A DNA stretch of 64,000 nucleotides. Source: Trissonchulus latispiculum. Taxonomy: Eukaryota; Nematoda; Enoplea; Enoplida; Ironidae. Positions 1 to 64,000 of this stretch are shown in pieces. Location: the NCBI GenBank assembly GCA_030248195.1, contig JASAND010006839.1, positions 62,001-126,000 on the forward strand, given 5' to 3'. Below the pieces are notes generated by a model that ran no database searches, had not been told where the DNA came from, and worked only from the letters and a program-made list of their open reading frames with translations. The first letter of the stretch is position 1; every line of letters starts with the position of its first letter. A program made the position numbers and the translations under genes.

Positions 1-172
1 GAAACAGCATTAGGACGCGGGATCCCGCCCAGAACCGGCTACACACGGTTGGTTCAGACAGACATAGATAGATCTCTAAACGGCTCAACTCTGCACAAAC
101 GCTACCCAGGTCCAACTCTACTTTACTCCAACAAAGTAATCGCAAAAAATTGAAGATAAATCAACTAAAGTC

Positions 173-1401
173 TAGCAAACTTAAACTGGACCAAAAGAGT
201 GAATTTTGTAGAGAGTTTATTATCCAAGCTAAGTATGACAATGTATATATTTTCTGAAAGCTCAGAAATCAGAGATTTCAAAAATTTTAAAAAAATTTCA
301 AATTTTCAAATTTCAAATTTCATAAATTTTGAAAACTGTAGGAAAAGAAAAAATAAGCGAAAAGTAGTCTAGTTTGGTATCAAATGAAAGGTCTTGTTCA
401 GGAGAATGCGAATATGTATCAATTATGCGGATTTGGGGCGGCACGTGGTTCCAGCGGGCCCATATCTCGAAAAATAAAAGTTGCTCCGATCGCTACAAAC
501 TTGGGCTCATTTGAAAGCTCTCATCCCGCTGAGTAAAAGTTATAATTGGGCCATCGCTCAAAAATGCTGTCTGTGAAAGTTATCCATCTTTAAACCCCAA
601 AAATGGGCTGTTTGGGCACTTTTGGAGGGTTTAATCCAGGCTAGCAAAAGCTGTGAGCTGAATCAAGTCAAACGGCTGTACTACGTTTTGCGTCTCATCA
701 TTATACACAACTACGTGAAAATTGCAGCTTTTGATCTGTACGCATGCGTAAGATAAGCTAATTTAAACGAACTTCAAAGGAACCGACACGGCGGCTTCTT
801 TGAAGTTTGTTTAAATTAGCTTATCTTACGCATGCATGAAGATCCAAAGCTGCAATTTTCACGTAGTTATGTATAATGATGAGACGCAAAATGTAGCACA
901 CTGGCTTGACTTGATTCAGCTCACCGCTTTTGCTAGCCTGGATTAAACCCTCCAAAACTGCCCAAACAGCCCATTTTTGGGGTTTAAAGAGGGATAACTT
1001 TCACAGACAGCATTTTTGAGCGATGACCCAATTATAACTTTTACTCAGCGGGATGAGAGCTTTCAAATGAGCCCAAGTTAGTAGCGATCGGAGCAACTTT
1101 TATTTTTCGGGATATGGGCCCGCTGGAACCACGTGCCGCCCCAAACCCGCTTAATTGATACATATTAGCGTTCTCCTGAACAAGACCTTTCATTTGATAC
1201 CTAACTCGACTACTTTTCGTTTATTTTTTTTCCTACAGTTTTCAAAATTTATAAAATTTGAAATTTGAAAATTTGAAAATTTTTTAAAATTTTTGAAATC
1301 TCTGATTTCTGAGCTTTCAGAAAATATATACATTGTCATACTTAGCTTGGATAATAAACTCTCTACAAAATTCACTCTTTTGGTCCAGTTTAAGTTTGCT
1401 A
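173..1401. repeat. 1.2-kb near-perfect palindrome (foldback element)
   Basis: The left arm (173-778) and right arm (798-1401) are reverse complements with few mismatches, separated by about 19 bases. Matching outer ends are seen at 173 (tagcaaacttaaactgg) and in reverse around 1385-1401. The inner ends converge on aatttaaac and gtttaaatt around 760-815. No protein domain is recognised in either strand. This looks like a foldback transposon or a recent inverted duplication. The arms were compared by eye, not aligned by program. Confidence 0.85.
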
Positions 1402-3431
1402 AACTATAGATTATAATTCCGGTACAGCCAGCTCACAAACCATAAATAAGCCACCAGAATTAAAATCAAGAATTAATTTAAAGCATCCCACATGATCTTT
1501 ACCACGAAATAAGTCCCTAAAAACAGGACGAAACATCTTTACTAACAAACACAGCACAAAAAATTTTATTCACGATTAATAAATAAATCATCAGACACAA
1601 TTACAATATATAGGACAGACAAAATACAAAAAAGTTTTAGACTGCGCCAAAAACAATTAAAACCAAACGCAAAAATATCTGCACTGAACACAACAGACAT
1701 TACTACTTTTTAACTGTTCACAGACATAGCAGCATAACACAAACATAAATATGTAACAAATATAAAGCTACACAAATATGCACAAAAATTAAATATATGA
1801 AATTAATAACGGTTAACTTTAGAAAGACCAATTTGATTCAAATAATGCGGCCAAGCCAAATTTAGGTTATTGCTCTTTAAAATCTTGCGAAAAAAGAACA
1901 TTACAGCATTACACAGAAAGCTATAATTGATGTTATAGGAAGTTTTGAATAGGATACGAAAGACAAAGGGTTCTTCCCAACGTAATAAGTCAGCAATATG
2001 CTTGAAACATTAGGATCTACGAAATTTAAATGGGGGTTCTCGGTGTATTACCGGCTCACTACGGTGACATTTCCCAAAAACAGGAGCTCCAAAAGCTCCC
2101 ATAAAACTGTTTTAACGGAAATTGCGCCTGATTTCTTTGATTTTAAAAGGTGTACTTTGTATATACCGTGTCGGATTTCTAAAAAATTGTGTTGATGTAA
2201 AGAGAACACAATTTCTAAAGCTCTATTTTGCTGCCAACACAATAACAGAAACACTACAACTGTACGACTTTCCTATAGCAGTAATGGTAAAAAGCCGGGG
2301 GGGGGCGAATAATTACTGTAGTAACTGTAATGGCTATTAACATTTTATAAACGATCATTTTAGAAAAACATCAGCGCAGAATGTTTACAGACTGAGAAGT
2401 CCCTCACCAAGATTTTGGCCTTAATATTTCGAGCACATTGCAGGTTTATTACATTTATTTAATATTTACATTTATTACCAGAGACTCTGCCTAGTATGAA
2501 CTATCGTTTACAGTAAAAACAGCCCAGTACACGGAACTAAATTTACATTTAATCGACAATAACACAATAAAAACCCAGCAGCAATAACACCATTGGTTAC
2601 ACACTAACATTCAAAATAAAAGAAAACTATCCGTAAGTCGTGATGAACTTCAAACACCAAAATATGAATATATATTGACGAAATATACAATCAATGAAAG
2701 AGTATAAAAAACTGGGTTTACTTTAGGGAGGGCGGGGGGGGCGCCCCTAATTTTTGGGTCCCCCCCCAACTCGGCCCCACCCCTACTTTTTTGGGCTTCC
2801 CCCTCTCACCCTAAGGTGCCTCGCCGGATTTTTTGGTCAAAATCGTCTATTTTGCTACTAAAACTTAACTTTTGAGCCCTTTTTAGCTTAATTATAACAG
2901 TGTGGAAAACAGGCTATTTATGCTGCATTTTAGCCCATTTTATTCCCCCAAATTTCTACCTCCCCCGACTTATTTTGCCTAAAATAAACACAGAAAAACA
3001 GTCATCAATATTTTATTAGGTTATTTCACAGGCATTATACTTCCAACAGAAAACGGAAACGTGAAAAGGTGGGCGCCTCTTTGCCCTGACTGAAAAAATT
3101 CACAAGAGAAAATTTCAAAAACTTTCAGTTTAGCCTCCACCTAGGGCATTTTTTACAGAGGGGAGGGCGGCCCCTCTCGGGATTTTTGCCCCCTCCCCCG
3201 GGATTTTTTGGAAGCACAAATTTTTGCCAAAACAGGCGAACTTTCAAAAACTTCCTAGCTTCGCCAGATATTTCTTCGTAAAAATGGTTATTTTTAGCTT
3301 AAACCCTGACATTTTGAGAACATTTTGCGTTCTTACGTGCAAATAAAGCCAAAAATCTTGCAAAAAATTTCCCCCCCCGTGAAATTTTCCAAAAATACCC
3401 TGCACCCCACTCCATAAAAAATACGTATATA
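1402..3431. other. Non-coding, AT-rich then G/C-homopolymer-rich stretch
   Basis: From 1402 to about 2720 I see AT-rich sequence without a coherent protein or RNA gene. From about 2720 to 3430 it carries runs of G and C (2725-2775, 3160-3210, 3370-3380) separated by aaaattttt-rich text, resembling the homopolymer-rich miniature elements found elsewhere in the window. I could not find clean target duplications here, so borders are unresolved. Confidence 0.5.
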
Positions 3432-3791
3432 CAGTGGCGCACATAGAAAATTTTTTCGGGGGGAGCGGACCTCAAAAAATTGGGGGGTCTGGGGGGCGAG
3501 GCCCACCAGAAGTTGAAAAAGTTTGAAAACAAGAATGAAAATGGAAAAATAAGCGTAAATTAAGGAAAAGTCTAATAAATTTCGCGCCGAAGGCGCGAAA
3601 ATTTTTGCAAATGTTAAAAAGGTCGCTATAAAAGGGTAAATTAAGCAAAAATGAAGTAAATTTCGCGCCGACGGCGCGAAAATTTTTGAAATTTTATGTC
3701 CGCGCTACGCGCGGACAATAAAATTTTTCCTTTCCGTTGGGTTGGGGGGGGGGGCGCCCGCCCCCCCGCCCCCCCCCTAAGTGCGCCCCTG
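3432..3791. mobile_element. hAT-type miniature element, TSD CGTATATA
   Basis: The element starts CAGTGGCGCAC (3432) and ends GTGCGCCCCTG (3791), which are imperfect terminal inverted repeats of hAT form. It is flanked by an exact 8-bp direct repeat, CGTATATA (3424-3431 and 3792-3799), the duplication length typical of hAT transposition. The interior holds long G and C runs and two short cgcgccgaaggcgcg-like dyads. It is non-autonomous, with no transposase visible. Confidence 0.85.
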
Positions 3792-4000
3792 CGTATATAG
3801 TTAAAATATGCCCAGAACAGGGACCAACGCCAAATCAGATAAAATGCAACAGACAAGCGCTACCATACGGATGTGAACAGTTCCGAAAAATCTCACAGTA
3901 CATGCCTACAATCACTGTGTACAAAAGCAAGCATCACTAGGTAAAACTCACTCAATTAATTAGCTAAAAACCATTAATTAATTAGTTTAAAAAACCTCCA

Positions 4001-4566
4001 TTAATTAGACAGTTTAACCACAAACGGCCGATTGGGATCCGCCAGGTAGCCATTGAAAAAGTCACACTCCTGCTGCTTATCCTGCACAAAGTCTTTGTGC
4101 TTCTCCGTCACATGCAGCTTGGCATAGTCCCAGGTGGTGAACCGTTTATAGCAGATGGTACACTTCTGGAGACCATCTTTCGTGGGCAGAATACTATCGT
4201 CCAGAAATCTATCCACAGCATCGCCAGGGTCTCGTTTGCCCAACAGTTCAACGTGTTCGTCGGCCAGGCGAGTTTCCGGCGGGAAGAGGTTCTGTAGGGA
4301 TTCCTCAAAGGTCCGGATGTACTCCTTGAGGTGTTTGGGGGTGGCGGAACGCTGACACGGGCCGCGGACATGCATGACGCCGATACGACGCGGCTGGGTG
4401 CCTTCGGTGTCATAGTAGGCACAGCCGTAGTAGTCTACGGAATGGACAATCCGCAGGTAGAGTAGGAGACGGTCCAGGATTTTGGTCAGATTGCCATCAC
4501 GCTCCGGTTGTTTCTGACTGCCGCTGCCTCCGCTACCGCTAGCGGCTCCACGGTTGCTGGGACGAT
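4001..4566 (-). CDS. SRRT: ARS2 exon 9, C-terminal domain with zinc finger
   Basis: The acceptor is tttctgcag (4575-4567), and the first two bases complete Asp. The exon encodes KILDRLLLYLRIVHSVDYYG, then RRIGVMHVRGP, then the C2H2 finger (CTIC, 12 residues, H, 4 residues, H) followed by ECDFFNGYLADPNRPF and a TAA stop at 4001-4003. The leucine-rich helix, the VMHVRGP strand and the finger are diagnostic of the ARS2 C-terminal domain. The product ends about 10 residues after the finger helix, whereas animal ARS2 normally continues with a Gly/Pro-rich leg and an acidic-aromatic terminus. Confidence 0.93.
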
Positions 4567-5810
4567 CTGCAGAAAAACAGTAGAAAACAGAGAAAAGAAA
4601 TGGAAAATTGGCGAAAAAAAAACAAAAACAATAGCTTCTTTGTCTTCGTCTCTCTGAAACGGAGAATTGGAAAAATGATGGCTAACGGGGAGGGGGGGGA
4701 GCTGACAGCGGTCAAATTCTTTCTGCTTCCCTTCTTGCAGGGTATTTTTTAGAGATTTTTTTCGGGGGAGGGGCCTTCCCGGGCCCGGGGGGGGGAAGAG
4801 TTTTTTGCAAAAATGAGCTAAAAATTGGTATTTTTGGCGTATTTTACACATAGAAAGGCAAAAAGTTCTCAAAAATGCCATGATTTAAGCTAAAAATAGC
4901 CATGTTTACGAAAAAATCTCCGGCGAAGCCGGAAAATTTTTGAAAATTAGCCTATTTTTGGCAAAAATTTGGGCCCCCAAAAAATACCGGGGGGGGGAAG
5001 CAAAAATCCCGGGAGGGGGCGATTTCGGGAGGGGAAGGCATTTTCGGGAGGGGGGAAGGTCAATTTCGGCCCCCCCCCGGTAAAAAATACCCTGTTCTTG
5101 TCGAGTGAACAACACTTTTCAAAATGGAAAACCATAATCTTCTGAGTGAGAAGTTTCTATTTCCATTCTTCGAATTGAAAACAACAATTTCCAAAACTGC
5201 TCAAAACAAAACAGTTTTGGGATAACAGTTTCAGAGCAGAAGAGGGGGGTGAAGTCACCATCCTTCGCTAGCACCTTATGGTTTTAATCAAATTAATTTA
5301 ATTCAGCTTAATTTAAATTACATATATATATAAATTTTAATCTAACACACTTAACACACCTCCCACCCTCAAGGCATGTCCCCCGCCCATTTTGCGAGCA
5401 AGTTGAATGTAGACTCATATGACTGGAATTTATCACTCAAGTTTTGACAGAGAAACAATAGTAAATATAAAATCATCTTTAGGCGGCGTTAACCAAAAAA
5501 GAACAATGCCCCGTTGTATATCTCAAAACACTTCACATTTCACGAAAAAAGAAGATAAAATACAACAAACTAGACAGGAGTCCCTAAACTTTGGAAAATG
5601 CAAAAAATCCCCCGCATTTTCATAACATCCCCCAAATAATTACATCAAAAAATGAGGTAAACGTAGCAGACGGATCCACGAAGGATACAAGGCATTAATC
5701 ATAAATAATGAAAAATGGGCTCTCTCTTGTTTCGGACTAAGGCTTTGTCGTAGTGACTGCCGGCTGGCATTTTTCATTATTTTTAAGTAGTCCCACTTCA
5801 GACAAGACTC

Positions 5811-5853
<43 letters not shown>

Positions 5854-8800
5854 AGAGAGAGGAAAAAAGGAGGTAAGATCTCTACCTGTACCTGAGGAAC
5901 TCCCAGCACCACCAGGATTCCCGGATTCCTCATCCGAAGAGTCAATCTCCGTTTTGAGGGCCTGTCCCGTGGCCACCAGTTCGCTCATGTGATACTGTAG
6001 ACAGTCTTCCAGATTCAGCAGCAGCGGATTGATGTAGCGCGGATCCACCGTCTACAAACACCAAAAAAAACAGAAGGATCCCAATCGCAATCGGAAAAAG
6101 GAAAAAACAGTGAAAATAAAACAAAAACTACGCAGCTGGACGTATTCTGTGTCTAGCTCGTTCAAGGATAAATTTTTGGCTCCAATTTATGCAGGGAGGG
6201 GGTGGGACAGCATAGCTTTTACTTCGACCAAATATGCCTAGCCATGGGTTTATTATATTGGGATCCAAAAACCCTTCTTTCCCCCTACCCCGCTCCCCAA
6301 AGGAACAGTTGATAACAAATTTTGACCAGAAAAAAACTAGCTCAGACGGCCAAGCTTTCAAAAACTCTTAATGTCGACTGTTTCACTAAATTCGTTTATA
6401 ATTCCGACAACCGACTATTTTAGTACATGCTTCCGGTTAAATAGCGCAACAGTTTTCCGAAAAATCCCCCAAATTCCCTCCTCCACAACACCTCCCATAC
6501 AGAAGCCCCTCTCCAAGACACATCACTTGACAAGACATGCAAAACACAAAAATTCCAGAGTCCTGTCAAAGACCTAAGCTTAATAAAACAAGTATGAAAA
6601 ATGCTCCTTGCAGTCGCATGAAAAAGTTAATATGAGCTATGATGGTCAACATTTAAATGTGTAAAGGACAAGATTTAAAATGTTTAATATGAGCCAACAT
6701 CTAAATAAGTAGAGGACAAGATGTAAACGGCTAATATGAGCCGCTACGTTTCTCTTGGGCTCATATTGACGCTCATTTAGCTTTTGCTTACTTTTAATCC
6801 AACACTGAAATGGCTTGCATGAGGAAGGTAGATAGAATTCACTTCCCGCCCGCTAGCTGGTGAGCTGTCGCGAGGCCTCTCCATTGGCTTGCATGAATAA
6901 CGACGCATAAACATTAATTTTGCAAAGCTGTACGTAAATGTTTTCTTCTCCACCGCTACATCCAAGTACACATTTAAGGCCGCCACATAAAGTCAACAAA
7001 ACGAAACCGAAGTCCAATCTAATGAAGAAACGAAAATGTGGAACTTACACATGTTGTGAAATCTTGAGAAATCACATTTGAAGTTATCATCGCAATCATC
7101 ACATTAATTCAATATTCCCAAACCAATCAAATCGTTTATAAACACTGATGCTTATATGCCAACCGTAAACTGAATATGTTTGCCATTTTAGTCGCGTCAA
7201 TATGAGCCCAAGAGAAACGTAGCGGCTCATATTAGCCGTTTACATTTTGTCCTCTACTTATTTAGATGTTGGCTCATATTAAACATTTTAAATCTTGTCC
7301 TTGACACATTTAAATGTTGACCATCATAGCTCATATTAACTTTTTCATGCGACTGCAAGGAGCATTTTTCATACTTGTCCTCCGTCTAATTTTTGGGAAC
7401 GCTGCCATAACTGTGGCAGTAGCAATCACAAATTCCACCAGTGAATTCCCCATACCCAATAAGCTTTGCATGCAAAATTTCAGCCTTTCAGCTATCTCCA
7501 GTAGCTTGAAGCAGGAACTGGTTCAATTTTGAACCAGTTGAACCAAATCTGGCCAGCCATGGGTCAGATCAGCAAAGTAACACCACTAGTGAATTCCCCA
7601 TGCCCAATAACCTTTGTATGCAAGATTTCAGCCTTCTAGCTATCTCCAGTTGCTTGAACCAGGACCTGGTTCAACTTTGAACAAGTTGAACCAGATCTGG
7701 CCAGCCATGGGTCGGATCACCAAAGTAACACCACCAGTGAATTCCCCATGCCCAATAACCTTTGTATGCAAAATTTCAGCCTTCTAGCTCAGCCTTCTAG
7801 CTATCTCCAGTTGCTTGAACCAGGACCTGGTTCAACTTTAAACAAGTTGAACCAGATCTGGCCAGCCATGGGTCAGATCAGCAAAGTAACACCACTAGTG
7901 AATTCCCCATGCCCAATAACCTTTGTATGCAAGATTTCAGCCTTCTAGCTATCTCCAGTTGCTTGAACCAGGACCTGGTTCAACTTTGAACAAGTTGAAC
8001 CAAATCTGGCCAGCCATGGGTCAGATCAGCAAAGTAACACCACTATTGAATTCCCCATGCCCAATAACCTTTGTATGCAAGATTTCAGCCTTCTAGCTAT
8101 CTCCAGTTGCTTGAACCAGGACCTGGTTCAACTTTGAACAAGTTGAACCAGATTGTGGCCAGCCATGGGTCGGATCACCAAAGGAACACCACCAGTGAAT
8201 TCCCCATGCCCAATAACCTCTGTATGCAAAATTTCAGCCTTCCAACTATCTCCAGTTTGAACCAGTTGAACCAGATTGTGGCCAGACATGGGTCGGATCA
8301 CCAAAGGAACACCACCAGTGAATCCCCCATGCCCATTAACCTTTGTATGCAAAATTTCAGCCTTCCAGCTATCTCCAGTAGCTTGAACCAGGAACTGGTT
8401 CAATTTTGAACCAGTTGAACCAGATCTGGCCAGCCATGGGTCGGATCACCAAAGTAACACCACCAGTGAATTCCCCATGCCCAATAACCTTTGTATGCAC
8501 AATTTCAGCCTTCTAGCTATCTCCAGTAGCTTGGACCAGGAACTGGTTCAACTTTGAACCAGTTGAACCAGATGAACCAGGCGAGATACGGCGTCGGCAC
8601 TATGCTCATCGTGTTCAGCGACCCCGATTTACAATATATGGGTACCACCCCAAGGCCGAAAAACGCTGTTTTTGGCCGTTTTTGGACTATTTTAAAATTT
8701 TCGGACTTAGAAATTTTTCAGCCTGAAGGTGTCCAAAAACGCTATTTTTTCCATTTTTGACCATCTATAAAAATCGAACCAAATCGAAATTCGGAAAAAA

Positions 8801-11800
8801 AAACATAAACTTGCTAAGTACCATTGCCTAGATATTCAAAAAATAGTATAGAAAAATTTTTCCTATGGGCCGTTCGAAAAATCGAGTTAACACAAAATTG
8901 ACAAAAATCATGCTGAATACAGAGAAAAAACCCCACTTTCAAACCCGTAAGAGAAAGTCGATTTTTTCAAAGTTCATTTTTTCCGGGCAAGTTTGGTATC
9001 ATTCGAAAGCTCTCGGCCTGGAGATTTCAAAAATGTAAATATTAGCTCTTAATTCCTTCCCGTTAATTAGTTATGCCTAATTAGCACTTTTCAAAATGCG
9101 CAAAGTGCCTTTATAGCTCATATTATGGGGGGCTCTCCGAGCACCCCCATGATACGAAATTGGATCCAAAAAAACTCGAAAAAAGTGCGTTCACCAAAGA
9201 AGTTCATCCTTTCCTCAATTATAAGAGATTATTTCTCACAGCCAGGAAAACCACAGATCCAATACTTCACACATCCAACAACCTATGTACATTACATACC
9301 TTAGACTTTGTGGAGCCAGAGGTACCACCACCCGAGGCGCCCCCTGACCCCGAGGGGCGCTCATAGTGCTCTCCCTCCTCCACCCCTTGGCTCTCATCCG
9401 GACCCTGCCAGAGCCGATGCTTCCGGTCCAAAAACTGGATCAGCGATTTGGACAGTTGGATATCTCGGAGGACGACGGATTTATCGCCCGCAATCCCGTC
9501 GACGGGGCGGATGCGGCGAAGCGGTGGATCACTGAACTCGCTGACCTGCAGAGTGGTGCCGCGCAGATTGACACTCCGCAGTTTCCAGGCAATCTTGTTG
9601 ACATCCGCATTGTGCCAGTAGGAAGCCACGGCGGACCGGCAGTAGCCCAGCTCAGACTGCGGCTCCGTCAGATAGAGCCGGAGGAAACCGGCATGCGCCC
9701 GCTGACAGAGCGACTCCAGCTCCTCACGACAGATGGTCGGAGGGAAGTGCTGAATGTGAACGGCCGCGTAGCGATGATAGTAGCAGGTGGGCGTCCCCGG
9801 AGGAGGACCACCCACAGAGTGCAGCGGTCTGGGTGGGGGACCCCCAGGACCCCCTCCAGGCGGTCGAAACATGTGGGGTGGGGGCGGGGGCATCCCTGGT
9901 GGCGGGGGGAACGCGCCTGGGGGTGGAGGAAAGGCCCCTGGTGGCGGGGGGTATGGGCGGAAAACCGGGGGGCGGAGGCCCAGGCGGTGAAATTGGGGGT
10001 CCCCCTCCCGGAGCACCCCCGCCCCCCATTTTTTCCTTCAGGTAGAGGCTATAGTCGCGAGCATGCTGCATAATTTCCAACTGGACCGGATCAACGCCCG
10101 ACGACGTTTTGGCCGTCGGGGTGGGTTCCGTGCCGCCCGCACGCGAGGGGTCCTTTTCGGTTTCCTCCTGTCTTCGTTTGGCCATCATCTGTTCATAGTC
10201 AGCCTCTCGCTGTTCCTCGGCAATATAGTCCGCGTCCAGCAGGCCGGAGAGGTCTTTGATCTTGCCGCCCTCCATCAGTACCACGGCGGCGTCCATGGTG
10301 CGACGAATTTGCCTGAAAATGAAAAACCAAACACTCCCAGCAACCTCTACCTCCAGGAACCGGTGGAAAGGAAAAATGATATCTATGTAATCTACGTAAT
10401 GAACAAAATGAAGAAGGCTGAATTATAATAACCGCGAGCTGACAGGTGGATCCCCGGAACGATACAAGTCCATGCATCAGCGACTGTAGGACAGACGTTT
10501 TTCATTATTTCTTTACACTAAATAAGAAATTGTTACCTTTAGAAACTGCTTAACAAAATACATATCTGGAGCTACCTCCCCAACACCACATACGATAACA
10601 CAGGACACCTTCATAGCATCTTTCCCCGAAGTTACCCTCCTTCTAGCATCTTTGTTCTCCACCCTATCCTACCCTTTTTCTGGGTATCCAAACTTCTGTT
10701 AAGACCAGAAAAAATTTTAAAAAATTTTCGGCTTCGCTTCATAAAATGAATTTTCCGGAAGACGGGCGATACAAAAACTTTTTACTAATAATTCCCCCCA
10801 ACGCTCTACCCCTCAAACAATCGCGAAAGTTTCCCTACATATTATGGCCACATAAAATTTACAGTAAAGGTCGACAAACTCTTAGGGCCGTTTCAAGAAA
10901 GGGTAGGGTAGAGTAGAGGGGAGTTAAAATTAACTGTTTTAACTAGGTTCCACTCCACTCAAGCTTGAATTTCCCTCTTTTAACTCTTTCCTGAAAAAAG
11001 AATAGAGTTAATTTTAACTCCAATCTACCCTTTCTTGAAAAGATATTGAAAAAGAGGTCTCCGGGAAAAATGGCAGCACTTCAAGTTTTCCAGAGTAAGA
11101 AGTTTGGAAAAAACCTACCTACAGGTGATTTTTGCCAAAGGTAGTGGTTTTCTGCCACAAACTTAGCAAGCAGTGTCATAGTTCCACGTACTGCATACTA
11201 TCTAATCTACCTTGACTCCGTATAGTCCAGAAAGACCTCCATCCAGCCCTGAACCAGCAGCTGCATGAAAACGTCCAGTCGCTGCCGGATCTCAATGGCG
11301 CGTCGCATCTCCCGTTCAGAGCGATACTTGGGATGGTAGCGCTCCCGGAACCATTCCTCCTCCCGATGGGCCTCCCAGAAGGAACTGAGCGCCTCACGGC
11401 GAAAACGAACCTATAGAAACCAGAAAACAGGAAAAAATCAGAAAATGAAAATAGAAACAGAAATTAGAAAAAAGGGGTATACAATTTTGTGGAAAAGACA
11501 ACAAAACAGCAGCCTAGCTAGATTGGTGACGAAAACCTCGAAGGGAAGACGGAACAAAATAAATAAGGCACAACAGAGGGGGTATAGGGGGGTGCAGGAC
11601 TTATTCTAGCGGGGGGGGGGGCTGCATAAACACCCTTCTCCCCTCCAAAAAAGTGGGTGCCCCTTTTGGTACCAACTTTTGCCCTGAAAAAATCGCTCAG
11701 AAGGCCAAATTTTCTAAAATTTCCGTCTTTGCCGGAGATTTTTAGTCGATTTTTGCCTATTTAAGCGCTATTTTTGCACTAAAAACGAACTTTTCTGACG

Positions 11801-14800
11801 ATTACTATAAAAATAGTGCTATTTTTAGCATGTTTAGCCCCCCCAGAAAAATTCCCTAGAATAAGCCCAGGGGCGGGGGGGGGGTAATTTATTGTGAGAT
11901 ATACTCAAGAAATGACAATAAACTGGTTTAAACAATGCTTTTCACAACCACCGCACCAAATAACAGAGTGCTGTCTGCCAACTGTTAGTCCCGGAATGTT
12001 CGCTGAATTCCCTGAAGAGCTCAAATGCCAGACAAGTAATGCCAGACAAGTAACCAGAAAAATGAATCTACTTTGACAGGACAGTTTTAATTTTCGAACT
12101 GTTCTATATATCATTATCCGGACATACAGTAATAAAGAAAAGTTATATATACAGCACAAAAACTAAAAACAGCTAACTAGGGTACAGCTAATAGCTTTAA
12201 TGTTACCAAGAGTACATAATATAAGAGTGTGATAACTGGCCAGCTCTCTCTTATCAGAGCCAAAACTATGCTCTGTTCGCTAACGGCCTACCCCCTCCCC
12301 AAATTGGACCCCAGTGAACAAAGCAAATTCGCCCGCTATGTTTGTGTTCTAAAATTCGAAACAGACACAAATTACACTTACGCACTGTTTGTGTTTTTCA
12401 GCTTAAGCACATAAACATAGAGCGAGTGAGCGTACCCCCCGTTTGGACCCCGTACCCATATAGGGGCGGAGTGAGAGGGGGTCAATTTGGGGAGGGGGTA
12501 AGCCAATAGCGAACATAGCATACAAGTTTTGGCTCTAACTGCATAGAGTGTGGCGCTTGTCATACTCTTATACATTATGTACTCTTGATGTTACCAACCA
12601 ATGTCTACGTTTGTCTGGAGAAAGCTCTAAAAAGTTTAATTACTTATTAAACAGCTTACAACGGTAACTACACAATATATACCTTATAATCATTGTACTG
12701 TCGCGTCGCCTCATTCTGATCCTCAATATCATAGGGGAGGGACATGAGGTACTCCTTGAAGGACATCATGCGCATCTGTGTCGTCATCTCAGTCCCCCTC
12801 TGCCACTGGGTGTGCTCAAATCGTTTCGTATCCCCAGGCGCCGGCCCACTGTGGCCGGACGGGGGACCACCCACAGCGTTGTGAGACGGCGGGTAGCCGG
12901 CAGACTGATGATCATAGGAGCGCCGTCTAGAGCCAGAGGACGATGTGTGTGGTCCTCCACCACCACCCACCACAGCGCCGGCATAATAGTCACCACCAGT
13001 TCTTTGATGTTTACCGCCGCTGCTGCTGCCGCTGGTAGCAGAAGTCCCTGTGGTTCCAGGCAAGTCCAGTTTAACGGTCTGGGCCAACTAAAATAATGTA
13101 AGCAAGCCGATGTCATTACAATTTTGGAGTAAACGTTTTGTCTTAGTGACTGCAGGGCAGACGTTTCTCATAGATTGTTTTGGGATTTTTCCAAGCTACC
13201 TGGTAGCAAGAAGAGTACGTATGTATATATCAAGTTAAAGAGTTAAATGCTAGAATAAATTTTACATACAACAAAGCATGTACAGCGGTAAATAGGACAG
13301 CTCAGAAAGATCCGGTGCAACGAACTTTATAAAACAAATCTGTCAAGTTTGCAAAATAAATTTACCTTAAAGACAGTTTGCAAACTTCATACCCATTTCT
13401 TAGTCTAGAAGTGTGACTCTTGCGTGGAGAGCGTGCGCAAAAATTTTCATTTTCAATTTCTGAAAAAAACCTGAGCCAACAGTCACACTGAAAAACCAAT
13501 TTCTTACTGCTCCACCCACCTTTTTGCCAAACTGATCCTCAAAAAAGCTCTGATCATATTTGGACCATCGCTCATGGAGCCATTTGATGTGCTCCGGCAT
13601 CACAGAGGGCGGCGGGGAGGCGCTCTGACCTCGCCACGAGGAGTCCCCGCCCGCCCTTCCGGACGACGATTTCGATTTGGATCGTCTAGATGAACTATGA
13701 TGATGATGATGATGATGATGACGGTGATGATGATGATGAGAACGAGATTTACTCTCTCGAGATTCCGATTTCACACCCAAGTCCGCCGGTTCCGGTTCCG
13801 ACTTCTTGTCTCTCCGGTATAGGGCCGGGTTGATGAACATCGGCAGCCGGCTGAGCTGGGAGTAGTCAAACTTTTCCGGACCCACCATTCGTGAGAAGGA
13901 ATCGTCTAGGGTTTCTCGGCGCCCCCCGCCCCCCTCAGACTGTGGGGGCTGGTAGTAGTGGTCACGTGATGTCCTACCCCGACCCCCAGAACGACCGTAG
14001 GCAGAATCAGGGGACGGGGGACTGTAGTAGGTTTCCGCCGAATCTCCGCCACCCGAATATTCATACTTGGGCTGCTGTATGGGTGGCCCGGTGGGCTGCT
14101 GTGGAATGGTAACGGCTGACTGAAGTCTGAAAAAAGCAAGCGAAACAGTAAAAAAATCATCATTCAAAAAATAAAAACTCAAAAACCAAATCATCAAAAA
14201 TTTAAATAATTAATCTCCTAACACATAGTATCAGTTGACATGAAGAAACTGAGGCAACTGAAACCCTCTCCTAAATAAGGCTAATGCCTTAGTGACTGCA
14301 GGCAGGCGGTTTTCACTATTTCTTACAGATGTCAGTTTACGTACGTATTTTACGGCCGGTTGATTAAAGCTCAATTTTTTCCATTTCAACACTAGGATCT
14401 GCGTCATGCAGCGGAGAAATTTTTTTCCAGGAAGGGGACTTCTCGAGTCAGAAGGGGAGAGGGGGGACTGTTTGGTGAAAATGGAATCGTGCTATTAGAA
14501 TTTTGCATGACAAGTAGAAGAAAAAAGCATTGGGTTAGCTAAAAACTAGTGTATGCTTGAAGAGGAAACTGCCCTGCCCAGCGAATCCACAATGCTTTAG
14601 AAAAACCTACATTTTTCTGCTAAAATTTGTTTGGCACCACAGGGTTCTTGTGGTAGCCTAAAATCTCAGAAGAAACGGACATGGTTTCGAAAAGTGGGTG
14701 TAAAAAATTACCCTGTATTTTTTCTGGGGAGGGGGCATCTGCCCATGGAGACATAAAAGTCACAGCCACGGCAGGTGAATCTACTCCACGCCTCCATATA

Positions 14801-17614
14801 GTACGTAAAACGCGTAAAAGTGCATGCGATGGGGGCGCATTTTCACACCATTCATTTACAATTTTTAACGCTGAATTTTGAACGAAAGTGTAGCTATTTT
14901 AGCCTAAAGTACCTAACAGTAGACTTTTTTAGCAATTTTTACACAAAAAAGCTATTCTGATTGAGTTCACCATAAATTTTGAACTGAGAATAAACAGGAT
15001 CACGTCATGTTCAAAAAATTTACGATTATTAAAATGCAGTTTACAACAAGAACCACCACAACGCTAGGTACGGATAACTGCGTAAAAATGTGCAGGTAGT
15101 AGCAATCAACATATCAGAGCAAACAACGTGCAAAAACTAAAGCAAAACACAACGACAAGCAAAAAGTAGACAACTATCAAGCCATTTCCAAGAGCGTTCT
15201 GTCTTCCGCTCTATTTCCGCCTTTTCTGTTCCAAGAAAACTCTGACTGAAGCTTTGAAGGAAGGAAGAAGTTCAGATGAGACGACACTCCACACTTAACA
15301 TTATAATATTATTTTTATTTTATAACTCTTCAAATCAAAACTAAAAGAATTTTTGTTGGACTTTTTCGTCACATAAACTTGTACGTATTAGGATTTGAAC
15401 CAGCCTCCCCATCCCAACGTCATACCTCCCCAAACGCTATCATATCAAAAGGTTAGGGTTTGAAAAAACACCTGTTTTGTAAAAAAATTAGGAAAAGCAC
15501 ATCTGTGTATCTCTCTTTCTGTCTCTACCTTCTTTGTCCATAGGGATCCTCAGTCGTATCAGAATCAGGATGCCCGCTGCCGCGTCTAGTAGAGGTATCC
15601 GTGGATAATGGTGGCGGAGGAATGGTAAGGGTGGGGGCCACTACGACACTACTGAGCCGACCGGGAGGTAGCGGGGGAGGGGGTCCCGTCGTCAGATCAT
15701 AATCGTAGTTGGGATCATAGTAGGGACTAGAAAAGAACACAAAAGAAACAAGACATCGACACAACAAAACTATTACGTCACAAAAATAAAACGTACGATA
15801 CGGAAGTAGAAAACATGTAACTGTCAGAAGAAGAAGAAGAAAGAAAAAACACTCGACACAAACTACAAGACGTTACACAAGTGAATGCTGAAAAAATAAT
15901 GTACTGACAACACAACACGTCTTACAGCACAACACATAAACGTGTATATACTGTATCACAAAATATTTATGCCAGTAAATTACCTTGTTATGTATAAGTG
16001 TATCACACTTACCTATCCGGTGCATACTGCGACTGATGGGGATAGTGGGGAGGCGGGGGACCGTATCCATATCCTCCACCGGGGGGCGGTCCTCGCTGCT
16101 GTTGTGGAGGAGGAGTGGGGAGTGGCTGATCTCCGCGTCGAACCACGGAACGAACTGTGGGCACTGGGGGTGGGTAGGGTTCCGGGGGTGGGGGACTATC
16201 GCCCCCTCCATAGTAGCGACCCATCTTGGACTCATCTTCCGAACTATAACAAAATGTACAAAGCTCAGAGTCAACAAAACAAACCTAAAAACAAACCGGT
16301 TTGCTTGAATCCAATATTCACATTACAATATATACGTGCAGATCATGTTTGCAGAAGAAGAAAATTTTAAACAACATATCCAAGCCTTTTTCAAATCCTG
16401 AGGGAGGATATATATATATACAAAATGATCGATCCAAAATCATAAACACGCAAAATTAAGATTTTGACCGGTAACAGTAACTAATTAGTATATACGTATT
16501 GAGCGCATGTATATATATACATGTTCTCATTCCAGACACCAATTTGCTTCAGCTAACACCAAAGTCTGGAAACTGAAAATCAGCAGGGTAATAAGGAGTC
16601 TTAGGCGAGCAGCAGAGTTTTTTTTGTTCCAAAAAGTGTTCTTTGGAACACATTTTTTCCAGAAAGAACAAAAATTTTTAAAAAAGAACAATAAAGGAAC
16701 AGAGAAAAAAGCAAAATTAGAAGTTGAAAAAGAACACAAAATTAATATTTTCCTTAGCCGAAAACGCAAAATTTCAAAAAATTTCTTCAACTTCTGGGGG
16801 GCTTCGCCCCCCAGACCCCCCAGTTTAGTCATGTCTGCCTGCACCAGTAGTTTACAATTATGTTCTTGCTTCAAACTGTAACGCTTCATGGCATTAGGTC
16901 TATTGTGCCTGTCTCCTTCGACTTGCTATATACTGCAAACAAAGACAGGCACAGGTGCATATATACACAAATGTTAGCAGCAGGCGAGTTGATATTCCTC
17001 AGAGAGTTCTTGTGTGAGATAAATTGAAGATTTGTAGCCAATTTTATGTTCTCCCGTTTTCAAAAAAGAATAGAGACAAAAGCAAGATCTTTAAATTTTA
17101 AAATTGCGTTTCTTTAATTTCTCCAAATTTTATATAGTTTGATCGCATGAAGCCAAGAAGGTTTTTATAAAATTTGTTTATTCGTGAAGTGTGAGCGTTC
17201 ATATATATATATATACACGTACTTAATTATGATAAATTGTTGTATGTAGTAAGCCGTTCAAACTTTTAAATTATTTAACTTTAAATTTTTATTACATTTT
17301 TCCATTTTTTACGAAATTTTTGGAAAAAAGAACAATTTCACTTAAAAAAGAACAAAATTTTTTAAAAAAGAACAATTTTGGAACATGTCCGGTTTTCAAA
17401 AAAAAACCCTGGCGAGCAGATCTAAAGAATCTTTCTGGGAAATTTAAATGAATTGTTTTCCAGTTTGCTGCTCTAGCTTCCACTTATCGGCGAACCACAA
17501 AAGTAAGTTAACACTTTGGCTCCTAATTATACAGCCAAAGCCGCAACAACAAATTTCACCATTTCTAATGCAACAATTCTCGGTTTCGCGAAAACAGTTT
17601 TCCTCACCTATAAT

Positions 17615-17678
<64 letters not shown>

Positions 17679-18004
17679 GCTTGAGCTGGCAACCTTGCGC
17701 TTCTTGTGCCCGGTCGAAGTAGGAGGGGCATAGGGCTGCTGGTGTTCGTAGCCACCGGCATAGGGAAACGGTTGCTCCTGTTGAGAATATGATGCATCAT
17801 GATAAGCAGTCGGAGCTCTGGGCTGGTGGGGATACTGATAACTAGAGGGTGGTTGTCGCTGATAATCATAAGCCGTAGGTGGAGGTTCTCGATAGGATGG
17901 CTGGGGCGGCTGACCCCCGCCAGGACCGTAGGAGGCATCATGACGATGCGGCTTGGAGGAATGATGCTTATTCATACTCTTGGGATGGGGGGCAGAGGCA
18001 GAAT
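4001..18004 (-). CDS. SRRT: ARS2/SERRATE homologue, nine recognised exons
   Basis: ARS2 is a nuclear zinc-finger protein that binds the cap-binding complex and routes capped transcripts to processing, microRNA biogenesis, export or decay. Exons inferred here (minus strand): 17677-18004, 16013-16243, 15529-15726, 13520-14126, 12683-13087, 11211-11410, 9300-10312, 5886-6051, 4001-4566. Each internal border has AG/GT, and codon phases match across every junction. The conceptual product is about 1,240 residues, longer than the roughly 870 of vertebrate ARS2 because of Pro, Gly, His and Ser-rich insertions. Order: low-complexity N-terminus, ARS2 N-terminal helical domain (exons 5-6), RRM-like domain (exon 7), C-terminal domain with C2H2 finger (exons 8-9). 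Exon 7 contains one surplus base. The first exon starts in phase 1, so an upstream exon with the start codon is missing or unrecognised. The usual acidic-aromatic C-terminal tail is not seen. Confidence 0.92.
4738..5094. mobile_element. Miniature element with CAGGGTATTTTTT ends, 6-bp TSD
   Basis: The ends are CAGGGTATTTTTT (4738) and AAAAAATACCCTG (5094), exact inverted repeats. TTCTTG flanks it on both sides (4732-4737 and 5095-5100). The interior has G/C homopolymers and cggcgaagccg dyads. A second member with the same end type and also a 6-bp duplication lies at 62433-62772, and a left end occurs at about 21943. The superfamily is not assigned. Confidence 0.75.
5703..5862. repeat. Short inverted-repeat element and (GA)n tract in ARS2 intron 8
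   Basis: AAATAATGAAAAATG (5703-5717) and CATTTTTCATTATTTTT (5769-5785) form inverted ends of an approximately 80-bp segment. It includes the motif cgtagtgactgc that also occurs in three other ARS2 introns. A (GA)n tract follows at 5813-5862, ending some 20 bases from the exon 8 donor. Confidence 0.6.
5886..6051 (-). CDS. SRRT: ARS2 exon 8
   Basis: The acceptor is gtttgtag (6059-6052). The exon reads TVDPRYINPLLLNLEDCLQY then HMSELVATGQALKTEIDSSD and a Gly/Ser-rich end in phase 1. Two donors six bases apart are possible, ACAG|gtagag (used here) and TCAG|gtacag at 5891-5890. Both keep frame and differ by two residues. The next exon supplies AT to complete Asp. Confidence 0.85.
6823..6884 (-). 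mobile_element. 62-bp LINE 3' end inserted in element A, TSD TGGCTTGCATGA
   Basis: The 62 bp are the reverse complement of the 3' end of the insertion at 51538-55707 (shared core CTCACCAGCTAGCGGGCGGG). They end in a gaattctat(ctacc) tail. An exact 12-bp direct repeat, TGGCTTGCATGA, flanks it (6811-6822 and 6885-6896). This is the pattern of a severely 5'-truncated target-primed reverse transcription insertion. Confidence 0.85.
7428..8578. repeat. Minisatellite of element A, about eight units
   Basis: Units of mostly 148-150 bp (one 159, one 122) begin near each 'ccatgcccaataacc' (7447, 7597, 7747, 7906, 8055, 8205, 8328, 8474). Each carries the dyad AACTGGTTCAA/TTGAACCAGTT or a shortened form. 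The unit is the reverse complement of the 148-bp unit at 39056-44460. Confidence 0.9.
9300..10312 (-). CDS. SRRT: ARS2 exon 7 (RRM-like domain) with one surplus base
   Basis: The acceptor is cattttcag (10321-10313) and the donor AAG|gtatgt (9299-9298). The exon begins by completing Arg, then QIRRTMDAAVVLMEGG, a Glu/Lys-rich stretch, and VQLEIMQHARDYSLYLKEK. A Gly/Pro-rich segment follows. Downstream, the RRM-like domain reads AAVHIQHFPPTICREELESL, GFLRLYLTEPQ and NKIAWKLRSVNLRG, then DKSVVLRDIQLSKSLIQFLD. The first and second parts lie in different frames. The length (1,013) is one base too long for the phases of its neighbours. Dropping one base from the G6 run at 9946-9951 (C6 on the coding strand) would unite the frames inside the Pro-rich segment. 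Confidence 0.9.
10888..11045. mobile_element. Small inverted-repeat element in ARS2 intron 6
   Basis: The segment begins ggccgtttcaagaaagggtag and ends ctaccctttcttgaaaaga, imperfect terminal inverted repeats about 20 bp long, with further internal dyads (gagttaaaattaact). Size about 155 bp. Target duplication is not clear. Confidence 0.55.
11211..11410 (-). CDS. SRRT: ARS2 exon 6 (conserved N-terminal domain core)
   Basis: The acceptor is tttctatag (11419-11411) and the donor AAG|gtagat (11210-11209). Translation in phase 0 gives SSFWEAHREEEWFRERYHP, then an Arg-rich helix and RLDVFMQLLVQGWMEVFLDY. The W-x2-H-x3-EWFR-x-[KR]YHP core and the following Met/Leu/Trp helix are signature features of ARS2/SERRATE. 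The exon ends in phase 2. The 200-bp size leaves the frame intact. Confidence 0.93.
11598..11870. mobile_element. G-run miniature element in ARS2 intron 5 (tentative)
   Basis: The segment opens ggacttattctagcggggg and closes ccctagaataagcccagg, giving short inverted repeats around (C)TTATTCTAG / CTAGAATAAG. The interior has the aaaattt-rich plus homopolymer composition of the other miniature elements. No convincing target duplication was found. Confidence 0.4.
12207..12587. mobile_element. Terminal-inverted-repeat element in ARS2 intron 5
   Basis: The ends CAAGAGTACATAAT and ATTATGTACTCTTG are exact inverted repeats, and the similarity extends about 110 bp inward on both sides (including taccccctccccaaatt in both arms). 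A direct repeat ATGTTAC flanks it (12200-12206 and 12588-12594), extendable to 8 bp if one border base is shifted. It is likely a hAT-type miniature element, non-autonomous. Confidence 0.75.
12683..13087 (-). CDS. SRRT: ARS2 exon 5 (start of conserved N-terminal domain)
   Basis: The acceptor is attattttag (13097-13088) and the donor AAG|gtatat (12682-12681). It is 135 codons, phase 0 at both ends. After a Gly/Ser-rich stretch it ends with SFKEYLMSLPYDIEDQNE and a YNDYK element, which match the opening of the ARS2/SERRATE N-terminal helical domain. The domain continues in exon 6. Confidence 0.9.
13520..14126 (-). CDS. SRRT: ARS2 exon 4 (His-rich)
   Basis: The acceptor is ttttttcag (14135-14127) and the donor AAG|gtgggt (13519-13518). 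The first base completes Arg. The exon encodes LQSAVTIPQQPTGPP, a Gly, Tyr and Ser-rich stretch, FDYSQLSRLPMFINPALYRR, a Ser/Arg/Lys patch and a histidine run (about 13 His broken by one Arg) encoded by a CAT/CAC repeat near 13697-13740. It ends with EHIKWLHERWSKYDQSFFEDQFGKK. The His run and RS-like patches suggest nuclear speckle behaviour, as inference. It ends in phase 0. Confidence 0.88.
14127..15528. other. ARS2 intron 3, no gene seen
   Basis: This 1.4-kb intron is AT-rich. A short recurring motif (ttagtgactgcaggcagg) lies at 14289-14306. A purine-rich patch with G runs (14440-14470) is present. I see no other gene or bounded mobile element. Confidence 0.6.
15529..15726 (-). CDS. SRRT: ARS2 exon 3
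   Basis: The acceptor is ttttctag (15734-15727) and the donor AAG|gtagag (15528-15527). It reads (S)PYYDPNYDYD, then a Pro-rich stretch, then Ser, Thr and Asp-rich SGHPDSDTTEDPYGQR. It starts by completing a codon and ends in phase 2, consistent with both neighbours. This is the disordered N-terminal region. Confidence 0.85.
16013..16243 (-). CDS. SRRT: ARS2 exon 2
   Basis: The acceptor is gttatag (16250-16244) and the donor AG|gtaagtg (16012-16011). The exon begins with T, completing Ser from the previous exon, then reads SEDESKMGRYYGGG followed by a Pro-rich, Tyr-containing segment ending QYAPD. It ends in phase 2. It is low complexity; no domain beyond the disordered ARS2 N-terminus is recognised. 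Confidence 0.85.
16613..17411. mobile_element. hAT-type element in ARS2 intron 1, TSD GCGAGCAG
   Basis: Terminal repeats CAGAGTTTTTTTTG (16613) and CAAAAAAAAACCCTG (17411) are flanked by an exact 8-bp duplication, GCGAGCAG (16605-16612 and 17412-17419). The interior contains a hairpin motif (CTGGGGGGCTTCGCCCCCCAG, 16793-16813) that recurs at 46917 and 47128. Repeated 'aaaaaagaacaa' segments lie near both ends. No transposase is visible, so it is non-autonomous. It occupies most of the intron between the first two recognised ARS2 exons. Confidence 0.85.
17625..17676. repeat. (AC)n microsatellite forming a 5' splice site
   Basis: About 26 AC units on the plus strand read as (GT)n on the coding strand, directly abutting the ARS2 exon ending at 17677. 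The intron 5' end is therefore GTGTGTGT. Length polymorphism here would lie at the splice donor itself. Confidence 0.9.
17677..18004 (-). CDS. SRRT: ARS2 exon 1 of those recognised (N-terminal low complexity)
   Basis: The acceptor is cgcag at 18009-18005. The exon enters in phase 1 with codons reading (G)AT-TCT, giving Asp-Ser, then a His, Pro, Tyr and Gln-rich stretch ending GHKKRKVASSS, a possible basic nuclear localisation motif. The donor is unusual: the exon ends AGCAG at 17677 and the intron begins at the first GT of a (GT)n run of about 26 units. The exon leaves two bases of a codon (AG) that join the T starting the next exon. The missing upstream exon need supply only the start codon and one or a few residues. 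Confidence 0.8.
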
Positions 18005-18032
18005 CTGCGATAACTAAGACATATATATGTTG

Positions 18033-18184
18033 CATTGAATGTGTACAATCATTGAATGTATACATTCAATGGCCAAATCATTGAATGTGTACATTCAATG
18101 GCAAAGTTATTGAATGTGTACATTCAATGATGGTTGTCATTGAATGTAAACATTCAATGATGAATTTATTGAATGTATATACAC
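18033..18184. repeat. Tandem array of 22-bp palindromes
   Basis: Perfect or near-perfect palindromes of the type CATTGAATGTRTACATTCAATG occur at about 18050, 18079, 18108 and 18138, with a half site at each end. They repeat every 29-30 bp with different short spacers. The array starts about 30 bp upstream of the first recognised ARS2 exon. Palindromic sites on a regular period could bind a dimeric protein or be remnants of a repeat. Confidence 0.85.
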
Positions 18185-18560
18185 CACGGTTTTTTATTTA
18201 GGCCATAGCTAAGGCCATGGCCTAAATTTTAGGGCCAATGGCCTTAAGAATTGTGGCCGTTGAGGCCATCTGGCCTAAATTTTTCGACAAAACCAGTCAA
18301 ATTTTATTGATCTTGAAGTGAAAATAGTAGTATTTTTAATTAGTTTTTACTTCCTAAAAATTTCTGGACTGCGCAAACTAGTTACGTACGTTCTGTATTA
18401 ATAACCATTCAAGTTTTGATTTTGTCACAATAATGCGAACAACTGCGCACAACCTAAAAATTAGCAAAATTAGATGGCCTAAATTTTTTGGGAGATGGCC
18501 TAAAAAATTTTGGTGGTTGAGGCCATTTGGCCTAATGGTCGGCAACGAAATAAAACCCTG
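18185..18560. mobile_element. GGCCAT-rich hAT-type miniature element
   Basis: The ends are CACGGTTTTTTATTT (18185) and AAATAAAACCCTG (18560). The flanks ATATACAC (18177-18184) and ATAAACAC (18561-18568) match at 7 of 8 bases. The interior is dense in ggccat/atggcc repeats. A related copy in reverse orientation lies at about 53493-53870. Confidence 0.65.
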
Positions 18561-19203
18561 ATAAACACATTCAATGAGCCGAATCATTGAAGGTGTAGTT
18601 TGGCACATTATTTTGCTAATAATTTAAAGTTTGTACCCTAAATCTGTATTCTTGAGCTTATTATTCCGGCTGGGCTTCAAGTATAAAACGGAAGGTGTAA
18701 GTTATGTGCGTAGTTCAGTTTTTCCTATGTAGACTTTCTAGGATTCTCTCGGACATTTTTATCCTTTCAATTTCTCTCGGACACTCGTTTTTCATAGACT
18801 TCTAGGTCTCTTTAGGCCCGCCTTTTCCCCTTAGGAACTAGGACCATACCATAGGTGGAATTAGGTGGGAGTAGGAAGTAGGACCATGGCGACGCCATTT
18901 TTCCAAAACCCCCCAAAAATTTTTGGAGGCCCCCGGCGCCCACCCCAACTGGGGGTGTGTGGGGTAATTGGCTTAAATTTGGGCATTTTTAGGGTAGTTT
19001 TGCAAAATTTTTTAAAAACTTTTAAAAAGTCCAAATTTTGGCTTAACGTGTTTATTATCGCGAGAAATACACGTTTATATCGGTTTTATGGACTTCTAGA
19101 CTCAATATTGACCTTGTATCACCCTGTGTCATAGGTTGAAGCTGAAGCTATGAGATCCAAAACATAGCAGCAGAAAGCGCGACTCTTTCTAACCTACTGT
19201 AAC

Positions 19204-19684
19204 CATAGGTGTACCTGGGGGGGAGGGGTGGGGGGGGGAACCCCTCCCCCCAAATGGAAAAGTGCCGACCCCACCCTCGAAATTTTGGAGACAGACCCCA
19301 CCCCCAAATGACCAGATCCCAGACCCCACCCACCCAAATTCGCCAGACCCCACCCTCAAAATTTTGAAAATTTTGCCTCAAAATTAGTAAAAATTCGAAT
19401 TTTTTTGGAAAAATTCGAAATTTTTGCAAAAAATCCGTAATCAAAAAGTTTTTTCGAACAAATGAGCAAAAATGAAGAAATATTGTTGATTTTTAGTTGG
19501 AAATAACGCTTTTTTAGCAAATTTGCGAATTTTTTCTAAATTTTTGACCAAAAAATTTTTTTACCCTTCCCCCAAATTCGATTTTTCCAGACCCCACCCC
19601 ACCTCAAAACGGCTGACCCCATCCACCCTAATTTCGGCTACCCCCTCCCCCAACGTTTTCTCAAGGTATATATACCTATGAATG
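19204..19684. mobile_element. CATAGGTG-family element, TSD ACTGTAAC
   Basis: It opens CATAGGTGTACCT and closes ATATACCTATGAATG. An exact 8-bp duplication, ACTGTAAC, lies at 19196-19203 and 19685-19692. The interior has long G and C runs separated by ttttgaaaatttt-like text. It belongs to the same family as the elements at 20592, 33532, 34013 and 46041. Confidence 0.75.
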
Positions 19685-20003
19685 ACTGTAACTGTATGGA
19701 AATATCAAGTCATTTGGTTAACTCCTGCTCATTTTTTGACATTTTGAAAATGACACCTACTTTTTGGTTCAACCATCCGAAAATTTGACAAAAGTTTGGA
19801 CCGATATAACTTTTGACTGGGTTGGGCTAGAAAAGACGTCAAACCGTTCCTCTTCCAGTTTGTGCCTGATCCAGGCCAGGTCGCCAGCGTTCCACTGGAA
19901 AATTCTGAGTTGGCATCCATTCGTGCCGGTTGACACTAGAGGTTTGGGTGGCCTGACTGACTGTGGGGGCGTTGGGGGGCGGAGGCCCGGCTTGCCTGGC
20001 TGG

Positions 20004-20405
20004 GGCCCGTTGCATAAAAGTGATTAGTTGATTAGTGATTAGTGATTAGTTGATTAGTGTAGCAGTTTTTTGAGCAAAACGTTAGCTGTAGTCCACCGTT
20101 TGTGGAATGTTTGGTACCATATCATAGCTGTTGAAGTGCTTTATCCAGAAATGATAAAGTATTGAATTTATCCTCACTGACGCATTCAGCTAAAGCAAAA
20201 TTTTGAACTCAATCGTAATTTCTTCACTTTTTACGCTGGCATCACCCTAATGTAAGTTATAGTTTAATTTAGATTTTTGATTACATTAGAACGCTCAAAA
20301 AGCTTCAAAATGATACACAATTTATTGTCGTCGCCCATTCGTAGCCTTGATTATTCTCTAAAAACTGCTACACTAATCAACTAATCACTTTTATGCAACG
20401 GGCCC
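20004..20405. mobile_element. Inverted-repeat element with GGGGCCCGTTGCATAAA ends
   Basis: Its terminal inverted repeats are GGGGCCCGTTGCATAAAAG (20004) and its reverse complement ending GGGCCCC at 20405, continued by attag(ttgattag) repeats. Length about 400 bp, non-coding. The end resembles PIF/Harbinger-type miniature elements, but no 3-bp duplication could be fixed, so the superfamily is tentative. Confidence 0.7.
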
Positions 20406-20591
20406 CGGTCGGGGCCTTGGTGGGGTGGGGGGGGACGTAGTGGAGAGCGAGGGGGGGCTGACCGGTGTGGGTGGGCTGGCAGGGACGGCGCGGACCGCAG
20501 CACCTTAGAGGGCTGCATTAGACGTGGGTGGAGCACTGCATTTGGCACAGATCCAGTTGGTGTAGTTTCTGAATGACCTGAGGCCGGAACA

Positions 20592-21045
20592 CATAGGTGT
20601 GTTAGGGGGGGGGACCCCTCCCCCCAAATGGAGGGGTCGCCGACCCCCCCCCCTAAAAATCTTTTCCCACCCCTCCCCCCAAATCGATTTTTTCAGACCC
20701 CTCCCCACTAAAAATTTTCAAACCCCTACCTAAATTTTTGAACATTTTTAGCTAAAAATTCGAAATTTTTCCAAAAAATTCCAAAAATTAGCGAAAAATT
20801 GCTAAAATTCGCTTATTTAAGCAAAAAATCGCTAAAAATAGCTGTAAATTGAGAAAATTTTTCAATTTTTTAACGAAAAACCGAATTTTTTTCGAAATTT
20901 TTTGCCGACCCCCCCTAGAAAATTTTTCTTACCCCTCACCCCAAAACGACTTTTCGCGACCCCCCCTTACCCCTTTTTTCGCCAAACCCCCTCCCTACTT
21001 TTTTCTGAACCCCCACCCCCACTTTTTTCGCCAGCCACACCTATG
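20592..21045. mobile_element. CATAGGTG-family element, TSD CCGGAACA
   Basis: It runs from CATAGGTGTG (20592) to CACACCTATG (21045) with an exact 8-bp duplication, CCGGAACA (20584-20591 and 21046-21053). It is rich in C and G runs and in ttttt/aaaaa blocks. The 8-bp duplication points to hAT-type transposition. Confidence 0.85.
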
Positions 21046-21053
21046 CCGGAACA

Positions 21054-23051
21054 GGGTCTGAGGTGGACCCATCCGGCGCACCGATTGAACATGACACAGT
21101 TCTTAGGAGCGTTTCTTTCTGTCACAAACGGGGCAAGGTGAGCAAAGGGGTCGCTGACTAAAAACCCGACTGGATATGGGCGGGCTGGATGGGAGGCCTG
21201 TTCCCGGGGGTTCCGATTCCGATTCCGATTCCAGAGGGGTATATACCCGTTGCTTGGGGTCTGGACTCCCTTCATTGGGGCCAGGGTGTGAGAAGCCATT
21301 TGTTGCCATTTCCTCCGGAAAGACCAGGGGGAATGGGTTCTGCCCATAGGTGTACCACCTGTTTGGGTTGGGGGGGGAGTAAAAAGTCCAAATTTGGCTT
21401 GGGGGGGGTCTCAAAAATTGGAAATTTTGAAAAAACTGTACCCAAACTGTACCCAAATTTTTTTCAGCTAAAAATGGCCCTTTTTTGCCATAAAATCTAT
21501 GTACTATTTTCGACATAAATCTACTCAAAAACTACTCGTATTGCATTTTACAATATTTTTTGGCCTTTTTAACTATTTCCAGCCAATTGTTTCAGAAAAT
21601 GCCGTGGCAGATGTAATACCTGTTGTATGTGGATGCGGCATTGGGGTTGGGCGGCCGCGGGGCAAATCACGTCTATGTAATAAAAGATATATAGTACTAA
21701 CAAAGCTTGATTTACTCGGGATTAAAAAAATTTTTTTGAAAAATTCCAAAAATTTTTGCAAAAATTTGGCATTTTTTCTTGTTTGGACCCCATTTTAGGG
21801 GGGAGGGGGGGGTCTGAGCTCGGTCTTGGGGGGAGTAGTCGAGGTCGGGTAGAATTGTAGAATATAGAGTGAACAGTGTCAAGGCAGTAAAAAATTTAAA
21901 CGGTCAAATAATCGTTGAAGATAGTTGTTTGCGTAGACGGTTACAGGGTATTTTTTTAGGGATTTTTCCGGGGGGGCTTCCCGGTCCCGGGGGTGGGAAA
22001 GAAATTTTCGGCGGGGGAAGATTTTTTTGGAAAAATAATGACTACTTAACATAAGTACGTATATACGTAATTTCGTTGTGTTGGACTATGGCAAATAACG
22101 AGAAAAGACCTAAGGATATTATGCTGAAGCTATTTGCTCAATTCAGGAGGAAACAGAACACTGTCGGAGAGTCGTTCATTTATTCTTGCCATATGAACTT
22201 TCCGTATATGTATATACATAGTTTCCCTAGGGGGGGGTGGGGGGGGGGGGTCCCCCATAGGTGTGGCTGGGCAAAAAATCTGGGGGGGGGGTGGGTTCCC
22301 GACGGAGGGTGGGGGACCCCCTAATTTTTCGATTTTATGCCATTTTTGACCACTTTTTGGCCAAAAATCTGGGGGGGGGGGGGGGGGGGGGGGGGTGGCA
22401 AAAATCCGAAAATCTGGGGGGGGGTCGCCAAAAATTTGTCAATTTGGTGGAGGGGGTCTCCCCCCCCCCCGCCCCCCTAACACATCTTTGGTATCCCCCC
22501 CCCCCCCAAAATTTTCGACCAACTTTACCCCCTCCCAGATTTTTTGAGAATCCCTCCCCCCACTTTTGGTTACCCCCCCGAACCCCCCCCCCCAGCACTT
22601 TTTGGGGCCAAAATGTTAGCTAAATTTTGCTAAAAAATGGTCATTTTTTGAAAATTTTTTCTCAAATTTTGGCTTAAAATCGGTTTAAAACGGTGTAAAA
22701 ACGCCTAAAACGATAAAAACAAGCCTTGTTTTGACAAAAAAAGCGTTAAAATACAGAAAATTTTGCGTTTTTAGGCCATTTTTTGAATTTTCTGAGGTCC
22801 GAATTTTGGGGGGGTTCGGGGGGGGGGGTACTCCCCATCACATTTCTCGGGTCGACCACCAAATTTTCGAAGTTTGCCCCCCCCAACCAAAATTTCCAGG
22901 GAAACTATGTGTATATATACAAGTAACAAAAATGCTCCGCACAAAAGAGGATAATATGTGTGTTGGGCCTATGTCTGTCGTTTAAATTCCGGTTGAGAAA
23001 GCAAGTATATATATATGGGGTCCAAACAAGAAAAAATGCCAAATGCCACCC
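21054..23051. other. Overlapping homopolymer-rich element fragments
   Basis: It contains a left part of a CATAGGTG element (21345-21855, homologous to 46041-46430), a CAGGGTATTTTTT left end near 21943, and a second CATAGGTGTGG copy from 22256. The G runs are extreme (about 25 consecutive G at 22371-22395). At 22919-22990 lies a fragment ACAAGTAACAAAAATGCTCC matching the 3' stem of Helitron-like element E. No gene is seen. Confidence 0.6.
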
Positions 23052-23446
23052 CACCCCCCCCAGGTACACCTATGGTTACAGTAGGTTAGAAAGAGTCGCG
23101 CTTTCTGCTGCTATGTTTTGGATCTCATAGCTTCAGCTTCAACCTATGACACAGGGTGATACAAGGTCAATATTGAGTCTAGAAGTCCATAAAACCGATA
23201 TAAACGTGTATTTCTCGCGATAATAAACACGTTAAGCCAAAATTTGGACTTTTTAAAAGTTTTTAAAAAATTTTGCAAAACTACTCTAAAAATGCCCAAA
23301 TTTAAGCCAATTACCCCACACACCCCCAGTTGGGGTGGGCGCCGGGGGCCTCCAAAAATTTTTGGGGGGGTTTGGAAAAATGGCGTCGCCATGGTCCTAG
23401 TTCCTACTCCCACCTAATTCCACCTATGGTATGGTCCTAGTTCCTA

Positions 23447-26400
23447 CACCTATGGAAATTCCACTCACCCCCAACCTTATTTTCTAGTTCGTGAATCTTA
23501 CAAGCCTGCCACAAAATTAGTAATTTAAGAATTTGCAGTCTGAATTTAAACCTGGGACAATACTAGAATTTTGCCATTACTATTCATCTGTAATATGAGT
23601 ATTATATTATAAAAACTGAAAACTCAAAAAATAAATGTTAGCATTGACTGAAGATCGCATCCACCGCTTTAGTCAGGCTATGCGTTTTACGCTCAGGCCT
23701 GTCAGCATATGGTGATCGGACGGGCAGTAACCCTCGAGTTTGATTACTTCCATGAACATAGCGCATCCCCATGTTTACTTGCGTTCTGATGCTCTGTCTC
23801 AGTGTATATATTTAGTAGTGTTGTATACCGCCCGAAATTTTCGCCGGCCGGCTGTTACCGATATGCCGACCTTCTGAAGACTACCACCTGGCCGGCCGAA
23901 AACAATTGGCCGACCGGCGGTTCGACACGGCCTAACCGGACAAAAACGACCGGCTGACGAATCAGAGACTGAAGCTGGCCGGCAATTTGCTTTCAAAGTA
24001 CCCCCAAGAAAAATCGCTCTCACAAGGGGTACCCAAATTTGCTTCCACAAGGGTTAGTGAAATTGGACCTCCCGTTCAGGTAGGTTCAGGTAACGGTGCT
24101 TGTACGTTGCTTTGGTTTTCTTTGGTCAATTTTGTGAATTTTCGACAGCTAGTCAGCAGCTGCACAGCTGTACCTGCAACTGTGTATATTCGAAAGACTT
24201 CGAAAGATTGCATTTAGAAACAACTTTCTAGCTCTTCTCAGTCGTGAGATACAGTCAATTTTCTAATATTGGTGTCAAAAATGGATCATTTTTGAAGAAA
24301 TCAAATAATCCTTAACTTTTTCAGCTGTGCAAGCAGTAACACTTAACTATTAAGGATATCCATTTGAAGGTCTGACTAAGGTCAATTAGCGGACGCATCG
24401 TCACCATCCCAGGCAACTGCTATACCGTTGGCTGCTATCATAAAAAGTAGCTTTTCCAAATTTTTCCAGAAATTGTGTAGTTAGTATTATTAGGATCTCT
24501 TTAACTTTATCCCAGCCAACAAAAGTTGGTCAACTTCAAGGGCTTATTGCAAGAGAACAACAGAACTTGGTGTAGTGCAGTTTGCTGCAGCTTGCTGCTA
24601 TAAAAAGTTACGCTTAACAAACTATCAAAATTACCGCTTTTTGCAATTTTTGGTAGTCTTTTAAGCTTAACGTTTTATAGCAGCAAGCTACAACAAACTG
24701 CTTTACACCATTAAATAGAGCGCATCTCGAGCATTCCAACGATGTATATATCATGCTCTAAAGTTCTGTTGATCTCTTACAATAAGCATCTGAAGTTGAC
24801 CAACTTCTGTTGGGGTGGGATAACGTTAACGAGATCCTATTAGGATTGTTAATATTGTGTTGTTTGTTATTGCTAGTGAATGCTACTTACCTGATGTGCA
24901 ATACACATAACGCTGCAATTTCTTAGTTGCGCCGATAGTTGCATTTTGGCTATAGTGGTCGTTTGCCAAAGCTGGCAAATATGGAAATCCAGTTTAGCTT
25001 ATTTCTCTATGGCGAAGAGCGATTTCATAATAGCTAATAAGGCCCCGCTATTTGATAGGAGTATCGAATGATATAACCGATGTCTCGGGAAAATTTCAGC
25101 CTGCAGAAAATCTTTGCATTGTACTTTTTGTAAATTGCAATCAAAAGATTATGGAAACCCAGGCTTTGTTTACTAACTTAAATCAGTTACTAACTTCTCT
25201 ATTTGTTTCATTCTACTGATTAAAATGAAAAAAGTTAGGCTATATTTTAATGACTCCTCAAGTCCTCACTCTTAAAAAGACTCCCTTAGAAACTACAGGA
25301 ATTCTTGTAGTTTTCTACAAGAGTGCTCCTGTGTGGTCAGTCACCAGCGGAGCTTCCTGTATTTTCCACAAAAGTAACTTTTCTATTTTTACCGGCCTCT
25401 CGACTAGTAAAAATTACAGGAATTTCCTGTAGAAAATACTAAAGAAGCCTGTAGTTTTGTTCGACTTTTTTGACAATCCTAAATCAGATACCAAACCTGT
25501 AGTTTTTACTAAACAAAACCTGTAAATTTTACTGGAGCGGCCTGCTAATAAAAAGTGGGGGCAGGTGGGGGGGCCGTTCTCAAAATATTTTCGGCATGGA
25601 GCGGCCGTAACAAAAACACTGAAAACACAGAAACACTGAAAACTTGAAAATATTCAAAAAATTTCAGTCTTCAAAAATTATGACCACTGTCGACCTTATA
25701 TACTCAGTTTGCGTTATCAGCGTATCGAGTACTTTCCTGTAAACCTGTAAGCCAGTGAAAACTACTGGGGACGGTTCCATAAAAGTTTGCGAGTACTAGA
25801 CTCGACAACTAAACTCATGCTAGTTGTCGAGTCTAGTGCCTCAAGTGTACCATAAAACCCTCGCAGTCGAGTAGCTACTAGCACTCGACTTGCGAGTCTA
25901 GCTTCTCACAAGTATGAATACTAAACGACTAATCGGGTTCCATAAAACTTTTGTCTTGCCTTGCTAGTACGCTACTAGCATCCGTCTACTTCTCTGGTCT
26001 ATTTTGATTAGAGAAGTGATAATTAAAGTTTGATAACTTTTTCATTTTTTATCAAAATAGACTCGAAATCAAGAAACGCACGTTTTTGAATCTTTTTTCG
26101 AATGTCTGCAATTTTTACAAAGTTTCATTGAGATTTGAATTTTATGCGATTTTTTTACATGATTATGGTTATTTTCTGGCTTTTTGTGTAAAAGCAGCAA
26201 CCCAATAAATAACGGGCATACTAAAATTAAAAGGTTGCCATTTTGTGAAAAAAGCAACCCAATAAACAAAGAATCGTGTATGCGATGCGTAGTGAAGTAT
26301 TGTTCATGGGCAAAAACAGTGAAGCATTAACGTTGGTTACGATTGATTAATGTTAAATGCATCGCAAATTTCTCGCAGACAGCTTTTTTAGTTGAACATT

Positions 26401-26798
26401 TTAGGAAAAAATGGTAATTTTGCATGATTTCAAATTGCTATTTGTATATTTTTTGCTAAAAACATTTTTAAAAGAACTGCTTCCAGATGTTATAAACGAA
26501 CCAAAAGAAATTGATATTCTACGAATTTTGTAGCAAAATCTGTTATTTCAAAATTATTATCCCCAGAAACTGAAAAATCTTTTGAAAATCGCCACAAGAA
26601 CAAAATTCTGAGTTAAAAAACTTTGCCATTATGCAATTGTGTAAACTGCATCTCCATATTCTTATATTTTCAAAGAAATCATATCAATAAAAATACCATT
26701 TTTAAGGAAAAATCAGCAGAGCCTTTGTAAGTAAATACCATTAACGAGGAAAATATCTAAATTCATTACAAGACGCAAAAAGCGGGTGCAAAAATCGA
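23447..26798. other. Non-coding stretch with diverged repeats
   Basis: A GCCGGCCG dyad-rich patch lies at 23840-23960. Segments 24200-24480 and 24880-25130 together match 30450-31080 as a diverged interspersed repeat. Between 25297 and 25560 'cctgtagtttt' recurs in both orientations. At 25770-25960 there are strong dyads (gactcgacaac / gttgtcgagtc). I recognise no host gene. Confidence 0.5.
24490..24845. mobile_element. Inverted-repeat miniature element inside a diverged repeat
   Basis: The ends share (T)AGGATCTC-TTAAC-TTATCCCA in inverted orientation, with further inverted matches (gttggtcaacttcaag / cttctgaagttgaccaac type) and a central dyad around agcaagctgcagc. 'attagga' flanks both ends. 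It interrupts the repeat shared between 24.2-25.1 kb and 30.4-31.1 kb. Confidence 0.65.
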
Positions 26799-27222
26799 GT
26801 GGTAGGAAAACATTCTAATTCTGTTAAACGTTTAATTTCTAGAAAATTGAAAGCCTTCAGGAAACACAGGACTCAACCAACCCGCGACTCGAAAAAGAAC
26901 TATAACGATATTTCTAACCTATGCTCTAAAGAAATTAGAAGAGAAGTCTTGCAAAAGGAAATAAAGTTCCTGGACAAACCGAATAGCGAAAAGTTTTATA
27001 GTTATGTTAAACGTACCATGAAGAATAGTGACGGTATTAATTTGTTGAATGTCGATAATGTTGAAATATCTGATCCTGTAGAGATGTCTGAGGTTTTTGG
27101 GAGGCAATTCTCGTCAGTTTTTGTGGTTGATGACAATAATTTACCTAATATGCCCGCCTATAATATAAATGAGGACGCCACCAGGGAACTTCTTTCTTTT
27201 ACCATTACCCGAAAAAAAACAT
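26799..27222 (+). pseudogene. LINE ORF2 segment upstream of RT (frame 1 of 2)
   Basis: This encodes a basic region (VKRLISRKLKAFRKHR) followed by EVLQKEIKFLDKPNSEKFYS and VSDP-like linker text, the region that precedes the reverse transcriptase in CR1/Jockey-group ORF2. It runs out of frame at an A8 run (27212-27219), after which the protein continues in the next frame. One surplus base explains the shift. Confidence 0.75.
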
Positions 27223-28719
27223 GTGATTGACTCTATCGCCCAGTTAAAAAATGAATCCAGTAGTGGCCCGGACCTTTTGCCTGCCACCTTTTTTAAGAAA
27301 TTTAGGGTACTTCTGGCTATTCCCTTGCAGATGATTTTTCAAAAATCTTTTGAGTTCGGGATTGTGCCGGAGGAATGGAAGCAAGCGATTGTTGTACCCA
27401 TTTATAAAGGGAAAGGTAGTAGGTTGGAAGCTGTAAACTATCGACCTGTTAGTCTAACATGTATTTGTTGTAAACTTTTAGAGCGCATCCTCAAAAAACC
27501 TCTTTTTGCATATTTTGTTGTCTCAAAAATTCTATCTTGTCATCAGCATGGTTTTATTTCAGGCCGATCTACCCAAACCCAGCTGCTAGAATGTTTGAAC
27601 AATTGGGTGTCTTATATTGATGTTGGTATTCCTGTAGATGTTGTGTATATTGACATCAGCAAAGCTTTTGATACAGTTAGTCATGTAAAGCTATTATACA
27701 AGTTGAAGCATCTGGGAATACCAGTTAAATTTCTGAACTGGATTGATTCTTTCTTAAGTGGTCGCTCTCAAAGGGTTAAGGTTAACGGCAACCTTTCTAA
27801 CAGTTTTGAAGTAGTAAGTGGGGTCCCTCAGGGTAGTTTATTAGGACCTCTCCTCTTCCTTGTGTATATAAATGATGTTGTTAGTCCTGTTAATACGAGT
27901 CACATTAAAATTTATGCTGACGATACTAAATTATATTTTGCTTGTAAAACGGACCTCGAGTTCCAGGCGCTTTTAACTGATATTGAAAACCTCTTCAGAT
28001 GGTCAAATGAAAACCAGTTGAAAGTTGCTCTTGAAAAATGTGTGCTCCTTCACCTTGGCAATTTCAACCCCCTACGGGAATATACAGTCGATGATATTCA
28101 AATCCCTACGGTTTCTAATGTAAAGGATCTGGGTGTGGTTGTAGACAATAATCTAAAATTTTGTGATCACTACACTAAAATGATTGTGAAGGCCGCACAG
28201 CGTACGAATGTTTTGCTTAGAACTTTTAGATGTCGTAATACTGATTTTTTGTGCTCAATGTTTACTACGTACATACGTCCGATTGTAGAATATAGCTCTG
28301 TTGTCTGGAATCCACATTTAGTTAAGGATATTAAGGCTATTGAAAATGTACAGAAACGTTTCACAAAAAGAATTCCGGGCTTGAGAAACAAATCCTATGC
28401 CGAGAGGTTGAATATTTTAGGCATGGAGAGCCTTGAGCTTCGCAGAATTAAAACGGATCTCGTACAATGTTTTAGAATTATTGACGATGTAAATGTTTCG
28501 GATTTTTTTAGTTTTAGACCGGCTTCCAGTTTACGCGGTCATAATTATATGTTAATCGGAACACGATTCCGTAGAGATGAAAAGAAGTTTTTCTTTACAA
28601 ATAGAGTATTGAGAATTTGGAACAGTTTACCTTCGGATATCGTTAACGCTCCTACCGTAAACAGTTTCAAGCAAAGGCTCAACAACTGGAATTTGGCGGA
28701 GTTTTGCCTTTTGTTCTAG
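27223..28719 (+). CDS. CR1-like reverse transcriptase (ORF2, C-terminal part)
   Basis: Reverse transcriptase of a non-LTR element, which copies its RNA at a nicked target. Visible blocks include SGPDLLPATFFK, the EEWKQAIVVPIYKGKGS block, NYRPVSLT, HGFISGRSTQTQLLE, VVYIDISKAFDTVSH, GVPQGSLLGPLLFLVYIND and the catalytic YADDTKLYF. It ends with the thumb and C-terminal region RIWNSLPSDIV. The catalytic Asp pair is intact. The ORF runs open to 28719. The C-terminus matches the fragment at 49988-50378, confirming family membership. The clade call (CR1/Jockey group) is from motif style. Confidence 0.88.
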   Translation: MIDSIAQLKNESSSGPDLLPATFFKKFRVLLAIPLQMIFQKSFEFGIVPEEWKQAIVVPIYKGKGSRLEAVNYRPVSLTCICCKLLERILKKPLFAYFVVSKILSCHQHGFISGRSTQTQLLECLNNWVSYIDVGIPVDVVYIDISKAFDTVSHVKLLYKLKHLGIPVKFLNWIDSFLSGRSQRVKVNGNLSNSFEVVSGVPQGSLLGPLLFLVYINDVVSPVNTSHIKIYADDTKLYFACKTDLEFQALLTDIENLFRWSNENQLKVALEKCVLLHLGNFNPLREYTVDDIQIPTVSNVKDLGVVVDNNLKFCDHYTKMIVKAAQRTNVLLRTFRCRNTDFLCSMFTTYIRPIVEYSSVVWNPHLVKDIKAIENVQKRFTKRIPGLRNKSYAERLNILGMESLELRRIKTDLVQCFRIIDDVNVSDFFSFRPASSLRGHNYMLIGTRFRRDEKKFFFTNRVLRIWNSLPSDIVNAPTVNSFKQRLNNWNLAEFCLLF

Positions 28720-29003
28720 TACTTATGTATATACTCAATAACTCGATTCAGCTGTTTTAAGACGCTCTTTTTGCTCCTTTGCATTTTTGCTTCTTGTTTT
28801 GACTATAAGTACGTAAGATGTTTGATGCCAGTTTTATTGTTGACTATTTTAGTTTTTTATGGTTTTGATATTTTTATGATGGATACATGTTAGCAGTTGT
28901 GTTACAACTCTTTGTATTCCTTTTCAGTAAATGTGTTTCTGTGTTCTTGTGAGTTTTTACTGAATAAACACTTGTTTGTTTGTTTGTTTGTTTTGTTTTG
29001 TTT

Positions 29004-30245
29004 AAAATGTTTCGTGACAAGCTTTGGAGTTGAAACTTTTAGAACAAAATGTAGTTTGCATTTTTTACATTACCGCTTGTGAATTCTTGCGAAAATATTT
29101 CTAAATGAACTGTTCCGATAAATATTAAATAATCAATAATCGGCTACGGCTACAAATCTTATTAATTCTGAGGTTTGACCTGTAATATAAGGACGTGAAT
29201 ATAACAACTCAACAAATGTTGGCACATGACAAAACACATTGGAATTCGATGTCATTGTGGATCACACCAGGGGGTCTGGGGCGGAGCCTAGAATTTTTGG
29301 AAAATACGGAAAAATTTTAGTGGAAAATTGTAAAGTTTTTCATTCTTACAGAAGTTAATTTTCTCCCGAAATAATGTTGTGTCTAGCTTGCGTCCCGTTA
29401 AAATTTCATTTCGCCCATTTAAGGTCGTAGTACCACTATCTTTATTTTCTACGTAATTTTCCATGGATGAAGCAATCTTGACAAAGCATTAGGTAAAGCA
29501 AAAATCTTTGCGCAAAATCTTGGTGTCAGAGAGTGCATAATTGGCTTGCTATTACTTCTGTGGTGGTACGTGGTTTCTATCGAAAGTTACAGATGGTTTT
29601 ACATATGGCTGATTTACGTTGACCGTTTGCGCAAGCAATGTAATGTAAGATCAATTTTTACAAAAATGAAATCTATTGGGTTTTAGAGGTTGTCATTGTG
29701 ATACTTATGTGTATTATCTAGCAAAACACACTATGCAGCTGACTAAAAGCATAGCGAATTCCTAAAACCAGAGCAAACAATGAAATGTTGCGAATTCTTT
29801 GTTTTTGATTTTCTCGTAACTGCTTCAACCAAACTTGACCAAATTATCCAGACATGTTATATATCTGCATGCGCTCAGACCGTTTTCTTTGTTTTTAGAG
29901 AAACGCAGTAGTAAGCAAGATATAGAATTTACAATACTTCAAAATAAGCTAAAAAAATCGAAAATGCACTTTTATGAAAAACTAAATAAACCGCCTGAGC
30001 GTTTAAATTAATAAAGCTTGCAAGGAAAATTTCAAACAAATTCATATAATAATGAAGGAGATTTTTGAATTCAAAACTTTTAATACATTCCCTCTTGCGT
30101 TGACAGCAAGCCAGACTCCACAACATTGCAGGAAAGCGCATTTGATGCAAAACATGATAAAGAACAAATGTACCGAATTTCAAGCCGATTGATTAAGTTT
30201 TTAGTTCACAGTATCTGTTCAAAGTCCACCCCGGTAGTAGTACTA
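29004..30245. other. Non-coding stretch, nothing recognised
   Basis: It is AT-rich sequence with no convincing ORF, RNA gene or bounded repeat. Confidence 0.5.
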
Positions 30246-31238
30246 CCACCTAAGGTGGTGATTCCTTTTGGTCACATATTGTTGGTTGGCGGCATAAAGG
30301 AAGATGAAATTTGACGAAACTTTCCGAAATAAGTTCTTCTAGCGTTCTAACACCCTCCGCGCAAACCCGATTCAAAAATTCGAGAGTTCTTCGAGGGCGT
30401 TTTTTCCAATTTCTGAAAGTTTGACAGCAGCTAAACAGTTATGAATATATTTACTCGAAAGATCTCATCGAGCTTCATATTTTTGCTTTTTAAAGCAACT
30501 TTCTAGCTTTTCACTACCGTGAGATATAGCCGATTTTCCTGTTTTGGCGTCGAAAACTTGTCATTTTTGCAGAAATCAAATAATCCATCATTTCTCGAAC
30601 TATGCAAGCCGTAAAATCAAACTAAGGGCGTCGATCTGAAGGTCTCATAGGGGCAAATTACCCGACGCATGATCGTCTTCCAACTGCTATCCTGTAGGTT
30701 GCTATCATAAAAAATGTAGTTTTTGCAAAAACACGACCAATTTTTTCCAAAGATTGTGGAGCATTCACCATGCAAGCTGGAGGGCTGCTACCGAACAAAT
30801 GTGTTCTGCACAAATATATCCAGGTTTTTTAGTTGCCCCGATTGCTGCTTTCTAGCTAAAGTAATCGCTTGACAAATTTGGAAAAAAGTAGGCAAAATAC
30901 AGGTTACGCACACATTTCAGCTTATTTCTCTACAACGAAGAGCGATTTCACAATAAATAAAAAATCGTTCCCAGCTATTTGATGGAGGTATCGAATGATA
31001 TAACCGATGATGTCTCGCGAAAAAATTTACTTGAGTCTGCAAAAATTCTGGAAAATTATACTTCTTCTAAAATGTGTTAAAAATATCTTAAAAAAGCAGC
31101 ATTAGTTTCGTGGCATGCATTAAAAAGGGAAAATGTCAAGCTACATTTTGGTATAAAAATGGCTTCTTAACTCCAAGCAATGAATGAGTAAATAATGGTG
31201 CAAACTTTATGTGACCAAAGGGAATCACCACCTTAAGG
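30246..31238. mobile_element. Inverted-repeat element with palindromic CACCTTAAGGTG-type ends
   Basis: The left end ccacctaaggtggtgattcc(t)tttggtcacat (30246-30277) and the right end atgtgaccaaagggaatcaccaccttaagg (31209-31238) are inverted repeats of about 30 bp. The interior (30450-31080) is the second copy of the diverged repeat at 24.2-25.1 kb. Non-coding. Confidence 0.65.
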
Positions 31239-32249
31239 TGCTGGTATCGCTTTGTGTAAATTCGACCCTACAAACTTCAATTCTTTATGAAAGTGGATGG
31301 AACTTTCCAAATACATTATCTTCGTGCTCTTTAACATTCTGTGACCAGTCCCGGATTTTTAGGTGTAAAGATAAAAAAGTTTTGGTTTTTGCCCTTATTC
31401 TCTCAGTACACAGTCGCTACACTGGATTGGTTGTTATAGCTGGAAAGAGGGCACCAGAATGAACATTTTTGCTTTTACAACTTTTGCGCTACCTCTTATG
31501 GTTAAGGCAGTATAAGCCAAAAACGATATTTGGGGTCAAAAAATGGCCATTTTTGAAGAAATCAGTTTTTTCAAAATTACTGCCAAATCTTACAGACAAT
31601 TTCGGCATGTTTATACTTAATCGATATATCGTCTAATTGCGCATTTTATCAATACCTATTCGCAGGAGTTCGTTGCTTAAAGCTAGAGAATTCGCCAAAA
31701 AACCATTTTGGCAAAATTGCGATTATTTTGTTTTAAACATTGATTTCTCAAAAACTACCCAATAGAATCGCGTAATTTTGGGGCTGAATGAAAATTCGCC
31801 CTATTGCGGAGGGACATTTTTCTTGGTTTGAGCTAAAACATCTCCAGTTGTGAAAAAACTGAATAGAAATTTGCGAAATTTCGTGTGATCGCGCATTTGC
31901 CGGATTTTCTGGAGTAATGAGACTTGTTGAGCCAAATCCAAAAAAATGTCCCTCGGCCCACATGTCCTTCATATCATGGCGCAATAAGAAATTTTGGCCG
32001 ATTCTACAGTTTTGAGAAATCGATGTTCAAAAATTTTTGGTCTATATTCAGTCTGCCAGGTGTCAGCATGTCGGAAATTTTTTGCTATTTTTTGCCAGTT
32101 TTGTTAGTTTCGTAAGCTCATGTTAATGTTCAGATTATAAGCTTTAAAACGATATATAAAGCTCTTTCCAATTCCCAAAATTGCGAAAGTTATAGCGTTT
32201 CGAAAAATCACCACAAAAGCACTGCACAAAAGGATACCAGCACCTTAAG
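31232..32249. mobile_element. Inverted-repeat element, CTTAAGGTGCTGGTATC ends
   Basis: CTTAAGGTGCTGGTATCGCTTTGTG at 31232 is mirrored by CACAAAAGGATACCAGCACCTTAA ending at 32249. It abuts and shares its palindromic border with the element at 30246-31238, so the two are adjacent or one is inserted in the end of the other. About 1.0 kb, non-coding. Confidence 0.7.
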
Positions 32250-33531
32250 AGGCTTTGCGTCCAGATGCACCCTGGACCATAGGATAACGTGGGGGGGGGG
32301 CGGGAATGGGGGGGGGGTGCAGGCCCCCCCCAGACCGACAAAAAACGGGCAGAGCCCCTCAGCGAAAAGGAAAAAAGGGCAGACCCTCTCGTCCAGAAGG
32401 CAAGGGCAGACCCCTCAGCGATTTTCACTGAAAACTGGTAATTTTTTAGCAAATTTTAGCGATTTTTCAAAAAAATCTCTTAAAAATCGCTAAACATTGT
32501 CATTTTTTACTAATTTTTAGTCAAAAACGTTAAAAATTAACAATTTTAGCTAATTTCGGGGCAGACCCCCATAAAATTTCGGATTTTTTCAGGGGTAGAC
32601 CCCTCGCCGAGGTCGGGGTAGACCCCCCAAAATCGGACCCCGTGTTAATGTATGCCCTGGACGAAAAAAACCTGGTTTAAGGGTGGGTTTCTATGCCACC
32701 TTTCTCCTATCTTTTAGGAAAAAGCATAAAAAATGCCAATCACGCAGCAATATATGCAGTTTGAGGTTCGAATCGTTAATATTCAATGGAATCGACCATT
32801 GGTGCTGTATTATGAAGAGTTCAACAGATTAAGATGAGACAGAGTACAACTAAACGCAGGTATTTGTTCCTTGGCGCTATGTTCACGGAAGTCTTAAAAA
32901 CCTCAGGTTACTGGACGTCCGATCACCAGTCGCAGTCAGGCTTGAGCATAAAATCCATAGTCTAACTGAAGTGGTGGATGAGATCTTCAGGAAATACTAT
33001 TTTTATTTTTTGCGATTGCATTTTTTATAATACAGTAGCAGATATTGTAGTTGAATTTGGTAGCAAAAATTCAATTAACGTATCTGGTTTAAATTTAAAC
33101 AGCAAATTCCTAAATTTTTTATTTTGTGGTAGGCTTGTAAGATTTATGTGATAGAAAGTATGGTAGGGGAATGCGTGTGGTTGGTCAAATATGTTTCTTT
33201 CAGGCTCTCTTTCAGGGGTCCCAGTCAGTCCCCCTATGTATCCCCCCCCCTCCAAAGTGGAAGAGTTCCGACACCACCCAGAGCCCAGACCCCACCCACC
33301 CAAATTTTGTCAGACCCCACCTTCAAAATTTTTGAAATTTTGGCTCAAAATTAGGGAAGACTCGATTTTTTTGCAAAAATTTCCATTTTTTACGAAAAAA
33401 TGACCAAGTGCTAAGTCGATTAGAATATTGCTAAAAATTTTTCTTTCTTTCTTAAAATTTTTCCCCAAATTTGATTTTTCCGGACCGACCCCCTTGAAAA
33501 CGGGCTGACCGACCCCACCCAGCAACCCACC
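32250..33531. other. Homopolymer-rich and AT-rich non-coding stretch
   Basis: 32275-32655 is a G/C-run element; its borders carry 'cctgga' on both sides and related ends (ccataggataacgtgggg and cccgtgttaatgtatg). From 32660 to 33190 I see nothing recognisable. 33190-33531 is again C-run text and appears to be the interrupted parent of the element at 33532. Confidence 0.45.
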
Positions 33532-33973
33532 CATAGGTGTACCAGGCTACAGTTTACCCCCTGTGAGACCCCCCCACGAGAAGGCCAGACCCCCCACCCC
33601 CCATACCCGACCTCGACTACTCCCCCTCCAAGCTGAGCTCAGACCCCCCCTCCCCCCCTACAATTGGGTCCAAACAAGAGAAAAAATGCCAAGTTTTTGC
33701 AATTTTTCAAAAATTTTTTGAAAAAGATTGGCTGAAAATAGTTAAGAAATAGAAACGCTAAAAAATAGGTTGTAATACGCAATACGAATAGTTTTGAAGT
33801 AGATTTATGTCGAAAATAGTTGATTTTATGTCAAAAAAGGGCCATTTTTAGCTGAAAGAAATTTGGGTACAGTTTGGGTACAGTTTTTTCAAAATTTTCA
33901 ATTTTTTAGACCCCCCCAAGCCAGATTTGGACTTTTTACTCCCCCCCCAACCGAAACAGGTGGTACAACTATG
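33532..33973. mobile_element. CATAGGTG-family element, TSD AACCCACC
   Basis: The ends are CATAGGTGTACC (33532) and GGTACAACTATG (33973), with an exact 8-bp duplication AACCCACC (33524-33531 and 33974-33981). Its interior is the reverse complement of the element at 46041-46476. Confidence 0.85.
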
Positions 33974-34012
33974 AACCCACCCTACATAATTTCGGCTACC
34001 CCCACCCCCACC

Positions 34013-34681
34013 CATAGGTGTGGCTGGGCAAAAAATCTGGGGGGGGGGGGTTCCGACGGAGGGTGGGGGACATAGTTTCCTTTGGGGGGGGCTGGGGAGG
34101 GGGTATCCCCCTCAAAATTTTTGACCAAATTTACCCCCCCCCATATTTTTTGACTTATCCTCCCCCAACTTTTGGCTACCCCCCCCCGAACCCCCCCCCC
34201 AACGTTTTTTGGACCCAAAAAGTTAGCTAAATTTGGTCGAAAAATGGTCATTTTTTGAAAAATTTTTCTAAAATTTTGACCTAAAACCGCTTTAAAACGG
34301 TGCAAAAACACCTAAAACGTTAAGAACAAGCCTTATTTTGATGAAAAAAGGGCTAAATTACAGAAAATTTTGCATTTTTTGGCCATTTTTTGTAATTTCT
34401 GAGGTCCGAATTCTGGGGGGGGGGTTGGGGGGGGTACCCCCCATCACATTTCGGAGGTCGGCCAAGATTTACCCCCCCCCCCGAGACCCAAAGTTCCAGG
34501 GAAACTATGGTGGGGGGGGACCCCCCTAAAGTTTCGATTTTATGCCATTTTTGGCCCCTTTTTGGCCAAAAATCTGGGGGGGGGGTCGGAAAAATCCGAA
34601 AATCTGGGGGGGGGGGGGCGTCAAAAGTTGTCATTTTGGTGGGGGGGGGTCCCCCCCCCCCCCCCCACTAACACATCTATG
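34013..34681. mobile_element. CATAGGTG-family element, TSD CCCCCACC
   Basis: It begins CATAGGTGTGGCTGGGC (34013), ends AACACATCTATG (34681), and is flanked by CCCCCACC on both sides (34005-34012 and 34682-34689). The interior carries many G7-G12 and C7-C16 runs. Confidence 0.75.
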
Positions 34682-35536
34682 CCCCCACCCCCAACTTTTT
34701 CTCAAGGTACACCTATGGCCAGTCTGCAGTTTGCCCCCTGTGAGAGCCCCCACGAGAATAGGTGTACCAGGCTACAGTTTGCCCTTGTGAGAACCCCTCC
34801 CCCATAGGTGTTGGGGGTACCCTTTCAGCCGTTTTCCAATCCCCCCCCCAGAAATTTTTGGGGGCCCCCGGGCCCCCTCCCCAACAGGGGGGGGGGTAGT
34901 CGAGCCGAAGGCAATTGGCCGAAAAGTTGCATTTTAGGGTAAATTCTGCAACATTATTCAGAAAAGTCCAAAGTTTTGGCTTAATATGTTTATTATCGCC
35001 TGAAATACACGTTTATAACGGTTTTATGGACATTTAGACTCAATATTGACCTTATTCTGGACTCAGAAACATGTTGGCATTCAAGTTTTCGAGTTTGTAA
35101 ACACTGTCTAATGTTAAAATTACTTAATGATTTCATGTTTTTCGGCATTAGCAATGGCTGAAAATGCCATTTTTGGCAGAAAAATAGAAACATTTTTGGG
35201 GGGGGGGGTCTAAAAAGGGCTCCCCCCAAAATTCCGGGGAAGGGCCCCCCAATACAAATCCCCGTTACACCTATGACCCCCCCCCGGCTGGTGCGTATGT
35301 ATCCAGAATTTTGAAGAGGAGGGGATTTTGCCGAAAATTTACTGTCAATAAGGGACCAGGGCCAGGGGGTTTGACAAAATTTACTGAACAGATGGAGTTT
35401 TGGCAAACATTTACTGAAAAGGAGCGGATTTTGACAAATTTACACTTTTTGTATATAATGAAGTATTGATGAAAGTTTCCTTATGACAAGAACCCATAAA
35501 GAGGAGGTTTCAGCCCTCAAAAGCCTCCCCTGGATA
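34682..35536. other. Homopolymer-rich fragments, no gene
   Basis: A further CATAGGTG-like segment runs from 34803 to about 35274 (ends cataggtgttggg and gttacacctatg) without an exact duplication. It contains a diverged copy of the arm found at 18832-19225 (aatatgtttattatcgcc, ggttttatggac). The rest is AT-rich and non-coding. Confidence 0.5.
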
Positions 35537-35650
35537 TCATAGGGGTCGCGGCAGCGACCCCTATAATATGTGTGAAAAGTGGCTGGAGACAGTGTAAAAT
35601 AAGCTGCGCAGAAGCTGCGCAAAATCCTGCGCAGATCCTGCGCAGATTTC

Positions 35651-38488
35651 ATGCGCAAATTGTAGAGCACATCGAGTTTAGTATGTCTGTGAAGTTTCAG
35701 CCCCGTATCACTTACCGTTAAAAAGTTGCGCCCCGGACCGGTTATGGCGGCGATGTTTTTTTCCGGTTTCTCCTATTTGATGGTTGTATTGTACATAATG
35801 TTCGCCGCTTTCACGTGATCTGCAGCGGTGGGCCAACCTAAAGGGCTATGGGGTCTAGTAGTACCCTCTAAAGAATTTAAGAATCACAACTTTTTTGCGC
35901 CGCAGCTGCGCCACAGCGCCGCAGTGGCGCCGCAAAATCGGCTCATAGCGAAAAGTGACCATTTTTTGTGGTCGTCGCTCAGGTCGAACTTTACGAGCTG
36001 GAGCTGATTTCTTTTTATATTCAGAAATTACATATATTGAACTAACTAACGGTCCAGGTTGCGTTTCTCTATCACTTCCCTAGCGACCACAGTGGCTCGT
36101 CAAAGATGGCGAAAATTCGAAAAATGAAAAATCGAAATTTCTCGCTATCTATTTAACTTTAAACGCTCAAATCTTCCATACAATGGTTTTTTGGCACGGA
36201 GAATCGATTCCCGCAGTCAGTTTTACCGTCAGACCCACCCATCTTGCTGGGCTGGTTCCACTTTGCCGTCGGGAGGGTCAAGTCGGAAACCGCTTCTTGG
36301 AGGTCCATAGTAGGCTTTACCTGGCCTCTCAAAACTTTGTCTATAGGGGTTTTCTGGTGCGCCCAGCTCATTCCCGGTGTCCTTTTTGCCGTAGGACTCA
36401 TCCATCTTGCTGTGCTGGTTCCACTTTGCCGTCTGGAGGGTCATGTCGGAAACCGCTTCCTGGAGGTCCATAGTAGGCTCTACCTGGCCTCTCAAAACTT
36501 TGTCTACAGGGGTTTTCTGGTGTGCCCAGCTCATTCCCGGTATCCGTTTTGCCGTCCGACGTACCTATTTTGCTGGGCTGGTTCCACTTTGCCGTTTGAA
36601 GGGTCAGTCGGGTGGGGGGTCAAGTGGTCGAAAATAAAATTTTTCAAAAGTGGTCAAATTTGGTACCAAATGAAAGCCCTAAGCGAGCTGAGCAACGTTT
36701 GTCATAGAACCGCATGCTCAAAGTGGCTGTAGAGTGCTGTGGTGGGGTGGGGTGGGGACTTGGCGATTTTCGGTCAAAAATGAAAGTTTTCAAAAGTGGT
36801 CAATTTTGGTACCAAATGAAAGCCCTAAGCGAGCTGAGCAACTTTTGTCATAGAACCGCATGCTCAAAGTGGCTGTAGAACTAGGCTGTAGGCTCAAGTA
36901 ACAAAAATGCTCCGCACAAAAGGGGATAATATGTGTGTTGGGTCTATGTCTATCCTTTAAATTCTGGTTGAGAAAGGCATAAATCCGACATCGCAAAGGT
37001 TGCTCAGCTCACTTATGGCTTTCATTTGATATCAAATTTTACCACTTTTGAAAAATTTTATTTTTGGCCCAAAATCGCCTAAGTCCCCACCCCACCCCAC
37101 CACAGCACTCTACAGCCAATTTGGGTGTGCAGTTCTATGGCAAAAGTTGCTCAGCTCACTTAGGGCTTTCATTTGATACCAAATTTTACCACTTTTGATA
37201 AATTTTATTTTTGACCCAAAATAGCCTAAGTCCCCACCCCACCCCACCACAGCACTCTACAGCCACTTTGGGTATGCAATTCTATGACAAAAGTTGCTCA
37301 GCTTACTTAGAGCTTTCATTTGGTACCAAATTTGACCACTTTTGAAAAATTTAATTTTTGACCGAAAATCGCCTAAGTCCCCACCCCCACCCCACCACAG
37401 CACTCTACAGCGCACTTTGGGTATGCAGTTCTATGACAAAAGTTGCTCAGCTCCACCCAGGGCTTTCATTTGATATCAAATTTTACCACTTTTGAAAAAT
37501 TTCATTTTTGACCCGAAAATCGCCTAAGTCCCAACCCCACCCCACAACATCTACAGCCACTTTGGGTACTGCAGTTCTATGACAAAAGTTGCTCAGCTCG
37601 CTTAGGGCTTTCATTTGATACAAATTTGACCACTTTTGAGAAACTTTATTTCGACCATTTGACCCTCCCACCCGACTGACCCTTCAAACGGCAAAGTAGA
37701 ACCAGCCCAGCAAAATATAGATACGCCGGACGGCAAAACGAGTACAGGGAATGAGCTGAGCACACCGGAAAACCCCCTATAGACAAAGTTTTGAGAGGCC
37801 AGATAGAGCCTACTATGGACCTCCAGGAAGCGGTTTCCGACTTGACCCTCCCGAGGGCAAAGTAGAACCAGCCCAGCAATATAGACACGTCGGACGGCAA
37901 AACGGATACCGGGAACGAGCTGGGCACACCAGAAAACCCCTATAGACAAGTTTTGAGAGACCCAGGTAAAGCCTACTATGGACCTCCAGGTTGCGGTTTC
38001 CGACTTGACCCTCCCGACAGCAAAGTGGAACCAGCACAGCAAGATGGGTGGGCCTGACGGTAAAAAATGACTGTGGGAATCGATTCTCCGTGCGAGAAAA
38101 CCATTGTATTAGAAAGATTTGAGCTTTTTAAAGTTGAACAGATAGCGAGAAATTTCGATTTTTCATTTTTCAGAATTTTCGCCATTTTGACGGGCCACTG
38201 TGGTCGCTAGGGAAGTGATGAAAACGCAACCTGGACCGTTAGTTAGTTCAATATATGTAATTTCATGAATATAAAAAGAAATCAGCTCCAGCTCGGCAAC
38301 GTTCGACCTGAGCGACGACCACAAAAATGGTCTTTTCGCTATGAGCCGATTTTGCGGCGCCACTGCGGCGCTGGGGCTGTGCGGCGCAAAAAAGTTGTGA
38401 TTCTTAAATTCTTTAGAGGGTACTACCAGATCCCATAGCCCTTTAGGTTGGCCCACCGCTGCAGATCACGTGAAAGCGGCGAACATTA
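35651..38488. repeat. Large inverted repeat within element E
   Basis: The segment 35795-36890 is closely repeated in reverse complement at about 37000-38488. Paired landmarks include ataatgttcgccgctttcacg (35795) with its complement ending at 38488, and the cgccgcagtggcgccgc segment near 35920 with its partner near 38350. The inverted similarity resumes beyond the inserted element B at 45495-45645, pairing with 35651-35794. Short G/C dyads and tandem units occur in both arms. Confidence 0.85.
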
Positions 38489-39055
38489 TCATGAGGGTGC
38501 GCGGAGCGCCCCTCATAATATGAGCTATAAAGGCACTTTGCGGATTTGGGAAACTGTTAATTAGCCATAACTAATTAACGGTAGGGAGTTGAGAGCTAAA
38601 GTTTACATTTTTGAAATCTCCAGGCCAAGAGCTTTCGAATGATACCAAACTTGCCCGGAAAAAAATGAACTTTGAAAAAATCGACTTTTTGATACAAGTT
38701 TAAAAGTGGGGGGTTTTTTTCTCTGTATCGACCACTTTTTTAGGGCGATTTTTGCGCACACCGATTTTTCAAACGGCCCATAGGAAAAATTTTTCTATAC
38801 TAATTTTTGATTATCTAGGCGATGGTCCAGATCAAGTTTATGTTTGATTTCCGAATTTCGCTCTGGGTCGATTTTTACAGATGGTCAAAAATAGAAAAAT
38901 CGACGTTTGGACTTAGAAATTTTTCGAGGTCGCAACACAGAAAATTGTCAAAAAGTCGTCTAAAATAGCGTTTTTCGGCCTTGGGATGGTACCCATATAT
39001 AGTAAATCGGGGTCGCTGAACACGATGAGCATACTGTCGACGCCGTATCTCGCCT

Positions 39056-42000
39056 GGTTCATCTGGTTCAACTGGTTCAACGTTGAACCAGTTCCTGGTT
39101 CAAGCTACAGGAGATAGCTGGAAGGTTGATCTTTTGCACACAAAGGTTATTGGGCATGGGGAATTCACTGGTGGTGTTATTTTGGGGATCCGACCCAAGG
39201 CTGGCCAGATCTGGTTCATCTGGTTCAAAGTTGAACCAGTTCCTGGTTCAAGCTACTGGAGATAGCTGGAAGGCTGATATTTGGCATACAAAGGTTATTG
39301 GGCATGGGGAATTCACTGGTGGTGTTATTTTGGGGATCCGACCCATGGCTGGCCAGATCTGGTTCAACTGGTTCAAAGTTGAACCAGTTCCTGGTTCAAG
39401 CTACTGGAGATAGCTGGAAGGTTGATATTTGGCATACAAAGGTTATTGGGCATGGGGAATTCACTGGTGGTGTTATTTTGGGGATCCGACCCATGGCTGG
39501 CCAGATCTGGCTCAACTGGTTCAAAGTTGAACCAGTTCCTGGTTCAAGCGACTGGAGATAGTTGGAAGGCTGGTATTTGGCATACAAAGGTTATTGGGCA
39601 TGGGGAATTCACTGGTGGTGTTATTTTGGGGATCCGACCCATGGCTGGCCAGATCTGGTTCAACTGGTTCAAAGTTGAACCAGTTCCTGGTTCAAGCGAC
39701 TGGAGATAGCTGGAAGGTTGATATTTGGCATACAAAGGTTATTGGGCATGGGGAATTCACTGGTGGTGTTATTTTGGGGATCCGACCCATGGCTGGCCAG
39801 ATCTGGTTCAACTGGTTCAAAGTTGAACCAGTTCCTGGTTCAAGCGACTGGAGATAGCTGGAAGGCTGGTATTTGGCATACAAAGGTTATTGGGCATGGG
39901 GAATTCACGGGTGGTGTTATTTTGGGGATCCGACCCATGGCTGGCCGGATCTGGTTCAACTGGTTCAAAGTTGAACCAGTTCCTGGTTCAAGCTACTGGA
40001 GATAGCTGGAAGGTTGACATTTGGCATACAAAGGTTATTGGGCATGGGGAATTCACTGGTGGTGTTATTTTGGGGATCCGACCCATGGCTGGCCACATCT
40101 GGTTCAACTGGTTCAAAGTTGAACCAGTTCCTGGTTCAAGCTACTGGAGATAGCTGGAAGGCTGATATTTGGCATACAAAGGTTATTGGGCATGGGGAAT
40201 TCACTGGTGGTGTTATTTTGGGGATCCGACCCATGGCTGGCCAGATCTGGTTCAACTGGTTCAAAGTTGAACCAGTTCCTGGTTCAAGCGACTGGAGATA
40301 GCTGGAAGGTTGATATTTGGCATACAAAGGTTATTGGGCATGGGGAATTCACCGGTGGTGTTATTTTGGGGTTCCGACCCATGGCTGGCCGGATCTGGTT
40401 CAACTGGTTCAAAGTTGAACCAGTTCCTGGTTCAGGCTACTGGACATAGCTGGAAGGCTGACATTTGGCATACAAAGGTTGTTGGGCATGGGGAATTTAC
40501 TGGTGGTGTTATTTTGGGGTTCCGACCCATGGCTGGCCGGATCTGGTTCAACTGGTTCAAAGTTGAACCAGTTCCTGGTTCAAGCGACTGGAGATAGCTG
40601 GAAGGCTGACATTTGGCATACAAAGGTTATTGGGCATGGGGAATTCACCGGTGGTGTTATTTTGGGGTTCCGACCCATGGCTGGCCAGATCTGGTTCAAC
40701 TGGTTCAAAGTTGAACCAGTTCCTGGTTCAAGCGACTGGAGATAGCTGGAAGGTTGATATTTGGCATACAAAGGTTGTTGGGCATGGGGAATTCACTGGT
40801 GGTGTTATTTTGGGGATCCGACCCATGGCTGGCCGGATCTGGTTCAACTGGTTCAAAGTTGAACCAGTTCCTGGTTCAAGCGACTGGAGATAGCTGGAAG
40901 GTTGATATTTGGCATACAAAGGTTATTGGGCATGGGGAATTCACCGGTGGTGTTATTTTGGGGATCCGACCCATGGCTGGCCGGATCTGGTTCAACTGGT
41001 TCAAAGTTGAACCAGTTCCTGGTTCAGGCTACTGGAGATAGCTGGAAGGCTGACATTTGGCATACAAAGGTTATTGGGCATGGGGAATTCACCGGTGGTG
41101 TTATTTTGGGGTTCCGACCCATGGCTGGCCGGATCTGGTTCAACTGGTTCAAAGTTGAACCAGTTCCTGGTTCAGGCTACTGGACATAGCTGGAAGGCTG
41201 ACATTTGGCATACAAAGGTTGTTGGGCATGGGGAATTCACTGGTGGTGTTATTTTGGGGATCCGACCCATGGCTGGCCAGATCTGGTTCAACTGGTTCAA
41301 AGTTGAACCAGTTCCTGGTTCAAGCTACTGGAGATAGCTGGAAGGCTGATATTTGGCATACAAAGGTTATTGGGCATGGGGAATTCACTGGTGGTGTTAT
41401 TTTGGGGATCCGACCCAAGGTTGGCCAGATCTGGTTCAAAGTTGAACCAGTTCCTGGTTCAAGCTACTGGAGATAGCTGGAAGGCTGATATTTGGCATAC
41501 AAAGGTTATTGGGCATGGGGAATTCACTGGTGGTGTTATTTTGGGGATCCGACCCATGGCTGGCCAGATCTGGTTCAACTGGTTCAAAGTTGAACCAGTT
41601 CCTGGTTCAAGCGACTGGAGATAGCTGGAAGGTTGATATTTGGCATACAAAGGTTATTGGGCATGGGGAATTCACCGGTGGTGTTATTTTGGGGTTCCGA
41701 CCCATGGCTGGCCGGACGGATCTGGTTCAACTGGTTCAAAGTTGAACCAGTTCCTGGTTCAGGCTACTGGACATAGCTGGAAGGCTGATATTTGGCATAC
41801 AAAGGTTATTGGGCATGGGGAATTCACTGGTGGTGTTATTTTGGGGATCCGACCCATGGCTGGCCAGATCTGGTTCAACTGGTTCAAAGTTGAACCAGTT
41901 CCTGGTTCAAGCGACTGGAGATAGCTGGAAGGTTGATATTTGGCATACAAAGGTTATTGGGCATGGGGAATTCACTGGTGGTGTTATTTTGGGGATCCGA

Positions 42001-44460
42001 CCCATGGCTGGCCACATCTGGTTCAACTGGTTCAAAGTTGAACCAGTTCCTGGTTCAAGCTACTGGAGATAGCTGGAAGGCTGATATTTGGCATACAAAG
42101 GTTATTGGGCATGTGGAATTCACTGGTGGTGTTATTTTGGGGATCCGACCCATGGCTGGCCAGATCTGGCTCAACTGGTTCAAAGTTGAACCAGTTCCTG
42201 GTTCAAGCGACTGGAGATAGCTGGAAGGCTGATATTTGGCATACAAAGGTTGTTGGGCATGGGGAATTCACTGGTGGTGTTATTTTGGGGATCCGACCCA
42301 TGGCTGGCCAGATCTGGTTCAACTGGTTCAAAGTTGAACCAGTTCCTGGTTCAAGCGACTGGAGATAGCTGGAAGGTTGATATTTGGCATACAAAGGTTA
42401 TTGGGCATGGGGAATTCACTGGTGGTGTTATTTTGGGGATCCGACCCATGGCTGGCCAGATCTGGTTCAACTGGTTCAAAGTTGAACCAGTTCCTGGTTC
42501 AAGCGACTGGAGATACCTGGAAGGCTGGTATTTGGCATACAAAGGTTATTGGGCATGGGGAATTCACTGGTGGTGTTATTTCGGGGATCCGACCCATGGC
42601 TGGCCAGATCTGGTTCAACTGGTTCAAAGTTGAACCAGTTCCTGGTTCAAGCGACTGGAGATAGCTGGAAGGTTGATATTTGGCATACAAAGGTTATTGG
42701 GCATGGGGAATTCACTGGTGGTGTTATTTTGGGGATCCGACCCATGGCTGGCCAGATCTGGTTCAACTGGTTCAAAGTTGAACCAGTTCCTGGTTCAAGC
42801 TACTGGAGATAGCTGGAAGGCTGATATTTGGCATACAAAGGTTATTGGGCATGTGGAATTCACTGGTGGTGTTATTTTGGGGATCCGACCCATGGCTGGC
42901 CAGATCTGGCTCAACTGGTTCAAAGTTGAACCAGTTCCTGGTTCAAGCTACTGGAGATAGCTGGAAGGCTGGTATTTGGCATACAAAGGTTATTGGGCAT
43001 GGGGAATTCACTGGTGGTGTTATTTTGGGGATCCGACCCATGGCTGGCCAGATCTGGTTCAACTGGTTCAAAGTTGAACCAGTTCCTGGTTCAAGCGACT
43101 GGAGATAGCTGGAAGGTTGATATTTGGCATACAAAGGTTATTGGGCATGGGGAATTCACTGGTGGTGTTATTTTGGGGATCCGACCCATGGCTGGCCAGA
43201 TCTGGTTCAACTGGTTCAAAGTTGAACCAGTTCCTGGTTCAAGCGACTGGAGATAGCTGGAAGGTTGATATTTGGCATACAAAGGTTATTGGGCATGGGG
43301 AATTCACCGGTGGTGTTATTTTGGGGATCCGACCCATGGCTGGCCGGATCTGGTTCAACTGGTTCAAAGTTGAACCAGTTCCTGGTTCAGGCTACTGGAC
43401 ATAGCTGGAAGGCTGACATTTGGCATACAAAGGTTGTTGGGCATGGGGAATTTACTGGTGGTGTTATTTTGGGGTTCCGACCCATGGCTGGCCAGATCTG
43501 GTTCAACTGGTTCAAAGTTGAACCAGTTCCTGGTTCAAGCGACTGGAGATAGCTGGAAGGCTGACATTTGGCATACAAAGGTTATTGGGCATGGGGAATT
43601 CACCGGTGGTGTTATTTTGGGGTTCCGACCCATGGCTGGCCAGATCTGGTTCAACTGGTTCAAAGTTGAACCAGTTCCTGGTTCAAGCGACTGGACATAG
43701 CTGGAAGGCTGACATTTGGCATACAAAGGTTGTTGGGCATGGGGAATTTACTGGTGGTGTTATTTTGGGGTTCCGACCCATGGCTGGCCGGATCTGGTTC
43801 AACTGGTTCAAAGTTGAACCAGTTCCTGGTTCAAGCGACTGGAGATAGCTGGAAGGTTGATATTTGGCATACAAAGGTTATTGGGCATGGGGAATTCACC
43901 GGTGGTGTTATTTTGGGGTTCCGACCCATGGCTGGCCGGATCTGGTTCAACTGGTTCAAAGTTGAACCAGTTCCTGGTTCAGGCTACTGGACATAGCTGG
44001 AAGGCTGACATTTGGCATACAAAGGTTATTGGGCATGGGGAATTCACCGGTGGTGTTATTTTGGGGTTCCGACCCATGGCTGGCCGGATCTGGTTCAACT
44101 GGTTCAAAGTTGAACCAGTTCCTGGTTCAGGCTACTGGACATAGCTGGAAGGCTGACATTTGGCATACAAAGGTTATTGGGCATGGGGAATTTACTGGTG
44201 GTGTTATTTCGGGGATCCGACCCATGGCTGGCCAGATCTGGTTCATCTGGTTCAAAGTTGAACCAGTTCCTGGTTCAAGCTACTGGAGATAGCTGGAAGG
44301 CTGATATTTGGCATACAAAGGTTATTGGGCATGGGGGATCCGCTGGTGTTGTTATTTTGGGGATCCGACCCAAGGCTGGCCAGATCTGGTTCATCTGGTT
44401 CAAAGTTGAACCAGTTCCTGGTTCAAGCTACTGGAGATAGCTGGAAGGCTGATATTTGGC
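39056..44460. repeat. 148-bp minisatellite, about 36 units
   Basis: The unit contains, in order, TGGCATACAAAGGTTATTGG, CATGGGGAATTCACTGG, GATCCGACCCATGGCTGGCC, and the inverted repeat AACTGGTTCAA-AG-TTGAACCAGTT. Neighbouring units are nearly identical. Variants (cgactgg or ctactgg; ggacatagc or ggagatagc; gggatccg or gggttccg; one lacking caactggtt at 41430) recur in blocks, indicating amplification of multi-unit segments. Since 148 is not a multiple of three, overlapping ORFs of 63-95 codons recur on both strands; I regard them as by-products. Confidence 0.95.
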
Positions 44461-44595
44461 ATACGATTTGCATACAAATGTTATTGGGGGAGGTGGGGGA
44501 GGGACATACGAATTGGTCATATATACCACCTAAAACAGCGTTTTTCGGAGTTTTGGAGCCTTAATAAGGCGGCGCTCCCAAAAATTGGAAGAAGG

Positions 44596-45493
44596 ACAAG
44601 TAGGAAAAATGCTCCTTGCAGTCGCATGTAAAATGCAATATGAGCTATGAGGGTCAACATTTAAATGTGTCAAGGACAAGATTTAAAACGTCTAATATGA
44701 GCCAGCATCTAAATCGGTAAAGGACAAGATGTAACTGGCTAATATGAGCCGCTACGTTTCTCTTGGGCTCATATTGACGCGAGGATACTAAGTTGAGTTA
44801 ACTCTTTTGCAGTTTTCAAATTCGCATATACGTATGCATAATTGTCCTGACATACTTGTGCTCTTGATACAATAAGTAAAGTCAATCGTACGACACCGTG
44901 GATAAGAACACATCAAATTTTTACAGATCAGTTGTGTATTTTGTTGTATAAAATGCTATGTACAGTGAGCCGATAGCGAAGACTATACCGGTTTACAGGA
45001 GCTTTATACATTTGTTTCTAGTATTTCAGTGTTTCAAAACTGGTATATGCCAAATATATACCACCTAATTCAACTTTAAAGGGGAGAACTTTAGCTGTAT
45101 AAAGTGTTCAGATACCTTAAATTCGGTGTTTGAACTGGCAAAATTAGATTCAGGCAGGATATCTGTAACCAAACATTACATGAAGCTATTGATATTATTT
45201 ATATACGCAAAACGGTGAGGATTTGTTCAAAGACTTGGGAATAAAAGTAAAAAGTCTAGGCAAAATGGTATGATGTCGTGATGTTAACCCGTTGAAACCA
45301 CGGCAGCGAGCGTCAATATGAGCCCAAGAGAAACGTAGCGGCTCATATTAGCCAGTTACATCTTGTCCTTTACCGATTTAGATGCTGGCTCATGTTAGAC
45401 GTTTTAAATCTTGTCCTTGACACATTTAAATGTTGACCCTCATAGCTCATATTGCATTTTACATGCGACTGCAAGGAGCATTTTTCCTACTTG
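44596..45493. repeat. 3' stem-loop of element B
   Basis: Arms ACAAGTAGGAAAAATGCTCC (44596) and GGAGCATTTTTCCTACTTG (ending 45493) continue as inverted repeats for about 184 bp, through agcccaagagaaacgtagcg. The loop of about 525 bp differs completely from the loop in element A (6781-7194), although the arms are nearly the same. Loop replacement within a conserved stem is implied. Confidence 0.85.
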
Positions 45494-45635
45494 TGTACAA
45501 TACAACCATCAAATAGGAGAAACCGGAAAAAAAACATCGCCGCCATAACCGGTCCGGGGCGCAACTTTTTAACGGTAAGTGATACGGGGCTGAAACTTCA
45601 CAGACATACTAAACTCGATGTGCTCTACAATTTGC

Positions 45636-45758
45636 ATAGACATAGATAGATAGATAGATAGACATAGATAGACATAGAGGATAGACATAGACCCAACACA
45701 CATATTATCCCCTTTTGTGCGGAGCATTTTTGTTACTTGTATATATATATATACATAA

Positions 45759-45794
<36 letters not shown>

Positions 45795-45800
45795 ATATAT
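45636..45800. repeat. (GATA)/(GACATA)n and (AT)n/(GT)n microsatellites
   Basis: Plus strand: tagacatagatagatagatag-type repeats at 45636-45690, the 3' end of element E at 45672-45739, then (AT)n at 45740-45778 and (GT)n with (AT)n to 45800. Confidence 0.85.
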
Positions 45801-46040
45801 ACGTCCTTGCTGGCTGCGTCACAGTTCGGAACATCAGCTTCAGTGGCGGATCCAGGGGGGGCCCGGGGGCCCGGGCCCCCCCCCCTTTGCGATTTGGGCC
45901 CCCTCCTTTGACATTCCGGGGCCCCCCCCCTAGAAAATTTTTTCAGCTGTTTATAATGCATATTTCGAGTGAAAATTAAGCATAATTTTAATAAATTCCA
46001 CAAATTTTTAAAAAATTTCGCTCGCGGCGCACTTATACTT

Positions 46041-46476
46041 CATAGGTGTACCACCTGTTTGGGTTGGGGGGGGGAGTAAAAAGTCTAAATCTGGCTTGGG
46101 GGGTCTAAAAAATCGGAAATTTTCGAAAAAAACTGTACCCAAATTTTTTTCAGCTAAAAATAGCCCTTTTTGGACATAAAATCTGCTATTTTCAACATAA
46201 ATCTACTCAAAAACTACTCGTATTGCGTTTTAGAGTTTATTTTTTAGTGTTTTTATCTATTTCCAGCCAATTTTTTCGGAAAATGTTTGAAGAATTCCAA
46301 AAAATTTTGCAAAAATTTGGCATTTTTTCTCTTGTTTGAACCCCATTTTAGGGGGGGAGGGCGGTCTGAGCTCGGCTTGGGGGGGAGTAGTCGAGGTCGG
46401 GTATGGGGGGTGGGGGTCTGGCCTTCTCGTGGGGGGAGGTCTCACAGGGGGCAAACTGTAGCCTGGTTCACCTATG
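46041..46476. mobile_element. CATAGGTG-family element nested in hAT, TSD TTATACTT
   Basis: It runs from CATAGGTGTACC (46041) to GGTTCACCTATG (46476) with an exact 8-bp duplication TTATACTT (46033-46040 and 46477-46484). It carries G7-G9 runs. This copy clearly shows both ends and helps define the family. Confidence 0.88.
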
Positions 46477-46892
46477 TTATACTTCCGTGCTGCTTTATTA
46501 TATATATACTTACTTAATTCTGCGACAGAACTTCTGTCTCTTAAAGTGTCTTCTATTTTGTTTCCTTTCCTATTTTGTAAGTATATAATTAATTGTATAT
46601 ACTCAACGCTTTCAGTTTATTTTATGACTACGTATATATATACCGGCTTATATATACATATATTTACAAATTTTATTTTACTTTCATAACGTATATATAT
46701 ATACAATATATAAATGGGCAATGCAAGATTGATAATTGGCAGCTTCTGAAAGTGTTTTAGAATAAATCGTGGAAGTGAAAAATTCTGAAAAGCATTCAAT
46801 TCCCGTTTTGGTTTTCCACTGATCGATTATACAACTCTAACTCATCTCATCTTAACTATTCTTTTTAAACATTTGAATTGCTGAATTTTCCA

Positions 46893-47157
46893 CGATTTCA
46901 AAAAATTCTTCAACTTCTGGGGGGCTGCGCCCCCCAGACCCCCCGTTTCGCACATTATCTTTGTTGCCCTTGTAGCTTGTCCTCTTTATTGCCACCATTC
47001 CTTGCATATACTTATACTATTTTACTGCAAGTTTTTCACTTCGTAAGTAATCTCCATTTTATTTGTTTAATCTTTTCAAAAGTTTGCATGACGGATTTTT
47101 TCCAATTTCAAAAAATTCTTCAACTTCTGGGGGGCGCCGCCCCCCAGATCCCCCGTG
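46893..47157. repeat. Two copies of a CTGGGGGGC/GCCCCCCAG hairpin motif
   Basis: TTTCAAAAAATTCTTCAACT followed by TCTGGGGGGC(tgc or gcc)GCCCCCCAGA and CCCCCG occurs at 46897-46947 and 47106-47156. A third copy lies at 16772-16823 inside another hAT-type element. A reverse-strand relative is at about 3480-3525. The conserved AT block plus hairpin looks like a terminal structure of another small mobile repeat. Confidence 0.7.
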
Positions 47158-47466
47158 TGCTTCTTGTGTCTATAAATTCTCCATGCTTTGCTTCACTCAC
47201 GGGATATAGTTGTTTTCCAATTGGCAAGTGAACTAACCTTTCCATACACTATATTTTCTTGTAAAAATATTTTGTTCCTGGAAAAAGCAAATTTCACCAC
47301 CACCCCCACCCCCCGGAAAAATTTGGTTACCCTCCAGAAAAATTTTTCAGCGGGCCCCCCTTTTCAAAATCCTGGATCCGCCACTGATCAGCTTTAGTAT
47401 TGTTGTTTCTGTAGAGTTCTCAGAGGCAGGCTGTTCTCGTCAATTTTTTCTCGACTGATTTCCACA

Positions 47467-47542
47467 ATGCGGAGTGCATCAGATGCTCACAAGGTTTGCC
47501 TCATCGTAATTGATGGATGGGGAATTTCCGCAGAGAAAGAAG
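47467..47542 (+). CDS. Putative first exon, cofactor-independent phosphoglycerate mutase
   Basis: The ATG at 47467 opens MRSASDAHKVCLIVIDGWGI followed by SAEKE-G. A hydrophobic strand, then I-D-G-W-G with the metal-binding Asp, then a short charged turn and Glu-Gly, matches the N-terminus of iPGM. That enzyme is a di-Mn alkaline-phosphatase-superfamily enzyme interconverting 3- and 2-phosphoglycerate in glycolysis. The frame closes soon after (TAA at 47566-47568) unless spliced. The sequence AG|GCAAGC at 47541-47548 is a good GC-type donor, leaving phase 1 (G|G for Gly). No later exon was found to 64000, so the intron would exceed 16 kb. A pseudogene fragment is the alternative. Confidence 0.6.
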
Positions 47543-47842
47543 GCAAGCTGATTCTGATTGATAATTAATATACATAGCATGTACGTATTATGTAGGGGCG
47601 CGATAGCGCCCCTACATAATATGGGTATAAAGGCGTCTGCGCGGCCCCCTGGAGACCGTGTTGGCCTGGTGCCAGCTAATTAGAGGTCCGGCGGTGGTAA
47701 AAAGGTTACCATCGTAAACAACTCGAGTAGTACTACAAGTACCACCATACTTTTGGTTCGAATTCGAAACTTCAAATTTTTGCACTAGGCGATAGTTACC
47801 GTGCGTTTGTTTTTTTTTCTCGGTGAATAACGCTTATTGGAA

Positions 47843-48030
47843 TGAAAAGACCTATCTATTTGACAATAAACACGACTTTCTATTAAACTGGACTTCAGAC
47901 AACAGACAACAGAAAAAAAGGGTAACAGAAATATATAGCAATCTTCTGACAAAAATGCAAATTAGTTTCTTTGCGTAAACAGATAGGCAAGCAGGAACAA
48001 AGTTAGTTCGTATTCAAATTAGTCTTCACA
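47843..48030 (-). repeat. 3' LTR (188 bp)
   Basis: It reads TG...CA on the plus strand. It matches the 185-bp LTR at 61577-61761, with no base substitutions by eye. The only differences are a 4-bp tata insertion in this copy and one A fewer in an A run. The NADAR-SGNH stop codon lies at 48026-48028, just inside this LTR. Confidence 0.95.
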
Positions 48031-49291
48031 CGCCCCCTCTTCGAGACGAACGGCCCCCGGACGGACCACGGCGACCAGACTGACCCATATGAGGATCAAA
48101 CCGACCATACTTGGAAATGATGGAACGCCAATCCACCTTTCCATTACCATTGGGGTACAAACGGCCAGAAAGCGTGACTTCCAGGGGACGGAGTTCAGGG
48201 AAAATAGAACACCACAACCGCCATGTTTCCCGGAACCCGGCATGGTTGAGATGAAGGCGGCGGCGATCGAGGACACGGCCGATGGGACCTCCGGAAGTAG
48301 ATAAAGCACCTGAATAGTCGGCCGGATCACACACGTGGACACGAGGTGAATCCAAAGAAGACACCTTTGACTTGATGAGGGCGCAGAATTCAGGCACGTT
48401 CGGGATGCCAGGAACAGGGAAGGGTAAGCTGACCAGGACGGAGGGATAAGAGGGACTTTCCAGCAAGACATGGATGCAGGTTTCCAGAAACTCCCAGGAA
48501 CGATGCCACATGGAAGGCTCCCGCTGGACCACGTTGATGCCACAATTGAATACGACGAAACGATAGGACTGGGGGCGATATCCATGATAAACGCAAGAAG
48601 CGACCAAATCATGGAATAAACCACCAGGGACTGGAAGGACGTCGCCACCCTCTACCGCAGCAACTTGACGGCATTGACTGTCAGAGACAATCAACACGGT
48701 CTTCGAATAGGAAGGGCCTGAACCAACGGATGGGCAGATAACCTGGCGACACAGTAAAGACTCAATATCCCAGCGGACCGAAAACCGGCCCGTGGAACAC
48801 TGTTCAGCAACCTTCATGAGAAGCTCCCCGTAAAGGTTAAACCCAGGGTATTCACCCGGCTGGCGACGTGCCAGTGCGTTAGAACGGAGACCAGCTGACC
48901 AAACGTAGTCATTAGAACCCGTAGGTACAGCAAGAAAGGTTCGCTGCCCCAAGGAAATCGGTTCCCAGATTTCATGAAGGAGTTGTTCGAAAACTGGATC
49001 ATGAGTGGCAAAGTAGACGAGAATAGCATGGTACACATCGGGAGAATGGAAAACCCATTCTGCCGACAGCGTAAGGCCAAGTTGCAAAGCAACGGATTTA
49101 CAATTATCCAGATTGGATAGAACACGCGGATCGGTTAGGAAGGCCTCACCCAACAGGAATTGTTGGTGCTGAAGAAAAGCTATATACCAGAAGGCCATAT
49201 CCACACACTCTACATGACGATCTCGAAGTAGAATGCAGCGAGGATAGGATTTGGACAGAGGGTGATCCGGACCAATTGTGATCTGTCGAGC
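48026..49291 (-). CDS. NADAR-like plus SGNH-hydrolase-like protein in the env position
   Basis: 421 codons from the acceptor at 49291 to TGA at 48026. Counting from TTG at 49300, residues 9-165 resemble the NADAR (YbiA-like) fold: HPLSKSYP, an ECVDMAFWYIAF helix where YbiA-type proteins have SEHYFQA, VYHAILVYFATH, TGSNDYVWSAGL and GFNLYGELLMKV. NADAR enzymes remove ADP-ribose-type modifications or act on NAD-related ribose linkages. The usual Glu-His is Asp-Met here, so activity is uncertain. Residues 200-365 look like an SGNH hydrolase: VLIVSDSQ, FVVFNCGIN, and RRLHLNHAGF near the C-terminus, although the Asp of the usual DxxH is displaced. A basic Arg-Gly tail overlaps the polypurine tract. 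No signal peptide or membrane segment is seen, so it is not an envelope protein. Confidence 0.7.
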   Translation of the reverse strand, partial: ARQITIGPDHPLSKSYPRCILLRDRHVECVDMAFWYIAFLQHQQFLLGEAFLTDPRVLSNLDNCKSVALQLGLTLSAEWVFHSPDVYHAILVYFATHDPVFEQLLHEIWEPISLGQRTFLAVPTGSNDYVWSAGLRSNALARRQPGEYPGFNLYGELLMKVAEQCSTGRFSVRWDIESLLCRQVICPSVGSGPSYSKTVLIVSDSQCRQVAAVEGGDVLPVPGGLFHDLVASCVYHGYRPQSYRFVVFNCGINVVQREPSMWHRSWEFLETCIHVLLESPSYPSVLVSLPFPVPGIPNVPEFCALIKSKVSSLDSPRVHVCDPADYSGALSTSGGPIGRVLDRRRLHLNHAGFRETWRLWCSIFPELRPLEVTLSGRLYPNGNGKVDWRSIISKYGRFDPHMGQSGRRGPSGGRSSRRGGV

Positions 49292-49328
49292 CTGAAACAA
49301 ACAACAAACAAAAAAACGTTATGCTAAA

Positions 49329-49987
49329 CTACAAAAACTGTGGTTCAGCACGTTTACGAGGGCGCAGATTATATTGATAGGTGGATCTAACGGGTGATGG
49401 TTGTTTGTCTGCACCGGTAGTAGGAAGAGAAAGAGCTGAAGTAGTCGAGAAGCAGTTGGAAGAAAAACTCCACCAACTAACGTTTTCATAGCAGGGCTTT
49501 AAGAGGTCATGGGAAACATATTGTTCCGCCATCCCATCAGCCAAAGATACTACTTTATAGTTTTGGCGAACGGGATCTTTGCCAACAACGCAAAAAGGAC
49601 CTTTCCACTTATGAGTAAGTTTACCTTTGACTTTGGAAGCGACTACAGGTGAGTAGACAAACACCTTGGAACCTAGGGAATACTCTCTCTCACTAAGCTT
49701 AGCATCATGGTGCTTTCGTTGAGTTGCTTGAGCATTGCAAACATTACGCTTGCCGGATTGGCGAGCAAAATAAGCATGAGCCATAGCATGAGAAGCATAA
49801 TCATCAGGATCAAGAAAACGTTGTTGAGGACATTCCTGCCCCAAACGGAAAGGAAACGTAGGTTGGCGAGCGTATACTAATTCAAAAGGACTGAATTTAG
49901 TACTCTCTTGCGTAGCTGTGTTATAGGCAAACACAACATGAGGTAAATACTTATCCCAATTGCGATGACCAGTGTCCACGTACATTT
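49329..49987 (-). pseudogene. Gypsy integrase, C-terminal part
   Basis: The segment continues the integrase after the CR1-type insertion: NWDKYLPHVVFAYNTATQES, SPFELVYARQP, then a GPY/F-like module (KLTHKWKGPFCVVGK to YVSHDLLKPCY) and a basic tail (YQYNLRPRKRAEP). These are the end of the catalytic core and the DNA-binding C-terminus of Ty3/gypsy integrases. A stop lies at 49329. The NADAR-SGNH acceptor lies 36 bases further on. Confidence 0.9.
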
Positions 49988-50602
49988 AGTAGAAAACGTT
50001 CAAAGGCGGTTTTCAAAGCGGATTCCGGGTTTGCGCAATAAAACGTATTCTGAGCGTTTGGCAATTTTGGGATTAGAAAGTTTGGAATTGCGTAGGATCA
50101 AAGCAGATCTCAATCAGTGCTTTCGCATAGTGAAAAATCTCGACAACATAGATTTTTCTGACTATTTTGCCTACCGTCAGGATGTGGGATTAAGGGGACA
50201 TAATTTAATGTTAGATTCTGTACACTGCCGAAGAAATGAGAAATTAAATTTTTTCAGTAGCAGAGTAGTTAAATTGTGGAATAACCTCCCCCTTGAAGTT
50301 GTCAAGGTTGATTCACTTGAGGCTTTTAAATCTAAACTGAAGGATATAGATTTGTCGATTTATACAAAGATCTTTTAGCATTTCTGTGGCTATTTATATA
50401 CTGCACATGTTTATACTGTTTTCACGTAGTTTGTGGATGTAGATATTAGTCTGAACTAGGTTTTATCTGATTGTTTTATATTGTTGTATGTACGGATGCA
50501 TGTAAGTAGCTGTGTATACAGTTCTTTGTATTCCTTTTCAGTAAATGTTTTACTGCGTGACCATAATCTTTACTGAATAAACCAATTGTTTGTTTGTTTG
50601 TT
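49988..50602 (+). mobile_element. CR1-like LINE 3' fragment inserted in integrase
   Basis: A 5'-truncated copy in plus orientation encodes the last about 130 residues of the CR1-like ORF2 (VENVQRRFSKRIPGLRNK to the stop at 50376-50378). The shared 3' UTR and (TTTG)n tail follow at about 50586-50602. ATTT flanks both sides (49984-49987 and 50603-50606). It splits the integrase core between the catalytic Glu region and the following helix. Confidence 0.9.
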
Positions 50603-51523
50603 ATTTTGAGCATTTGGGCTACCGTATGGTTGAAGCGCTCGACAAGCCCTTGAGATGCCGGGTGGTAGGCTGTCGACGGCTCTTGAGAACAACCTATAAG
50701 TTCCAGTACATGGCCCATTAACTTCGATAGAAAGGAAGTACCTCTGTCATGACGAAGAACCTGAGGAGCGCCATGACGTAGCACTATATGCTCAACAAAA
50801 ATCTTGGCAATTGTCAAAGATTTTTGATCAGGAAGAGCAAATGCTTCGACGTACTTAGTAAAATCATCCACAAAAACCAAGATATAGTTATTACCAGTGT
50901 CAGTCAAGGGGAAACTAACTATGTCAACCACCAAGGAATAGAAAGGATAATGAACAGCGATGGGTTTCAGGTGACTTCTGGGACTGGCAGGAGGGTCCTT
51001 ACCAGTTTGACAGAGATGGCAAGACCGGCAAAAGTCAAACACTTGCTGTCGCATTTTAGGCCAAAAGAACCTAGTCTTTATCTTATCATAAGTACGTTTA
51101 AAGCCCAAATGACCGGAGAAGGGACTCGAATGTAGCTCGTGGAGCAATCCCAAGACCTGGGTCTGCGGAATGGCAATCCGGGAGATTCCATCCCCGCAAC
51201 GAACTAAGAGCCCATTTTCAAAATGAAACGAATCGGCGACCGTTAGGATAGAAGTTTGAAGCTGAGGGTCAGCTGGTAAGGTGCCGTCTAAGAGAAACTT
51301 ACAGATAGGTCCAAAGTAAGGGTCAACTTTTTGGTCTACAAGAAAAGAAGGGTCAGTAGAAGTGCGGACATGAGTGATCTTCGAAACGGCATCTACTTCG
51401 GTTGAGAGGTCGTCCACTAGGCTAACCTGAACAGCTCTATCCACTCGAGTGCTTTCTTCTGCTAGTCGGGACATATATATAATCTGCATTAACGTGCTTA
51501 GTTCCGACTCGGTAGCGCACGTT
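50603..51523 (-). pseudogene. Gypsy integrase, N-terminal zinc finger and catalytic core
   Basis: The HHCC finger (LHSSPFSGHLG ... CRSCHLCQ) is followed by the retroviral-type core. The catalytic triad is visible: Asp in VVDIVSF, Asp in RHDRGTSF, then 35 residues to Glu in GLVERFN, the D,D-35-E spacing. Integrase inserts the cDNA. The reading is broken twice: by a frame slip in a (TA) run (51473-51482) in the RNase H-integrase linker, and by the CR1-type insertion at 50602. Confidence 0.92.
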
Positions 51524-51714
51524 TGCATGTTCAGCTTGGTTTTAACCCATTTGATTCAGAGCCATATATAATATAAATCAAGTATATTCTTATGCTTGGG
51601 GAGCTGACGTGATGATTGAATTATGCTCAGTGAAACGCCTTGTAATTTCCAGTATTTGTTTTATTATGTAAGTGGACTAAGACAAATAATATGAGTCAAA
51701 ACGCCCCAATGACA

Positions 51715-52080
51715 GCCTTCTCAGAGGCGCTGCGCAGAGGCTGCGCAGATCCTGCGCAAATTTTGTGAGCAAAAGAAAGTCCGTGTCGAGTTTAGTATAA
51801 TTGGAAAATTTCATCCCCCTAACACTTACCGTTAAAAAGTTGCACCCGCCGGCAGTTATATATGCCGGCGATGTTTTTTTTCCGGTGTCTCCGTTTTACC
51901 CTCGTATGTCACCATTTTGTAGCCTCTTTCACAGAATGTAGCGAAGTTCAGACACCTATTGCGGTATATCATCAATATATATAGGTTACTGACTTTCGAT
52001 ATATGTGGTCGCCGCCGCACCACAGTGCGCCGCAGCGCCACAGTGGCGCCACAAAGTCGGCTCAAAACGTCGAAATGGCC
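51715..52080. repeat. Fragment related to element E
   Basis: The text ctgcgcagatcctgcgcaaa, gtgtcgagtttagta, cacttaccgttaaaaagttg and ggcgatgtttttttt parallels 35590-35770. The gcgccgcagcgccacagtgg part parallels 35900-35935. It is diverged and lacks clear borders. Confidence 0.65.
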
Positions 52081-52181
52081 AAAAGTATGCCTGGGATTAG
52101 CTTCTTTCCAGCTCTTTGTGCAAATTGCAATGCTGCAAATTGCAATTGCAATTCCAGCTCTTCTATATATGTATATATCGA

Positions 52182-53002
52182 TAGTGTTGTCATGTTAGCG
52201 AAAAATCCGGGCCGGGCCGTTCCTTGTCATCCGGGCCGGGCCCGGCCCGAAGCCCGAGCCCGAAACAGGCCCGAGGCCCGGCCCGGATTTCGGGCCCGAA
52301 ACAGGCCCGGGGCCGGCCTGGATGTCGGGCCCGAAACGGGCCCGAATGGTCAAACTTAGTACAAATACTTTTGATGTAGTTTTTGCAGATAATAAACACA
52401 AATGATAGGAAATCAGTGTGAAAATAACATATGCAAAAATAATACATCGGCTTTACAAGCAATGCCTCTCCATCTGAAATAAAACTATTGTTCATTCTTG
52501 TATGTAACCTCTTCTGTTTGTTTCTTCGATTTTTATAAACGTCGCATGAATAAACGAATAGGTATAATAAACTAATGCGTCACTCACCACCCTCACATGT
52601 CATTGAAAGCATTTGAATGAAACCTATTTTGATAATTCGAGAACGGTGTCGAGCTCATGCAAAGTATATAAAAGTCCCAAAAGCAATGGTATATATATAC
52701 TAGTTTTTATTCAATACTTGATATATTATACAAAGTCGGTACTGAATGTATAAATATTTTTCAATTCGGTTGAAGTGGGAAGTTTATAGTTTCCAGGATT
52801 CTCAGCAAAATTTGGTGTTTTTCTGTTCACTTATAGCAATTTTTCCTTTGGCCCGGAAACGGCCCGGGAAAAATTCGGGCCTGTTTCGGGCCGGGCCCGA
52901 AAAAAATCCGGGCCGGGCCCAGGCCGGGGCGGTCCGATCAAATCTTGATCCGGGCCGGGCTCGGACCAGGCCCGAGCCCGAAACAGGCCCGGATGACAAC
53001 AC
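52182..53002. mobile_element. GGGCCCG-rich inverted-repeat element
   Basis: The ends AGTGTTGTCAT (52183) and ATGACAACACT (53002) are inverted. Subterminal blocks 52207-52350 and 52850-52998 are dense in gggcccg/cgggccc and cgaaacaggcccg. The flanks are tatatatgtatatatcgat and atatatgtatcgat, suggestive of a target duplication with AT slippage, but not exact. The interior is AT-rich and non-coding. Confidence 0.65.
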
Positions 53003-53492
53003 TATATATGTATCGATAGCCCACAGTCAGGACATGTCACATGCACAATATGGGTTGCCTAGGGTTTTCCCTTAGTAAATAGCAGCCGAAATTCGAACTT
53101 CGGTCATGAACGTTTTTGAGGTCACTTTTGGGTACCCTCACTTAACGGTCTGCCCTGAACGCATGGAGAGGGCCTAAGGGCTCAAACTCACAGGCTGTAA
53201 TGTCGAGATGTGTGGCTATCAACATGCAAGAATTTGGGTCTCTGCGACTTTCCTGTGAGTCAGGGCGGGGTGATTTTTTTTGTTAAAATTTCGGGTGATT
53301 TTGTTAAGCTTGCTATACTGTACTTACAGAATCAAACTCAGAAACCAATCTGGTACTGTAGGGTATACTTCTAGACTTGCTCTTTCTAATGGGCTATACT
53401 AGGCAGCTGTAGCTGTTATGGTTGGGGAGTAGGCGACCATGTTTTCCCCCCTCTTTTCCGGCATGTTTTCCCCCACCTGACTATAATTAAAT

Positions 53493-53870
53493 TAGGGTTT
53501 TTTATTTCGCTGCCGATCTTTGGGTCAAATGGCCTCAACGACTAAAATTTTTTAGGCCATCTTCCAAAGAACTTAGGCCATCTAATTTTCTATTTTTAGG
53601 TTTGTGCGCATTGTTCGCATTATTGTGAATGGTTTATATTACGTAGTAAGTACAAACGGAGAACGTAACTAGCTGGAACAGTCCAGAAATTGTTATGAAG
53701 CACAAATTAGATATACGTATATACCAATATTTTCACTTACAGATCAATGAAATGTGACTGAGTTTTTGTTGTAAAATGTAGGCCAGCTGGCCGCAACGGT
53801 CACAATTGTTTAGGCTATGTGCTCTACAATTTAGGCCATGGCCTTAGCTCCGTATGGCCTAAATTAAAAC
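53493..53870 (-). mobile_element. Second GGCCAT-rich miniature element
   Basis: This is a reverse-orientation relative of 18185-18560. It shares gggttttttatttcgctgcc, aatggcctcaacg, aggccatctaattttc and the gtgcgcattgttcgcattattg block. It is nested in the 51538-55707 insertion. Confidence 0.65.
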
Positions 53871-55698
53871 CTTAAATCAAATGTCAGTTTTAGCTTAAAT
53901 TTAATCGTTTTAATTGTTTATATAAATCGCATGGACGAAGTTTATTGCTGTTTATTTAGTAATTAAATTAATTTAGTACGGAGTTTTTAAAAATATTGAA
54001 AAAATTTCATTTAAAATTAAAAAATCCAGATGAAGCTAGCCAAAAAAGAGAAATTTCGTTTATATATATACGTACGTAATCCAACTAGGACAAATTGTTT
54101 AATTCAACTTTCTTTGAAACGTGTGGAAAATACTTTTTGGCTTATGTTTAATGGATGAAAATTATATACGTATATATATATATATATTGCAACAATGCAG
54201 AAAACATTTATATACATTTTACTCAGAAAACTCCAATAACAAAGTAATTATAATTATATTATACGTATATATATGCTAAGGTAACCCATGGGCAAAATTT
54301 AAAAGCCGATGTTCTCAACAAGTCCAGCTTTCTAGCTGATGTTACTTATGTTCATAGCACGGTTTTTTGCGTACAATACTGCGTATTTACGCAGTCGAGC
54401 TTAAAAATACGCAGTCAAAAACAAAAATACGCACCAAAATACGCAGCCGAAATATTCGGCAGCAAGAATTTCCAGAGTGCTCTAAATTAATTTCTTGAGA
54501 CAATTCAACGTAGTTTCCTGGTGAGGGGTCAATGCGTTTCGGCGCATTGATCTGGCGGCGAGCTTCCGCCACCAGGAGGGTCTTGCTTATGCGAATGCAA
54601 GGACGCCATATTGATATCGGGCAATATGGTATCCGGCCAATGAAGAGAAACTGAGGCTGGGCCCTGACAGCGGCTCCTTACGCCTGTAGCCAGGGGTCTC
54701 AATGAGGTCTCTGGCTACTTACGGTGTAGGCCCCACTATGTACTGAAGCCCACCAGTACATAGTGTTATCCCGGTAAGACAGGCTTCGGTGATTGTGGTC
54801 CCTGATAATCACTGAACCTCTCTTACGTTCCCGATCCCCAACTCTCCCCCTCACTCTGGGCTAAAATTATCTATATAATGGGAGGAGGGGAACCAAAGTT
54901 CCGTGCCAGAGTCACGAATCAATCAAAATATGGGAGGGTCCTGTGCCTGTCCCCAAACGCTATTGGGCTCTTATACCCATCGGACAAACGACCCCAGCTC
55001 CCGGGGGGATTTTCTTAGGCTTGTAGGAAAATTTTGAGCTTTCAGCTCGAATTGTGTGCTTTACTCGTGGGGGTGTAATTATGGCTCCACTCTGCAAAAT
55101 TCAAAATTCTCCCGTCCCTCCTGTGCATATTCCAGATATATAGGAGCAGATAGGGCATATCACTGCTGACGAAGATTACAGACCGGAAAAGAACCAGTGG
55201 AGAACTAGTTGATAGCCTGATACCACGCCTTTTCTATGGTAAAAGGCACCGGACAGACCTTGGGTTACCCATCATATTTGCTTACACTACCACAGGAAAC
55301 AGGAAATAGGTAAAACCCGACCAGTCAGCAGGGACAGGATGCCAGACCCTGCTGACAACAACATCACTTGCTTCAGGTATGCCAACCCGCTATCTGGTGA
55401 CACCTTCGAGGATGAGTAAGGACGGTCGGAGGTCGACCAGGACAGGTCAGTACCGCCTCAGTGAGGTGACCGCACCGGTACACTTCACTAGGTGCCAATG
55501 TTTAGCCTTCTGTGCTGACTTCAATGGTTTGTCCAGCTTGCCGGCACATAAAAGTGTGGGGGTGACTCTCTGGTATAAAGCTTCCTACATCCAATGTGGA
55601 TAACCCCGACGCAGTCGGAGTTATTCACCTTGGTTGTCTCTATGGAGAGGCCTCGCGACAGCTCACCAGCTAGCGGGCGGGAAGTGAATTCTACCTAC

Positions 55699-58600
55699 CT
55701 ACCTACCTGCATGTTCAGCTTGTAACATTGTATACCAGCGAGCTAAGCGGCCAGTACAATTTTTGCCTTTCAAAATGTATATCAAAGGTTTGTGATCAGT
55801 TACCAACTGAAAAGGCATCCCATGAATATATGGTCGAAATACTTGCAAAGCATAGATAAGAGCTAGAGCTTCACGCTCAGTCGTGCTATAGTTGCGTTCA
55901 CTGCGAGTTAACGTACGGCTGGCAAAAGCTATTGGATGTTCCTGATGATCGCTTTGAATTTGTGAAAGAACAGCTCCAAGTCCAGTACCACTAGCATCAG
56001 TTTGCACAATAAACTCTTTCTGGAAATCAGGAAAAACCAGTATCGGAGCCGAAGTCAATTTTTGCTTCAAGGATTCAAACGCGATCGAACACTCATGCGT
56101 CCACCGGAAACGGTTCTCTTTTCGTAACATAGAATTAAGTGGACCCGCCAAGGTAGAGTAGTTCTTAATAAAACGGCGATAGTATCCACAAAGCCCCAAA
56201 AACTGGCGCAATTGGCGAACATTACTTGGAGCCTTAGCATCACGAATAGAGCGAACCCGCTCAGGATTTGGTTTTAAACCATCAGGAGTAACGACATGAC
56301 CTAAATACTCAACAGAATCCTTAGCGAATTCACACTTGGACAGTTTCAATTTCAAATCATGTCGTCTCAAACGGTCAAACACCTGTTGCAGATCTCTTAA
56401 ATGGTCGTCAAATGTGCGAGACATAATCAAGATGTCGTCTAGATAAACGAGACAGTTATGGCCTTGTAATCCGGAAAGAACACAGGCCATCAATCGTTGA
56501 AATGTAGCCGGAGCATTTGTCAATCCGAATGGCATCACGGTGAACTGGTATAAGCCATCGTGAGTAAGAAAGGCTGTTTTCGGCTGAGAAGATTTATCCA
56601 GAGGTACTTGCCAATATCCGGACTTTAAATCAAGAGCGGAAAAGTACCTCATCCGACCTAGGGAATCCAATATGTCATCAATGCGTGGTAAAGGAAAAAC
56701 GTCCTTGACAGTAATATCATTCAGCTTGCGGAAGTCAACACAAAATCGCCAACTACCGTCTTTCTTGCGAACAAGAACGACTGGCGATGCCCACGGCGAA
56801 TCGGAAGGTTCGATGACGCCTGCAGCCAACATTTTAGCAAGTTCCTCCGAAATTATTTTCCTCTGGGAAAATGGAACCCTTCGCAATGGTTGTTTAATCG
56901 GGACATGAGTACCGGTATCAATGACATGTTTGACACCTTTTGCCTGACCCAACTCGTTGTCGTCGGTCGCAAACATATCACAATTCTGCTCCAAAAATTG
57001 AAGCAGCAAGTTCACTTGCGTTGCCGATAATCGCGATCTATTGATGTTAACATTCCTTAATTTTTCTGGTCGGAAAGTGTTAACTCGCGAAGCCAGGTGT
57101 TCGTCCGAGCACGTAGCCACTTCTGTGGTTTCGTCCAAGGGACTAACTGAGCCCATGGAGCTGTGTTGATGCAAGACAACGTCGGAAACTGAAAAATTAA
57201 GGAGCATCACCGGGAAAACCCCATCAGCAGGTGCTATTACAGCTCTAGCGGCAAGAATACCTTTCTCCGCAAATCGGTCAGAGCTAGGATCAAACAAGGA
57301 TGATTGTCCAAGGCATGCGCCTTGTTCAACTCGACACTGCACAATCATGCGAGAGCGAGCCGGAATAGTGACGGTTTCCAGAAGACTGGCTGGATACGTA
57401 GCGTTAACAGAATTTATAGCCTGGATTGGAAGTCCAAGATGTTGCATTATTACATCGGATAGACCCCACTGATGTAATATGTCTTGTCCGATAATACAAT
57501 CATGGGAATAACTGTCAGGAATTAAGGTCATTCGGTGCCGAATAGTTTTACTACCAACCGAAACGTCTGCATAATAGGAACCAATCAAGTTTAGAGGTGA
57601 GCCATCCAAAACAACCGCTTGTACACCTGGAGGAAGTATATCTTCTTTACGCGGTTGAATAATAGACTCTTTGACTAAACTGATTTGAGCTCCCGTATCA
57701 ATCAAAGCTTTCACAGAACGAGCATCGACTGTTGCTGTGACAATTATACGCTGTGCGGCACTGGAACTACTAAGTGAACCAACCACCATAGGGTCAGAGC
57801 GTCCAGCATACCCTGCAGGCGACCAAGAAGACCAAGGCTGGCCACGGACTATGCACTTTCTATTGGAACAATAGTTTCGAACAGATTTAAACAGCTCACT
57901 GCTCCGACATAATTGATTAATATCAGCGATCAGAATTAAAGCTTTCTTAGCACGTGTAAGCGCTACGTTCAAGCGACGTTTATCCTCCAGAAAACCCGAG
58001 GATGGAGCACCCGCTCGAACAAAGCTGACGATCACAAAATCCTGTTCATTGCCTTGGAAGCCATCTACAGTTGACACGGACACTTCCGGAAACTTGTCTT
58101 GGAGTAAAGTAGAAATTACCTGTTTCTGTGCACTGTACGGGGTAATTACGCTAATTTGAGAGCCCTTGGCAACGCTCTTTAAAACTAAAGCAGTGACAGA
58201 AGCTAAAACAGCGTCTGCCTCAATAGGATTATAAAGACTGGTGCCATTTTGCTCACGAAAACTTCGAGATTTTAGATCCCATAGCATAAGAGGCTTCCCG
58301 GACGGAAGATCGCAGAAGGCAGAATGCGTAGAGCTATGGCGAAGTCGACCATTGTAAAAACGAGAGTTGCTGAATTCGGCGATAATTCCTGGCATTCGAT
58401 ACTGCTCAGTCAACAAATGTGGTTCCAGGTTTTTAGCAGCAAATTCCAAAATGGAAATGTCCAGTCCGTCCCGTTTTGCGTCAAGGGAAAGAACCGTTGG
58501 ACGAAGCTGTTTATGGTCACCGATTACCACCAACTGTTGAATACTATGAGTGACCAAAGGTATCATCGCTTCCGGTACCATGCACTGAGAACCCTCATCA

Positions 58601-60510
58601 ATAAGAACAAGATCAAAATGTAACCGCGCTTTTTCTAATAAGCGACGCCCTGAACTGTTACATGTGCAGCAGATTATCTTGGATGTCTTAAGGACTTGCA
58701 TTTCAAGTCGCTCCCATCGACGAAGAAATGCCTTTAGCTGCTTATCGGTTAATTCGTTCAACATAAACGACTCAAAGCGAGCCTGAAAGTCAGGTCCACC
58801 TTTTGCCAGAGCTGCCTGTCCAAGAGAGACCTGACCAAGGGAATCAGAAACATAAGGATCTATACTGTCAGGATAAACACGAATAAAGCTGGACTTAAAA
58901 GCTTCTGGTAGTTCGCGCAGTAATCTTCTGGCGATAATATCTAAAGCTGTATTAGATGCAGTGCATACCAGAATCTTAGCATCAGGTTGCAATGTCAGCT
59001 TGCTCAAAATTATTGCCATGGCAGTAGTTGTCTTACCAGTACCAGGGGGTCCTTGGATAAGGGTTAACTGTTGGGTGAGAGCTTTAAGGACTGCCCCTTT
59101 CTGCGAAGTGTTTAGCGGAAAATCCACCAAATCAGCTAGCTCTACTGATATGCACTCTTGCGTATTTGAATTCAGTTGCTGCCTAGTGCCGTCAAAAATG
59201 CTGAGGCAAGGGTTAAAATCTGGAGCTAAATCGACGAACGTTTCTAATGCTTTAGTATGGCGGCAGAAGGGATCATAATCCGGATTGGGCAGAGCCACAA
59301 CTTTAGAAAGACGCCAAATACTCGTAGAGGTGGTATCTAAATAGACAGATGGCGAAGATTCATCGTCTTCATCCTCCATACCGCTTTCCTGAAGCTGATT
59401 TGTAGTATTGCCCTCGGTCGGTACAATTAACTCTAGACAGTAATAACTGTCTGGCAACGCTTCGATGACAGTTCCCGTAACGGCCACAGTGCTATCGTCG
59501 GGATCTACTAATCTAACGCTATCACCTACGCTGAGAATGCTTAATTGAAGTTTAGCAAATTTCCGAGCTTTAGAAACATCCCAATTAATATCTACCAAAC
59601 GAGCACTATCTAAGGCTCGTTGTCGCTGAGTTAAAAATTCCATCTCGAGCAACGGGGAATATTTTTGCAACAACGTATTACGTTCAGTAGGAGAACACGA
59701 AGCTTCTGCAGACAGACTACCCAAAACGGGAGTGTCAGCAGCAGGTGGATTAAGCTTCCTACGCTGAATTGAGTCATATGCATCTTTAATATCTGCTTCT
59801 GGAGTTGAGTCCGATAACTTGCCCGCAAAGTCCAGTAGCTGCGCACGACGCTGAAAAGGAGCAAAATTGATAATATGACGTTCAAGAAAGTCATTCCCTT
59901 CGTGCAAGGTAACCTGACTCAACAAATACAAGAGGAGCCTCTGATACAAGCGTACTTTGACAACCTCTTTAGTAGGACCAAGAGCCTCGCGAATTTCACC
60001 ATCAAAACGAATGCGAGCAACTACAAACGAAGGGCGATTCGACATTCGCTTGAAATTCAAAAACTGAATTTGCTTTAGCAATGTCGCAGCACCCGTGATA
60101 GATGAGCCAGTGAAAAGCAAGCTAAAGGAGGGAAAGCGAATGGCATCATTGACGAGTCCAATTGGTGAAGAGTTATCTTTAAATTGCGGAACAGGGACAT
60201 CAAAACGTGACTGATTTTCCGCAGTAACATCATTTGATTGTACATCCACAACGTTGACTGAATTGCCAAAACTAGAATCACTTCGTTGTTGACGCTGTGG
60301 TTGTTCACTCCCACGGCGACGGCCTCTAGTGCCAGACCCTCCTCGCCGAAGAGAAAAACACTGACTTTTAGTATGTCCAGGTTTACGACAATGAGTGCAG
60401 AAAGACTCCGAAAATGCAGGAGCTTTCTGATTTTGTAAATGAAAACACTGAGACTTGATGTGCCCTTCCTTACGACAATAAGTGCAAAACGGACGAGAAG
60501 TCGATGGCAT
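55699..60510 (-). CDS. Gypsy polyprotein: zinc knuckles, UPF1-like helicase, protease, RT, RNase H
   Basis: One open frame of 1,603 codons. Two CCHC knuckles (C9-C22, C38-C51) with an Arg/Gly-rich linker are followed by an unassigned region (60-285). A complete SF1 UPF1-like helicase spans about 285-890: 1B-like beta region, Walker A GPPGTGKT (487), DEGS (638), IGDHKQLRPT (663), EQYRMPG (702), STVDGFQG (813), RRLNVALTRAKK (845). Then come aspartic protease DTG (938) with IIGQD (1007), RT with YLDD (1356), and RNase H with TDASG (1504), the TEREALAL Glu (1547) and TDHKP (1571). The frame ends where the LINE-type insertion begins. An in-frame stop 9 bases upstream of the ATG excludes a longer version. 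The helicase gene is intact and in frame, with all core motifs, which is unusual for Ty3/gypsy. No capsid domain precedes it. Confidence 0.95.
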   Translation of the reverse strand: MPSTSRPFCTYCRKEGHIKSQCFHLQNQKAPAFSESFCTHCRKPGHTKSQCFSLRRGGSGTRGRRRGSEQPQRQQRSDSSFGNSVNVVDVQSNDVTAENQSRFDVPVPQFKDNSSPIGLVNDAIRFPSFSLLFTGSSITGAATLLKQIQFLNFKRMSNRPSFVVARIRFDGEIREALGPTKEVVKVRLYQRLLLYLLSQVTLHEGNDFLERHIINFAPFQRRAQLLDFAGKLSDSTPEADIKDAYDSIQRRKLNPPAADTPVLGSLSAEASCSPTERNTLLQKYSPLLEMEFLTQRQRALDSARLVDINWDVSKARKFAKLQLSILSVGDSVRLVDPDDSTVAVTGTVIEALPDSYYCLELIVPTEGNTTNQLQESGMEDEDDESSPSVYLDTTSTSIWRLSKVVALPNPDYDPFCRHTKALETFVDLAPDFNPCLSIFDGTRQQLNSNTQECISVELADLVDFPLNTSQKGAVLKALTQQLTLIQGPPGTGKTTTAMAIILSKLTLQPDAKILVCTASNTALDIIARRLLRELPEAFKSSFIRVYPDSIDPYVSDSLGQVSLGQAALAKGGPDFQARFESFMLNELTDKQLKAFLRRWERLEMQVLKTSKIICCTCNSSGRRLLEKARLHFDLVLIDEGSQCMVPEAMIPLVTHSIQQLVVIGDHKQLRPTVLSLDAKRDGLDISILEFAAKNLEPHLLTEQYRMPGIIAEFSNSRFYNGRLRHSSTHSAFCDLPSGKPLMLWDLKSRSFREQNGTSLYNPIEADAVLASVTALVLKSVAKGSQISVITPYSAQKQVISTLLQDKFPEVSVSTVDGFQGNEQDFVIVSFVRAGAPSSGFLEDKRRLNVALTRAKKALILIADINQLCRSSELFKSVRNYCSNRKCIVRGQPWSSWSPAGYAGRSDPMVVGSLSSSSAAQRIIVTATVDARSVKALIDTGAQISLVKESIIQPRKEDILPPGVQAVVLDGSPLNLIGSYYADVSVGSKTIRHRMTLIPDSYSHDCIIGQDILHQWGLSDVIMQHLGLPIQAINSVNATYPASLLETVTIPARSRMIVQCRVEQGACLGQSSLFDPSSDRFAEKGILAARAVIAPADGVFPVMLLNFSVSDVVLHQHSSMGSVSPLDETTEVATCSDEHLASRVNTFRPEKLRNVNINRSRLSATQVNLLLQFLEQNCDMFATDDNELGQAKGVKHVIDTGTHVPIKQPLRRVPFSQRKIISEELAKMLAAGVIEPSDSPWASPVVLVRKKDGSWRFCVDFRKLNDITVKDVFPLPRIDDILDSLGRMRYFSALDLKSGYWQVPLDKSSQPKTAFLTHDGLYQFTVMPFGLTNAPATFQRLMACVLSGLQGHNCLVYLDDILIMSRTFDDHLRDLQQVFDRLRRHDLKLKLSKCEFAKDSVEYLGHVVTPDGLKPNPERVRSIRDAKAPSNVRQLRQFLGLCGYYRRFIKNYSTLAGPLNSMLRKENRFRWTHECSIAFESLKQKLTSAPILVFPDFQKEFIVQTDASGTGLGAVLSQIQSDHQEHPIAFASRTLTRSERNYSTTEREALALIYALQVFRPYIHGMPFQLVTDHKPLIYILKGKNCTGRLARWYTMLQAEHAGR

Positions 60511-60624
60511 TTTGTCTTACTATCAGCGGTCAGCAAAAGAAGAAGCCAAAATTAGTAATACAGAAATGCGTCAAAAACTGACACAATATGAGATAGGTCC
60601 ATGAGTCGCTGATATTTAGAAAAT

Positions 60625-61419
60625 AGGACAGATATCTCTGCCCCTCTATCAAAACCGGCACTAGCATCAGGAGCTCTGTAACTGGCTTGGAATATCGTCT
60701 GAAGGGCCATTTTGACTGTACAAGCAAGGGGACTGTATATCTGGCGGAGATTAAGGGGTGCCCCTCCCAATATGTTGGAGAAAGCGGAAATCCTCTCTCC
60801 ATCAGGTTTAACAACCACAGGTGTGACATTCGAAAAATGGATGCTAGTAAACCTCTTTCGTGTGATTTCAGGAACCATACCCATACATTAGATCAATTAT
60901 TAGTAACTGTATTGGATTTTTCTGACGACGAAACTACTCGGAAGAAGAAAGAAAAGTGGTGGATTAGTCAACTATTTTCTGACCATCCTTTTGGAATCAA
61001 CTGGGAGCACGTTCTCCGTCACAACAAATCCCCACCCCCCGGGTCCAGGTTTACTAGCATTCATTTGGACTCTGTCGACAACAACAACATCAATAACAGT
61101 GGTCCCGACCCTCCCGGCAGTTCCGGTCCTCCGGTCCCCCCAGTCCCTGCCTCCCTGTCTCCTACCGACCCTCCCGGGAATTTCGGTCCTCCGGTCCCCC
61201 CAGTTCTTTCCCGTCTGACCCCTGGAGCCCCAACCCTAGAGAACTTTGAAATTTTCCTTCCCTCCCGAAATTGGATCCCCCGCTATCTGACCCCTCAGGA
61301 ACGACAGCAGCGTGTGATGAATCGTCTGAAGAAGATGCCCCCGGTGGAGCATCGAAACCGGTTACGTGATTAAGGTTGGTCTGACTTTGGGTGTCCACGT
61401 TTGATTTTCATTTCTCTAA
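60625..61419 (+). mobile_element. Penelope-like element fragment, TSD CTGATATTTAGAAAAT
   Basis: A 795-bp insertion in plus orientation within the gypsy leader, flanked by the exact 16-bp repeat CTGATATTTAGAAAAT (60609-60624 and 61420-61435). It contains only the C-terminal part of a Penelope-type ORF plus a short 3' region, so it is 5'-truncated. Confidence 0.9.
60687..61373 (+). pseudogene. GIY-YIG endonuclease domain of a Penelope-like element
   Basis: The segment GTVYLAEIKGCPSQYVGESG, then RFNNHRCDIRK, HTHTLDQLLVTVLDF, EKWWISQLFSDHPFGINWE follows the Penelope-element GIY-YIG layout (VYL..QYVGE..R.NNHR..I). That domain nicks the target DNA for retrotransposition. A Pro/Gly-rich tail with two tandem SGPPVPPV-type repeats follows, then a basic end (QQRVMNRLKK). 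The reverse transcriptase that should precede it is absent, so the copy cannot move on its own. Confidence 0.88.
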
Positions 61420-61489
61420 CTGATATTTAGAAAATGTTAGCTATTAAAGCAGTACCAAAAACTGGCACACAAAAAGATTATTTACTTAC

Positions 61490-61543
61490 CGGAATGGAAA
61501 AATTAAGCCTGGCTGCGCCAGAGTAATTATGTCTAACAGACAT
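61490..61543 (-). CDS. Leader mini-exon supplying a start codon (putative)
   Basis: Thirty-four bases inside the 5' LTR, an ATG (61543-61541) opens 18 codons that end exactly at a strong donor, CCG|gtaagtaaa (61490|61489). The phase is 0. The acceptor before the NADAR-SGNH ORF (ttgtttgttgtttgtttcag, ending 49292) is also phase 0. Splicing the two would give the downstream ORF an AUG, which it otherwise lacks near its N-terminus. If unspliced, the frame stops four codons after the border and acts as a short upstream ORF. Confidence 0.6.
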
Positions 61544-61576
61544 AATTACTAATAATCAAAAATGTGGAACCTCCAA

Positions 61577-61761
61577 TGAAAAGACCTATCTATTTGACAA
61601 TAAACACGACTTTCTATTAAACTGGACTTCAGACAACAGACAACAGAAAAAAAAGGGTAACAGAAATAGCAATCTTCTGACAAAAATGCAAATTAGTTTC
61701 TTTGCGTAAACAGATAGGCAAGCAGGAACAAAGTTAGTTCGTATTCAAATTAGTCTTCACA
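61577..61761 (-). repeat. 5' LTR (185 bp)
   Basis: The direct partner of 47843-48030 and the upstream LTR for the minus-strand element. Near identity of the LTRs shows recent insertion. It is short for a gypsy element. The termini are imperfect inverted repeats (TGTGAAGAC and GTCTTTTCA on the minus strand). Confidence 0.95.
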
Positions 61762-61984
61762 TTGGAAATGCATTTTACGGCTAAGTGTTGGAACGATGTG
61801 GGCATTTTGGCATCATACTACTATTATATGTTTTTAGACAGGATCCCCCCATGCAACTTTTTTTGGTCATTTTGGCACCTGGCCAATTTTGGCTCTGTGC
61901 CAAGGTCCCAAAGTCGGACTTTCGCTATTTTTCGCAAATTTTGGTCACACTTTTCTAGAACAGGGTAGAAGTTGGAGAGGTCGG

Positions 61985-63430
61985 CGTTTTTCGTTTTTCA
62001 GCCTTGGGCGTTTTTCGGCCTTGGGGTGGTACCCATATATAGTAAATCAGGGTTGCTGAAAACGATGAGCATACTGCCGATACCGCGCGAAGTGACCACT
62101 GGTCAGCATAGCTCCCTTGGTTCCTCGCCCAGGGTCAAAGTTGGGAAAACTCCCTCTAAACAGCGTTTTTCGGCGTTTTGGTCTGGGGCGTACATAGTAA
62201 ATGTATATGTACATGTATACAGTAAATCGACTACGCTCGTTTCAATGGGCGTATCGCCGAAACCGACGGAAGTGACCACTGGTCACTACAGCTAATGGGG
62301 CCTATTGACCACTGGTCAAACGGCCTAAAACTGCGTTTTTCGGCGTTTTGGTCGGGGGCATATATAGTAAATCGACTACGCTTGTTTCAATTGGCATATC
62401 TCTGAAACCGACGGAAGTGACCACTGGTCAAACAGAGTATTTGTTACTGGGCCCCCCCCCCCGAAATTGGCCTCCCCCCCGAAAATGCCTTCCCCCTTCG
62501 AAATCGCCCCCCCCGGGATTTTGGTCTGCCCCCTTAATGAGGTCTACATTTTTTCCAAAAATGGTCAAATTTTCAAAAATTTTCCTGCGTCGCCGGAGAT
62601 TTTTTCGTAAAAATGGCTATTTATACCTTAAATCCTGGCATTTTTGAGAATGTTTTGTGTTTCACCATGCAAAATACGCCAAAAAATACCATTTTTGGCT
62701 CATTTTGGCAAAAACTCCCCCCCGAAAATTTCTTCCCCCCCCCCCCGGAAAAAATCCCTAAAAAATACCCTGGTCAAACGGCCCAAAACAGCATTTTTCG
62801 GCGTTTTGGTTGGGGGGCATATATAGTAAATCGACTACCCTCGTTTCAATGGGCATTTTGCCGAAACCGACGGAAGTGACCACTGGTCACTACTTCCTAG
62901 GAGTCCTATTGACCACTGGTCAAACGGCCTAAAACTGCGTTTTTCGGCGTTTTGATCGGGAGCACATATAGTAAATCGACTACGCTCGTTTCAATGGGCA
63001 TATCGGCGAAACCGACGGAAGTGACCACTGGTCACTACAGCCTATGGGGCCTATTGACCACTGGTCAAACGGCCTAAAACTGCGTTTTTCGGCGTTTTGG
63101 TCGGGGGCATATATAGTAAATCGCTACGCTCGTTTCAATGGGCATATCGCCGAAACCGACGGAAGTGACCACTGGTCACTACAGCCTACGGGGCCTATTG
63201 ACCACTGGTCAAACGGCCTAAAACTGCGTTTTTCGGCGTTTTGGTCGGGGGTATATATTGTAAATCGACTACACTTCTTTCAATGGGCATATTGCCGAAA
63301 TTGAGGAAAGTGACCAGTGGTCACTACGGTCTATGGGGCCTATTGACCAGTGGTCAAACCCCTTAATACAGCGTTTTTCGGAGTTTTATTGGGGGCATAT
63401 ATTGTAAATCGACTACGCTCGTTTAGCATG
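61985..63430. repeat. 145-bp minisatellite of element C
   Basis: Units of 144-146 bp (starts of cggcgttttgg at 62799, 62945, 63090, 63234; relatives at 62171, 62341 and 63379) each contain GTGACCACTGGTCAC and TGACCACTGGTCA dyads, atatatagtaaatcgactac and gaaaccgacggaagtgacc. The first unit is fused to the ggtacccatatatagtaaat module shared with the GAACCAGTT family. One unit is interrupted by an inserted element (62433-62772). Confidence 0.88.
62433..62772. mobile_element. Miniature element with CAG(A/G)GTATT ends, TSD GTCAAA
   Basis: The ends are CAGAGTATTTGTTA (62433) and TAAAAAATACCCTG (62772). An exact 6-bp duplication GTCAAA lies at 62427-62432 and 62773-62778. The interior has C-runs and matches the element at 4738-5094 (reverse strand). 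Confidence 0.8.
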
Positions 63431-63524
63431 GCACTGTTCAAGCTCCTTGTATCCATTTCCGCATTGCTGGAAAGGGATCCTTTAAAATGACAGAAGGACA
63501 AGAAATAAAAATGCTCCTCTGGAG

Positions 63525-63947
63525 AAAAATACTATTTTTTGAATATCTAGGCAATGGTACTTAGCAAGTTTATGTTTTTTTTCCGAATTTCGATCTGGTT
63601 CGATTTTTATAGATGGTCAAAAATGGAAAAAATAGCGTTTTTGGACACCTTCAGGCTGAAAAATTTCTAAGTCCGAAAATTTGAAAATAGTCTAAAAACG
63701 GGCAAAAACAGCGTTTTTCGGCCCCGGGGTGATAGTAAATCGGGGTCGCTGAACACGATGAGCATAGTGCCGACACCGTATCTCGCCTGGTTCATCTGGT
63801 TCAACTGGTTCAAAGTTGAACCAGTTCCTGGTTCGAGCTACTGGAGATAGCTAGAAGGCTGAAATTTTGCATACAAAGGTTATTGGGCATGGGAAATTCA
63901 CTGGTGGTGTTACTTTGGTGATTCGACCCATGGCTGGCCAGATCTGG
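63525..63947 (+). mobile_element. Truncated Helitron-like element D
   Basis: 63525-63780 matches the AT-rich module of elements A and B (atatctaggcaatggt, gatggtcaaaaatgg, cggggtcgctgaacacgatg). 63785-63947 holds a single GAACCAGTT-type unit. Similarity stops at 63947. The 5' terminal hairpin is missing. A palindrome, GTTCAACCCGGGTTGAAC, follows at 63974-63991. Confidence 0.7.
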
Positions 63948-64000
63948 GGCCGATGTTATCAAAAGCGGGTTGAGTTCAACCCGGGTTGAACCCATTTTCG

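What the first reader, a model, noticed from the sequence alone, without database searches (positions are those of the whole stretch)
55699..60510. Ty3/gypsy polyprotein with a complete UPF1-like helicase between nucleocapsid and protease
The sequence shows one unbroken 1,603-codon frame in which CCHC knuckles are followed by a full superfamily 1 helicase (Walker A, DEGS, GDHKQLRP, QYRMPG, VDGFQG, RRLNVALTRAKK) and then protease, RT and RNase H. Ty3/gypsy Gag-Pol normally goes straight from nucleocapsid to protease. The region before Walker A resembles the beta-barrel insertion of UPF1. UPF1 and MOV10-type helicases act on retroelement and nonsense-decay RNA, so a captured copy could unwind genomic RNA, help reverse transcription, or block host decay. 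That role is inference.
Basis: partly seen in the sequence, partly recalled or inferred. Interest (0 to 1): 0.93.

Follow-up and report, generated by a model that had tools for sequence, protein, structure and literature searches.

The report
Retrotransposons carrying a UPF1-like RNA helicase
A group of virus-like jumping genes in this unnamed eukaryote's genome carries, inside its main protein, an RNA-unwinding enzyme related to the cell's own UPF1, a kind of tool that HIV is known to borrow from its host rather than encode.

Summary
Confirmed and extended. The 1,603-codon frame (55699-60510, minus strand) is part of an LTR-flanked Ty3/gypsy element (47841-61761).

It is not a one-off. Helicase-protease-RT in this order occurs at 19 of the 20 loci first fetched and at two of seven more: about 12 divergent lineages, one with a single 2,403-codon frame and identical LTRs. 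One unnamed public protein (P0002) shares it. RT and helicase trees largely agree, pointing to one capture and vertical descent. Window against its nearest copy, the helicase shows 10 nonsynonymous of 30 changes (P about 1e-5): purifying selection. It is nearest UPF1, unlike the virus-derived helicases published from insect retrotransposons.

Most likely role (inferred, about 0.5): a particle-borne dsRBD-helicase that remodels genomic RNA for reverse transcription. Shielding RNA from host defence is the main rival. A third ORF (NADAR-like plus SGNH-like) follows integrase. Eight open-access literature searches found no earlier report. Host and wider distribution are unknown.

The parts
47841..61761 (-). 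whole LTR retrotransposon insertion with nested inserts; outer flanks carry CCAA (or TTCCAA, depending on where the LTR is taken to end)
61575..61761 (-). 5' LTR, begins TG; PBS-like box TGGAGGTTCCAC at 61564-61575
   Evidence: 97.4% to the 3' LTR, 0 mismatches and 2 indels in 191 columns
47841..48030 (-). 3' LTR; PPT-like box GAAGAGGGGGCG at 48031-48042
55699..60510 (-). open frame of 1,603 codons, remnant of a longer Gag-Pol
60358..60486 (-). two CCHC zinc knuckles (residues 9-22, 38-51)
   Evidence: read from the sequence; zf-CCHC E 0.0052 below cut-off
59917..60108 (-). predicted dsRNA-binding domain (residues about 135-198)
   Evidence: profile against PDB; helix-strand-strand-strand-helix in the model; no Pfam match
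59131..59658 (-). region ahead of motif I resembling UPF1 stalk and 1B (residues about 285-460)
   Evidence: collinear but weak profile match; low-confidence strands
57796..59130 (-). UPF1-like SF1 helicase core (residues 461-905)
   Evidence: AAA_11 and AAA_12, PDB, fold, motifs
57469..57741 (-). aspartic protease (residues 924-1014)
   Evidence: gag-asp_proteas
56293..56772 (-). reverse transcriptase (residues 1247-1406)
   Evidence: RVT_1
55720..56028 (-). RNase H (residues 1495-1597)
   Evidence: RT_RNaseH
51539..55707 (.). nested insertion that ends the frame; 15-bp duplication at its edges
   Evidence: alignment with L006
50476..51528 (-). integrase, zinc-binding and core domains, interrupted by the insert below
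   Evidence: Integrase_H2C2 9.4e-20, rve 1.1e-11
49988..50602 (.). nested insert that splits the integrase (4-bp duplication)
   Evidence: alignment with L012
49329..49985 (-). integrase C-terminal part
   Evidence: collinear with integrase of other copies in tblastn; no Pfam match
48026..49318 (-). ORF3, NADAR-like first half and SGNH-like second half
   Evidence: homologous ORFs in eight other loci; sub-threshold Pfam
60626..61420 (.). nested insert upstream of the gag remnant (16-bp duplication)
   Evidence: alignment with L006

Best explanation
Identity (shown): the frame belongs to a clade of Ty3/gypsy LTR retrotransposons that took up a UPF1-like SF1 helicase, with a dsRBD-like domain ahead of it, between nucleocapsid and protease, and has kept it in frame. 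Mechanism (inferred): as part of Gag-Pol the module enters the particle with the genomic RNA. The dsRBD and zinc knuckles hold structured RNA; the ATP-driven helicase melts RNA structure or protein-RNA contacts, helping primer annealing and DNA synthesis by RT. The element would thus encode a service that HIV-1 obtains from packaged host helicases. Whether the protease frees the helicase is unknown.
For: Same helicase-PR-RT order at 19 of 20 loci and at L037, L038; single 2,403-codon frame in L007 with 187 of 187 identical LTR positions; P0002. RT tree: 22 helicase-bearing rows against 22 others on one branch, 100/98; helicase and RT trees share 7 of 9 clades. All helicase motifs kept in 13 of 13 retroelement rows. 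Purifying selection, window against L006: omega 0.15, P 1.5e-6 to 2.4e-5. UPF1 best by sequence and fold. dsRBD profile matches. Analogy: HIV-1 packages RHA, which has dsRBDs and a helicase and aids reverse transcription (PMC3484045, passages).
Confidence: 0.55

Rival explanations
1. Counter-defence: the dsRBD-helicase (perhaps with the NADAR-like ORF3) protects element RNA from the host, by unwinding or masking dsRNA that would feed RNA interference, or by interfering with UPF1-type RNA surveillance.
For: A dsRBD-like domain suits dsRNA masking. Virus-derived helicases of insect retrotransposons weakly suppress RNA silencing in plants, according to PMC6338049. UPF1 acts in RNA decay (PMC3484045).
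Against: It sits inside Gag-Pol and not in a separate early protein, and descends with RT over all lineages sampled. UPF1's CH domain, through which UPF1 contacts partners (recalled), was not found.
Confidence: 0.3
2. The helicase came from an RNA virus, as in the published insect retrotransposons, and not from a cellular UPF1-like gene.
Against: AAA_12 scores 160 bits, UPF1 leads in sequence and fold. A two-pattern scan of viral contigs gave 10 loci at 25-39% identity in their best segments, none plainly nearer than UPF1.
Confidence: 0.08
3. Passenger: a host gene piece caught by chance, without function for the element.
For: Captured host pieces are known in retroelements (recalled). Some copies are broken.
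Against: Motifs kept in 13 of 13 rows, purifying selection, trees that agree; the helicase core is better kept than the protease.
Confidence: 0.03
4. The window locus is a frame domesticated by the host.
For: It stayed open although gag is deleted and the 3' part is interrupted.
Against: LTRs with 0 mismatches in 191 columns, and matching flanks: a young insertion that need not have decayed; a 98% copy lies elsewhere.
Confidence: 0.02

Closest known systems
Virus-derived SF1 helicase domains in insect retrotransposons (PMC5563155, passages; PMC6338049, parts 1 and 2 of 4)
   Same: An SF1 helicase captured by retrotransposons and kept with full motifs.
   Different: Those are of RNA-virus origin, in LINE elements, with two fusions to Ty1/Copia pieces (Aedes aegypti, Leptopilina boulardi). 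Here the helicase is UPF1-like, in Ty3/gypsy, between nucleocapsid and protease, and follows a dsRBD-like domain.
Ty3/gypsy (Metaviridae) Gag-Pol
   Same: LTRs, CCHC knuckles, PR-RT-RNase H-IN order.
   Different: About 800 extra residues (dsRBD-like domain and helicase) between nucleocapsid and protease, and an ORF3 with NADAR-like and SGNH-like halves.
Cellular UPF1 (yeast NAM7, human UPF1)
   Same: Best sequence and fold matches over the helicase core.
   Different: No CH domain found; fused to retroelement proteins; dsRBD-like domain added.
Host RNA helicase A (RHA/DHX9) packaged by HIV-1 (PMC3484045, passages)
   Same: dsRBDs plus a helicase acting beside Gag/NC on genomic RNA: an analogy of function.
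   Different: A DExH-type host enzyme supplied in trans; here an SF1 helicase is encoded in cis.
Accessory ORFs of other retroelements: GDSL ORF3 in bdelloid LTR elements (PMC5408684, passages) and NADAR in Ectocarpus Gypsy and oyster Tx1 LINE elements (PMC12477816, passages)
   Same: Similar accessory domains as in ORF3 here.
   Different: Here both halves lie in one ORF after integrase, in helicase-bearing elements.

Membership tests
Ty3/gypsy LTR retrotransposon (Metaviridae) | Two LTRs and a target-site duplication | tested here: met
   (duplication read from the flanks)
Ty3/gypsy LTR retrotransposon (Metaviridae) | PR-RT-RNase H followed by integrase | tested here: met
   in one frame in L007; in the window the integrase is split by inserts
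Ty3/gypsy LTR retrotransposon (Metaviridae) | Gag with capsid and CCHC | tested here: inconclusive
   CCHC present; Retrotrans_gag E 4.7e-4 in L006 below cut-off, PNMA 0.011 in L007; deleted in the window copy
UPF1 / UPF1-like SF1 helicases | SF1 motifs I to VI | tested here: met
   13 of 13 retroelement rows, motif II as EE in P0002
UPF1 / UPF1-like SF1 helicases | Closer to UPF1 than to other SF1 helicases | tested here: inconclusive
   Bit scores UPF1 209, IGHMBP2 162, Sen1 147, DNA2 109, ZNFX1 98; Z UPF1 34.4, IGHMBP2 33.3; fork with one IGHMBP2-like row unresolved; MOV10, SETX and HELZ2 not in the tree
UPF1 / UPF1-like SF1 helicases | Stalk and 1B region ahead of motif I | tested here: inconclusive
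   E 0.0019, probability 14%; low model confidence
UPF1 (orthologue) | CH zinc domain (UPF1_Zn_bind) | tested here: not met
   absent from the Pfam list of the 1,603 residues at E up to 0.01; so UPF1-like, not UPF1
Virus-derived SF1 helicases of insect retrotransposons | Best match is a viral SF1 helicase | tested here: not met
   Viral_helicase1 23.7 bits (over its cut-off of 21) against AAA_12 160; no nearer viral contig
dsRNA-binding domain (dsRBD) | Alpha-beta-beta-beta-alpha fold and dsRBD profile similarity | tested here: met
   caveat: domain-level E values are weak
dsRNA-binding domain (dsRBD) | Match to a Pfam dsRBD model | tested here: not met
   7 pieces, no dsRBD family at E up to 10
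NADAR and SGNH/GDSL (ORF3) | Match over the curated Pfam cut-off | tested here: not met
   NADAR in 3 of 7 ORF3 proteins (best 26.4 bits, cut-off 35.1), GDSL in 4 of 7 (best 23, cut-off 32.9); conserved DSQ and HLNH in the 6 aligned rows; no PDB profile match. Called 'like' only
All of the above | Enzyme activity | not testable with these tools
   needs purified protein

The most novel reading that the evidence does not exclude
A whole clade of reverse-transcribing elements carries its own replicative dsRBD-helicase, captured once from a cellular UPF1-like gene and packaged as part of Gag-Pol, so that genome remodelling for reverse transcription is done in cis and not with borrowed host helicases.
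Probability: 0.45. Interest if true: 0.85.

Novelty: new variant of a known kind. Interest (0 to 1): 0.78.

Why it matters
HIV-1 is stated to encode no helicase and to rely on host ones (PMC3484045). An element lineage that has kept a UPF1-like helicase inside its particle protein over deep divergence would make it directly testable what an encoded helicase does for reverse transcription. It would also show that a core enzyme of cellular RNA surveillance can be captured by the very elements it may act on. In another Ty3 family of this genome the stretch right before the protease looks like a viral fusion glycoprotein instead, which hints that this slot tolerates cargo.

Tried and rejected
Rejected readings: one chimeric copy or an assembly error; a nested host pseudogene (motifs; selection); ZNFX1 as nearest kin (ZNFX1-type proteins L032, L033, L035 fall far outside). 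A viral donor is not excluded but not favoured.

Led nowhere: naming the host. The Rfam SSU request (RF01960) did not complete; a telomere-repeat pattern gave 0 matches, which says little because that tool skips simple repeats. Pfam found no dsRBD. The ORF3 profile found nothing in the PDB at E up to 1. Rfam found nothing at gathering scores in 46000-64000. VIA-align listed no dsRBD chain, its rows being filled by helicases. The dsRBD alone could not be folded. Searches for an earlier report: (in one search the term AAA_12 matched citation codes only); two searches asked about NADAR and about UPF1 in HIV-1. Open-access papers only; no supplements. PMC10799480 (passages) concerns fungal DNA-transposon helicases and did not bear on this.

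Rows dropped or missing: L024 left out of the RT tree (96 columns); the row for L012's helicase-bearing element has 291 of 415 columns and a very long branch; L008 left out of the 1B alignment; of P0121-P0140, 15 of 20 were used in the RT tree (P0128, P0129, P0130, P0134, P0136 not fetched). L012's plus-strand element counts as without helicase although what precedes its protease is not its own sequence.

Full report
The observation. The window is contig C4657, 62001-126000, of an unnamed 734-Mb assembly, G000. The minus-strand frame 55699-60510 is present, 1,603 codons, uninterrupted.

The element around it. On the minus strand the frame lies between two near-identical LTRs (61575-61761 and 47841-48030; 97.4%; 0 mismatches and 2 indels in 191 columns). 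A PBS-like box follows the 5' LTR, a PPT-like box precedes the 3' LTR, and both outer flanks carry CCAA or TTCCAA. Compared with the 98%-identical copy L006 (contig C13505), the window copy lacks 1,276 bp of gag just upstream of 60512, has a nested insertion at 51539-55707 with a 15-bp duplication and another at 60626-61420 with a 16-bp duplication; a further insert at about 49988-50602 splits the integrase, judged against L012. So the start and the stop of the 1,603-codon frame are products of damage, and the original product was a longer Gag-Pol. L006 in turn lacks most of the integrase.

Not a one-off. Searching the own genome with the whole protein gave 38 matches from 29 scored candidates of 7,136, so counts are lower bounds. 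I fetched 20 loci: 15 chosen by that similarity and the five best of the 150 AAA_12 places. In 19 of 20 (L006-L024) helicase, protease and RT follow each other on one strand; the NC/dsRBD segment was also hit in 16 of these 19 and integrase in 16 of 19. L025 is a helicase alone, without PR or RT in its 10 kb. Of seven more AAA_12 places, L037 and L038 are further helicase-bearing elements; L032, L033 and L035 are ZNFX1-type proteins and L036 a fragment alike, by NF-X1-like cysteine repeats as I recognise them; L034 is a different SF1-like ORF. Together there are about 12 lineages; between them only L013 and the L021-L024 group reached 66% in the helicase (73%; L037 and L038, fetched later, judged from the tree). 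L007 holds one 2,403-codon open frame with CCHC, helicase, protease, RT and integrase; its LTR pair is identical at 187 of 187 positions, so this lineage moved recently. In the protein database one protein, P0002 (2,530 aa, source 'lgn', unnamed), has the same order. Of the 21 and 68 proteins listed in two further searches, P0002 alone shows AAA_11/12 together with RT in the precomputed domains. Whether P0002 is from another species cannot be told.

One capture, vertical descent. An RT/RNase H tree of 44 rows separates 22 helicase-bearing rows from 22 without by one branch, support 100/98. In the helicase tree 13 retroelement rows are one side of a branch (88/81; the lone helicase L025 falls inside); seven UPF1 rows form another (94/87); ZNFX1 lies outside; one long IGHMBP2-like row leaves the fork between them unresolved. 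On 11 shared rows, 7 of 9 clades agree between the two trees; the conflicting ones have bootstrap 42 to 83.

Selection. Between the window and L006 the helicase core shows 20 synonymous and 10 nonsynonymous changes (omega 0.15); the same pair gives 0.14 for the 1B region, 0.11 for NC plus dsRBD, 0.095 for protease and 0.012 for RT/RNase H. A binomial test against the neutral share of nonsynonymous changes gives P 1.5e-6 (no transition bias) or 2.4e-5 (bias of 3) for the helicase. Other close pairs are less clear: omega in the helicase runs from 0 to 0.81, and in RT/RNase H up to 0.88, as expected if copies decay after insertion. In other lineages the helicase core is 41-50% identical to the window's, RT/RNase H 50-63%, protease 27-39% and NC/dsRBD 27-35%. 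Motifs I, III, IV, V and VI are kept in 13 of 13 retroelement rows, and motif II as DE in 12 and EE in P0002.

What kind of helicase. Against the PDB the best sequence matches are yeast and human UPF1 (208.7 and 198.4 bits), then IGHMBP2/SMUBP-2 (162), Sen1 (147), DNA2 (109), ZNFX1 (98) and aquarius (86). An AlphaFold model of residues 70-915, made with P0002 and 24 UPF1-type proteins (mean pLDDT 61.7, pTM 0.53, the core mostly 60-93), has UPF1 chains as the first 13 Foldseek rows. By Z, UPF1 (34.4, rmsd 4.5, 490 aligned) and IGHMBP2 (33.3, rmsd 3.9, 466 aligned) are nearly tied. Since UPF1 sequences were in the alignment, the model leans that way. The CH zinc domain of UPF1 was not found. The stretch ahead of motif I aligns to UPF1 stalk and 1B with E 0.0019 but only 14% probability, and its model confidence is low. 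Viral_helicase1 passes its Pfam cut-off (23.7 against 21 bits) but is far behind AAA_12 at 160; a two-pattern scan of viral contigs found 10 loci, 25-39% identical in their best segments.

Residues about 100-230, between zinc knuckles and helicase, are conserved across lineages. A profile of 11 rows finds dsRBD proteins in the PDB: ADAR2 E 4.4e-6, ILF3 6.6e-5; the first 10 and in all 13 of 16 hits are dsRBD proteins (a 6-row profile gave 6 of 7). The best E sums two weak domain matches; single-domain chains reach 0.0098. The model shows helix-strand-strand-strand-helix at protein residues about 135-198, pLDDT 57-81 by blocks. Pfam alone gives nothing. The module reads NC - dsRBD - UPF1-like helicase - PR.

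ORF3. Nine loci in which I saw an ORF of 300 codons or more after integrase, the window included (48026-49318), encode homologous proteins: all 36 pairs align at E 1.3e-8 or better. This is not a count over all loci. The first half resembles NADAR (3 of 7 tested, best E 9.2e-6) and the second SGNH/GDSL hydrolases (4 of 7, best 1.3e-4), all below Pfam cut-offs; DSQ and HLNH are invariant in 6 rows; there is no PDB profile match. GDSL ORFs in bdelloid LTR elements (PMC5408684, passages) and NADAR in Ectocarpus Gypsy and oyster Tx1 elements (PMC12477816, passages) are published.

How it probably works. Shown: the module is encoded in frame in Gag-Pol, is shared by divergent lineages and is under constraint in the family of the window. 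From known biology: Gag-Pol is packed with the RNA (recalled); HIV-1 encodes no helicase and uses host ones, of which RHA, with two dsRBDs and a helicase core, is packaged via Gag and aids tRNA annealing and reverse transcription, while MOV10 inhibits it (PMC3484045, abstract and passages); a role of UPF1 in HIV-1 reverse transcription is mentioned in PMC4693258 (one passage). Inferred: the element's dsRBD-helicase does such remodelling in cis. The main rival is counter-defence against RNA interference or RNA surveillance; the place inside Gag-Pol speaks for the particle role, the dsRBD fits both.

Novelty. Helicases in retrotransposons are known, but those described in the papers I saw come from RNA viruses, in LINE elements and in two fusions with Copia pieces (PMC5563155, passages; PMC6338049, parts 1 and 2 of 4). 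Eight searches aimed at an earlier report of a UPF1-like helicase in Ty3/gypsy found none; they cover open-access full texts only. I file it as a new variant of a known kind: a Ty3/gypsy element with a captured helicase of new origin and place.

Noticed in passing
L026-L031 (contigs C659, C430, C16210, C14537, C2195, C20039); proteins P0131, P0164, P0180, P0185, P0188: Another Ty3 family: the stretch right before the protease, in the same open frame in 5 of 6 loci, looks like a viral fusion glycoprotein (Monjiviricetes_fusion E 2.4e-5 in L026, below its cut-off). The five database proteins list PF24664 with RT; in P0131 it lies between CCHC and protease as I read it; P0124 and P0126 look alike by eye.
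   Followed up: partly
48026-49318 (-) and homologous ORFs in L007, L009, L011, L017, L019, L020, L021, L023: ORF3 with a NADAR-like and an SGNH-like half after integrase in helicase-bearing elements.
   Followed up: partly
L025 4375-6564 (contig C9857): A lone helicase frame of 730 codons, about 40% identical to the window's, without PR or RT in the 10 kb fetched; it falls inside the retroelement clade of the helicase tree. It could be a domesticated or truncated copy, or a cellular relative.
   Followed up: partly
L034 (contig C2551) and other places with roughly 50-72 bits and frames near 1,500 codons: A different family of long SF1-helicase-like ORFs; some contigs hold two places on opposite strands (C2551, C12387). 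Nature unknown.
   Followed up: no
L032, L033, L035 (contigs C2345, C18579, C20678): ZNFX1-type proteins in long frames without introns over 1,000-1,860 codons; C2345 and C18579 each hold two AAA_12 places on opposite strands.
   Followed up: no
60687-61373 (+): ORF inside the nested insert upstream of the gag remnant; looks to me like the GIY-YIG end of a Penelope-like element (recalled); Pfam gives nothing at E up to 0.01.
   Followed up: no
62231-63395 and 38797-44464: Tandem arrays: units spaced about 145 bp beside the element, and a long array of about 148-bp units sharing sequence with 63529-63947.
   Followed up: no
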